From the NCBI GenBank assembly GCA_921293015.1, contig OV121081.1, positions 48,261,877-48,325,876 of the forward strand: a DNA stretch of 64,000 nt. Direction: 5' to 3'. The position numbers and the translations under genes are program-made. This document shows positions 1 to 64,000 of this stretch, one piece after another. Within the stretch, counting starts at the first letter, position 1. Every line of letters starts with the position of its first letter. Origin of the DNA: Phorcus lineatus (taxonomy: Eukaryota; Mollusca; Gastropoda; Trochida; Trochidae). Below the pieces are notes generated by a model. It was not told the DNA's origin. It was given only the letters and a program-made list of their open reading frames with translations, and did no database searches.

Positions 1-672
1 TTAACACATGTAAACAAGATAATATTCTAATTCTTGTTATTGACGTTTATTATTCCTTGTTAAATTATTAAATCTGTAGAAACCACAACAAAAACCCTCA
101 ATAACACATGTAAACTGGATCATATCATAATAGTGTATTAATAAGTGTGTGAAGGTTAAAGGCATGTCCCTTCGAGTTATGTCTGGAAAACATTCCGATA
201 AAACTGTCACTTGAAGAGGTCTCCTACATTCTGTGAATGAATTCCTCGTTCGTAACTTTTATTTCGAATATTTGCTTCCATTGTTGACATTTTCCTTTAT
301 TAAAAAGATATGTTTTAGGAGAAACTAATTTCATATACGCTAAACTTTTCATACACATGGAACAGTATTTCATAGCATACCTAACATTTGTGCCGATCAT
401 ACGCGTCCTTCTCAGGGTATTCATATCCGCTCAATGCTCCCACTAATCAGTCATTTGCCTGTCACAGTTTGCCTCATATCGGCTACATGATGGTTTCTTG
501 TGACCATTTTTAGCATGCATACGGTCAACGGTCTTATTATTCACACACTCGGGTGATTGTGCGAGCTTTGAACTGATACAGATACCCTGATGGACCAGAA
601 TGAAAGTGAAGTAAATTTTCTCCTTGCCTATAGGATGTTGTGGATATATCTTATTACGAACGGCTTTCACAG
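1..672. other. Non-coding sequence upstream of the first visible exon
   Basis: No convincing exon was found here. It is probably intron of the gene whose 3' exons begin at 673, because that exon starts in phase 1 behind an AG acceptor at 671-672. A sequence close to ACACATGTAAAC occurs twice near 4-15 and 105-116. Nothing else was recognised. Confidence 0.5.
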
Positions 673-2139
673 ATTTGAAGACTTCCATGATGCGAGAGAG
701 GGTAGACGAGATCGAGAAGGCTATACGTCGAGCTGAAGCTTCTGTTGTTGCCGAGCAAGTTCAACCGGAAGTTCAACGCGCGAGAGACTCACTAAATAAC
801 CTTTGTCAGCGTCAATCAACCCCGAGAGCTGTCTCCGCCGTCAACAACAGAAACGTAGCCGAGTTGAGGGCATTTCGGACACTAACTGTCCCAACGCGGG
901 AAGTATTTAAAGCCGTATTTATGCTTCTTGGAGAACGAAAGTCAAACTTGGAGGTCAGCGATATCTGTTTCTTCAGAAAACAATTGTTGTTTACATATTT
1001 CTGATTGACCGTAAGCTTGAATTTCTTAATATAATTTTAAACTAAGCAGATTTTTTAGAAGAATTAAACATATGAGAATAAAACAAAGAAATAAAATAAC
1101 ATTTGCAATAAAACTGGTGACGCTTCAGAATATTGCTTCAATGTATCGCTTTTATGCTACATAATAAAAGTCCATTGGGTTATATAGATGATAATTGTTA
1201 TTTCAGGATGGGTACATCTTGAAATTGCTGAAGCGAACAGGTCAAATAAAATTGGTGATGCTTCAGAGTATTGCCTCAAGGTATCTCTTTTATGCTACAT
1301 AATAAAAGTCCATTGGGTTATAGATGATAATTGTTATTTCAGGATGGGTACATCTTGAAATTGCTGAAGCGGACAGGTCAGGACGGCTTGTTGCAGCGCC
1401 TGGCACACTTCAACCCGGAACAAGTCAGTCCGAGCGACGTCAGAAGGGCGACTAAACTTCTGGAGAAACAGCAGAAGACGAAGCTACAGAGGTTTGGTCC
1501 CACTCTACAGAAAGTTCACCAAGAGGTGGGTAAACTCTCTGTGGCTCGTACGATGTTCTAAATAGATTGAAACTGAACATCTACTCATGTTCATCAACCT
1601 GAACTTAAATATTTAACTAGAGTAGAGAATTAAACCCGAAACAATTTTAAACGTATAAAATTCAGTTCAAGAGGTTATAATATCAAGTCCGGGAGGTCCA
1701 GTACAGGATGGATTTACCCTGTTGGCATGGGCTGTTCCTGATTTCAGGTAGCTGCTTATGGGTTGGAAAGATGAATTTGTCTCTAAAAAGTCTCATCTTC
1801 AAATAGAGTGTAGGGCACGTGTAAAACTCTTCAGCACTACTATTAAAACATATAAAAACTCACTTGGTCGTTTGTCAATTCTCTTCTTGTCGGAACATCA
1901 AGAACCGCTGTAAGAACGTTATGACTGGATCTACTGGACCTTAAGATTTCTTGCCCCTTCGTGTTGACAGTGTTAATATTGCATTGTTTTAAAGTCAAAG
2001 ACAAAATCAAAGTCGTGAATCTCACCTCTTTCAGGGTTTAAAGTGTATCAACAAATATGACATATGCAAGTCTCCAAGCATCAGAAATGAACCAACCCCG
2101 GAAATGACCAATGGCAACGAAGAAATAAAAAACGAGTAA
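673..2139 (+). CDS. 3' end of a KY/hillarin-like protein with dynein-stalk-like C-terminus (paralogue 1, partial)
   Basis: Three exons are visible: 673-953, 1343-1525 and 2035-2139 (TAA). All have AG acceptors and GT donors, and the intron phases (1, 0, 0) match the last three exons of the gene at 38425-46337. The encoded tail of about 190 residues contains RVDEIEKA and VAELRAFRTLTVPTREVF, then FMLLGER and LLQRLAHFNPEQV. These align with the paralogue and with the end of coiled coil 1 plus the microtubule-binding domain of dynein heavy chains. The pattern is P-x-V-x4-A-x-x-L, E-L/I-x-x-F, a proline-led helix, then L-x-x-F-[DN]-x-x-x-[IV]. The transglutaminase-like part is not in the window, so its presence is inferred from the paralogue. 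The final exon ends in a hydrophilic tail unlike that of the paralogue. An AATAAA lies at about 2298. Microtubule binding is inferred, not shown. Confidence 0.72.
1108..1380 (+). repeat. Tandem duplication of an intron-exon junction (137 bp, then 136 bp)
   Basis: The segment 1108-1244 is repeated almost exactly at 1245-1380. Each copy holds the intron end, a TTATTTCAG acceptor and the first 39 bases or so of the following exon (GATGGGTACATCTTGAAATT and on). Only the second copy runs into the full exon. The first is a decoy acceptor with a truncated exon that leads back into intron sequence. Confidence 0.9.
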
Positions 2140-3610
2140 TAATCCTTTTAAGAAGGTATGAGGATGTTTCTCAAAATATCTCTGAAGCTACTTGGAGGTT
2201 GACATGGATCAGTGGAAGGAAACTTCAGTGACTTTAGACTTTCGGAATCTGAGGATCTGTAATTTAGTAGTGAACGTGGTCAAGAGTGGTTATGGTAAAT
2301 AAAAGAAGAGCAAATTAATTATTTCAAACTTTGGGTTAATTGATAAATGGAATAGGATTTAAGAATTTACAACATTGTGCATCCTTGAGGACATGTCAGT
2401 AATGTAAGGCTAACAGTGCAGGCATAATCTGATTGACTCATAAACAAGTCATAGTACATGTAGTCTTATGAATGTGGATACTGCTTGAAACAAGGTGGTA
2501 TATTCAGTGGCTGTGTGTAAGTGGGTCTTTATCATCAAGTTTTGTAAACGGGACATTAGTAATTGGTATGCAGAACATATGTATGCTATTGATTACCTGT
2601 TCAAGATTCAAACAACAAAGGTCTGTGACTATATAGTGATAAATAATACAGTTGCTTTGGTGAATGCAGAAGAAGAGAGATAAACAAAGCACTTTGCAAG
2701 ATTTAGACCATTTTGTTTATAAATGGAAAATCAACATTAATGCATATTCACCTGCATCCATTGGTGTTCATGTTATTTGATAAAATGCCAGGCAAGGATT
2801 GTTAAAAATCAACTGCATTCGATTGCAAACGATGCTCTATACAGATCAATAGACTTATCGACGTCCATCATTGTATTTGTCTTATATATTGATACACCTA
2901 GTTTTTTCATTATATTCTAATTTCTATACAAACTCTAGGAAAAAATTATAAATGGCATTTCTTTATGTATGTACATGAAGGTTGAAGGCTCAATGAGATG
3001 ATTAAGGGCCCTGTTCTTGAAGAAAGTAACACATGAGTCTTAACCTGTTTTAACACTGCTACATTGTTGGTTGCGCTATGCTAATCAATATCCATATGCC
3101 ACTAAACCCTTTCAAAACATTCAATTTATCTGAGAGTGCCAGATTATAAAGAAAACTACTAAAATGAGAACTGATAGTTCTCATATCTTGTCCAATAATT
3201 TTTTAAAAAATTCTTTCTGGACGTAGCTTCCGGTTGTCTTCATTAAAACAAACAGTTTGTCAACCCTCATACCATCAAGTTTTCGTGATATTAACCAAAA
3301 CATTATGTTTTGAATCATTAAGTAATAGATAGTTAGGGTTATCCATCCTGTCTACATCCAATTTAAACTGAAATGAATGCACTTATTATATTTTATTTTA
3401 TTTTATGTTGCTTTATGTAGATGTCATTATGTTAATGTAATTTTTGTTTATAGTTGGATTTTGTGCATAATTTGTGTATCATATTATCTAAATATGAGGC
3501 TGTTTTAATGTAAAAAGAAATTCCTCCGGGATTATAAATCATATTTGATCTCATATTGCATTTTGGTAGTTCATCAACGCTAGCGAAAATGTTTATAATA
3601 ATAATAAATA
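2140..3610. other. Intergenic DNA, no gene seen
   Basis: AT-rich sequence with only short open frames, none with splice signals or recognisable motifs. It contains a possible polyadenylation signal for the upstream gene near 2298. Confidence 0.5.
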
Positions 3611-3614
3611 ATAT

Positions 3615-3900
3615 ACATTTTAACGCCTAATATCCAGTGCGAGGCACTGCTCACTGTGCATTATTACCCTGAAGGAATTGTACTCCAGCAGCTACTTAGC
3701 GCTAGGTCCGTACAACCCTATATTCAGGTACCCATTTTAACAGCTGGGTGGACTGAGTGCAATGTGGATGAAGTGCCTTGCCCAGGGACACAACACAGGA
3801 AGAGACCCAAGGCACACATTTTTGGTGTCTCCACCGGGATTCGAACCCGGGTCTCTGGCGTGAGAGGCAAGCAAGCTAACCACTACACCACTGTGCTCCA
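3615..3900 (-). mobile_element. tRNA-derived SINE
   Basis: On the minus strand, 3899-3821 reads as a tRNA-like head. It has an A-box region (GTGGTGTAGTGGTTAGC), a CTC-containing anticodon-like loop and a perfect B-box-like GGGTTCGAATCCC. A roughly 200-bp body follows, ending in a TTATTATTATTATAA tail. The anticodon and acceptor stems are imperfect, so this is a retroposon head rather than a working tRNA gene. The body, with CTGGGCAAGGCACTTCATCC, resembles tRNA-derived SINE bodies common in molluscs, but the family name was not established. Confidence 0.75.
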
Positions 3901-5345
3901 TATCCTTATAAGATGGATGACAAAGGCCAAATGTTTCGTTTTCGTAACAAGAGTACATCATTAGCGACATTATTATCAACACATCGACGTTTTTATTTCC
4001 TGTTATGAACTAAACAACCAGCTCTGTGACAGTATTTCAGTAAAACCAGGGTGAGAGATTTACAAGTTTGCAAATTTGTCTCAAATAATTGCCCATAGAT
4101 AATCATACTTGTCCGTCCGAAATTTGTCTAAAGCCATTCGTTTTCCAGCTACCATCTTTAATGGACAGTGGAACTTTTTAAATATTGTTTTTTGTCAAAT
4201 TTTCCCCCACTATATCAGTTTATACCAAATGTACTTTTAGACGGTCTAGTAATCTCATTACTCACCCATTTCTTTAGTTGTCGTTGAGAAAATAATCAGG
4301 TATAAATTATAAGACCACTGAAGGCCATTTTTGTGGGCACATTTTAATCATTTTAGGTAAGGAAATTCCATAGCTTCGTTTCAAAACTGTTTAAAGTCAT
4401 TAATACACATGTCTGGCAATTGGAAACATTCGTTTTCGTTTTCGTTAGATCACTGTATATATATCTAAAAAACGAACTACTGGCCCTTTAAGATAACCTA
4501 TTGAAGCACATAAACAATTAACAGTGTAACATATCGTCTCCAGCGGTTTGCGAAGAATGCTGTTAAAAATTATTTATTTACCCAACAACATGAACAATCA
4601 TTTTCGTTCGATAAGTAGTGTAACATTACCAACTTGATCCTAGACGTTAACCTTTGATGAGGTCATCCATTACACTGATATTGACGAGTTAAACTGGTAA
4701 GAAACTATCGTTGTTTGGCTTACCTATCTTAACGACGTGTTCTCAATGGCAATTATTAAAAAATCACGAGATACATTTATCAATATTTCGTGGAAATGTT
4801 TGGACTTAAAGTTATAAATAAAACACAGATATAAGAGGCGTGTGCAAATAAATAATGAATGTCAATTTAACTATACAAAGCAATAATGTGTTTTCAAGTT
4901 AATTTTCTTGAAAACTAAAATGAATTATATGGTGAAATTTGAAACTTTACTTGAATAAGAATGATAACCAAAAACTGTGAAAAGTGTTCACCAATTCCAT
5001 TCCATTTGATTGTGAAATAACTTAATAATTTTGTGTTGGTCTAAATAGTTAGATAGTTCAGATTTTCGTATTTAGTCTGACTAGATTGGTTTGATGGAAT
5101 TAACAAATTTTGGTATTCTTTTTCGTATAGAAGGGTTCTTTCTCAGATGTTAACGTAGTAAGCAGACAATTACCAGGCTCCATTCTCTCCCCACTGAAAT
5201 AGCTCCGTCATAAATGTTTATACGTACCTCTGTTGTAATATGAGATTTTCTCGGGTCTTCCAGCAGATTCCCATGGTCGGCTAGTGTTGTGTTAAAAAGC
5301 CTCAAAGTGAAAATGTACAATAAGTTAGCTCTATTGGAGCATACT
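3901..5345. repeat. Intergenic DNA with a dispersed repeat at about 4310-4500
   Basis: The stretch 4310-4500 shares an ordered set of words with 6400-6640, 19790-19945 and 31780-32045. The set is a CACTGAAGGCCATTTT-type start, GGTAAGGAAATT, then a TTTTCGTTAGATCACT-type word and a CTACTG(G/C)CCCTTTAAG-type end. It is probably an old non-autonomous element. The rest of this stretch shows nothing recognisable. Confidence 0.5.
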
Positions 5346-5361
5346 TAAGTAACTGGAGGGG

Positions 5362-5592
5362 GTGGGGAGGATAGAGCAGTGGTTAGCGCGTTCGGCTTCG
5401 GATCAAGAGGTCCGTTGCCTTTTTTGTGTCTTCATAAGAGAACTGTTCTACACGCAGCCAGGTTTGAGTGCAATGCTACACTGAATTTCGGTGCAGTATC
5501 ACCCATGGTTCGCTAGTTCCATCCTATGCTCGCAGGTTTCCGAATGAAGCTTAACTCCAAGCACCGCCATGATAATAATATAATAATAATTT
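5362..5592 (+). mobile_element. tRNA-derived SINE, second family
   Basis: The head at 5367-5415 has an A-box-like AGAGCAGTGGTTAGCGCG but a degraded B box. The body contains GCTACACTGAATTTC and ATGCTCGCAGGTTTC and ends in an AATAATAATATAATAATAAT-type tail. The same body sequence recurs at about 18480-18550. Confidence 0.65.
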
Positions 5593-6399
5593 TAAACCAT
5601 TATACAGGTTTCCATACAATTGTCAATGAAACCTGCCTTTCTTTAGATTTACAATAGAGAAAGATCAGTACTCAACCTCCAAATGTAAACATTAAATAGA
5701 TATTCAAAACATCAATACAAGTTGTCTCCTTTTTATTAACATTTAAAACAATGACTAATTTTAGAACACTTCATGATAAGAGAATATCAAATATTGAAAG
5801 ACATCGAAAATCAATGCATATTCAAATACCATCTTCCAAAAAGAGTGATCGGATATTCGCCATTTTCATTTTTTTTTCATTATGAAAAAACTGCTGAATT
5901 TGAGAATAAATTTTGTATGCATTGATAGAAAATCCACAAGGTTACAAAATAATAATCCAATTATAATCTACTAGGCATATATTCTAAAGTTATTTCTATA
6001 CATGTGTACATAAGAAATATAATAACAAGTGTTTTATACTATTGTAGCAATGTATCAAATATTAATGGTTTAAAAGTCCTTAGTTCAACGGTGATAAGGT
6101 TATTTATATTTTAAAGTAATTGTTAAAAAAAAATTTTTTTTTCAATAAAAATGATTTTAATGGTAGTGATACATTCTATACAGAGTGATCACAAGATCAA
6201 ACTAATTGTTTGTTAAAATCGATCATATCTTTCAGCTATCACGATCTTGTAAGATAACACAGTACTGTATAAAACATGACTAACAAGTCCTGTATCACTG
6301 GAAGAAGCAGTATCACGAACTTAAACAATTTTATTTCTTCCAACAATTGCCATTAAATTGTAGTTTATGACACTTGTATTATCATTAAAGCGAGAAACA

Positions 6400-6645
6400 T
6401 CTCATTACTCAACCCGATCATCAGTAGTCGTAGAATACATTATCGAGTATTAAGCTAAAATGGAGTAAATCACTCGCATTTTGTGTAATGAATTTGCATA
6501 GCTTAATTAAAGATGGTATGTTCGTTAAAAGCTCCTAACTTCAATCGAAAGTCACTGTCTTGAAATCGGTAACATTTATTTTTGTTTCTTTGAGATCACT
6601 TTATTTGCCTGCAAGAAACGTACTACTGCCCCTTTTAATGCACTA
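6400..6645. repeat. Dispersed repeat, same family as 31780-32045
   Basis: It shares CAACCCGATCATCAGTAGT, TCTTGAAATCGGTAACATT, GAGATCACTTTATTTG and a CTACTGCCCCTTTTAA end with copies at about 4310, 19790 and 31780. No coding capacity was seen. Confidence 0.6.
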
Positions 6646-6659
6646 TGTCAATCGGTTCG

Positions 6660-6925
6660 CAATAACTGAACTATAAACAGTAACTGAACAATAAACTATA
6701 AACAGTTACTAAACAATAAATCTTAAACAGCAATTGAACAATAAACAATAAACAGTAACTGATCAATAAAATATAAACAGTAACTGAACACTTATAACTA
6801 TAAATAGTAACTGAAGACTTAACTAAAACAACACATGAACAATAAACAATAAGCAGCAATTGAACAATAAAGAATAAACAGTAACTGAACAAAACTATAA
6901 ATAGTTACTGAACAAAAGATATAAA
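6660..6925. repeat. Degenerate short tandem repeat
   Basis: Imperfect iterations of AACAGTAACTGAACAATAAA, about 10-12 copies with irregular spacing of roughly 20-27 bp. Open frames across it on the minus strand are a by-product of the periodicity. One such unit survives at about 19990 in the duplicate copy, so the array expanded after duplication or was lost there. Confidence 0.75.
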
Positions 6926-7772
6926 TATTTTATTATATAAATAACTGCGTCCAAACCAGTTTCCACTATGTAGCTTAAAAGGGAAATTTTCAAGGGTAAA
7001 GATATGGTTTAGAAATATCATTTCTTTCAAAAAGTTTGAACCCCCAAAATATTTATTTGAAAACAATCCCCGTGAAGTAACTTCCTTGAAGTTTCCTCCA
7101 GAAATGGAACATGTTTTCAATAGCGATGTTGTTTTGAAACCAATCTTAAATCATCCCCTCGGCAAATCCATCACGATTTGATTGTAATGCTGATTAGCTG
7201 TTCCAAACGGTTTCATTTAACGCTCTCAAATGTGGCGCCAAAACAAGCCAAAACACGTCTCCCGAATGTCTCATTAAAAAGACATATGGCTATGATATAG
7301 AATTAAATCTCATCTAATATATCAGGTATTGTAAATAAAAAGATTGTAAAATGCAAGTTTATTCATGAACAATTTGTTAAACTTGTGTATAGCTCATAAA
7401 GATCAACAATGCCACTAAAATAAGTTTCACAGCCTTGTCTTTAACTATTGCTTTCTGATGCACGTACACATTCAAGTTTGTGATCAGGTCGCACATATTT
7501 TTTAAGATTTTTACACGTGAAAAGCATTGCAAATTAAATAAGAATAAATCAAATCAAAACTGCAGGTTTTTACTGCAACTAAAATGAGCTCCAAGGACCT
7601 TTTTGCCATTTATTACTTAAATAATGCTTCGTATGTATTGTCCCTCTTCCTCTTCAGTAAGTAAACGCCCTAATACACTTACCCCTTCAGTGGCAATGTG
7701 CGGGAAAAAACTATATGACGTTTTACACCACGGGTCCAGGTCGTATTTCCAAATGAAATATCTAACCAAAGT
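6926..7772. other. 3' flank of GPCR copy A
   Basis: Non-coding sequence matching 20010-20730 in the duplicate copy. On the minus strand an AATAAA lies at 7614-7609, about 160 bases past the GPCR stop, and could be its polyadenylation signal. No other gene is visible. Confidence 0.5.
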
Positions 7773-8702
7773 TCAGCGCTTTGCTTTATCCACCGTAAAC
7801 ACATTGATTCTGTTCCTGTGAGACCGGGCCTGAACTTTGCGTCTGGCACGTTCCCTAAAGATCGTTCGGCAAAACACCTTCAGAAAGGCGTCTCTGAAAG
7901 GTCTATAATGCACAGCATATATGATGACATTCCACAGACTGTTGGATAAAACGAATGTCATTCCAATTTGCAGCATAACATTACTCTTTTTGTACGTTAT
8001 CATTTCGACCAATAAGGTGATAGCCAATGGCATGTAACTCAAAACGTATACAAGAGTTGATAAGTACATTGTATATGTGAATTGTGTTGCCGTACTCACA
8101 TGCCGTCCTCTAATAGATCTCGATTTTCTCAACTCCAGTCGAATTCTTATGATAAGACCAATGATGATGCAAACTGTTGCCACAGCGAAGATTCCTGAAA
8201 CAGATGCTCCCATTTTCTTACTTTGGGAAGTGAAGTAACCCAACTCTTTGTTGCAAGCCACATCGGCGTTTAAAATTGAGAGAATTATGAGTCGAATAAT
8301 ATTAAGGAGCAATCCGATCACGACTGCACAGGCGAATCTTTTTGGAGACATGATTTGGAGGTAATGTAAAGGCCAGCATACTGAAATGTACCGGTCCACA
8401 AGAGTAATTATGATGTTGATGATGTTCTGAGTAATAATGAACGCTAGCATTTTCCCTCCAATATTCCCGACAATATCCGGATATACACAGGCACCCGCAA
8501 TCTTAGACGGCACAATGAACAGCAAGAACTCCAACCCAAAAGCAAGATCCCATGCTGCCATAAATGCAATGTTCCATAACGTCGGGAGGTGGAGTTCACG
8601 AGACCTGATGATGACGATGATGACAATGCTGTTAGTGAACAACACCAGAACAGCAAAGACGGAGTTCAAAACCACGAGCAAGATGTCTAAACCTTCCATC
8701 AT
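7773..8702 (-). CDS. Class A (rhodopsin-like) G protein-coupled receptor, copy A
   Basis: An intronless 309-residue seven-helix receptor for the plasma membrane; the ligand is unknown. The N-terminus is very short, about 8 residues, with no signal peptide. Helix 1 carries N24 and helix 2 carries WNIAFMAAWDLAFG with D52. Helix 3 ends in DRY (103-105), with C72 and C150 suited to the extracellular disulfide. Helix 6 has SYMP in place of CWxP, helix 7 has NVIIY (258-262) in place of NPxxY, and helix 4 lacks the usual tryptophan. The tail is basic. It is a close paralogue of the gene at 20731-21660 and is embedded in the same duplicated block. Both copies are open, so both may be functional. It could not be placed in a named receptor family. 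Confidence 0.9.
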   Translation of the reverse strand: MMEGLDILLVVLNSVFAVLVLFTNSIVIIVIIRSRELHLPTLWNIAFMAAWDLAFGLEFLLFIVPSKIAGACVYPDIVGNIGGKMLAFIITQNIINIIITLVDRYISVCWPLHYLQIMSPKRFACAVVIGLLLNIIRLIILSILNADVACNKELGYFTSQSKKMGASVSGIFAVATVCIIIGLIIRIRLELRKSRSIRGRHVSTATQFTYTMYLSTLVYVLSYMPLAITLLVEMITYKKSNVMLQIGMTFVLSNSLWNVIIYAVHYRPFRDAFLKVFCRTIFRERARRKVQARSHRNRINVFTVDKAKR

Positions 8703-11056
8703 CCTCGTCTCTGTTTAATAAATGACCTCTTCATTCTACACGAATATATAGCTCACCCAGCCGCTTTCTGTCTTGAAGTGCTAATGAATTGGCCAATAAA
8801 ATCACAATGGGCTTACAAGGTATACTCCCCTAATAAGAATTTCCTCAAGGTGGAGGCTTCATATGTAGATTTTTCCAAGGTAAACACTTTTGGTTGGTCA
8901 TTTTTCGCGGATTTTTCGGAACAACCCAGCAGTTAAGATAGCAATGTGGATAATGTCTGAAATGACATTTCCGACTGAATTTTGTCTTACATGAACTGTG
9001 TTAGCATCGTTGGAATTAAGGTATTTTCAACGATTACAGGAACAGTTTAAATGATTCAATTATCATCGTGGCTATGTTTTGGTATAGAATATGTAGCTTA
9101 AGAAAATCAGTTGTGGTTTTTCTATATTCTAAATGCCTCTTACACATTACCAACTTATTTCCATGACTTTGTGGATCTACAAAAACATAACGACTTCTGA
9201 AGGAGATAGTTGTCACCGGACAAAGAAATGTTCCCATATCGACAGATACAAGGAAGTAGAAAATTGCTCACCTCTAATATCTTCAAATTTTGTTATTGCG
9301 TTGAGGCATTTATTTTTCAACCAATTCCGCAAAATGTAGCGGATAAACACCGTTCAGGATCGAAACCGGATGTTACAGAGACATCTCCTGTGAAAACAGT
9401 TATGCTCTGTCAACTGTAACGATAAGTTGGAAGATTGGTAACATATATGTCTCCATATGCAGATTAATTTTTGCATATGTGGATTATTTTTTACTGATTT
9501 TAAATTGTTGAAGGATAGAAAGAATGAACACAATATATTATGACGCTAAGAAATATTATTTTACTGCCAGATGCCGTTAAAAATTTCATTTTAAAGAAGA
9601 AGTGATATTTTGCCCTAAGTCATCGTCTGAAAAATAGGAACACCAATATGATTGCTCTCGTAGGTAATAATATAGTTTTTCTAAAGCGATTAATGCTATA
9701 TGGTTAGATGTTATTTGTTTCCTTATGATAGCATAACCTTTTAATGTCAAAACTTTGTATAGAATATTCTGAAATTGAGTATAGTCTCTCAGAGCTCCTT
9801 TCAAAGAGTCTGTCCTTAGTTACTTAAGGTAACCTTAGTGTGCAACGGGACCTTGGAAAAGTACATCACATTAAAAGAGCGCACAGTCGCTAAGTTACAT
9901 CATTTAAATCGTAATCATCGTTAGAGACGCTAATAGCTTGCTTTAATGCATATCCACCAGCTGTTGATGGAACTAGTTACATAGTGTGATTCTTACAGTC
10001 TCAAATCTCTATTTGATATAAAACACTTATCACATTCGTACTTAGGAATTCTCATTTAAAATATTCATTTTTGCTTTACAAGGAAATCTACAGTATGTCA
10101 AAAATTAAAGGTAATAGACAGCATACAAAAAAGTTGTGATTTTCTGTTTAGAGATTTGTAGCCTTTCTTGAGGCTAATTCCTTTCATACTGTGATATTTA
10201 TATAAGATCATGTTACTGAGTCCTGACATATATACATGTATATATGACATTGATAGGAATATATTATACATGTACATGTAGGTATGCATCTGTGAAATGG
10301 GGCTGTAAAAAAAAATACTGAAAGGGTGTAAACGTTGTCTGGTGTTGAGGAATCAAAATAAAATTCGATGGTTGATACATACTTAACATTTGGTTTATAA
10401 GGAGACTAGTGACTTGATATGATTTTGTACTAATTTAAACATGTTTTCTCTGACCACTGTTTGTTCGGGGTTTTATTGAGTATCTGACTGAGGAGAAAAA
10501 GAATAATAGAAAGCAATAATTTTGTTCAGATTGAAGGTACAGTTTCATTCAATCGATTATTGGGGAGCAAAACTAATAGAATAATGAATAAGAAATTTTC
10601 GAAATGTAAAATAGAATTATGAAATTAATCGTTATCTGTATTGAGTTATCCAATGTGTCATTCATTACAATGCTTTAAACCTCGGCACACGATAATTCAT
10701 TTCAATTCACATTTTTGAGAAAGTTTCCATAATTTGGCATTGAAAATTTTAAGATGAAAACAAACACAAATATCAATAGTCGTGCATGTCTGCCGAGTTT
10801 TAAAATGCATTTGAAATAAACAACATTCTAGTTGATTATGTCCATGATATCATATTTACGGATTAAGAATGATTAAACCTTACATAAAACTTTAAACATC
10901 CCCGCATTCAGTTTAAACGAACAGTAGCACATTTTTAAAGATAAAAAGGTGATGGCACGAAAACGTAAATAAATTGCAAGACAATGATTTTCAATCAAAA
11001 TGAGTCCTTCAACAAAATTTACCATGTTCAGTTAAGATACGGAAATCTCTCATCCA
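8703..11056. other. 5' flank of GPCR copy A and intergenic DNA
   Basis: Non-coding sequence parallel to 21661-24665 in the duplicate. A promoter is expected just above 8702 but no clear core element was assigned. The stretch at 9830-9900 has CTTAAGGTAACCTTAGTG-type words that are partly self-complementary and recur near 22715-22790. No protein-coding gene is seen. Confidence 0.5.
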
Positions 11057-13965
11057 ACCGAAAATGATTTTGAAAATGGCTGCCAATAATATTTTATTGA
11101 TACGCGATATATTCTCCTACAACTACAGATGCTACAGATGATTAATGAGATTGACCACTGAAGATAATACATTTGTCATAAGCTTAATTTTTGGGGGGAA
11201 ATGATAACAAATTTATTTTTTAAAAAGTGCTACTGCCCCTTTAAAGAATTTCACTTAGCATTCAGACAGTATTTAGTGAATGAGGTGATTATTACGTTAT
11301 TAAATAGAATTTCACAGTTATTGTTCATTGGTTTTCACTACATTTGTTTCATTGTCAACCTTTTTTTGATAATTTCACTTTTATTAGTTTACCATAAACT
11401 AGTTATATAAACTTATACGGAAAACAATGATAAACGTTGTAATGTATAGAGCTTATTGTGCTCAGTGTATAGCCTGAACTCGGTTCCTCGCCCATGTCGT
11501 TAACACCTCCCTGGGAGTGTGTTTATTAGGGCAATAAACTAATTAACAGCTGATAGTGCTATCTTTGTAATTATCAACCCAAGGTTATTTTACTTGTATA
11601 TTTCATAAAAAATGTTAAAGTCATTTTACTCTTCTTCTTTGAAGTAATATTGATAACATTATCTGTTATAAACATATAATACATACTTAATTATTTTTGA
11701 CAAATAGCAGTTTTTTCACCTCGTCACACAAGTAAAGTTGGTATTTCACACCTGAGTAAGCCACACGTTAAAAATCCATTTTAACCATGTCATTATAAAT
11801 AAGGTTCTAAATTGCGAAACTTGGGGGGTGCAATTTTCCGGTTTTCGATCACTTAACCTGTTTTGTTGCCAACATTACGAACTGATCATGATAAACATTG
11901 AGATGTTAATTTTTTTTTAAACTATTCACAAACAACATTTTATGTGCCCCTTTAAAAGAAACATTAGGTAAAGATTTTTTAACATATTTAACAGTATTAC
12001 TTACGACAAATTGTGTACAAAAATATTAAAATGCAACCTTTTTTAAAAGAAAGTTGGGAAAACGTGGCCGGTGCCAGTTGTGTCTTAAGAGTTAAACAAA
12101 TGATAAGGAGAAAAAGCTGCTTTCACTCTGGTTGAGATAACCAATTTTCGGTGATTTTTTCTACATTTTATAATATTATGGCGCCCTGATCATAGTGTTC
12201 AGTTACGACTGCCTGACATAATCAACATCCGTCATTATCAATATCAAGCTATCGTGAATCAAGCTGCAGCTAAACACAAAGAATCAAGCGAAGATGAACT
12301 GTCAGATGTCAACAATTATAGAGATTGAGACGCTTATCAACGTCCGTCATTATCAATATCAAGCTATCGTGAATCAAGCTGCAGCTAAACACAAGGAATC
12401 AAGCGAAGATGAGCTGTCAGATGTCACCAATTATAGAGATGGAGACGCTTATCAACATCCGTCATTATCAATATCAAGCTATCGTGAATCAAGATACAGC
12501 TAAACACAAGGAATCAAGCGAAGATGAATTGTCAGATGTCAACAATTATAGAGATGGAGACGCTTATCAACATCCGTCATTATCAATATCAAGCTATCGT
12601 GAATCAAGCTGCAGCTAAACACAAAGAATCAAGCGAAGATGAACTGTCAGATGTCAACAATTATAGAGATTGAGACGCTTATCAACGTCCGTCATTATCA
12701 ATATCAAGCTATCGTGAATCAAGCTGCAGCTAAACACAAGGAATCAAGCGAAGATGAGCTGTCAGATGTCAACAATTATAGAGATGGAGACGCTTATCAA
12801 CATCCGTCATTATCAATATCAAGCTATCGTGAATCAAGCTGCAGCTAAACACAAAGAATCGAGCGAAGATGAACTGTCAGATGTCAACAATTATAGAGAT
12901 GGAGACGCTTATCAACATCCGTCATTATCAATATCAAGCTATTGTGAATCAAGCTACAGCTGAACACAAAGAATCGAGCGAAGATGAACTGTCAGATGTC
13001 AACAATTATAGAGATGGAGACGCTTATCAACATCCGTCATTATCAATATCAAGCTATCGTGAATCAAGCTGCAGCTAAACACAAAGAATCGAGCGAAGAT
13101 GAACTGTCAGATGTCAACAATTATAGAGATGGAGACGCTTATCAACATCCGTCATTATCAATATCAAGCTATCGTGAATCAAGCTGCAGCTAAACACAAA
13201 GAATCAAGCGAAGATGAACTGTCAGATGTCAACAATTATAGAGATGTCCAGAGACGCTTATCAACATCCGTCATTAGCAATATCAAGCTATTGTGAATCA
13301 AGCTACAGCTGAACACAAGGAATCAAGCGAAGATGAACTGTCAAATGTCAACAATTATAGAGATGGAGACGCTTATCAACATCCGTCATTATCAATATCA
13401 AGCTATTGTGAATCAAGCTACAGCTGAACACAAGGAATCAAGCGAAGATGAACTGTCAGATGTCAACAATTATAGAGATGGAGACGCTTATCAACATCCG
13501 TCATTATCAATATCAAGCTATCGTGAATCAAGCTACAGCTAAACACAAGGAATCAAGCGAAGATGAACTGTCAGATGTCAACACTGATAGAGATGGAGAC
13601 GCTTATCAACATCCGTCATTATCAATATCAAGCTATCGTGAATCAAGCTACAGCTGAACACAAGGAATCAAGCGAAGATGAACTGTCAGATGTCAACAAT
13701 GATAGAGATGGAGACGCTTATCAACATCCGTCATTATCAGTATCAAGCTATTGTGAATCAAGCTGCAGCTATACACAAAGAATCAAGCGAAGATGAACTG
13801 TCAGATGTCAACAATGATAGAGACAGGGACACTTATCAACATCCGTCATTATCAATATCAAGCTATTGTGAATCAAGCGTCAGCTGAACACAAAAAAGTG
13901 AACTGTCAGATGTCAACAATGATAGAGACAGAGACACTAATTGATAAGTTGGATAGCCCTTTAAA
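11057..13965. mobile_element. Extra 2.9-kb segment in duplication copy A (probable insertion)
   Basis: Copy A and copy B align up to GTTCAGTTAAGAT (about 11027 and 24625) and again from CCACCCCTCCTGG / CCACCCCTTCCTTG (about 13990 and 24665). Only about 20-40 bases separate these anchors in copy B, against 2.9 kb here. The segment holds repeat words CTACTGCCCCTTTAAAG (about 11230) and GTGCCCCTTTAAAAG (about 11945), then the 115-bp array, and ends near AGCCCTTTAAAAGAT. No transposase, terminal inverted repeat or target duplication was identified. A non-autonomous element carrying a tandem array, as known for several molluscan elements, is possible but unproven. Confidence 0.6.
12222..13948. repeat. 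115-bp tandem array, about 15 units
   Basis: Units share CATCCGTCATTATCAATATC, then TCAAGCTAT(C/T)GTGAATCAAG, CAGCTAAACACAA and GAATCAAGCGAAGATGAACT. Spacing is 115 bp throughout except one unit near 13240, which carries a 4-bp insertion. Units at the 3' edge are more diverged and the last is deleted internally. Because 115 is not a multiple of three, the short open frames spanning two units are not a repeated protein domain. Confidence 0.95.
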
Positions 13966-14640
13966 AGATAAACCCTCCAAAGTGCTTCCTCCACCCCTCC
14001 TGGTTATGGCAAACTGAATGTACGATTATATCGTTCATTGAGCAGTTGTCTAGATTGTTAGTAGTGTTATTGAGATATCTCCAAATAGATAGAATAATAA
14101 GTTTGTCAGAAAATTTAAAAAAAATTTTGGGTTATTAATAATCATTGGCATTGTGTTCCGGTGATGACTTGTCGAGAAAAAATTGTTGACAGTCAATCGA
14201 CATGTGAGATGTCACCAGCATTTGGTGTCAAACTGGTGACTTTAGAAAATCGCTGACGACGGTTATGTTCGACAAGTCAAAATTCAACAAAAGTTAAGGC
14301 TGAATGATGCATGTACCTATTCATTGTTATATGGGAACAGTCCATTGTAATGATAAAACATATTCAATAACAACTTATTACTTACTATGTAAAATAACAG
14401 ATTTCATTTTTAAACAGTTAAACTATGAACATAAATTTTGCAATAATGATTAGAAATTTATATTGTCCGGGTTTTCGTTGGCTTTCATTAGTGAGAAATT
14501 GATTCAAAGTTTGAGAACTGCATCTAATAAACGTATAGCTAAACTTACTATAAGGGAATAAATAACGAAATTGAAAGAAAGATAATAATTTATAAAAATA
14601 CCATGGTATTTGATTTTTGTCGTCAAATTGATTGAACCCA

Positions 14641-16283
14641 ATGTCTTCTACCATCTACACTCCATTAATCAACAATATTTTGGTTAATTATTAATTTTAA
14701 AGCGGTTTAAGTGTAAAAATCAAGTAAAAGTGATGAAATCGAAATCGAAATTTTTTAAAGAAGAAATGAGGGATAAATAAATTGACTATTTAATTTTCTT
14801 ATGCTAAGAGATAAAAAAAAGACGAAGTAATGTAGATAATATCACCAATTCAAAATTTATTAAAACTTTAATCCTATGAGTAGCGATTTACTCAAACACA
14901 AGTAAATTCTAAATTAATGCTCTATAAGGCACGAGTTGAATGTGGTATGGCTTTGGTTGGAAATGGGAGTAATCATTGTTTTAACATTGATTCAAACAAA
15001 CATGTCAAATCTGTTACTGTCATTACTGTTACTGTTCAAACTGGTAACAGATTGGATATACATTGTTACAGTTCTGCTGAAGTAAAGCTGACTGGTCATA
15101 TAAATAGTTTTTGTCTTATACTTAGACCTCCCCTTGATATTTTTTTAATTGATTTCAAATATTTAAACGTTAACTTTTGTAAAATAATTGGAGCATCGAA
15201 CGACCAAAAACTTTTAGGTAACACTTTTGACGTAATGAAGTAACAGTTTTGACATGTGTTTACATTTCCTATTATTTATCTTCATTAAAGAATCATCAAG
15301 TTGTTATGTTCTTATTTTGTAAAAATATCCAGTTTCAACTATTCATCTGTTTTTAAAACTCACAATAAACATATATTTTCATCATTCATAGATTTTTCGA
15401 CATTGGGTAACAGATTTGACATAAGTGGTAACATTGCAAGGCTTATTACTCTTATTAAAGCCCACAAGTATATATTCATATGTAAAAACATGTAGAAAGA
15501 GTTTATGGTGATATAATTCCAAAAGATAAATGGCAAAGTGTTATCAGTATATATTTTAAGGATCTTCTGTGTAATTTTTTAGTCATTAACAAAATAAACT
15601 GTCCACTCGCTTACCGCAACTGTCCTAACAGTTACTGTCAAATGTCACTACTTTTATTTGCTAAAAAGTATAATTGCGTTATCAAAAACATGTTAATTGC
15701 AATTATTCTAAAATGGTGTTGATAAGCTTGGTTAGGCAAAATGAATATGAAGAGTAAACAATTTTCATGCAGCAATTGATAAATCTATAGCAAATGTTAA
15801 ACTTCTGTTAAGTTTAGATACTGTTCAATTATCTTATTACATATTTTTGCAAACTTTTACCATTCATAAAGGCACTTAATCATTATACGTGTGTATTTCC
15901 TCCTACAAGTCGTATAAATGAACAAAATTTTAAAACATTTATTGTTAACATCGTTTTATAATATTGGTAACAGAACTGACACATGACCACCAATTAGCGC
16001 ATTTATTGTTAATTGTACGTTAATTAGGCTAGATTAAGCGTGCATATTTCATATATGTAAAATTACACATTTTTCTGTAACTTTGCAAAAGTACTTCAAA
16101 ATAAAAAATAAAAATGTTTTGGGTTTTTGCTAAAATATATATAGATTTTTCGACATTGGGTAACAGGTTTGACATAAGTGGTAACAGTTCTGACATTGCA
16201 AGGCTTATTACTCTTATTAAAGCTGAATTCATCATGAAATATCCTCTTTTATTGTATCTTCCTTTGAATTCTAAGAATTATGG

Positions 16284-16334
<51 letters not shown>

Positions 16335-17137
16335 AAAATAAAATACTTCAGACGACACTTGCTGTAGATATCATTTTAATGATGACTGGATGCGTCGCAT
16401 TTCGACTTGATAACAAGTCTTTTCAACAGTCTTCATCACTGTAAAACTTTTGCATAACAATGGAGATATTTATTTTTGATAACACTTTTGACATAATGTA
16501 GTTACAGTTTTGACATAATCAAAAACTTGTTTACATAATTGTCTTAAATGCAAGTTTTATCAACTTTTTTCTTCTATTTATGTCATTTCCATATCTTTTA
16601 CTGCTGACAGGACTCCTCAGTTTCAATTGTTATCATTGTGCATAGATCTTCTGAAAGAGGCAACAGGTTGGACATTTGAATGTTTATTGTACAACTGAAA
16701 GTATCTTTTCAATTCTAATCTAATTTGTTTGACTTACACTTCAGAATAAACAACAAAAATGTTTTGGGTTTTCGCTCTCATATATATATATATATATCAA
16801 TGTATGTCATTGTTTATAATTTCTGGATAATTATGTCAAATATCTTAACTGATATAAACTGTTTTGGACAACATAACTGTATAAGACAGTCGATTAAACA
16901 GAATTTACAAAAACTTTCAATGAGACAACTGTATTTCATGTTTACCGTTACAACAGTATAATATATTTCAATGAAAATAAGAAAAACAACATGCATCCTT
17001 AATGTAATATAATTGGAAAATCGAAAAGGTAAGAATGCATAATCGGTTAAACACGCAAACGCGATTTCCCTTTTTAATAGATAAACTCCCAGGCAAAAGA
17101 AACGTTTCACTTTTATTTTTTTCATGAAAACATTAAG
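14641..17137. repeat. Non-coding region with a recurrent GTAACA-n-TTTGACAT motif
   Basis: Variants of GGTAACAGATTTGACATA occur near 15043, 15217, 15240, 15405, 15965, 16158, 16180, 16479, 16500 and 16650. An inverted version lies near 15617. About 75 bp around 15390-15460 is repeated at 16145-16222, and an AAAATGTTTTGGGTTTT word occurs at about 16110 and 16757. No protein gene is seen. The open frames at 14917-15243 and 16725-16961 lack recognisable domains. Confidence 0.55.
16285..16331. repeat. (TA)n microsatellite
   Basis: About 23 uninterrupted TA units. A shorter TA run lies at about 16780-16796. Confidence 0.98.
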
Positions 17138-18041
17138 ATGGCTCGAACGGGTTTTATTCGTAGCAGGAAATGATAGTATTACTGGCTAGACATAGGAAAG
17201 ACCAAGATCGGGAAGACCGAGGGTAATAACCGCTGCCGAAGATCGTTACATCAGGCAGATTCACCTCCGAAGCCGATTCGTAAGGGCGACGGCACTAGGT
17301 CATGCAATCAGCACAAGAACAACCCTGGCCTTCGTCGACTTCGTTTGGCTGGAGACGAGTCCATAGCCCTTTCCGTGGAATGGTTTTGACCTGTTTACAC
17401 CGTCAACGCAGATTACGATGGTCACGTACTGTACGCCGGTGGCAGGGACGTGACTGGGAGAGGGTGCTGCTTACAGATGAGAGCAGGTTTTGCCTAATCA
17501 GGAGCAATGGCAGGGTTCGAGTTTATCGACGAAAGGGCGAGCGTCTCGCGCGAAACTGCATTACAGAGGTTCACCCGTTTGGTGGCGTTCGCATCATGAT
17601 GTGGGGAGGGATTTGTGGCCAAATGACGACGCCGCTGGTTGTTTTGCGAGGGATTCTGACTGGCCAGCGATACATTGATGAGATACTGTGACCTAACGTC
17701 GTTCATTTCATCCAACAATGATATATCATTGATATTGCACGACAATGCAAGACCTCACACTGCCCGAATTGTTAGAGACTACCACAAAAACGCCAACGTC
17801 ACTATTGTGCTGTGGCCAGCCAGCTCACCAGATATAAACCCCATTGAACACCTTTGGAATCACCTTGACTTCCATTTGAGACTGCTAGTGCCATTTCCCA
17901 AACAACCAGCAGAAACGTGAGCAAGCTCTTTTAAACATATGAAACAGGATCCCTGCTGACGTCATCCGACGCCTGGCGACTTCAATGAGGAGGCGTGTAC
18001 TTGCATGCAATGATGCCAAGGGCAGTCACACACGCTACTGA
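17138..18041 (+). pseudogene. Broken Tc1/mariner-type transposase
   Basis: Fragments in changing frames reproduce a Tc1-like transposase. They start with MARTGFIRSRK followed by a stop, then GRPRVITAAEDRYIRQIHLR (helix-turn-helix linker). Next come LLTDESRFCL with the first catalytic Asp, GRVRVYRRKGER and MMWGGI. In another frame are HDNARPHTARIV with the second Asp, WPASSPDINPIEHLW with the third acidic residue, and a C-terminal SHTRY ending at TGA 18039-18041. The stop after residue 11 and shifts, including one near 17690, disable it. Terminal repeats were not located, so the element's full limits are unknown. Confidence 0.88.
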
Positions 18042-19660
18042 TGACAGACTCCGTGATTCCTGTGACTACTGAGAGTTTCTGTGCACTTGTGTTTTAACTC
18101 AACATTTGTGTAATTTTTTATGTTGACCACCTGTCTCTTTCCTTGTGTTTTGGGAAAAATTATATGCCGACATTTGGATTTTTTAAATAGAATATTGGAA
18201 AAGGATATCTGTTTACAAACAAATCGTCAGAATTCTCATATCTGCGTTTGTTTTAATTTAATAGACTTGAAAAATGAGTAAAACCTTTCTTTTGCCTGGT
18301 AGTTTAGAATTCCCAGTGGTAAATTATGTACACAGCTTCATCTAAAAAAACTCAGTCTCCTACTTGTGAATTTAAGTGCAAATATCATCATGTATTTGGA
18401 CTATGTTTGAACGTTCATTCGAATCACGCAAGGTCCTCGGCGATTTTGTATGTGGAGAATGTCGCAGAATGGTTAAGGTACAAAGCTACACTGAATTTCA
18501 GCGCAGTGCCACCAATGGTTCGATACTTCCATTCGATGCTCGCAGGTTTCACAGCAATGCATAGCCACAAAAGTGTAGCGGGCTTCCACCGTACAATTAT
18601 ACCAGAAGCCGTAATATTACTGAAATACTCTTGAAAGCGGCTTTAAATCCCAAATTACCTTATCCCACCAAGTCTGGTCGTCAACTCGATTACTTCAAAG
18701 ACCTGACAAAAGGTCATATTTTGTCCATGTGTACTGCAATATTTCTTGAACCAATCATATGTTTGTCACGTCATTGGCTCAAGTTTTTACTCCAACAAGA
18801 TGAATTAGACAGAAGGGGTTCAATTTTCAGAATTTCTGGTAATTCTATTTCGGACAAAAATGTGCATATAGACTATTTTCTACCTGTACATTGTTTTACA
18901 TGTAGCTCCAAAAAAAATTATATAAAATTGTGTCTGACGATGGTAAACACTTTTTTTAGATTTTGAGAGAAAGGTTAAAAATCAAAGTTTTAATGTTTTT
19001 CCTTCGACACTCCAGGAAACTGCTCAATCTACCTAGATTCAGATATACAATTCTACAAAACGTTATCACAGTCAATCAGTTGACTTTTTATAATTATGCA
19101 AGAAAAATGGTTTTAAATGAACAAATCACGTTTGGTGTCTTTGACAGGAATATGATGAAAGATCCTAAAAATGGACAAATAGAAACATATTATAACCTAC
19201 GTCAAGTTTTCAGTAACAGCGTGCCAACAAAGGCATAAATCACATACTTTTATATAATTTTTTTAAAATGATGGAGATACGTGGGTTATATGAAACATTT
19301 GTTTTATGAATAAACAATGATACAGACAATGTTCTTTTTTCTCTATAGTCTCTAATCTAAGACAATAATGAAAATATAACTGGAAATGAATTTTCAAGTT
19401 AAGATATATTGCTCTTTACAAGCATTTATCGTAAGCACTGAACTTAGACATGCAATGTTTGTATCTCTCAATGTGATTATTACTACGTGAGTTACAATGT
19501 CTAAACTAGAAACTGAACAAAACTATTTCAATAAGGATTCAATATCTATAAATGCATCTCAGCAATAGGAATATACATCGAGACGCGCAGACAAAACCTA
19601 GTCATTCGCGGACCAAATTATATTATCGCGTTTAAAATAAGGATAGCGGCGATCAAGGTT
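18042..19660. other. Non-coding DNA with a SINE fragment at about 18440-18560
   Basis: The part at 18478-18550 (GCTACACTGAATTTC, then ATGCTCGCAGGTTTC) matches the SINE body at 5470-5545. Two AT-rich open frames at 18631-18966 and 18963-19238 have no recognised domain and no splice or promoter support, so they are not called genes. Confidence 0.5.
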
Positions 19661-19789
19661 AACGAATGGTATTCTACATGTATACACAGTGCGCGTAATG
19701 AACAGAATTTCTAACGTATTGGTTGTTTGTAATTCGATCGTATCTTTCAGCTATTATGATATAATATATATCAAGTTTCAAGCAAAAAC

Positions 19790-19950
19790 CACAGGCGGCC
19801 ATTTTGGTGTAAACAACTTTTAAGCATTTGCGTAAGGGAAATTGACTTACATTGCATAATTGAACATGGCAAGTTCGTTTTAAAATCCTTATTTGAATTA
19901 AAAGTCATTGTCTTGAAATCGGTAACATTAATTTTCGTTTCTGTGTGCTC
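19790..19950. repeat. Dispersed repeat copy
   Basis: It contains GGCGGCCATTTTGGT, GTAAGGGAAATTGA and TCTTGAAATCGGTAACATTA, shared with 6400-6645 and 31780-32045. Confidence 0.55.
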
Positions 19951-20730
19951 AAGAACCTTCATACTCTCATGAACTACAACTAAGCTATAAACAGTTACTG
20001 AACAAGAGACATTGACAAACAAATTCATTATTGTGTCCAAACCTGTTACCACTATGTGGATTGACAGAAAATATCTCATAATTTTAGACAAGATTCTGAA
20101 ATATCCTTTTTATTTTAAAAATCTGGTTTGAAAATATATTATTTGAAACAGTCCTCCTTACGTACCTTCCTGGGGGCTTCTTCAAGAGATGGAGCACGTT
20201 TAAAAAGCTGTGTAATTTGACAGAATATTTCAATAAGAGGCCAAGGATCCTCTTCAGGCCTTCGACAAATTACTCACGATTGATAGTAACTCCATATGTC
20301 TGTCCAAATTTCAAAACAATTTCTCATTCTTGAAACACAAACGGCTATAACAAAAAACTTACAATTTTGTTACAGCTGTGAAAGATATATAGAAAGCTAG
20401 TCAAAAATGTTTAAAACCCTAATAACACTTTTAAGTTTGCTTAACATAATTTCATCGCACATATCTTTGGAAAATTTCACCCGTGAACGAAAATAAATCA
20501 AATCAAGCTTTTTCTGTGACTGAAAGTAACTCAAAGGATGTTTTATTCCATTCCTTAGAATAATGCTTCATATGTTTTGTCCCTCTTCATGTGGCCTCTT
20601 CACTGAATAAACGCCCGAATAATTTACCATACCCATTCAGTGTAAAGTGGAAAACAAGGCTTAGGTTAGAAAAAAGGTTTTATTCTCTTGTGTCCAGATT
20701 GCATTTTCTAATCAAATATCTCACCAAAGA

Positions 20731-21660
20731 TCAGAATTTAGTTTCACCAACCGTAAACACATTGATTCTCTTCCTAATAAAGTTATTCTGAACTTCGCGT
20801 CTGGCACGTTCCCTGAAGATGGTGTGGCAAAACACCTTCAGAAAGGCGTCTCTGAAAGGTCTATAATTTACAGCATATATGAAGACATTCCACAGACTGT
20901 TGGATAAAATGAATGTCATTCCAATTTGCAGCATAAGATAACTCTTTTTGTGCGTTATCATTTCAACAATTATGGTGATTGCTAATGGCACGTAGTTCAA
21001 AACGTAGACAAGAGTTGATAAGTACATTGTATATGTGAACTGTGTTGCTGGAACCTTCTGTCGTCCGCTATTTGATCGTGATTTTCTCAGCTCCAGTCGA
21101 ATTCTTATGAGGAAACCAAGGATGACGAAAACTGTTGACACAGCGAAGATTCCTGAAACAGAAGCTCCCGTTTTCTTAGTTTGGGAAGTGAAATAACCCA
21201 ACTCTTTGTTGCACGCCACATCCACGTTCACTATTGAAAGAATTATGAGTCGAATAATATTAAGGAGCAATCCGCTAGTCACTGCACAGGCGAATCTTTT
21301 TGGAGACATGATTTGGAGGTAATGTAAAGGCCAGCATACTGAAATGTACCGGTCCACAAGAGCGATTATGATGTTGATGATGTTCTGAGTAATAATGAAC
21401 GCCAGCATTTTCCCTCCAATATGCCCGACAATATCCGGATATACACAGGCACCCGCAATCTTAGACGGCACAATGAACAGCAAGAACACCAACCCAAAAG
21501 CAAGATCCCATACTCCCATAAATGCAATGTTCCATAACGTCGGGAGGTGGAGTTCACGAGACCTGATGATGACGATGATGACAATGCTGTTAGTGAACAA
21601 TACCAGAACAGCAAAGACAGAGTTCAAAACCACGAGCAAGATGTCCAAACCTTCCATCAT
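20731..21660 (-). CDS. Class A (rhodopsin-like) G protein-coupled receptor, copy B
   Basis: An intact intronless 309-residue receptor, same length as the copy at 7773-8702 with no indel needed over most of its length. Diagnostic positions are retained: N24, D52, DRY at 103-105, and the cysteine pair C72/C150. The unusual features are shared too: NVFIY in helix 7 in place of NPxxY, and no CWxP in helix 6. Differences cluster in helices 5 and 6, the third intracellular loop (RSNSGRQKVPA here against RSIRGRHVSTA) and the C-terminal tail. Helices 1-3 are nearly identical. That pattern fits a recent duplication with divergence in coupling regions, or gene conversion over the N-terminal half. Ligand and family are unknown. 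Confidence 0.9.
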   Translation of the reverse strand: MMEGLDILLVVLNSVFAVLVLFTNSIVIIVIIRSRELHLPTLWNIAFMGVWDLAFGLVFLLFIVPSKIAGACVYPDIVGHIGGKMLAFIITQNIINIIIALVDRYISVCWPLHYLQIMSPKRFACAVTSGLLLNIIRLIILSIVNVDVACNKELGYFTSQTKKTGASVSGIFAVSTVFVILGFLIRIRLELRKSRSNSGRQKVPATQFTYTMYLSTLVYVLNYVPLAITIIVEMITHKKSYLMLQIGMTFILSNSLWNVFIYAVNYRPFRDAFLKVFCHTIFRERARREVQNNFIRKRINVFTVGETKF

Positions 21661-24600
21661 CCTCGTCTCTGTTTTAGTAAATGAGGTTTTCCTTCAACAG
21701 GTATATCCGGCTCACCTTGCGGCTGTCTGTCTTGTAGCGCTAATGAATTAGCCAAGATAATCACATTCGGCCTACAAGGGATACTCCCTCTCAGAATTTC
21801 CTCCAGGTAGAGGCTACATATGTAGATTTTTCACAGGGAAACTCTTTAAGAGGTTGGCCATTTTCTTTCGGAACCAGCCGGCGGTTTAAATGGGAACGTA
21901 AATAACGTATTTATTTGTATCCAATCAAATGACATTTCCGACTGAATTATGTCTTGTATGAAGTGTGTTGGAATTAAGGTAATCCCAACGATTACAGTCA
22001 CATTTTAAATGCTCCGTTTGACAGAAGCGTGTTTCCAATACTTTCTTACCTGTGTTTTAGTATAGAATCGGTAACGTGAGAAAATGAGTGGTTGTTTTTA
22101 TAACCTAAGTACCTCTTACGTATACACAACAAAGGACAAAGGATCACTTCCACAACGACAGTTTTACAGAAGAAGTAAACCGATCACCTCTATTAAAGTT
22201 AAAATTTTGTTATTGCGAGGAGACTTATATTTTTCAACCAATGCCAAAATTGTACAGATCAGCTCTAGCCATGATATGACGTCACAACGATATTTTGCCA
22301 TACACAATGTGATTGGCTTCGTAGGTAATAGGTTTTTTTTCTTTAAAGTTCAATGCAATATGGTTAGCTTTATTTGTATATTTTAAAGTTTACCTTTTAA
22401 TACCAATAATTTGTATTGAATATTCTGATATTGAACATAGTCTCCCATAGCCAAAAAGTGTTGGTGTTATTATCAGATCTTTTGTTCGATAATAACTCAG
22501 GAAATTCGTCTGAACAAAACTGAGAAATCTTTCCAAATCATCACCGTTGGCGCTCCGTCACAAACTTGAATGCAGAAAACGAAGTCTGATAATGATGAAA
22601 ATTACTAAACAGAAAATAAATGGTGTAATCACCAAACAATGTTAACATGTCAAATCCAACGTTTCGCCAACAAGACTAATTGGATACCCTCGGTTTCGTT
22701 GCTCAGATCACTAAGGTAACCTTAATCCACTAAGTCAGTCTTAGTGCATTGCTACAAAATTGCACTAGGCTAACTTAGTGTTTAGTTGAAGTTGCTTTGT
22801 GCCACGACCCCCAGGATGTAAGGGCAAGTAAGCGCGTTTATTTCTGAAATGTGCAGCATATGTACCAGTATGGGAATGAACTTACAGTTGAGAGTATCAA
22901 GAGGAAAGAAACATACAGAGTGATACCTGACCGGATAGATGTACCCTTATCATGTACCTCTTGATTAACAGATATTCTTCTACAAACAACCCAATGTTGC
23001 ATTTTACTTTTTTGTAATTTTTTAATCAATATAATTTTTAAGTTTATGTTTGTAAAAGAAACTGAAGTTTGTCAATGTCACCTTTAATGAAGATTTAATC
23101 TTCGTAAATATCATCTTGAATCAAGACTGAATGTTTGTAGACATCATCTTTAATCCAGAATAAATGTTTTGTAAATATCACTTTCAATTCAGATGAAATA
23201 TTTTTGACATGAGAGCACATTTACTGGTCATGGAAGTCGCTTGGTAACGCTGTCTTTCAAATTACTAATCATCGTGTCGTTGGAGGCTATGGTAGCCGTT
23301 AAAAAGCTTGCTTTAATGTACATCAACTGTCTGTTGAGAGAAGTAGTGAGATAGTGTCATTACAGTCTCATCTCTCTTTTTTATATAAAATTTATGTCAC
23401 CGAATTGCTTATCACATGCGTACGTTAAAAGTTTAATCTCTTATCATGAGAACATTCAATCAAAATATTCATATTTGCTTTACAAGGAAATCAACAGTAT
23501 GTCAACAGTTAAAGGTAAAAGACAGCACACAAAAAAGTTTGTGATTCTTCGTTTAGAGATGTATTTCTTTGTTCATACCATTCCCCCCCTGTTCTATAAT
23601 GTTCTATCGCTCTACTGAGTCATGAGTCCCTTCACATGCATATGAAATTGATAGTTAGATCATTTTCATACCAGCTAGTGCTTCTGTGAAATATGGCCGT
23701 GAAAAAAAATACGGAAAGGGTGTAAACGGTTGTCCGGTGTAGAGTAATGAAAATAACATGTGATGGTTAAAACAGATTTAGTTAAAATTTAGTTAATAAG
23801 GAGATATGATAATTATGATTTTCTTTTAGTGTAAACATTTTTTCACATTTTTGTCACAGTATTGTTGAGGGGTGTTATGAGTATTCAAAAGAGGATACAG
23901 AGAACAGTTTAATTCTGTTTCAGATTGAAAGTACAGTTTCAATCAAACGGTTATTGGGGAGCATTATTATAAGAATAATGATTTATAAGAAAAAATACCA
24001 AAGTGTAAAATAGAACAAAGAAATCAAGTGCAGTTATCTGTCAAATGTGTCAGTCAAAGACTCATTACAATGCACTAAACCTCGGCACAAAATAATAATT
24101 TTTAAAGGGAGGGAAGCGTCGACCGTCTTTAGATAAATAAAATGATCTAAAGTGATCGAATCAATTTCCTTACCTCAAATAATTAAAAGGTGTTCCCATA
24201 AAAATGGCCGAACATGTTTTTTGATCTTTGAAGGTTTTCTCTAGAACGACGGATAATCTGGTTGATAAGTGAGATGTTCTGACCCTCTGAAGACATTTAG
24301 AAACATGTAATGTTCACTGGGGAGCATTTGAAGAATAAATCTTTTCAATATGAAGTATGTATCAAATTCTTGAGCAAGTTTCATAATTTGGTAATAGACT
24401 GTTTGACATTTTAAATGAACAAACAACATTTCAGTTGATGAAATTAATGATATCATATTTACTGATTACGGTTTAACTAACTTTACATAAGACGTTAAGA
24501 ACATCCATCAGTTTAAACGGACAGTAGCACATTTTTTTAAAGGTAAATAAAGTGATTGCACGAAAACGTGAATAAATTGAACGGTTTTTTAATCAAAACG

Positions 24601-26186
24601 AGTCCTTAAGAATATTTACCATGTTCAGTTAAGATGCGGAAATATCTTATCTAAAAAGGAATCCCCACCCCTTCCTTGATACTGGTAAGCTGTAGAATAT
24701 TTAATATCACAATAACTAATGGACTATACCGTACATTGATTAGTTGTCTACATATAAATGTAGGTGTTAACTATATGTAAAATGACAGTTCGGGGCTAGT
24801 AATTAATGTCTGTGTTCGTATTTTACATCGGTAATTGGGCGCACAGGATATCAGAAACTTTGGATAACGTAAGTTAATTTGGCTTATTAAAGAAATTTGA
24901 TATTTTCAGACAGATAGATTAATCAGCCTTGTTAGGATTGAAAATATTTTTTTTAGATTTAGATTTTTTGAGGACTGTGTTCCAATGAGGACTTGTCTAG
25001 AAAAAAAGTTTTGACAATAAGTCAACCGAAAGAACGCATGTATAATGATATCATCATTGGGTGTCAAACTGGTGATGAATATCTTTTAGAAAATCGCTTG
25101 CGACTTTTATGTTATGTTCGACCCGCCAAAAGTTTTTCAAAAAGATACGGCTGGATTATGGACTAATCTTACGTTTTAACAGAACAGTCCATTGTTAGGA
25201 TTGAACAATATTCAGTAACAACATAGTACGTACTCAGTAAGATGAAAGAATTTATTTGTAAACAGTTAAAACATCATCTCACCAACCAGTAGGGAAACAG
25301 TAGGATATTCGATATAGTCGGGGTTTTGGTTGGCTTCAATTTGAGATAAACTTTTAAAAACTTGATTGTGTTTTTAAAAAAAGACTTCAAAATATAAGAA
25401 TTTATGTAATGAAAATGCATTTGATAAACATAAACTCCTACTAACTATAAGGGGACGATTACTTAGGTAATTTGAATTTGATAAATCTAACTGGGTGAAA
25501 ATCTGAAATGACGTTACATTTATTACAAAAAGCAGATGAAGGCTTTGGGGAGTTGAAAAAAGATTTCACTAAAAATGTATTGTTCAATATTTGGTATGAA
25601 ATAATATTAAAAAAGTGGCCTGTACAATACTTAACCTATGGCTGAGGCAACTAGACTTGCCAATATTTTCTTGACTTATGAAGGCTTCTTTGATATTTTG
25701 CCATAGGTTCTGGATGACAGACTAGGGAGTTGATATATATTAATGTATGTCAATGCAAATAAATCGCAATTATGTATATCTATGATATGTATTAAACCGA
25801 TTCTGTAAACCAGTAATGGTGTCAGATAGTTAAATAACTAAATTTGCAATATGAACTCCATTATTGTGTATTTCAAAGATACAAATGTATACAATGTTTA
25901 CCGTTACTTACAACATTGTTATTTCGATTTTTAATATGCATTTCCATAACATTAACAGGCACAGATGATACCAGGCACTATTGTGCATAATGTGTTATAT
26001 GGACAATTGCAAGCCTATTAATATGATTTATCTAACAAACTGAGATATATAACATCACAGCATAAGAATTTCTGAAAAGCAAATGTAGGGAAGAACCAGA
26101 AGGTTTAAATTCTCGCAGGAGTACAGTTTCAGAAAGCAACAGATTTTGTTACCTGGTGATATTTTAAGAATACATAATATATAATG
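21661..26186. other. 5' flank of GPCR copy B and intergenic DNA
   Basis: To about 25480 this follows copy A. Four short phrases near 23060-23210, of the type (T/A)AATCTTCGTAAATATCATCTT then CAGAATAAATGTTTTG, form a degenerate local repeat. Beyond 25480 nothing is recognised up to the retrotransposon arm. Confidence 0.45.
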
Positions 26187-27760
26187 ATTTATTAATATTT
26201 CATGCTTTAAATGTTTGAAGTTTGGTTTCTTTTGTGCAAAATTTCATTTTTAAAGCGTTGATTTTGTAAAAAAAAAGTTTCGTTTAAGGAGTTGTTATTA
26301 TTTCCTTTGAATCAAATAGAATGTTTTCTTCACTGAGGACAGTACTTTCCTCTACATAATCTGCAATCCATTCTGATAGTTGTCTCCATATTGTTCTTTG
26401 CATACTGACAAGCAAATAGTACATATGCAATGATTTCATCCGATTCAGTACATATAGAACAAGCCGCGGAATTTAGATATCCTATCTTATACAATGATGT
26501 GTTTGTATTCATGTATAATTTTGAACTGGAACCATCCGAATTCACTCATTTCGGTACATCTTTTTGCCATTTTATTGATATCTCTCATTTCAGTTTCATT
26601 AATTTGTTTCTCAAAATATCCTTCCCATTCTGGTATGTATTCAATTTTATAAAGTTTGATTTAATAAAGTTTTAAAGAATGCTGAACAACCTTCTTGCTT
26701 TTTAATTGTTGATATGTTCCCATTTTTCAAAAAAAGGTTACAATGATTTCGTTAAACCTTCTTCATATGTCTTTACCTTTTCATCTATTGAATCTCTTAA
26801 AAATGTAATTCCCGTTTATGCCATTGCTGGATATAGACTTGGTCATTATTTCTTCCTGACGTCTAGAATTTTAATCACAACTATTCTGATATAATGACAA
26901 CAAGGAAAGAACCTCTTTCCAGAATTTGTTATGAACATTGGGAACAATTTTCTGTGTAATATATTTGGAATCAGCTAACAGAAGCATGTCTATGCCTAAA
27001 AACCAATTTTGTCCAAATTGCATTATCATAGATCAGTCACCTAACCCAACACAATTTTTGCGATGCAATAACTATATTCAAGTCAGGTCCCCTTATTCAC
27101 CCTAGTTCAGGTGTCAGTGACATAAAATCTCTTTTAATTTTATCAGGCTTGCCCTTCCAAATGCATTGGTAGCACTTCTTCTGAAAGTTGCCCATGAATG
27201 CTCTTGAGGAGCTGAGTACACTTCTAAATAATTGAAAGATTTTAGAACAACATTTCTTCAAAACGATGTTAAAATTCTCTTTTACCACAATGCCATTTCT
27301 TTTTCAATTCTTTAAAATTTACCTAAATGATTAAGTTGGGTCATATTATCTATATCAACGTCAAAATCTATACCCAGTAGTTTAAATCGAGTTCGAGACG
27401 AGTACAATTCCCATTCTTTACAGATTTTATATCTTGTTTTTTTACCCAATCCAAATCAAGTTCGTCATGTCCGCATTAATTTTGAACCTTGATAATCTTG
27501 CGAGGAAACTAAAAGTGTTCATTGTTGCGTAGATACTTTTTTCTGAACCATGTGATCCATGTGATCCATGTGATCCAGTGAGCGTGGTATCATCAGCATC
27601 CAAGAGGAGATAGAATATTTCCAAACTGAATACCATGTATTTTTTCGTTATTTTTAATAGTAATTGCTAATATCTCTGGTTATTTACAACATCGTAATAT
27701 ATTTCACAACCGACACCACAATTTGAAAATTTGAAAAAGTCAGCAAATCCATAATTTCTT
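26187..27760 (-). pseudogene. Decayed non-LTR retrotransposon (reverse transcriptase end), left copy
   Basis: Read on the minus strand, frames give LLLDADDTTLTGS (the [YF]ADD catalytic box, here with D for the aromatic residue) and RLSRFKINADMTNLIWIG. They continue with CYQCIWKGKPDKIKRDFM, then the terminal Cys-rich CSICTESDEIIAYVLFACQY followed by a WRQLSEWIADYVEE-type end in a shifted frame. Stops and frameshifts are frequent. It reaches further 5' than the right copy, into the spacer, and includes a GGATCACATG-type 9-bp triplication near 27545-27575. Subfamily is not resolved. Confidence 0.82.
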
Positions 27761-27910
27761 TGTAAACATAATTTGACTTAAAAAATCATAGAATATGGTT
27801 GATTATACATTTATCCCAGATTTCCTGATTCAATATCATAGTTTAAGACGGTCAAATCATTAAAAGCTACATAAGTGTCTGTATAACAGTATCAAGATGT
27901 GATTAATGTC

Positions 27911-29149
27911 AAGAATGGGAATTGTACTGGTCCCGAACTCGATTTAAACTACTGGGTATAGATTTTGACGTTGATATAGATAATTTGACCCAACTAAATT
28001 ATTTAGGTAAATTTTAAAGAATTGAAAAACAATTGAAAAATGGCATTCTGGTCAAAGAGAATTTTAACATCGTTTTGAAGAAATGTTGTTCTAAAATCTT
28101 TCAATTATTTAGAAGTGTACTCAGCTCCTCAAGAGCATTCATGGGCAACTTTCAGAAGAAGTGCTACCAATGCATTTGGAAGGGCAAGCCTGATAAAATT
28201 AAAAGAGATTTTATGTCACCGAAACCTGAACTAGGGTGAATATGGGGACCTGACTTGAATATAGTTATTGCATCGCAAAAATTGTGTTGGGTTAGGTGAC
28301 TGAACTATGATAATGCAATTTGGACAAAATTGGTTTTTAGGCATAGACATGCTTCTTTTAGCTGATTCCAAATATATTACACAGAAAATTGTTCCCAATG
28401 TTCATAACAAATTCTGGAAAGAGGTTCTTTCCTTGTTGTCATTACATCAGAATAGCTGTGATTTAATTCTAGACGTCAGGAAGAAATAATGACCAAGTCT
28501 ATATCCAGCAATGGCATAAACGGGAATTACATTTTTAAGAGATTCAATAGATGAAAAGGTAAAGATATATGAAGAAGGTTTAAAGAAATCATTGTCACCT
28601 TTTTTTGAAAAATAGGAACATATCAACAATTAAAAAGCAAGAAGGTTGTTCAGCATTCTTTAAGACTTTATTAAATCAAACTTTATAAAATTGAATACAT
28701 ACCAGAATGGGAAGGATATTTTGAGAAACAAATTAATGAAACTGAAATGAGAGATATCAATAAAATGGCAAGAAGATGTACCGAAATGAGTGAATTCGGA
28801 TGGTTCCAGTTCAAAAGTATACATGAATACAAACACATCATTGTATAAGATAGGATATCTAAATTCCGCGGCTTGTTCTATATGTACTGAATCGGATGAA
28901 ATCATTGCATATGTACTATATGCCTGTCAGTATGCAAAGAACAATATGGAGACAACTATCAGAATGGATTGCAGATTATGTAGAGGAAAGTACTGTCCTC
29001 AGTGAAGAAAACATTCTATTTGATTCAAAGGGAATAATAACAACTCCTTAAACGAAACTCTTTTTTTTACAAAATCAACGCTTTAAAAATGAAATTTTGC
29101 AGAACAGAAACCAAACTTCAAACATTTAAAGCATGAAATATTAATAAAT
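27911..29149 (+). pseudogene. Decayed non-LTR retrotransposon 3' end, right copy
   Basis: The same 3' part of the element as the left arm in opposite orientation. It shows IWKGKPDKIKRDFMS near 28170-28215, KFWKEVLSLLSL near 28415, CSICTESDEIIAYVLYACQY near 28880 and a frameshifted IWRQLSEWIADYVEESTVL ending at a stop near 29050. It lacks the ADD box present in the left copy. No intact open frame remains. Confidence 0.82.
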
Positions 29150-29189
29150 CTGGTATTGATTCAAGTCCAGAAATATAATAAGTAAATCA

Positions 29190-29350
29190 TATATCGTAAC
29201 AACACCCACCCCATCCTCCCCTCCCTCCCCCCTCCCCCCGTTGACAAAATTTCTTAATGCGGACCACCCCCCCCCCCTCCCCTTAAGAAAATCTGGATCC
29301 CCCCTCCCTTGTTGTCAATTTCTAAATCCGAATCCCCCCCCCCTTTCAAA
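29190..29350. repeat. C-rich low-complexity tract
   Basis: Runs of C interspersed with CCTCCC and the words AAATCTGGATCC and AATCCTGGATCC. A related AAATCCTGGATCTG phrase next to a CCCCCC run occurs at about 61730-61765 in a kinase-gene intron, so this belongs to a dispersed family. Confidence 0.8.
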
Positions 29351-29588
29351 AATCCTGGATCCGCCACGTGTAATTATAGATTAGCCAAAATACATTCTAT
29401 AGAATGACACTCTAGGTTTACATGACGGGTTTAATTTTTGGAGTAGACCAGAGTTTTCTGTGCTTATCATGGCTCGAAGTTGAGGTTTTGGGTAAAACAC
29501 CCGATCCTTGATCCCCAAACTTCTGACGTTATATGATTAGTAGACCCCAATTTTATGCCCGAAAAGGGTAACAGTGTGCCATGTTTGT

Positions 29589-30067
29589 TTAAAGAGCCAC
29601 TCCGTGAGTTGTTGGAGTCATATATGCCAAACTTGATCAATGGTGTCATTTGATCGCGAAGTATCGACTGTTACCAATAAGACATATTTTGAAACTTATT
29701 GGGGTTTTTACAGTGACAATATGAAGGTAGAACGTCGCAATTATGATCGAAAATCGGACAGTGGCGCGCGTCAAAAAGTCAAGCGTACTTTTGGAGACTT
29801 ATCTAAAACTGTCAGCAGGGCAGTTAGGAGTTGATAGTGTTTGTTGGGTTGTATAACTAGTATAAATGTATATTGGACGTGATATCTAAACCTTCTGTGC
29901 ATTTATAAGGATGTTTTTATAATTTCATGGAAAACCAGTATTTGTCATATATATGTCCTTTGGACATGAAAAGTTCAGATGTTTTGATTTTATATCACCA
30001 CATATGACATTTAGGTTCGTATCAAAGGTAAATAATATGTTATGAAAGTCACGGAGTGGCTCTTTAA
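29589..30067. mobile_element. MITE with TTAA-flanked terminal inverted repeats
   Basis: The left end TTAAAGAGCCACTCCGTGA (29589-29607) is the exact reverse complement of the right end at 30049-30067. TTAA at both outer edges is the target duplication typical of piggyBac-type elements. The 479-bp interior has no transposase. A diverged copy in opposite orientation lies at about 44511-44985. Confidence 0.85.
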
Positions 30068-30465
30068 CATTGCAAAATTGTATGATCTAGTCTTTCAGAA
30101 CGTCAACCATTGTTTTAGCCGTCTATGCCAGATTTATCATAGTTAATTTTTCTAATTCAAACCTTTGGCTAACAAAAGTATAATTTCTCTTTTGAGCAAG
30201 CTGTTTATATATATCACAATTGTAACAGTACACTGTACCTGTACATTTGATATTAAGCAGGCAAACATTGTTGACTTTATTCTATGTATTTAGCTGTAAC
30301 TCGATTCATTCAAAATACTTCAAATTCCCACCCTCCATCCCCTTCCCCACGGTAATACAGGTAACAGCATCATAATCCAGATTATACTACTGGTATTAAA
30401 ACAAGCTTAGGGTTATTCGTATTATAATACGAATCAATTCTGTCATCTAATTGCTTGTAAATAGA

Positions 30466-30496
30466 GTTGTTGTTGTTGTTGTTGTTGTTGTTGTTG
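30466..30496. repeat. (GTT)n microsatellite
   Basis: About ten GTT units, uninterrupted. Confidence 0.97.
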
Positions 30497-31780
30497 GAAA
30501 TATCTCCAAAGTGACATTAATAATTTACCAAAATTGTTTATCATTCTAAAGGGGAGTCTAACTTACATCCTTCTGATTCGTCGGACAGAACACTAACCAC
30601 ATTTCTATCATCAGCCAGACAGTTGATTAGGGTTTATTTTAAAATGTGTTGACCGAGGTTACGATTTTAATAAGAGTTTCAGCGATGATTAACGATATAT
30701 ATTACAATATATTGCATTCAAATTGGATATTTCAAGTGCCAAAGTAACATTCTGTCATTAACGAATTGAAAACAAATCCAATTCAGTAAAATGTCAAACC
30801 CTAACTTCGTCATCCTCGGTCGGTTTCATTTTGAAACTCTGTACTGAAATTACCCGCCCTTTATTTGACTAAGCCAATGAACTTGTTACTTCGACGCGAC
30901 CTGCGAGCCTAACAAAAGTAGTTTTACAACGCGTTTTAGCATTTGAGGTAATTAGCTTGTATTTCAAGCACTAAGTTCATCAGGAGGGTAGTTTTCTTTG
31001 TAAATTTCAAATTCATTTATGTGAGTACGTGCCTAAAGGGACTGTTTAAAATTCAGCTATACCAAACACATTTCTACCACTCACATTATGCAGTTTCATT
31101 GCATTACTATTTCATTACTAGACGCAAGGGCGGATAGTTTAAGTATAAATGTTTGTGATGAAAATACCCGGAGGTGATTGTGAGAATTTCGAAACAGTAA
31201 GCCCTGCGTGAACATGTATAACCGTTCACTGTCATTTGTAAAACATCAGACTGATTTTCCTGTGTTCAAGTCAATATCAGCAATTTGACCTGTCTATTGT
31301 CATTTGTGAAACGTACGACTGACTTGCAGTTACTTATGCAAAAATGTCACCATGCATTCGGGACTGATTTGCGAAAATGTTCATAATTTCCTAATCAATT
31401 AAAACTAATCTTTTATAATCTTTCTTATGGGATATAAGCTGTATTCACGGAAGAAAGCTGTCTTTACTGAGGTTTTACAATTAAATTTTACCTCATGTTT
31501 TTGCTTTGGCCCAAAACAAATTCAAGTCGCCCTCTATACTTTAGTGTACATTACAATTTTTTTTATCTCTTTAGATTTTCGAAAAGTTTACAATCTAGCT
31601 TTCAGGACGAATTTAACACAGAAAATGAAACAATGCTGTATTGATATAGCCTTTTTTATTCATATCTCAAAACAGAAAAGTTGCAAAAAAGGGAAGTAAC
31701 ACCTTTTTTGAAAAAAAAAATATTTCTTAAAATTTTCTCCAATAACCTTTAGGTTGTCAAATATTTTATTTCTGAGGGTC
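30497..31780. other. Intergenic DNA, no gene seen
   Basis: AT-rich. Two related phrases, CTGTCATTTGTAAAACATCAGACTGA-type and TTGTCATTTGTGAAACGTACGACTGA-type, occur near 31230 and 31297. The 90-codon open frame at 31427 has no recognisable domain. Confidence 0.45.
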
Positions 31781-32050
31781 AATCATCTCATCGCTGAACC
31801 TGGGCATCAGTAGTCTGAAATTATCAAATATTAGCAAAAGCCAATGGCGGCCATTTTAGTATGATCACCTTTCATCATTTGAGGTAGGGAAATAGATTTC
31901 CATTGCTTACCTGAACAAGATATGTTCGTTTTTAGAAACTGGTTCTTTTTATTAAAAGACATTGTCACTCAATTGGTAAAAAATAATTGTTTTCGTGAGA
32001 TTACTTTATTTATCTAACAAAAGGTGTCACTGCCCCATTAAGCATTACAT
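31780..32050. repeat. Dispersed repeat, best-preserved copy
   Basis: Holds the words of this family in order: CATCAGTAGTCTGAAATTAT, GGCGGCCATTTTAGTATGA, TTTGAGGTAGGGAAAT, TGCTTACCTGAACAAGAT, then CGTGAGATTACTTTATTTAT and CACTGCCCCATTAAGC. About 270 bp, non-coding. Terminal repeats were not identified. Confidence 0.6.
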
Positions 32051-32319
32051 TCTCGATCTTAATAGTGCAAGTATTGCATTCACCCTTTGGGAAACTAAAC
32101 ATAAGTTATGAAAAATTAAAAGTTAAAACTTTACATTAATATACGATCAATTAAGTAAGAGATTCAAATTCTAATGACTATAATCTTCGATAAAATTCAT
32201 CCGTACGAACTATGAAATGTAGAACGTCGTCTTATACAAGGTCTTTTTTACCCAATACAATAAAACTATGATACGTCGTCCGGTTTCAAAAATTCAGTTT
32301 GTGTATCTGAAAATAGACC

Positions 32320-32840
32320 TATTTTTTTCGATCTTAATTATGGCACAAGAACATGTCAAATTATTCATTCTCGCCTCAGGCTCCACTATAGTGACTTGAA
32401 TGCCGATAAATTTAATAGACACATCATTGACAGTCCTGCGTGTTCATGTGGCCACCCAATCGAAAATGCTGTGCTCTACTTTTTCACATGCCATAAGTTC
32501 ACGGAAATAAGAAACCAATCATTATTTTATTTGAAAGGATTTTCTATCAATACAATATTGCGGGGATGTCCATCTCTCACACAAAAATGACCTAGAAAAT
32601 TTTCTGAACTCGATTTACAATTATATCATGAAGTCTGATCAATTTGAAATTTCATAAGCACATTCATTTTATAACGACTGCCAAATAAACAAATGGTATA
32701 CACGCAATATCAGTGTATATTTCTTCGAAATTGAATAACGATTTGTCATACGTCACTCACTTTAATTTGTTTGTATATATTTTCATACATGTATGTGATT
32801 ATATTAGAGCGGCCTTAAAATAAGCTCTTTTGAGCTTGTT
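32320..32840 (+). pseudogene. 3' fragment of a non-LTR retrotransposon
   Basis: The frames give a short CQIIHSRLRLHYSDLNADKF phrase followed by PACSCGHPIENAVLYFFTCH and RNQSLFYL. This is the C-terminal C-x-C-x-H/E-x-C-type region that follows the reverse transcriptase in many invertebrate LINEs. No reverse transcriptase core is present upstream, so it is a 5'-truncated insertion. Its sequence differs from the element in the 26-29 kb palindrome. Confidence 0.75.
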
Positions 32841-35800
32841 GGCCAAACTCTTCATGTACTATATCATGAATGTTTAAAGCATTAGGTAAGAGATTTCGTT
32901 CTCGTTCTGATCGAATTATTTCAATCAATGTGTTAGTGTCAACGTCTTTTTTATGTACATCCCTGGTGTAATTTGTGTCCAATGGTATCTTTGTTGCATT
33001 ATTAATTAGTTGGTTTTAGACGTTTTATGGATGGTGTACCATGGTGATGTTGACGTTAGTTAATCCAATTGTTAGTCAAGCGTTGAACTGGCGTTCGTCA
33101 GTGCCAAAGAAACCGGAAAGATAGTTTATCCATTTTATTGATCTTTATATATTCACTATGCATGTGAACAATATGGGCAAGTAGGCGTTATTATCATCTT
33201 ACAATGTATATTCAAGCTATCATTAATTCATTGCTTTAAAGTTTACATAAAGACAAACATATTTCACTATTTTCTTTGGAATATATGAATGTCTGATTAC
33301 AATATTGTATAGGTCGCTTCTCAAATATGTTCAGTTTGAAATGAAAGCCGTTTTTAATGCCACTTTTGATGCGCCGCTTAGATCTATCTGGCCACAAACC
33401 AGTGAATGCATGACTGGTCACACACCCTTCTTGTGACGTCATAAACAGAATTATTGCTCGTGATCTGTACATCTATCGTAACAATATCACAGAAAAAAAA
33501 TAATTAACGATTTTCAGAGAATGTTTTCTACTCAGTTAGATAAGTCAGTTGAAGATGTAACACTATTTAGCGTTTGGTGTAAAAAGGATATCCACATCAA
33601 TGGTAATTAAACAATTATTTAATGATGCGCCACTCTGTACAGTCTGTTTATTACGTCACACCCGCGCGAATGTTATTGCCCCTAGCCCAGGTGTTTTTCA
33701 CAACCGATAATTACGCTGTCTTAATGAAAGGCTAATTAAAGGTGTTTATTGGACAAATTAACAAAAATCAAGCCCAGTTCTTATTTTGTTTTAAAATCGT
33801 TGAACGAAAATCGAAAAGTGATAAAGTCGAGGTTAGCGGTAGTCTAATATTGTCCAATGCATATTGTAAAATCCTTGCCAGAAACTATGAAAAAATTACC
33901 TGTTTTGAAAACTGCCGAAATTCGAAATCACGGCAATTGTGTAAGCAATTACATGAAAAAGGAATAATGCTAAACAAACTATCACAACGGAACTGATTAA
34001 TGCCAAAGTGACATTATCAGTTATGAAAATAGGTACACTCATGTCAGAAGCGAAACCATTCCTTTGTTAAAAATTTAGACCTAAACATTTGAACGTCGCT
34101 ATCATTTTGATTAAGTAGTTGATAATCAATAAAATTATTTGTTTTCCAATCTTTAATCTGTTTGTGATGGAAGATTTCGACCATATCAAGCGTCGTTATA
34201 TGACTCGCCAACTTCTAAATACCCATTAATAATCTGAAATCATAAATCATAAATTGAGAGAGTTCTGACCTCTGGAATGTGATAGGAACATAAGTTATGC
34301 CACAACCATAAACCAACCTCATGGGTAGTCCTTACTAAATTGCAATATACCTATTACTTGACTCTTCACTGTGTATAACAAAGTCGACACACATCATAGT
34401 TGTAATTATCGACAGCAATCTCATTGAAATGAGGTCACAAATTTGCTGTGTCTTTAGAAGTTTATATCCCGACAATTTTGTCTTATCAAATCAGAGCGTC
34501 GGTCCAAAGAAATGTTTCATGTTTACACCAGCCATGACAGAATAAGAAATAATGAATAATGTATTTGCATTTAAGATGCATAGAGCTCAATTGATTTCCT
34601 CTGAAATCCTATTCCAAAGTGCTCTGTTGCATTAGCCGATTTTGTTCAGTATTAATGTGAAATAAATTCAAACCTGAAACGATCTTGTAGGAATTGAAAA
34701 ACGGTATCATTGATATTTCAAGCTTTCCTTCACAGCTTGATTTATGTTTTTCCAGGTTAATGTAAATTAATTTCAGTTGGATGTTTTCAGCAAATTATTG
34801 ATAAGCTATTTAGTAGCAATGCCTTTTTCTAGTGTCAAAGGTAATTGGGACAGATATTTACATCGGACAATCCCAAGGTACCCTTTCACGTACATTTCCT
34901 GTCCATCGAAGCGGCTACAGTCTCAGTGGATTAAGAGCATAAGTTGTCGGCAACAAAAAACACAATATACAAGTTATACACTCAGTAGAGCTGGGGACTG
35001 GTTCCTATCACGTCAACAAACTGATGAATTATTAATACTTGCAAATATCTTGATCTATCAGGTGATTAGAGAAGACTAATCAACTTCCATCTATATCCAC
35101 GAACTGTTAAAGATCTTCGACAAATTTGGAAAGTTGGTTGTTTTAAGAGTTCTTACAGATATTGGATCAAAATAAAACTTGTGTTAGAAGGATGTTTAAA
35201 GAATCTGGATTTCTTCCACTTAACAAGAACATCAGTCAAGCCGTTCGTATTATATTGATTGATATATAGAGAACTAAAAGGAGGTGTGTTTGTGAAATTC
35301 AAGATCTTTCCTTGAATACATAGACGGTTGACTTGATATTACATTCATACGTGGACAATGCAGAAGAATAGATAAATATCCTGCCTTTGTCGAGGTTGAC
35401 AGATTTTTCCACACTCAATTATGGAAAAGAATTGAGTGTTCATACGTCATTTGCAACTGAAGGCATATTGACAGAACGTGCATCGCTGTGTGTAAGGAAT
35501 GAAGATGATGGTCTTCACATTCTGATAATATCAAACGTTGTCTTGAAATATAATATCTACTAATCAGGAGACTTTCGGAGGCTTACCTGTATATCTCAAC
35601 CTGTTTTACTTACCCGCATTTCATGGCTGTATTTCTTTCAGTATGAATATATTCTGAACAAGCAAAGACTCAAGAGATCACCTTGTCTTACTTGAGTATC
35701 TTGGATCACTACGTTTTCCAAGTGTATAGTGAAAATAGAATCAAATATTTTAGAGATCATCTTTTCCAACTTGACTTGTGTTCTTGGAACTTAAGTTTCT

Positions 35801-37139
35801 TGGAAGTTTCTTGGATCAAGACACACTGTATCCACTTAATTCCAGATGGTGAACTAACTCGTCGAGGTAAAGGTTTTATAACTTTCTTATAATATCTAAA
35901 AAGTTGCATTGATATGTATTTGCCTAAGCTTTTTCTGTATCATCTTTTAATTGCAGAAAATTTCACTCGAAAAATATGTAGGATTTAAAATATTTTACAA
36001 CATGCCCTGTGCGTTTTGAATAATTTATGATAATTGTGTTTTCATGATGAAAATAAATATTGATTTTGATATTTCCAACATTTATTTAGATACAGATATA
36101 AATCTTTCATCTAAAATTGCTAAGAAATGTTTATATTATAAACGATGCTTTTCCACAAACGGCGGATATGTTGTAATCTGCAAAGTGACGGTACCCAATA
36201 TAAAAATATTCAACAATTTTTATCTAAAACAGGAATGTTGCTTAGTTGTAACAAATACTTGTATGTACAAGATTTTGAGCAATGATTACATTAAATTCAA
36301 AAATACATCCCTTGATTCAGAAATCCAGATATGTTCTTTGAGAGGCATTTGCAAGTCACATACCGATGACCGAAAATGAAACTCCATGAAATCATAACTT
36401 TTGCAGTCCAGCATGGTGTAGGGTTAACTGACCAAGGCTCGGCCTAAACCCTAAGCGGTCAGTGATAAGTGCGATTTTTACAATTCGTTTGTTTCAAAAT
36501 GTCATTTTTCAAGACATTTTCTTTTAATTGTTTAAATAAACAATAATATTATCCCGAAGTTAAATTTTTTGCACAGACTATTAACTTCATCTTTAGCAAT
36601 GTTGAAAATCATTTTGATAAATAATAAAACCAGGGACACAATGGAGAACATTGTATTGAACTGCCTGAAGTTAGGTCATAACTGTCGGAACCTCAGGCGA
36701 ATTGATGAAAGCAAATAGAACCGTCAATTTCGAGGCGCCTGCAAATGCTGTAGGGATTTAGATAATATATTTCATTTTTTATTTTCTTAAAGTTATTTTG
36801 TTTGTTTTGTTTATTCAGTCTTCCAGAATACACACCGTCCGAACATGCCCTACATGGTGTTAAATAATTTTGTACCAGTGTGAGCATTTATACCGAAACG
36901 TGTTACTCTTGCAGGTTATTATCAATTGTTAAAATCTCATCATACAATTAAAGTCATCGAAGGGCTCAACTAGGTCACATGGTAAGTTCATTCTCAAAAT
37001 ATCAAAAGAGGAAGAATTCTGTCGAAAACTGTTGATTCAACAAAGAAGTATTTGACGGAAAGAGCGATAATATTTTACACAGATTATATCAAGAAGTACA
37101 CGGAGCGTTTCATATCACTCTTTCAATATTTTTTTAAAA
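32841..37139. other. Intergenic DNA, no gene seen
   Basis: Several open frames of 60-111 codons (for example at 33742, 34777 and 36044) have biased AT-rich composition and no recognised motif. The one at 34777-35079 starts with a hydrophobic stretch but has no other support. No RNA gene or array was noticed. Confidence 0.45.
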
Positions 37140-37292
37140 GAAATAGAGAATATTTTACATTTCTCGTCGAATACCATGGACATCTCATCGAGTGAAGTAG
37201 ATATAGCCACGAGTGTCAATATGTGATTTTCTACTTCACGAGATGAGATATTCATGGTATTCGACGAGAAATGTCAAATGTTCTATCTATTA
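37140..37292. mobile_element. Foldback (hairpin) element
   Basis: The left arm TTTCTCGTCGAATACCATG (from about 37160), followed by an ATCTCATC and GTGAAGTAGA stretch, is mirrored by CTACTTCACGAGATGAGAT and CATGGTATTCGACGAGAAA (about 37230-37272). Outer arms AATAGAGAATATTTTACAT and its complement near 37280 extend the stem. The arms total about 55-60 bp with a loop of about 30 bp. It has no coding capacity. Confidence 0.8.
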
Positions 37293-38424
37293 TGTTTCCC
37301 AAAACCCCGTAAATGACCCTAACTACATGAACAGAGAAGCTTAAACGCTTCGCAAGCTCGGCCGTTGAATGACGATATTCAATTGTTTCATGACGTCACA
37401 TTGTTGCATGTTGTCACTGAGAAGAATACCATTTTGATTTCACTCAGTAAAAATACGGGTTTTATTTTCACCGATAAATGGCATAGTTCACCATTCGAAA
37501 TATAATAACTACTTCATTTACTATTTGTCTTGTCTTGCTCAAACGTAAAGACAATAATACTTGTTAGACGTTTCTTCAAGTATTAAAGAACTTTAAGGAA
37601 TGCACTATGTTGCTCCAATTAGTCTCCCATAATGGGCAAAGTTTGAATAACAATATGTAATGCATTCACTAATTAACCTGCTGTTGTATTGATTCCAACA
37701 TATTTAATAAATGTGAATGTTACCGCCTGTCAACTATAATTATTTTTAATATTTCAGGTTTTGTCGTCATCATTTTACGTGAGAATTATACTCATGCACC
37801 ATATGAAGTCAACCAAACACAGAAATAATGTTAATTGATTTTCTCTGTTTAGAAATTCAAGTCATCTCGTGATAATTAAATAAATTTCTCCAACTATTTT
37901 CTGATTTATGCCGGAAATTTATGATTCCATTAATAAAAAGAGTATGTGTCTTCATATTGTGTCTCTGGTGAGAGACATATTTGCAATAAAATTACTTGTT
38001 TTCCTTATATTGCTGTGTTTTAGAATGTCTCTGAAAGAGTTAAAAGTTTCGTCATATTATAAAACTATCTAGTTGTAGAGATTAGAAAAAACATGTACAT
38101 TACCGATAAACGTCACGCATGCAATTCTTTGCATTCGAGCTAGCTTATGCTTCAATAAATGAAAACAGATTTGTTTAAAACGTTAACACCTTCAAACCAT
38201 GTCTAATTTAAACACAAATCATGATACATAATGGCGCGTAAGAAAATAGATAAGTTAATGCGCAACGCCTTTGTGAGCCAGCGCCTTACAAGAAACATTT
38301 TCTCTTCGTGTTTGTTGAGTTGTTATCCCAAATCTTGATATTAGATTTCAACCATATTGACTTGTGAATCCGTGCCCACAGATCTCCAAGTGACTTGCTC
38401 CTCTGGTGACCTGAGTGTGAGATA
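37293..38424. promoter_or_regulatory. Upstream region of the KY-like gene
   Basis: Non-coding and AT-rich. A possible 5' untranslated exon may begin after GCCCACAG at about 38382 and run into the ATG at 38425. No TATA box or other core element was assigned with confidence. Confidence 0.3.
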
Positions 38425-41400
38425 ATGACAGCGAAACAAGCCTATAACCAACAGGTAAGAGTTTTCAGCCACAGTCCTTTACATTTATGTGTAGCCTCGA
38501 CTGTTTTCTGTTTTAAAAAATGCGTGTTATTGGTTAAAATGGTTCTTTTAAGAAGTGCTTTTGACATCTGCGTTGTGAATCTAATAATTTTATTCAATAA
38601 CTGTAAATCACATTTGTAATTTGAGACATTTCATATCTTATCATGATTACATAACTTCCACTTGATATACTATAAAATATTTTGATACCTAAATTCGATC
38701 AAGTTCAATTACTTGCATTCTTGAACTTGAATTCGTAAAATTATATAGGTATATCCAACTTTCGTAATTGAAATCCTTTATTTCAAATACATGTACAACG
38801 AGCTATTCAAAAGCCGTGTCGACTTTGGACCAGAACAGAATGGTGCTATTTGTGATCATGCTTTCAACTTTAATGTTGTACATGTATCGATGGGAAATAG
38901 CTATCACCTCAAACCAACCTGCTAACTTTCATAACTGAAGGCATATCTGCTTCTATTTATTAATCATAATACATACTTTTCCAATCTTAATTTCCTGTAA
39001 TGATATGACAAACTATACATATTTGTTCCAATAACTATTTTGAAAATCACTTTTTTACTAACAGCTAAAGAAGATTATTGCATAAGTTAAATGGTATATT
39101 TGACTTTTAAAGCGAGGATGCACCCACAATAGAAATGGGACTCATCGCTATTGTATATTTATTAAAAGGGTTTGAGGAGGTTTTGATATGTATATGTATC
39201 ATGTTATGTAACTTTATTGTTCCAAAATCATTTTGAATTATGTTCATTAATTTTTTGCTTTTGAACCTACTTGGGCATTTTAGTATTGTCCATTACCAAA
39301 AGTCATTAGAATATATAAATCCGTCTCTTTATTGCTGTTTTTATTGATTGGCGATAATGCGGCATTTACCAAGTAACAGTAGTACAATCGAGTTAATCAC
39401 AATTTACAGAAATATGGCTTGGTCCCGTTCCATATATCTGACTATCCGCCACCCTCGCCCTCTTCACATGAAATTGATCAGGAACATGAACGAAGGATAT
39501 TCAAGAAAGTGGACGAAGGCATTGGGGAGGTAAGCAACGTTAATTAGTCAAAATAACTAAACATAGAAGTTAATTAAGCCAACTGTAAATAACAGCAAAT
39601 GTAGTCAGATAACAACGACGACAATTTGTCAGATAAAATTATTTCATTTTCCATAGCTGATTGTTAGCATATTAGCACATTACTATTATCTATTTGTTAA
39701 AACGTCCTAATGTTCTTTTTGTTTTCAATCCATCAGTCACTATATGAACGCTTATTATTTATATGTTATCTCAAAACATTTAACTTTATAATTTTGGGTT
39801 CGGTGTTCGATGTGAATATATAACTTTGTGATAAGCGTTCAATAAATAGATTTATAATTTGCAGAAGACGAATCTTGAATTGGTTAGTCCTATTTCGCAA
39901 AATGAAATATAATTGTCAATTGGAGGTTGATAAAAAAATTGCTGACGAAAGAAGATATTAATTTTATAATACTGAATAATGATAATTAATAACAATAATT
40001 CATTGAATAATATAAGATTAAGAAATCCATTATTTTTTTCTGCAAAGTTCTGCCAATTGTTTAAAGGTTCCAAACGAAAAGCTGAATGATTTTATCGACC
40101 TGGTTGACCATCTCACGAAGCACCTGACCACTGATACAAAGAAGGTCCGAGCATTGTTTACCTGGCTAGGCAGACAGAATGTGCAGGACATGAACTTTCC
40201 TACAAACACCGACCAAAACACACCTGTCGGCTACCTGAAGCGTTTGCAAGACGATACGTCATTATATGCCTTCTTCTTTGCTTTGATGTGCAGGTAAGTA
40301 TTCGGCTTTTACAATTGAACATTCTATGCACCTTTATGTAGGTAAACATCGTTGATGTTGTACACGTGAAACCATTCCGTTCTTTGCTTTGCTTTGACCC
40401 TTTATACTCGTCTGTGCATGTAAGCATTGTTTGCTGGTCTTTGCATGTAAGCATTATCTGCTTGTTTGTGTATGTAGGCATTATTTGCTGGTCTTTGCAT
40501 GTAAGCATTATTTGCTGGTCTTTTCATTTAAGCATTATATGTTTGTCTGTGCTTTTAATCACTATTTGCTGGTCTGTGCATGTAAGCATTATTTTCTTGT
40601 CTGTGCATGTAAGCAATATTTGCATGTCTGTGCATGTAAGCATTACTTGCTGGTCTGTGCAGGTTAAAATTCGTTGCATTTCATTGCAAGTAAGCATTCT
40701 TTACTTGAATGAAGAGGTCAATATTATTTGCTCTTCCGCGTATGTAAGCATTCGTTGTTCGTCTGTGCAAGTTAACATTCCTTGCATTTTGTTGCACGTA
40801 ACTTTCGTTGATCGACTTAACAGGTTAACAGTATATGTTCCCCTGCTGTTTCCTGTGCAGGTAAACAATCCTTGCGCTTTTGCTATATTAAGCACTCTAT
40901 GTCATCGTGTTATAGTAAGCATGCCTTGCTCTTCCTTTTCAACATGCGGTATTAGGTATTGAACAACTTAATTGATCCTTTTGTTTTGGTTGTTAGTTCG
41001 ACAATTTACCAGAATGAAAATATTTCTTTGACAAAAGCCTTTCTGAACAGTAAATAACTTCATTTAGCTGTTTTCATAAAACGTATTACAATTCACTTCG
41101 CAAACGTCGCAATAGACTAACAAACCAAAGCAAAATTCATTATTAAAAACAATTCTTCTTAATACACGTGAGGAGCCTCAGAGAAATGGACTTGCCTTTC
41201 AAGAGGGAATGTTTCAGACTAGGAGAATTTAAGGTTAACATATTGTGTAGAAGAGACTGCGAGTTAGATTACCGCCGCTAGTGCAAATATTTTTCAAAAA
41301 CTCGTTCTCTTTAAAATGGAAATATCAAATAGACACTTTTTAAATAAACATGATATATTACAGTTGCTCGTGTTATTTTCAATAATATAACATGTAATGT

Positions 41401-44400
41401 TGCCACTGCAGGGAGGCTGACGTCCCGTGTGTCATCCTACAAGGCCACTCAAAGGCAGGAGACTACGAGGTGGGCGACAAGGACAGCAGATTCACACTCT
41501 GGAATGCCGTGTACGTTGAGGAGGGATGGAGGTTGGTTCACTGTAATTGGGCGTTCGTCTCTGTGGTCCGGCACCACACCATTGGGTGGCTGAAAGTGGA
41601 GGAAAACGGTCAACAGATGAGGGTCGCAAAAAATAAAAAGGACAAAGAAGAACCAAATCACGAACTGTTGGTTGATGACAATTACTTCTTCATAAGTCCA
41701 AAAGTACTTTCATTGCTTTGCCTACCCGAAGATGGAAAATGGCAACTGCTGAAGCCCGAAATTTCAAAAGAAAGATTCTTCGATTCTCCTTTCATCACGC
41801 CACTTTTCTACCGATGTGGTTTTACATTCAAACGTGGTCAAAGTGGTATTCTGAACGCCAACCATGGGGACAGTTCTGTTGAAATCGTCTCCCCTGCTTC
41901 GTGGAAAGGTACTCTGAAGTACATGTTATTCTATAAGAAAAATATGGCCCATAGATTCCCTAACTGTGATAAAACTGACAGGTATGTAGCCATGTTGAAT
42001 AAGAACGATAAGAATGAAATTAAATTCATCGTTCGATTTCCAATGGAAGGTGACTACATCCTCAGGCTATACCAAAGCAAAGACCAAGTGTATACCAGAC
42101 TATGTGACTTCAAGTTCATCTGCGATGAACGAAAACAGAATTGTCAGCCCTTCCCTAATCCCCCTTTGATTGGATGGGGCCCAGGAAGAGAAAGCCTGGA
42201 GGCGGAACTCTATCAGTTTTCTCATATGAATGGCCTTATAGAACTCCAAGGACAACAGAAACAGAAAATGGGGATCTCCTTCCGGTTCAAAGGTGACCAA
42301 AGGATTACAGCCTCTTTAAAACATACCATTCGTCCTCAGGAAGCCATAAAGGATTTTCTGGCAGTGAGCGTTGTGAAGGATATAGTGAGAATCAGAGTTG
42401 ACCCAGATTTAGGGGAGTTTGCCCTGGTGATCAACTCAAGTGTTCATGGATTAGGGGAAAGAAATGTACTTAACTACATCATTCAGTGCGGACAATCCAG
42501 GGGGAAAATTGATATCCACCGCGAGGTATGATAACGGTCAACAATTTATTACTCAACTATTTACTCTTAAACTCTACACTGCACATTGCCAAGGCGATAT
42601 AATCCTTAGGTAAGATCAAATTAAAAATCCTCATGTTTGGAACTGTGTGTCTCTCCCTCTTAGTTCAAAGCAGAGTGAATTCATTCAGAATTGAAATGGT
42701 GTAGGACAGGTTTTAAGACGAAAGTCATCAAATTATTCTATTATATATCCTTTTTGAAAACATCAGTATTATAAGGTAATTGAAAGTGTATTTTGTTTAA
42801 CAGAATGCATTACAAAGGAAGTTCAGAAGACAGCATAGTGAAGCAACATCGTTAAGTAAGATGAATGGCTTGAAGAACTCTATACCTCAGTATAGCAAAC
42901 TTGGAGTGGAAGACAACCAGCAAGAAGATCAGGATTATCTAAAGGCAAAGGATGGTAAGTCATTTTTCAATCCTCGGAATTTATCATTTGTTGTAGTGTG
43001 TGCCTTTTTGTATGAAATAAATCTATAGGATTTTAAATTTTTGTAGTAAATTTTCATTCGGAAGTCGTATTCAACAAACCCATAATTTAGAGAAAAAGAA
43101 GATAGTTGTACAAAGATGACCTTCAAATATTATTTCAGACTTGTAAAATGGAACGTATTCACAAAGGGGCCCTTATTGTTTAAAGATTTCATACTTTAGA
43201 AGTTTAGATTCAAAATTAACATAGATACGTCACTTCTATTCAGGACTTAAAGAAGTAATACACACACATCGAGTTGACGAACTGGAAAAGGCTACACAAC
43301 AGGATAGTAAATCCCAAAATAAGTGGCAGGGCGAGGTCGAAAGAGCAGGGAAGCTGATTGAGTCCCATCGAAAAGGAAATACTCCGAGAACAATTGTCAA
43401 AACCAGGACACCCTCCTCGCTCGTAACGCCAAGGGCACCTTCCTCGCTCCAATCATGTAGGGCACCTTCCTCGATCTTTTCGACCAACGTCAAATCGGAC
43501 CAACCAACCAGAAGTACCAAGTTGACCCCGAAGGACATGACCGCATTACGGATCTTGCGGAACCTCGTCAAACCTGTGAAAGAGATTATGACAGCAACGT
43601 TTCTGTTGTTAGGCGAGAATCGTTGGAAGTTGCAGGTGAGTGTTTATGTTAACGATAATCCAACTTCCCCCGCAAGTCATAACTGGCGCCAGTTCCCATC
43701 ACTAGCTCATGAAAACCTTGCTGCTTAGTGTCAATGTTCGTGGTTTCAGTTCAGTACCCTCTTTAGTTTTAAGTCAAACCTCATCAAGTACTAAAAGGAC
43801 TATGACATCCACCGACAAAGTTGATAGATGATAGTTAAGGAAATGATGCAAGGTCTTCGTAAATTTTCAGTTACCATAGCATGAATTCGTTTTGCTTTGG
43901 AAGTTAATGGAATTCTTACATAGTGAAATACTTTATATTTGCGAGATTATGGTCCGTATCAAATGGAACTATATATGAAAACAAAGTGTCTTGGATGGAT
44001 TCCCCGGTTGTTGATTTTATTAGCCTACTGACATTTTTTATTCATTTCAACAAATGTACTTTTTAAACGAGAAGGATTATCATATCGATAGCCTTTAACT
44101 TAAAGAGAGAGAGCCAATCCTTGATTTTTGTGCACACTGTTTGGCAATGCTACTAGTCTGAATGCCATAAAGGTGAATTACGTTTATAAAATTTTAATTA
44201 TTATTCTTTAAATGGCAAACATAATTTTTTGTTACAATTTTTATCATTTAATTCTAAAAATAGCACAGAAGCAGAACTGACATATCCACTTTACATGGAT
44301 ACAAGTTATTAAACCACAAACGCTAACAACTTGTAACTGTCCTCCTGTCTTCACACGATCAGTTTCCGATATTACGTTTGACTAATTGATGTGCGCCATT

Positions 44401-46337
44401 ATCCGGTTTTCTATCATATCCTTATATTATACCTCCAAAATGTCACTCAATAAAACCGATTACATTAAATTGATACTTTTCAGCAATAGACGCTTCTCGA
44501 TCATTTGACAACATTAAACCGCCACTCTGTGATTTTCATAATATATTATTTACCTTTGATACGAACTTAAATGTCATATGTAGTGATATAAAATCAAAAC
44601 ATCTAACTTTTCATGTCCAAAAGTCATATGTATGACAAATACCGTTTTTTCCATAAAAATCCAAAAACAGCCTTATAAATGCACAGTGGTGTAGATATCA
44701 CATCCAATATACATGAATACTAGTTATATAACCTAACAAACACTATCAACTCCTAACTGCCCTTCGGGCTGTTTTAGATAAGTCTCCAAAATTGCGTTTG
44801 ACTATTTGACGCCCGCCACTGTCCGGTTTTCGATCATAATTGCAACATTCTGCCTTCATATTGTCACTGTAAAAAACAAACAAGCTTTAAAATGTGTCTT
44901 TTTGGTTACAGTCGATACTTCGCGATCAAATGACACCATTGATTAAGTTTGGCATATATGACTCCAAGAACTCTCGGAGTGGCATCTACGTTTTGTGCAC
45001 TTGGCATCCGACAGCCACAGTACAGCGCCAGTTTAAGCAAGGTTTCATCATAACATTTTCTTAGTGAAAAGCAAGGAACCAGCATTATCCATCCAGCGTA
45101 TTTTAGTGGGGTTTTATCCCAGGGGTATATGAGTGGAGCGAAAGCGTACACCTTTTACCATGAGATGGGATGCTTTCCATTTTCAACATACTTTGTTTAG
45201 ATGCGGCCGAGAATCGAACTCGGCCTACGGAGTGTTGAGCGGACGCTCTACCAACTAAGTAACATCGTTTTTTAATTCCACCTTAAACCAAATTTGAAAC
45301 CTTATCTTGACAATTTTTTGGTCCTTGATTAAATACGACAGTTTTTCCAATTGTTAATTTCAGGACAACAACCATCTGATGAGTTTAGTGAAGCAATCTG
45401 GTAAGGATGACTTGTTGTATCGGCTCCGCCATTTCGATCCTAGCCAGGTGAAATCATCAGTTGTCATTGATGCACGTAAACTCCTTGAACAACAGGAGGA
45501 GGAGAAGCTCATGGTGATATCCCATTCCGTCTGGAAACTCTACAAGGAGGTGAGATTTGCAAGATCGTCTTTCATGATAACAGACGTGATTTTGAAATCG
45601 TTTCCAGCGAGATTCGAACCCGATACCTCCGAGTGAGAGTCAGACACTCTATAGATTCAGTCAATGAAATCCCACCATCTTGTCGAAGCCAGTAGGAATG
45701 TTTTTAGTCGCAGTGATGTTGATTAGTGTCTGATTCTTGACATATTACAAGAATTCATTAAGATCCTTAATGTCTATCCTCCATAAAAATGGTAATCGTT
45801 CAAATAATTTCCTTGGAGGAGGATCCTGGAATATTTACCCTGGATTTTCGAGGATGCACAGTGCCGTGCCTTTAAAGCTGTGGAAAACTCAAAAGGCTTT
45901 TTCAATGTTTTTTTTAAATAGACAAGTAAGAAGATAACTGCGTTTTCAAAAGAAGTCGGTTTCATGAGTCACTTTTCAAAACAATCAAATCGTAGTCATT
46001 CCTCAAAAATATATATGGAGTTCCGAAAAATGTATTTGTTTTAAGAATTAGGGTGCATTATTGCGATATTGTATGTCATAAAATATAAATTCTTTTCAAT
46101 TTTTGTTGTAACTCAAAATATTTCCAACGAATTATGATTTAGATGGTGCTTCAAATCCCCCAAAGGTAGTATGTTGATTACTTCTGTGGCACTGAAGACA
46201 ACGGTTAACTATCTCTCTTTACCTTTCAGGGTTTGGATCTGGTCGAGAAATGTTCCACCGGCGTGTCTACACGCCCATATTCAAAGAAAAGCCAGGTGTC
46301 AGCTGATAGTGGGCTGGATGCAGGCAGTTTAAGCTAA
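38425..46337 (+). CDS. KY/hillarin-like transglutaminase-fold pseudoenzyme with dynein-stalk-like C-terminus
   Basis: Eight exons keep one frame: 38425-38454, 39410-39529, 40067-40293, 41412-42525, 42804-42954, 43244-43635, 45364-45549 and 46230-46337 (TAA). They encode 775 residues. All junctions are AG/GT; the exon 3 acceptor (AAAG) is the weakest. Residues 75-175 form the transglutaminase-like core, with GHSKAGDYEVG, LWNAVYVEEGWRLV and NWAF. The expected Cys, His and Asp read as T114, T154 and H169, so peptidase or transglutaminase activity is unlikely. The KY-type Ig-like region continues to about 497, with GWGPGRES near the middle. A linker with a TPR/SS-rich stretch precedes residues 647-740, where ALRILRNLVKPVKEIM, LLLGENRW, LLYRLRHFDPSQV and SVWKLYKE match the dynein heavy-chain microtubule-binding domain pattern. 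KY and hillarin proteins act at muscle or cortical cytoskeleton; a structural role is inferred. Confidence 0.85.
40390..40930. repeat. 27-bp tandem array containing 5' splice-site-like sequence
   Basis: The unit is close to TGTGCATGTAAGCATTATTTG plus CTGGTC. GT positions at 40420, 40447, 40474, 40501, 40582, 40609, 40636, 40690 and 40744 keep exact 27-bp spacing, with diverged units between and after, to about 40915. The array starts about 125 bp past the exon 3 donor (40294), whose sequence TGATGTGCAGGTAAGTATT resembles the unit. The 198-codon open frame through it follows from the unit being a multiple of three. Confidence 0.93.
44511..44985 (-). mobile_element. Diverged MITE copy in a KY-like gene intron
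   Basis: In reverse orientation it matches 29589-30067: CAATGGTGTCATTTGATCGCGA, AACGCAATTTTGGAGACTTA and CATATGACATTTAAGTTCGT occur in order. The end near 44515 keeps TTAAACCGCCACTCTGTGA. The other end near 44985 (CTCGGAGTGGCATCTA) has lost the TTAA. It lies in the intron between exons 6 and 7. Confidence 0.8.
44990..45265 (-). mobile_element. tRNA-derived retroposon fragment
   Basis: The minus strand 45262-45197 reads TTAGTTGGTAGAGCG, an AAC anticodon-like loop and CCGAGTTCGATTCTCGG, a near-perfect T arm. The acceptor stem pairs only in part. The downstream body abuts the MITE at 44985. It looks like a valine-tRNA-like SINE head rather than a functional tRNA. Confidence 0.6.
45600..45680 (-). 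mobile_element. tRNA-like fragment downstream of exon 7
   Basis: The minus strand has GGGTTCGAATCTCG as a B-box-like core and a GACTCTCACTCGG anticodon-like arm, with a weak D arm. It is probably the head of a retroposon. It lies about 50 bases after the exon 7 donor. Confidence 0.5.
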
Positions 46338-49300
46338 ATGCTTTGCATCGACTCATAATTGAAGGACTTAATTGATGCATAGACAAATGTAGATAACATC
46401 CGACCATTACTGACTCGAAGCTTTATCTACAAGGCCATCGGTGAGGTTATAAAAGTTGTAAAAGGTCTTGGATTTACAACATTGACGGACTGCGAACCTA
46501 ATTATAGTGATGAGATTATTTTATAAAATCCGATATAATTTTTTTTTCGATAATTATGATATTGAAATCACCTTATTCTGAAACGGTCAACAAACTATAA
46601 TTACGCTTATTTGACTGATTACGTAAATAGGAGGGTAGTGACGGGTTGTGGGCGGCTCATGTTTTATTTTTCTTTTATAATCTGTGAATTAATCATAATT
46701 ACATTAATTGGCACGTAAAATCATACCTTGATTATGTGAGGCTCTGAAATTGCTTGTTTGTCAACTCAGCCGCTGTTATCCAGCTGTATGATCGACAATA
46801 TTCGACGTAGTGGTGTATGAAGTATACAAGTTCAAACCAGCATTTTGCCAAACATTTGCAGATTGAAATTTAAAAGATGAGGTATCGAAAGTGATTGTAA
46901 ATAAACACCATGACTAAAAACCAACAATCAAAACTTATTTGAAAAAGAATGCGTGATGGATAATATCAAGATAATTGCCCGGGCCAAAGACATTATCAAG
47001 ATAATTGCCCGGGGTAGAGGGACATTATTAGAAAACTGGCTGTGGAAGCGTGATTCAGGTTTGAGGGAAAATACGAAAAATAGTGTCCCGCAAGAACAAT
47101 TAGAGTGACGTCATTGGAGGTTTATATCTGTGCATTCGTTGTGTTTACAAAATATTGGTGTGAGTAAGTGCCTTTTAGTGATAACCTATGTAAATGATTT
47201 TGATATGAGAGAGTTAAGTGATGATCTTTTCCTATAAATGTTTTCTTGATTATGGAAGCATACCGTAGTAATTTTCTTTCTATTTTTACGATGTCGGATC
47301 AGAAGGTATGCAATTCAGCGTGGTTTTGTTTATGATAATGATTTTGAATAGAATGACGATGTTCTATTCATGTATGTGATTTTGAGAGTTGGCTATGGCA
47401 TTGTTCGGGGTTATGGATGCTGAACTGAATGGCGACTGAGAGAGTGACATGCTACTCTCTTAAAGTAATGCATTAGAGTTGAATAGTATTCTATCGTCTT
47501 TCTTTGTTTATTCATTTTGTTTTCCAAGGGGTTGAATGCTGCAGTGCTTCTCTCGTTATGCAATGTTTAATGTTTAATGCGTTCGATTTATGTAAATCCA
47601 ATGTTCTACTTATTTTAATGTGTTCTATTTATGTTACTGGTTTAGAATGAGAGCGCATGCAAAAGCTTTGTTCTGTTTATGTCATTTATTCTAAATCTCG
47701 GAATTCTATTATCTTCTTTGTTTATATTGTTAGCGTTTAATTAGAAGTGGAGGAATAGCATAAGTAAATTATGTAATTTTTTCCGAACAAATACACATAA
47801 AATGTTTCTGTAATCATATGTACGACTATTTTTCATGTTTTGTCACTATTACATTAAAATAAACAAGTATTTTAATTATATCGGCCTCATCATTTAGTTT
47901 ATTGATTTATATTATTTTTATTTGTTTTTAAAACCTTTGTAACAATTACGCATCACAGTATTCAACCTGCGAATCATTCTACCTTGAAAACACTGAAATA
48001 GTAGATGGGAAGAAATTCCTCAGAAGTTATTCATTGAAATACCTATGATGCGGTCGTATCCCTCGTATTGCAGTTGTAAAAAGAACATTTTTTCTGTATT
48101 AACCGATATAAAGAGGGTATTAAAAAGCAGACATATCCGAATATCTCCTCATAATTATAAGCTTATGATATTGTAATATAAATGTCCACTTTTACTACAA
48201 TGGCTTATACAGCTGCAAACCGAAAGTTTATTCACTTATCACTGGACGTAGTGCAAATATCATCAAATCAAATATAATTTATTCAGTGTGTAGGCCTGTA
48301 ATTTGGGTTTAGTTTTGACGTCAATAAAATAACTTCAACAAAACTGACAAAGGATCACCCAATGTCAATGTGTGAAATAGCCATTCTTGAACAGATTCGG
48401 GGATCGTCTGGTCTTTCGTGCAAATATTTTAAATTTGGCATGTTGAAATAGAAAGGAGTCATATTTTAGAATTTCGATTTCGTTAAATTTCGAATAAAAA
48501 ATCGACTCTCTGAGAATAAAGCATTTGGTAACTTATGATGGTTTTTGTAGAGAAAACTAGAAATAACTGTTTTCGAAATTTTGACTCCTGCTCACTTCAA
48601 TGACCTGCTAAAACTAATTCCGTTAATCGTGGGGTGTGATAAACATTCGCCTTATAGAAGAAGGAAGTGCACATCTGTATTGAAAAAATCAACATTATGC
48701 GTATCTTTTTCGCAATGCAACGATACCTCAAAGAAATCCCAAATTACATGATATTTGCACAAGTATACCCAAGGATGTGAAAAAACGTTTGGTATGCAGT
48801 TGTACGTTTCACGAACACCCCATATATCTCATATTCACTATGACAAATTTCTAAGGAATATTTTAGTAAGAGGATACCTCCTTGGATAAATTATATCGAT
48901 GCGTGGTATAGTAACAGTTGCAGTTCAAAAGCAAAACAATCACGCTTTGGGAGGTTTCGAGAAGATCCCTGAGATAGATAACCATAGCAACTATCGTAGA
49001 TATCCTGTAAACATACAACTCGTTAACAATTCATATTCTGTGTCGTCTATAAAGAACCATATAAAATTTCATTCACACGAGAGAATACTATGTATTAATG
49101 TATATCACGCACTTATGAGTCTATGTACGATTATCAAGATTAGCCCTTTATGATTCTAGACCAAAGAATGAAAATTTGGTTAACCAACTTTACTTAGGGG
49201 CGCTTTCAAACGATAATATCCGATTTCACCCTTCAAGAGCATTCCATTCAACAAGGATAACTGATGGCGTGATCAAGATCATGAATTATGAATGTTTCCG

Positions 49301-52300
49301 GATGATTAAACATTCTGATTATCTGCTATACACATATAAATAAGATACAAATGTGATATTGTTTGGGGAATTAGTTGGCCATTTATGCTTTTATTATTAA
49401 CCATGTTTTGTTGGTCCAAGGTTTATCATTTAGATGCTGTGTAAGCATATTGACTATAATGTATACTTTTGTATATGTGGTTATGGTTTTTATTATAATT
49501 TCAACTACTTTTTATCAAATTGATTACAAATAAACAATTTCTAAACAGTTAAATGGAATCTTTCATTCATTTTTAAAAAAGTTTATAAATAATTATTGTT
49601 GAAAAAAAAACAAATGTTGACTTTAAGAAATATAATAGAATAAACATTTCACATATTTCAACCAAATTAAGTTGACAAAATAACTTCAATAATCAAGAGT
49701 TTCATAACATCATTAAAATCGAATACGTGGACTATGAATGTATAGATGAATATCACTGAATAATAATACTGATTACCTTTGAGGGCAATAATATCTATCG
49801 GGTTCATATTTTTCTAAGGATGCCCTAGGGCAAAATATCCCTTTTTCATTGTGACGTCTCGTGCCTTAATATCAGTATATCCCTTAATATCAGTATATCC
49901 CTTAATATCAGTATATCCCTCGCTTTCGCTCAGGAAATACTAATATTAAGCACTCGTGTCATAAACATAGTATGTCATGGACACTCATATAATATCCTCT
50001 ATATAATCAAGACTTTTTGAGTCAGGACTATGGAATGTCAATTATTTCTTAAGTAGTTATAGTGAATTATCATATTAACAAGGTCATCTATAAAAATGAT
50101 TATGAAATTGTGAATCAGTCTCTAAAAACTATTATGTATGTATGTGATATTCACTATGATATTGTTAAGTAATCAAAATACATCATAATGCAACACAGTA
50201 AAAAAACACCAACATAATCACTTCAAATTTAATTGTTCTTTAGTAAACATCACATACAAAGAGTGTTCATATTTCATAAATAATAAGTTAATTACTACAT
50301 TGATAAAGTTATATAATAATTTCTCACTAGAATACACTTATAATGAAATTGCAAATCACTCTAAATTATATTAGGTTTTTCAATGATATTCAAAATGAAA
50401 TTTATAAGAATTAATAGCAATTAAGATGTAAAATTTTCAAACAAATATTTTAAAAAAACATCCGAAATTTGAAGTTTTCTTTAGTAAGTATCATAATTAA
50501 TAGCAATTAAGATGTAAAATTTTCAAACAAATATTTTTTTAAAAACATCTGAAATTTGAAGTTTTCTTTAGTAAGTATCATAATTAATAGCAATTAAGAT
50601 GTAAAATTTTCAAACAAATATTTTTAAAAAAACATCTGAAAGTTGAAGTTTTCTTTAGTAAGTATTTAATACTCTAATTAGTTTTAAAACATTTTTATGC
50701 AATTTAAATACATGTCAAAACACATATCATAATGATGTTCATTTGAAACATTTTTCATATTCATTGAAAAATACAAGATCATTAGTTTTCAATAAAAATG
50801 GAACACCCTTATGTCCAGAAACTGAAATCATTTACATGAATACTTGTTATATAACCCTTATTCATCAGTAAGTCAAATTTTATTGTTTACCTGCTTTGGA
50901 TAAGATTAAAAAATGATCTTTATTGACCTGTCTCTGTGTGGTTTTCAATCAGAATTGCTACTTTACACCATTTCTATACTCTACAGACCCGATTAGCTTT
51001 CAACAACAGTCCATACTTCTTGATGAAATGATGACATTAACATTTGGTGTTTGTGACTCAAACAACTGGCATAGTGTCTCTTTGATATCTTCATACTATT
51101 TATAAATCTTGAACATATTTCTCTACCACCTACCAAATGACTAGGTTCATTTACTCATCTGTTAAAGTCAACATTCAAATGCCCATCAAATGCCTTTAAT
51201 AGAGAATATTGTTAGGAACAAAATATGGTCATATGACAGTAAGTAAATAACACTTAAAAATTATCAATTAGATGCTGATCAAATTATTACTTAGATGATT
51301 AAATGACTTAATCGCTGAACATCAAAGTAATCTTACATGTACCAATATAAATAACAACATAATGATTAAGACATTTTTGATATGATGATAAAATACAATA
51401 TTAATATTTATGTTAATAATCATGACAAGACTCTCTTCATTCTCGCTAAAGAGAGGTATAGCTCTGTCATTAATTCCTATACAATCTCTGTCCTGATACA
51501 AGCGTTTCTTGGTCTAGAAGCCTGATTGGATGTAATCAATGTTTGGGACAGCTGAACTTTATTCGAATATGCACTTTTCACTATGAGCCTTCTTTACAAG
51601 ACACATTTGCCTCATTTTAATGACTGCATCATTGCAAAGCATCGATGACAACAAATATGTTATCCATACATGCAGTGTTTTCATTGGCTGAAATATAGCA
51701 AGGCAGTTTATGTTGCAATATCGTGCAGCTAGGAGAACTTGCCAATCCCAAGAAGACTTGAATTATAACAGAGGTTGTATCTGACTTACTGACAGATCTA
51801 CCTCTGTGGGAAGAGAATGGGTTCTCATTTCAAACAGTAATAAATCTAAGTCACTCAGGTTAATTTAGTGCAACAAAGAGCATTGGTGGTTAGGAAATTG
51901 ATTGTTTTATAATAAAAACGTAATTCAATGATAATTCTATTTAAGATTAGACCATATATACATATATGATTTGTCATAATTTTTTAAAGAATTTTATTGA
52001 GTGTAATAATATCATTATAAAAGCCATTCATGGACGTGAAAAGTTTAGAAACTCTTGGTATGGCATGACAAGGCAATGTTATTTAATTTTTACCTTATCT
52101 TTATGTACCTTTGAGGACATTCTTTAGAAACATATGTACATTTGGGTCACTGTTACATTACTTAGAGTACTTACTTAGTTTCTCTCAAATAGATGAATGC
52201 GGTTAAAGGCCGACATTATTCTCCTTTAAAGGCTCAAGCAGATTTTTGAAAACTTTATTTCTTCAAATTTCCCCGAAGAAATGTTAGTGTATGAAAACTG

Positions 52301-53377
52301 TATAATTTTCCTGGTGTCAAACAGCTGTTTACTCAACTCAGTCATTCGTATTAGTTCAAGAAATTATTAAGTATCAAGTACCTTCAATAACTTTGCATAA
52401 TTCTATAACATGATTATTATGTACACTTATTGAATCTTTTATAACACCGTACAATATCTCTGAAGGAAGGAAAACTAAAAGATCCCGATCGATTCAAACC
52501 TGGACCTTAAATAGCAATGTATAGATTAATAACATTTGAAAAAATATTATAAGTGTTAAAAAGAGAGGATAAAAATGATACATTAATAATTATCATTTTT
52601 ATATCAAATCTTTTATTTATGAATGTTATCTGTTCAAAATGATATTCATTGCTCTCTTAAAACAGTATTGCACTCACCACAGAGTCATTATGTAATAACT
52701 TCAACAACATACATTCTTCTAAACAATAAACTAAAATAGACTTCATGAAACAACATTCTTAAATAAACAATAATCATTTTCTTTGGCAAAAGGCATCACA
52801 AAGTCCCTTTTTTTTGGAAAGTAGATATTGAATGATTTGATAATGAACTATATTGATTGGACTATAATAGTTCAGGACATAAATATCAAAATTTTGAAAA
52901 TATTACTATGATTGATATATGCATTTACACACAGATAAAATTCTGACATCCTTCAATTTATACATCGCGATTCCATTCATACATTGTCAATTATAAGATT
53001 TTATTCCCTTCTGAACAATGAGGCAAGAACAGTCAATCAATATATCTAATTAACTAGTTGATATGTTTTTAAATATTAGAAACCATACAATCATTCAGAT
53101 ATACAAAATGTTTGACGATGATGGTTCATCCTTTTTAATCACATTTTGCAAAGTTTTCATCATAACTGAAAAACTACACACATTGTTCTCACTAGTGATC
53201 TTCTGACTGATGAAGAATTTCACAAGTACAGAGTTTATAGGACAATATGTGGGTGTTGTGATCTAATCCATCACCAAAAGGCAGTGGAACATGATGCAGT
53301 GGAACTTGACTGTTGCATCATCGATGATATTTGGTGACCGAAGACAAGATCCTGAATTCCTTGTTACCACTTTCAAG
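46338..53377. other. Intergenic DNA between convergent genes
   Basis: No gene was recognised. Local structures are a 30-bp duplication ATTATCAAGATAATTGCCCG-type at about 46965-47012, three ATCCCTTAATATCAGTAT-type 20-bp repeats at 49865-49918, and the 87-bp array at 50409-50667. The stretch at 49833-50010 shares CTAGGGCAAAATA and CACTCATATAATATC with about 57950-58370, so a dispersed element is likely. Both flanking genes end into this interval. Confidence 0.5.
50409..50667. repeat. Three 86-87-bp tandem repeats
   Basis: Units begin with AATTAATAGCAATTAAGATG at 50409, 50495 and 50582 and end with TTTCTTTAGTAAGTAT. They differ mainly in the length of a T/A run in the middle. Confidence 0.93.
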
Positions 53378-56300
53378 TCATTTGACTGTTGACCAAGTTG
53401 CTTCAATACTATTTTTCTTCGAAAGTTCCTTCTCTTCACTACGCAGTTGCCTCCAGAAGCTTCCAATTGTTTTCAGTTCTTCTGACCCCACAGACTGCCA
53501 AGCAATGAGTTCAGTTTCATTGGCTGAATTTGTCTGGACAGCAGTCACTACAAGATCTCCACCTTCTGACATCATGTACACAGGTCCAGATTTAGGTGGA
53601 CAGTTGTCCAATCTTATAGCAGAGAGTCTATCCAAGGTTGTTACTTTCATTCTTGGCTTGTCATCTTTGAAACTGACAAGGACAATGGTTCCTTTGCTGG
53701 TTCCAATCCAAAGGGTATCCTTCACAATTAACATTGATGTGACTTTGGTTGAAGATTTCTTGACAGGAGGCTCGACTGGAGGCCTTATGTCGGGAGGTCT
53801 TAAGCCTGGTCTGACTGCTGTTGACAGATTTGTGGTTCGATTTTGTTTAACTGATCCATGTATTGTTATTCTTCTTGGTGGCAAAACTGGAGGGTCTTCA
53901 AGAGTGCCAGTAGATAAACTATCCATTCCTGTTCCATGTGATGTTGATCGACTAATGGAAGACATATCTCTTCTTGGTGGAACCGGAGGAGGAGTGTCTG
54001 GTCCTTTAACTGAAGATGATTGGGAAACCTCAGTCTTCCCTCTTTCAGGAAATCTGAATATAGTTTTGGCTCTGACTGTAGACATTGGTCTTGGTGGAAG
54101 AGGAGGAACACTGTCTATCAAATCTCCTGGTAAAGACATACTGCCAGCAGATTTCCTGCCAGGAAGGGGAGGAGGACTCAAAGAATCCTTACGCGGTTTC
54201 TTTAATTTCTCAGGCCTTGGAGGAGGACAAGTTGTTTCTTTTCCACCAAACTCAACCGGTTCATAATCATTTGAAGGTGCTATAGGACTTGTAGATGATG
54301 ATAGTCCAACTGGTTCTTCATAGTGCCGCTCATCAGATGAACCCCTAGAAGACGTTTCTTCAATCCTCTCAGTAGTTAATGGCTGACTGGTAGGACATCT
54401 TTTCCTTCGTTCAACCACTGGTTCAGACAAGAGAGAGAGATATTCATTTCTACCTGTTTCATCTGACAGGCTTCTGCTACTCTTTGCTGGTACAGGTGGT
54501 GGTCTGGTTGGAACTTGAGGCTCTTCTTCTGAGTCTGACTTAAAATCTGAATCAAACGACTCATCATCAAAAGAGAATGATTTGAACTCGTCACTTCCTA
54601 CATCAAGGCAATGGGTGACTGTTCTTGTCTCTCCATTGAACTCAATTATCTTGGAGGAGTTTCTGAAGGAACACCAGACTTTGGTGCCATGGCTGACCAT
54701 TTGTTGAAGAATCATGCTCTTCTTTAGTTTCCGAGCAATGTTGAGATCCTTAATATTGATACTGTCCTCTTTCAGAAGTGTTTGTGTGCAAACAATCAGC
54801 ACTGTATGTCCACAGCCAACCCAAAGCTCAGTGTCATCAATAGCCAAAGTCATTGCTGTCACTGGTGTATCAGAAAATGTCAAAGTCTTTGCGAGTCTCC
54901 ATGATTTGTTGAGTTTCCTCATAAGGGGCTGATGGGAGAAGATGGTCAAAGTTCCATTGTCAAGACCAACAAAAACATGCCCCAACTGTTCCTCTTCATT
55001 GTCACTCTGAAATGGAAATGACTAGGCCTGAATAAACATTAAAAAAGAAGGATACAAAAATTCCAGCCTATGTTGTAACTAATGTATGTCCATCACCAGC
55101 TTATTTAAGCCTCGCTGCAATGAATGATGACAAAAAGCAATATCTAGGCTATTTCTGATTGTACCATAAAGTTCAGCTGCAGTAGGCAGAAGAGCAAGCA
55201 CAGAAACATTGACAAAATGCAACAAGTCTTAGAATAGCAAGAGATGGAGACTAGCTTGATTTATGCCTTGCAGGGAAAACTGAAGGATTCCAAATCATTG
55301 TATTATATTAACAGTTAAGAAAAAAAATTCATTGGATCTGATGACCTACTCTAGGCCTCATAACATTCAGGGGAAATTGATGGAAAGATAGTTACTTACC
55401 AGCTTAAGGAAGACTATGATAGTAGGTAGAGCAGTGAGAGACAGGGACTCCTTGCACTGGGGAACTCCAACACTGTGACATCCAAACACCTCTATTTTTT
55501 TGTTCTGGGAGAAGATGTTTGACAAGTGTAAAAAAAGAAATTTAAAAAATAGTGAGCCCAATTGTAAAATGTAGTCAACATAAAGGAAAATATGAAAACA
55601 TTGAGTTTTGTTTTAGATCAGTTCATACAGATACTTATCGGGGTTGATTCACAAAACTGGACCAAATATTGGTGAACATATAAAACATATGAGGAGGGGA
55701 ATATTTCCTGAAATAAAACCATGGTCTTTTATTTCCTAAAGTACTCCTTTACCTCTTGATCCTATACAAAGTTGGCAAGTCAGATTTATATCTGCATTTC
55801 ATTTCGTAAGATAGGGATGGGATGGATTCAACATTTGTCTTTATAATGTTATTTTATGTTATTTTAATGATTTTGATGGTGCTCCATCTATCTGAATATC
55901 TACACCTTGTTTTTGAAGTCATTGAATTATTTGTAGCCCACAAGAAGGAAATCCATTCAGGCAGTAAGAAGATTGTAGGAACTCACAAAAATGAGGCAAA
56001 TCCAGTGATGGCAATGAGCGAAATGTTGAAACATGATAAACATAGCCTGATGGAGCAGTCTGACTGTGACTGTTGTTAACTCTATATTTAACTGTTAATC
56101 TGTCCTACTGTTGTACTCACCATGGTGCCGACCCACATGTATTTGCCCACTTTGAGCATACACTTGACATCTGCTCCAGGACAGCAGTTGCGGAACACAT
56201 GGAAGGAAGCAGTGTCCAGGTTGTATATGGAGTAGCAACGTTCCCTATCCTCGTTCCCGGACTCCCACATCCATAGCTGCTGTCTCAAGCTGCTACCCCA

Positions 56301-59300
56301 GTCAGTCTGCAAGACATTGGATGAACTTCACTGATTTCAATAGAACAAACAACTGCTAATGGCTAGTACTGGAATTATTCCTTAGGAGATAAATCCATTC
56401 GTTTTTTTTATTTTGGGGTTGTATGTCGTGCATTTTTCACACCAAAATTAAAGTTCAAACCGAGAATGCGAGGTTAAAAATGTTTATTTAGGGGTGAAAA
56501 ATGCACGATATACAACCCAAAAATAAAAAATAGAATGGATTTATCTCCATTCTAACATGACTAATTAGAAAAATAATGAGGAACTAATTTGCCTTGCACA
56601 ACAACAATGTGATTAGGTCGAACCAGTACAGACCAGTTCCACTTGCTTTCGAAACTACGGTACAGTTCCATTTTCAAAGAACACGCTTCAATAAAAAAAA
56701 AGTTTTAAAAAATTAAACCAACAGGTTTTTAAAATAGAACCCCTTAAGTATTTATTTCGTTGACGATAATATCAACAAAAGACAGATTTTTTATCCCGTC
56801 AGAGATACGTTTTTTCACATAAATTATACAAAGGTCACCTATCATCCCTACAATACCGATAAGTAGTTGTTTACTGCTAGCGCTAACTCCTCACGCAACA
56901 AGTGAACTGATTGAATGAACGATCAAGAAAGCTGTATAGTTTGTCATGGTTGAATACACTCTCTGGAACTTCACTTATGAATGAGAGGGGGAAAAGGGAA
57001 GCAGTTTGTAAAGTTGAAGAATAACGTTCGTCTCATCTGTTCGCTTGACGAATCGCTATTGCCGCGCGTTACGGTACGAAGCGAGCTCGGTTTGAAATTA
57101 AATTTAGTGATAAAAGAATAAACTACTTTGACAAAAAATAAACCACATAATGGATTTATCTTCTAAATTTCATAAAAAATACAGTATTCTCATTGTATGA
57201 TTAGAATTGATTTAAAAGTTATTTTGCTGTTGTCTAAGGCGATGAGAACAGTAAGTTCAGCGAATGGAGTTTGTAAATGTGCGCATATGAATGTGAATCG
57301 GTCGTAAATATTTAGAGGTTATTACTAGCGAAATAATCACTCCAAAATTGATTTTGGTAACCAAACAGAAAGCAGTATTTTCATTCTAGTTTTCGTGTCA
57401 TGTTAGAATTCACATTTGAGAACATTTGAACAATGGAGTTTGTAAACGTGCGCATATGAATGTGAATCGGTCGTAAATATTTAGAGGTGATTATTAGCGA
57501 AATAATCACTCCAAAATTGATTTTGGTAACCAATCAGAAAGCAGTATTTTCATTCTAGTTTTCGTGTCATGTTAGAATTCACATTTGAGAACATTTGAAC
57601 AATGGAGTTTGTAAACGTGCGCATATGAATGTGAATCGGTCTTAAATATTTAGAGGTGATTATTAGCAAAATAATCACTCCAAAATTGATTTTGGTAACC
57701 AATCAGAAAGCAGTATTTTCATTCTAGTTTTCGTGTCATGTTAGAATTCACATTTGAGAACCTTTTAGTAGTCTATGAGTAGCCATTGTTTTCCCTAGAC
57801 CTTTAAAATCATGACTGTGCATATTTATATGCCTACAGATATCCATGATTGAAAGCATTCTCACTATATATATATAATATTACATGTATATAACCCTTTT
57901 ATAACAACATCTGACTGTTTCATCAGATCAAGGTTCATATTCTTCTCACATGCACTAGGGCAAAATACTTCTCTTCATTGCAATGCCACAACAGTTTGGC
58001 TACGAAATGTTTTTAAGCCGGACCTCATTTGCTTAATTGAATGTTGTTTTTTATTATTTTCATTCATCTCACCAGTTTAGGAATACAGAGAAGATCTCAT
58101 TGATGCTCATGACATATCCTCTTTATGACAGTAGGCAAATACTATGGACCTAAACGGATGAGGTATGGACCTAAAAGGTCGGGCAAAGCGCTTCATGGGC
58201 TGCATCGAAGTACTATTCCCTCAGGGTAATAATACAATTTGTGCGCTTTGAGCATGCTCTGTCATGGATATATATGAGCATTACAAGAAAGCTATTAGTA
58301 TTATTATCTCAAATACTAATATTTAGGCACTCATAGTATATTAATGACACTCATATAATATCATTTAATGATACTTACCTCACAAATGAGCGAGATAGAG
58401 GTAACATCAGAGAAAGCAACCCCTCCTTCAGGGACGGTCAGCGCCTCGTGCTGACACACAAACTGGAAGTGTCTCATATACTGGCAGATCTTCTCCGTGG
58501 TCGGGCGCTTGTGGGCGTCATGCTCCCAGCAGACTCTCATCAGATGTTCCAGATAGGGGAAGTGGCTCACTATCTGGAAGTCCTGCAGGGATAGAGCAGT
58601 GTTAAACATTAGTGCTGCAAGAAGGATACAATAAAGAAAAAAGTAAACATTGCTCATATACCAATGTACGAGGGGTGTGCCAAAAATTTCATTCTGGGGA
58701 CCAAGCGTGCTGATACCTTTTTCATATGTAAATGTTCATGTATAATTTGTTCAACTGATGTTTTACTGATGTAGCGAGTATCAGCTAAGTATCTGATAGT
58801 CACTCGCCTGTCCTGCATTATTGTGTCAACAGCCTCAGTGTTTTCACCTATGGTGACATCAGATGGACGACCAGGACGGTGCTCGTCTTTAGTGCTTACT
58901 CTACCCCATTTAAATTCAGCACACCAATGTTTAATGGTGCCATATGAAAGAGCAGAGTCACCTAATGTTTGTAACATATCCCCATGAATTTCCTTTGGAG
59001 TGTATTTGTTTAAACTCAGATATTTGATAACAGCCCTACATTCACTTTTCTCCATTTCGGTAAAAGATGTGAGGGTACCTTCGAATGACAGGCTATTATA
59101 TGCAATTGAAGGGTAAGCAACTCGTGATTTTCATGCCATTTACACGTCAGTGACTTCAGGTTCTTCATGCACGCACAGTATGGTTGCGGCATGTTTTCAT
59201 ATTCAGGGCGGATACTTTTGGGACAACCTTCGTAATATGCTATCTGCCAAGATCAGTAGGGGAGGCGGGGTAGGTTGGGACATCAAATATTTCTATTGAT

Positions 59301-62300
59301 TCCAAATAAGGAGAAAGAAACTATTATAACCACATGAAGTGTTATGAGAATATGAGTGTGTGCAATGTTACTCTGTTCATGGTTCATAAACTGGAATATG
59401 TAGGTCAGCTTTTTCTAGAAAGTTCTCTTCTGGAAAGTTCTTTCCTTTCCATGTATTTCTTGTTTCCCTGATGTTTCTAGATAGGAAGTTTCTGGAAATC
59501 TTGTGATCTATATATAAAGGCTAGCAATTTGAGAGCCCTCACCTGTTTTTTCAATAATTGACTTTGAGATCATTCTGCTGGGCCATTGCTCTCAAACTTT
59601 TGGAAACTGTTTACAATCTGATTTATCAAGGAATTTCCATTAAGGACAGTGCTCAATCCATCAGTACTACTTCATCAAGATTTGGTGAATATCACTTTTT
59701 TAAGCTAGCCTTTTGACCCATTTGAGATGAGGTGGAGTGTATTAGGGTTACCAGCATCTCAAATTTCAGTTCGCCTACATGCAACAGTCCATGAAAAAAA
59801 CTTTCCCCTTCCCCATTGGAGCATGATACCCCCCCCTTTCTAATTGAAATATAGTTCTACCTTAATGTTGGGTCTCTTCCTCTCCTTGACCACCGCCTGA
59901 ATGATCTGCATCATGTTGATGTACTCCTCGTAAGGCACGTGACCACACAAGACCTCGTGAACCAGCATGGAGAAGGAGAAGATGTCAACCTGCAAACATG
60001 GTTATGGTTATGATAATAATAAGAACAACAATAATAGTAATAATTATAATACTAAAAACAACAACAAAAATAATAATAATGATGATGATAATAACATAAT
60101 CAACAATGATAATGATGATGATGATGATGATAATGATGATGATGATGATGATTCTGATTCTGATGATTCTGATGATTACGATGATTCTGATGATGATGAT
60201 GATGAGAGCATGACATGAACGCTGAGAAGAATGAATTTTCACCTCTATTGGTTTTAAGACAGATAGGAAAAGATATCTTCTGCCAGAAAGAAGCTTAACA
60301 AATTCAAAATGTAACACATGATCCAACAAATCTTTAGGAATAATTTCAAAATGTTTTTTTCATGAAGATATAAGAGTTCGATTTGTAAACTAAATTCCTG
60401 CTATTTTTCCTGCAACAATTTTTTTAAAGGGAGATATTTCCACCAAAGACAAATAACAACATCAGAAAGAAAAAGCAGCTCCAAGATTTGCAAAAGATAA
60501 CCAACTCTGTAACCCCCTTTGTAACAGTAGCACATGTACGGAAAGATGGAAAAAACTTTTGGACTGACAACAGCAACACAAAATCCTACTGCTAATGCTT
60601 GCAGGCTTTAAAAAGATAAATTAATTATCATAAATCTAAAGTGACTTCACTGGAGAAAGATATTGTTTTACCTGTTCGGTATATGTCTGCCTGTTGAGTA
60701 TTTCTGGCGCCATATATCCTGGAGTTCCAACAAAGCCACTGAGGCCTTGTGTTGTAGAGAACTTGGAGATGCCATAGTCAGAGAGTTTTACATTGACTGA
60801 TTCCTCCACATCCAGAGTACACACAAGGACATTATCAGACTTCAGGTCTCGGTATGTGATGCCGTTCTCGTGGAGGTACTGCAAGCCTTTTGCAACCTGA
60901 CAAAAATATATTGTTATTAAGACAAACTAAATTATTAAGTAATTTACAGAACTTTCTAACAAGATTTTCACAGATACCATTGGAAAATATACTTCTCTGT
61001 GTGAAGACTGTTGCCCAAAAAAATCCTTACAATAAAGCGAAAATCGTATTATTTTATATCTTTATACAAGTCTTCCTGAAAACTAGCATATAGCTAGGTT
61101 TGTTCTTCCATATGTTGCCTTTTGATTTTAGACATTCTAACCCCAAAAATTTATCAACAACTGTCTTATATTGTCTGGGCATATCAAACCATTTTGATAA
61201 TTTATTAGAAACTATGATAATGATGCCTGCTTTTATGGACACAAAACCTATACATTTTGGTCTATTGCAATTAACTTAAAATTTCAATGTTAAACATGAA
61301 CAATTTAAGTTTGGATCTGATCCAGCATTGAAATTATTTCTGAATTTATCTATGATTCAGTTTACGTGTGTAAAGGTCACAACTATGCATTGGTTTTCAA
61401 TAACATAAAATTCACATATGACATGATATGATTGACACATCTATAAATGAATAACATAACATCAAATTTTTATGATCCAAGGGAGATAATAAAGTTTATG
61501 TGTGGATACAAGATTAGAAAACTGAAATGTTTAAACTATCAGTTGGTATGTTCTTTAGATGGAAACATTGCAAATAATCTTGTCCATTTTGCATTCACTG
61601 CCTACAGAAGCAAACATTGAATCTTGTATGAAAGAGTTTTAAATTCTATGTCAAGATATTTTATGCAATTTGTAAAATTAAATGGCAGATCAAGTGGTTC
61701 AGGAACATTAAACAAACCCCTTTTTAATAATTCAACCCCCCTCTCCTTGAAAATCCTGGATCTGTGATTGAAATTAAACCTCATTTTGAAAGACTTAGGG
61801 AGCTCTTTGGGAGCATATTATATATAAAGATGACACAGAATTAATGTGAATTTGAAATGACGAAACCTGGTAAACAATCTTGAAGGTGAGATATTTGTTG
61901 AACACAGTTCCAAATGTCTTTAACTGGTCCGTGAACTTGTTGAACTTCCTGTCTTTTGTGGCATCATTCAGCACATCCCTCAAGGAACCAAGGGGAGCTA
62001 ACTCCATCACTATGTATAGTTCCGGGTGGACACACAGACCAATGAAGGATATTATACATGGATGACGCAGTTTACTGAGAACAGCCACTTCTTTGCGGAC
62101 ATCAGAGAAAGCTTTGTATGCCTGAAATGAAGAAGCGATATGAATTCGGCTTGAACATGTCGGCACCCTCGAACCAGGCTTAATTTTTTCAAGACTATAA
62201 GATTTTGAAAATTCAAATCTTTTTCTTTCATGAAGTATAATAAAAATGAAAGAAATATTTTCATTTCAACCAAAGATTAACCTACACTTCTGTTTTAGGA

Positions 62301-63838
62301 CTTTAGGACTCTCAAACATTTCTAACCTGTTTCTCCAGATACAATAATTTTGACAAAGATCTACTAAAATAAAAGTGGGTTATTCACAACATCCCCTTGT
62401 CCCCTTCTTTTAGAAATCTTGTGTAAGAGAATAGAGAACCCCAACGCACTTTTCAACAGATGAATCAACACTACAAATCAAGTGCACCCCACTGCTAGAG
62501 CAATGTTTGAGGAATCTAGTAATTCAATCCCAATGCTTGTGACAGCTGCATTCTTCATTGCGTTTATCACTTTTTTATGTTCTTTCTGTATTTGAAAAGG
62601 TAAGCATTAGCTATTTTCATTGAATATTCAGCTGGGAAATTTCATGTTATCTACGTCATGGCTTTTACAAAATGACATGGTAAGCCCTGTCGATCAACAA
62701 CGTCAATGAGTAGGGTGTTTTGAATGCAGGAAAAATTATGAAAACTGATTTGAGTGATCAACTTTTTACCTGGCTTGCCTTAAAAACTGCCTTGCAAAAG
62801 TGATCCTATGAATTTAAGCTTCACCAAATATTTTTTAAGAAATTAGACATTTCAAAGCTTTAATACCATCTAAGATCAGTCCTTTAGCACCAGTCTGGCA
62901 AGACACAAACAAGTTGCATCATTCGATCACTCAGAAATATCATTTTATATCAAAAACAGTAACTTAAACTAATGTCTTCCCATGTTACCTCTGCTGTATG
63001 TTTCTCTCCAAGGAGTGAAGTTTAACATAATTTTTTATTTCTGACTGACGTCTTCAGGAATAATGTCACTTTGCATAATTGATCAGGATTCTGTATTTCT
63101 GACCCATAAAATTCTTAGAGATTGTGTGGGAAGATATAAATTAAGTAATAATTATTCCAGAGAGGGAATCGTTGACATAGTTTTCAAGATAGTGATCAAG
63201 CTCTTCCTACCTTAACACTATTTGCTTCATCATCCAATGCTGATTCCACAGAAACATTCTTGTACATTGTGTCCTGACTATCCTGGGTGGACATGCTAGC
63301 GGACCCACTGTCCACACTATCACCTCTGTTGGGTGTGGAGATATTGTAGTGGAACCCCTTGATGGCAATATCCAGTTCTCTGAACTTGCCACGAAAGACT
63401 GAGCCAGCGGCGCCAATTCCAAGGGACTTGTCGCTGATTGTTATCGCTTTTGGATCCAGGAAGAACCTTTTGTAAAACAAACTTTTTAATGTATTTTTGA
63501 TCAATTTATTAATGTTTCATTTGGGATCAAGTGACCTCCCCTGTTCTTTTATATACAATCTAAGAGTGGTACTTACCTGTATTTCTAACAATTTTCTGTT
63601 ACAAAACCTCACCTCTTTGGCAGTTCCTTGAATAGCATCTCAGGTACCAGTTCCTCCAGAGGTATCTTCCCCCCTCTCGGACACGTGATACTTTCCTTCT
63701 TCAGGATGGCAAGAGCACAGGTCTGCACATCAAAATGATCAACACTGACCACATTTCCAGAGTCCTTCTTGACCGGGTCAGTACACTGAGGACACACTGC
63801 AAAAACCTGTGGTAGTTCGTTGGTACACTCCTGGAAAC
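53378..63838 (-). CDS. LRRK1-like Roco kinase, C-terminal half (partial)
   Basis: Nine exons on the minus strand: 63838-63613, 63466-63211, 62121-61867, 60896-60672, 59989-59861, 58582-58379, 56306-56121, 55504-55400 and 55006-53378 (TGA). Phases agree throughout, giving about 1071 residues; the 5' exons (LRR, Roc, most of COR) lie beyond the window. The first exon is the COR end (CPQCTDP, LEELVPEMLFKELPK). The kinase domain follows: GIGAAGSVFRGKF loop, IAIKGF lysine, RHPCIISFIG, MELAPLGSL hinge, YRDLKSDN catalytic loop, DYG in place of DFG, GTPGYMAPE and CWEHDAHKRP. YRD and DYG are typical of LRRK1. The rest is WD40-like, with a long Pro/Ser-rich insertion at about 54580-53750. The family phosphorylates Rab GTPases on endolysosomal membranes; that role is taken from the family. 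Confidence 0.93.
56385..56548. mobile_element. Foldback element in a kinase-gene intron
   Basis: The left arm 56385-56443 (GGAGATAAATCCATTC, GGGTTGTATGTCGTGCATTT, TTCACACC) is complementary to the right arm 56491-56548 with few mismatches. The loop is about 47 bp. A piece of the arm (AATGGATTTATCTTC) recurs at about 57150. Confidence 0.85.
57263..57769. repeat. Three 169-bp tandem repeats in a kinase-gene intron
   Basis: Units start at 57263, 57432 and 57601 with AATGGAGTTTGTAAA and end with TTCACATTTGAGAAC. Each holds a palindrome-like GTGATTATTAGCGAAATAATCAC. The second and third are nearly identical; the first has more differences. Confidence 0.94.
58654..59055 (-). pseudogene. Mariner transposase N-terminal domain, truncated
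   Basis: An uninterrupted 133-codon frame. Residues 1-122 are mariner-type: IKYLSLNKYTPKEIHGDML (first helix-turn-helix), GTIKHWCAEFKWGR, then HRPGRPSDVT linker, VTIRYLADTRYISKTSVEQI (second helix-turn-helix) and HLHMKKVSARLVPRM. After VPRM the frame runs straight into the terminal repeat and flank, so the whole catalytic DDD domain is missing. The remaining part would be a DNA-binding fragment without nuclease function. Confidence 0.85.
58667..59234 (-). mobile_element. Internally deleted mariner-like element in a kinase-gene intron
   Basis: TA dinucleotides flank both ends. The ends TACGAAGGTTGTCCCAAAAG (minus strand from 59234) and TACGAGGGGTGTGCCAAAAA (plus strand from 58667) are inverted repeats. 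The interior encodes only the transposase N-terminus, so this is a non-autonomous derivative. Confidence 0.87.
60000..60205. repeat. Compound AAT/GAT microsatellite in a kinase-gene intron
   Basis: AATAATAACAACAATAAT-type sequence passes into (GATGAT)n with GATTCT interruptions. It lies immediately outside the donor-side or acceptor-side of the exon at 59861-59989 (11 bp from its acceptor). The Asp-rich and Ile-rich open frames over it are artefacts. Confidence 0.93.
61730..61770. repeat. Fragment of the C-rich dispersed repeat
   Basis: TTCAACCCCCCTCTCC followed by GAAAATCCTGGATCTGTGAT matches the style of 29280-29365. It sits in the intron below the exon at 61867. Confidence 0.5.
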
Positions 63839-63889
63839 CTGTGGCAAAAATGTAACTTATTCCATGAACTCAGCATGTATGTGTCACAG

Positions 63890-63985
63890 CTCACTAAGGA
63901 TCGGTATCGCTACTCATTTTCGTATTGCAATATATTGCGATACAGAGAGGCGTATTGCAATACATATCGCAATATATTGGTTATT
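63890..63985. repeat. ATATTGCGATAC repeat cluster
   Basis: CGTATTGCAATATATTGCGA and related GTATTGCAATACATATCGCA and CGCAATATATTGG words occur in both orientations over about 90 bp, making a partly self-complementary stretch. It is intronic to the kinase gene and its origin is unknown. Confidence 0.6.
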
Positions 63986-64000
63986 TTCATATTTTAATTA

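Follow-up and report, generated by a model that had tools for sequence, protein, structure and literature searches.

The C-terminal region of a KY/hillarin-type protein of the gastropod Phorcus lineatus is almost certainly a true homologue of the microtubule-binding domain (MTBD) of the dynein heavy chain, judging from sequence profiles and predicted models. The protein is encoded by gene 2 of a 64,000-nucleotide stretch of DNA (referred to as the window), which was rebuilt from sequence as eight exons with predicted splicing, giving a single open reading frame of 775 residues in which 7 of 7 introns are GT-AG. A paralogue (p1) at 673-2139, reported in a preliminary description of the window and confirmed here, is the 3' end of a gene that starts to the left of the window, with its KY Ig-like exon at C1:48259823-48260206. 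The C-termini of p1 and gene 2 (the latter referred to as p2) share 34% identity over 146 columns. The features, in window positions, are as follows:

673..953, + strand: p1 exon with upstream helices and MTBD-like H1-H2; the acceptor AG ends at 672
1343..1525, + strand: p1 exon, H3 to most of H6 (homologous to the gene 2 exon; predicted helices)
2035..2139, + strand: last p1 exon with the end of H6, a short tail and the stop (sequence and predicted model)
38425-38454, 39410-39529, 40067-40293, 41412-42525, 42804-42954, 43244-43635, 45364-45549, 46230-46337, + strand: KY-type gene 2 (in-frame join)
40100..41532, + strand: gene 2 Transglut_core region, residues 62-166, exons 3-4 (Pfam E 4.6e-05; alignment of exons 3 + 4)
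41770..42156, + strand: gene 2 KY Ig-like domain, residues 246-374 (Pfam PF23265, E 7.3e-25)
43528..43635, + strand: MTBD-like domain, exon 6 part, H1 + H2, residues 643-678 (dynein HMM, model helices)
45364..45549, + strand: MTBD-like domain, exon 7, H3 to most of H6, residues 679-740 (dynein HMM, model helices, homologous paralogue exon)
46230..46256, + strand: end of H6 in gene 2, residues 741-749 (gene model and model helices)

The gene 2 exons at 43244-43635 and 45364-45549 agree with the preliminary description, and the domain ends in the following exon, 46230-46337. The protein had also been described as a KY/transglutaminase fold without an AAA+ motor, which is right for gene 2: Transglut_core (24.1 bits, cut-off 23) and Ig-like_KY (88 bits, cut-off 27; also recovered at the same place by a whole-genome search) place it in the KY/hillarin family, and no third Pfam family is found in the 775 residues, the C-terminus being without any Pfam match. 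Gene 2 does not encode a dynein heavy chain as a whole, having neither an AAA+ motor ring nor a full CC1-CC2 stalk; its stop lies 26 residues past H6 and the CC2 return strand is absent.

An ordered match to the dynein MTBD had been proposed for both window copies and was recovered with an HMM built from 12 dynein MTBDs, the sequences of which were taken from PDB search output. p1 scored 15.9 bits, the gene 2 C-terminus 15.7 bits and the whole 775-residue protein 13.6 bits, scores reached by 0 of 3000 shuffled sequences (best 11.2, 8.9 and 7.0 bits respectively), and reversed p1 and gene 2 C-terminus gave -0.3 and -0.4 bits. The aligned span in the window copies runs from H1 to about H4/H5, and a two-copy profile (p1 + gene 2) compared with the dynein profile gave a probability of 81.6 and a P of 1.1e-5. 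For the window copies alone, a dynein relation is suggested at this strength, because Pfam and single-sequence PDB searches give nothing: MT (PF12777) was absent from the Pfam results on the window copies at E up to 10 (few matches above about 0.1 pass the filters), p1 giving one weak EAP30 match (0.14), and a phmmer search of p1 against the PDB returned Nup188 at E 1.4 as its sole match, with no dynein. Single window copies therefore do not reveal the relation.

The same domain is better preserved in exons 3' of other KY genes, for example EIRSYSNPPAVVHTVMTATLLIIG, followed in the next exon by DWKAVQALVGKTG...RVKALLNKYELDEVRDVSAGAATFFVW. A whole-genome search gave 61 Ig-like_KY matches in the 958 Mb genome, merged by our own tally into 33 KY loci. 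Set against 28 MT places, taken from genome searches plus the window coordinates, an MT exon lies 3' of KY on the same strand and within 8 kb at 20 of the 33 loci (contigs C1, C5, C12 and C29), three of them (C12:35.38, C1:54.21 and C5:55.00 Mb) by weak matches with E no better than 0.08-0.13. The preliminary description, in which two neighbouring genes share this architecture, was correct as to the sharing and understated its extent.

Nineteen copies were spliced for comparison. Where seen, their splice donors are in a common frame and at two common places, one residue ahead of the conserved W of H3 and directly after the conserved W of H6 (Q in the copy at locus L052; E in p1, p2 and the C12 copy). 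All 19 scored above the best of 6000 shuffles in the dynein HMM (10.4 bits, with the first 12 copies shuffled), from 12.8 bits for the C12 copy and 16.1-16.3 bits for the window copies to a maximum of 46.3 bits for C1_4820. A reverse HMM, built from 16 copies that left out the window's two and C12, scored 10 of the 12 dyneins at 19.8-37.2 bits, with DNAH12 at 7.6 and DNAH7 at 4.8 bits, all without a shuffle control. One alignment (A2) comprised 18 of the 19 copies, L058 being left out as a near-copy of L057; no part of it is conserved well enough to serve as a query against viral contigs. A profile-profile comparison with the 12 dynein MTBDs, entered with the 19 copies (18 after filtering by the program), gave a probability of 98.5 and a P of 3.7e-15 over 99 columns, and the lowest P among 60 column-shuffled controls was 0.028; the match to dynein MT on which the preliminary description had staked its proposal is thus significant.

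Searches without a preset target lead to the same domain. Against 24,736 Pfam families, MT was the first match for three of the six copies given (E 8.2e-4, 1.4e-3 and 0.02), below the cut-off, and was not listed for the other three; the best score among these 6 of the 19 copies, 18.9 bits, did not reach the PF12777 cut-off of 24 bits. A PDB-wide search of 177,635 distinct sequences with a family profile of 18 copies gave 68 matches at E up to 10, dynein heavy chains forming the first 58 of the best 60 of these (E 1.8e-9 to 0.19), and the first non-dynein among the matches listed was lamin-B1 (E 0.33). The two unbiased searches, Pfam-wide and PDB-wide, agree in pointing to a dynein relation. 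Some of the dynein PDB rows are labelled uninformatively, for example 'AAA+ ATPase domain-containing protein', and one, 'Radial spoke head protein 9 homolog' with 4583 residues, is evidently misassigned; these rows are matched by dynein MTBD queries too.

Predicted folds of p1 and gene 2 have six helices in the MTBD order and resemble dynein MTBDs best, so the helix arrangement that the preliminary description had made decisive is present in the models, with H1 predicted at low confidence (pLDDT about 56-72 in gene 2). Neither model gave a Foldseek E at or under 0.001. For p1, dynein ranked 24th by E (2.4), yet had the highest probability, 0.60, among the best 50 listed, and for gene 2 dynein MTBDs took the top three rows (E 0.46-0.84). 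An MTBD-like fold was also found in an entry not named as dynein, the Chlamydomonas radial spoke 1 chain 7jtk_C, which is not among the best 60 of the 68 matches in the PDB-wide sequence search; it provides a structural precedent for such a fold outside dynein-named entries, and we know of no KY part in it.

The domain is real, and several of the residues by which it was first recognised agree with the dynein motifs by coincidence. The L-x-x-L-x-x-F-[DN]-x-x-[QN]-V pattern is found in both p1 and gene 2, and the E-L-R-x-F turn exists in p1 but not in gene 2, which reads A-L-R-I-L. The supposed P-x-V-x4-A-x-x-L coil end reads P-x-V-x2-A-x3-L in p1 and lies ~20 residues too early, the HMM putting the dynein A-L..L segment at p1 residue 53. 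Nor is the W of LLGENRW the dynein W: in the other copies the conserved W stands second in the following exon, a position at which gene 2 carries N. In the presumed closing helix, the W and Y of SVWKLYKE precede the column of the dynein W, which is E in gene 2, by 5 and 2 columns.

In the transglutaminase-like part, the Cys/His/Asp triad of gene 2 is replaced by T/T/H (by eye, from phmmer alignments), which is not the make-up of an active transglutaminase or peptidase. By eye, none of the MT-bearing copies whose exons were examined keeps the catalytic Cys or His, and the copy at C5:26.82 Mb is the only one of them to retain the Asp. A rule confining inactive transglutaminases to MT-bearing copies was considered and is not clean, since triad residues are missing from some MT-less copies too and the MT copy at C5:26.82 Mb still has the Asp; His and Asp are retained in L012 and L014, neither of which has MT, and a C-D-G-Y motif occurs in C32_43743. 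The transglutaminase-like part with its KY Ig-like domain most likely serves as a scaffold, its catalytic residues being lost in the copies examined. In the portion of PMC10318531 that treats KY as Transglut_core, the MTBD is unmentioned.

The reading that we favour, and consider reasonably probable as a whole, is that a detached MTBD homologue sits on a KY subfamily as a passive microtubule linker with a pseudo-enzymatic scaffold. The MTBD-like head would dock on the lattice of the microtubule, with the KY part linking it to further components of the cytoskeleton, filamin or septin for example. Binding would not be ATP-driven, because there is no motor and, in the window genes, no CC2 and so no stalk registry shift. 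CC2 after H6 is absent in the two window genes and in the candidate last exon of L052, and a search of four other copies turned up no convincing last exon; from this absence and the replaced catalytic residues we infer a domain that docks passively and is borne by a largely pseudo-enzymatic scaffold. In the dynein MTBD, which PMC6629372 describes as permanently primed for binding, H1 movement is tied to stalk registry, K3299 adjoins beta-tubulin D427, and microtubule contacts by H1, H3 and H6 are reported from earlier work. Aberrant filamin C localisation has been described in KY deficiency (PMC6078408), and leech hillarin localises to the axon hillock and acts through septins (PMC3081291); a microtubule link to partners of the filamin/septin type is our hypothesis.

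The contact residues are partly conserved among the KY-borne copies. Y3308 and P3311 are kept in 16 of the 19, S3384 in 17, the W before H3 in 16 and the W of H6 in 15 (W counts by eye). The K3299 position (numbering assigned in this analysis) is K/R in just 5 of the 19 and is N and P in the window copies, in which column 3298 is likewise not basic, and p1, p2 and the C12 copy have lost both conserved tryptophans and the proline that follows H1. Binding to microtubules or tubulin is held slightly more likely than not for at least some paralogues, and less likely than not for the window's own two copies. The loss of the basic residue counts against a microtubule linker, and the lost H1 proline and tryptophans, the absent CC2, the weak Foldseek E values, the low-confidence H1, the three of six copies for which MT is unlisted and the low reverse-HMM scores of DNAH12 and DNAH7 count against our preferred explanation. 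A true MTBD homologue may instead have turned into a protein-protein interaction module off microtubules, at least in the diverged window copies; this is a serious possibility that we hold to be short of probable, and it has against it that core positions (Y3308, P3311, both W and S3384) are kept in most copies, though these are largely fold positions.

The MT domain is very probably part of the KY gene and not a separate gene. The splicing is predicted from genomic sequence and annotation artefacts can yield predicted gene fusions, so separate MT genes lying beside KY genes could have been joined artefactually; we regard this as very improbable, since 20 of 33 KY loci (3 weak) have MT exons on their 3' side, in the same orientation and no more than 8 kb away, and gene 2 reads in frame throughout. 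Together with dN/dS values of 0.033/0.117 (L057/L058), 0.308/1.45 (p1/C12) and 0.6/1.868 (C5_26/C5_21), dS being saturated in the other two of five pairs, this leads us to take KY + MT as a single, constrained predicted protein. In a tree of 28 KY loci (C13_9603 was dropped, having no match, and the MT labels of C12_35382 and C1_54212 rest on weak matches), the label 'MT' requires 3 changes against a shuffled mean of 7.8, with 0 of 500 shuffles as low, a clustering that near-copies favour. One tree group holds 16 of the 19 MT rows (94/91), and C12 and C1_48231 (the L052 gene) share a branch with the window's two copies (92/88). The L051 query missed the window's own two copies; searches thus overlook diverged copies, and the label 'no MT' is therefore weaker than 'MT'. 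The introns of two dynein genes (C32, DNAH2-like by eye, and C2) are not at the KY-gene places, so these two genes offer nothing that points directly to exon shuffling. We find it scarcely credible that a small helical bundle came to resemble dynein by convergence or chance, given that dyneins alone fill the first 58 of the best 60 of 68 PDB matches and that reversed, shuffled and column-shuffled controls all fail.

Work on the dynein MTBD normally treats it as the switchable end of a motor, and a motor-free MTBD in a muscle/cytoskeleton family would be a natural experiment on the head by itself. It is an evenly balanced proposition that the dynein stalk head is a mobile module, which in this lineage would have joined a pseudo-transglutaminase KY scaffold early in the family's history and spread over ~20 genes as motorless, ATP-independent microtubule linkers; if true, such linkers could join microtubules to structures built on filamin or septin, and the poorly understood KY/hillarin family gains a testable link to microtubules. 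Routine annotation would miss the domain, as it falls under the Pfam cut-off in every copy scanned. The KY and MTBD halves are each known and their union is the new part: no description of a KY/hillarin protein with a dynein MTBD was found in the literature searched, most subscription journals lying outside its reach, and 'microtubule-binding stalk of dynein motor' occurs in PMC5549309 as a Pfam term in gills, in a context not linked to KY.

Like the KY/hillarin family, gene 2 has Transglut_core and Ig-like_KY (PF23265); unlike it, it has a C-terminal MTBD-like domain, and the MT-bearing copies examined have other residues in place of the catalytic Cys and His. The domain is like the dynein MTBD (PF12777; 3err, 5ayh, 6rzb, 6rza) in its helix order and significant profile similarity, in the hydrophobic pattern of H1 followed by Y/F and P, in the A-x-x-x-L-G stretch of H2, and in the W before H3, the F-D turn and the S and W of H6. 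In contrast to the dynein MTBD, the KY-borne domain is under the Pfam cut-off in the copies scanned, and, in contrast to dynein, the KY copies in the window are without an AAA+ ring and CC2 and end just past H6.

Matches to the MT domain, the C-terminal domain of a subfamily of KY proteins that is homologous to the dynein microtubule-binding domain, are present elsewhere in the P. lineatus genome (C1 being the contig that carries the window):

C5:21674492-21678267, strong match, spliced into the copy set
C1:48208173-48209129, strong match, spliced into the copy set
C9:30869111, C9:20428579, C15:45076216 and C1:50527052, weaker matches (E 0.02-0.11)
C1:48187171-48187446, copy uninterrupted across the usual intron place, with two stops (E 1.9e-4)

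The last is perhaps an intron-less pseudogene. For the other six, the genome search lists no adjoining match to Pfam Ig-like_KY, and their sequences would be those of either diverged KY genes or MT domains within other proteins.

Within the window, the following features were also recorded:

1207-1342, incomplete tandem copy of the acceptor site and first part of exon 7 in paralogue 1
7773-8714 (-), single-exon 7TM receptor ORF (Pfam 7tm_1, E 6.8e-15)
20731-21693 (-), single-exon 7TM receptor ORF (7tm_1, E 1e-13)
53378-55021 (-), LRRK2-type beta-propeller (Pfam, E 8e-16)
58654-59130 (-), Mos1-type transposase HTH ORF (Pfam HTH_48, E 8.4e-06)
61795-62265 (-), kinase-domain fragment (Pfam, E 4e-09)

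The first, recognised by an identical 15-mer at 1207 and 1343, continues into intron-like sequence and is a small decayed duplication within paralogue 1. The two receptor ORFs are closely similar to each other and lie ~12 kb apart, both inside the interval separating the two KY genes. We take the HTH_48 ORF to be a remnant of a mobile element, and the beta-propeller and kinase fragment may be parts of a single LRRK2/ROCO-like gene.
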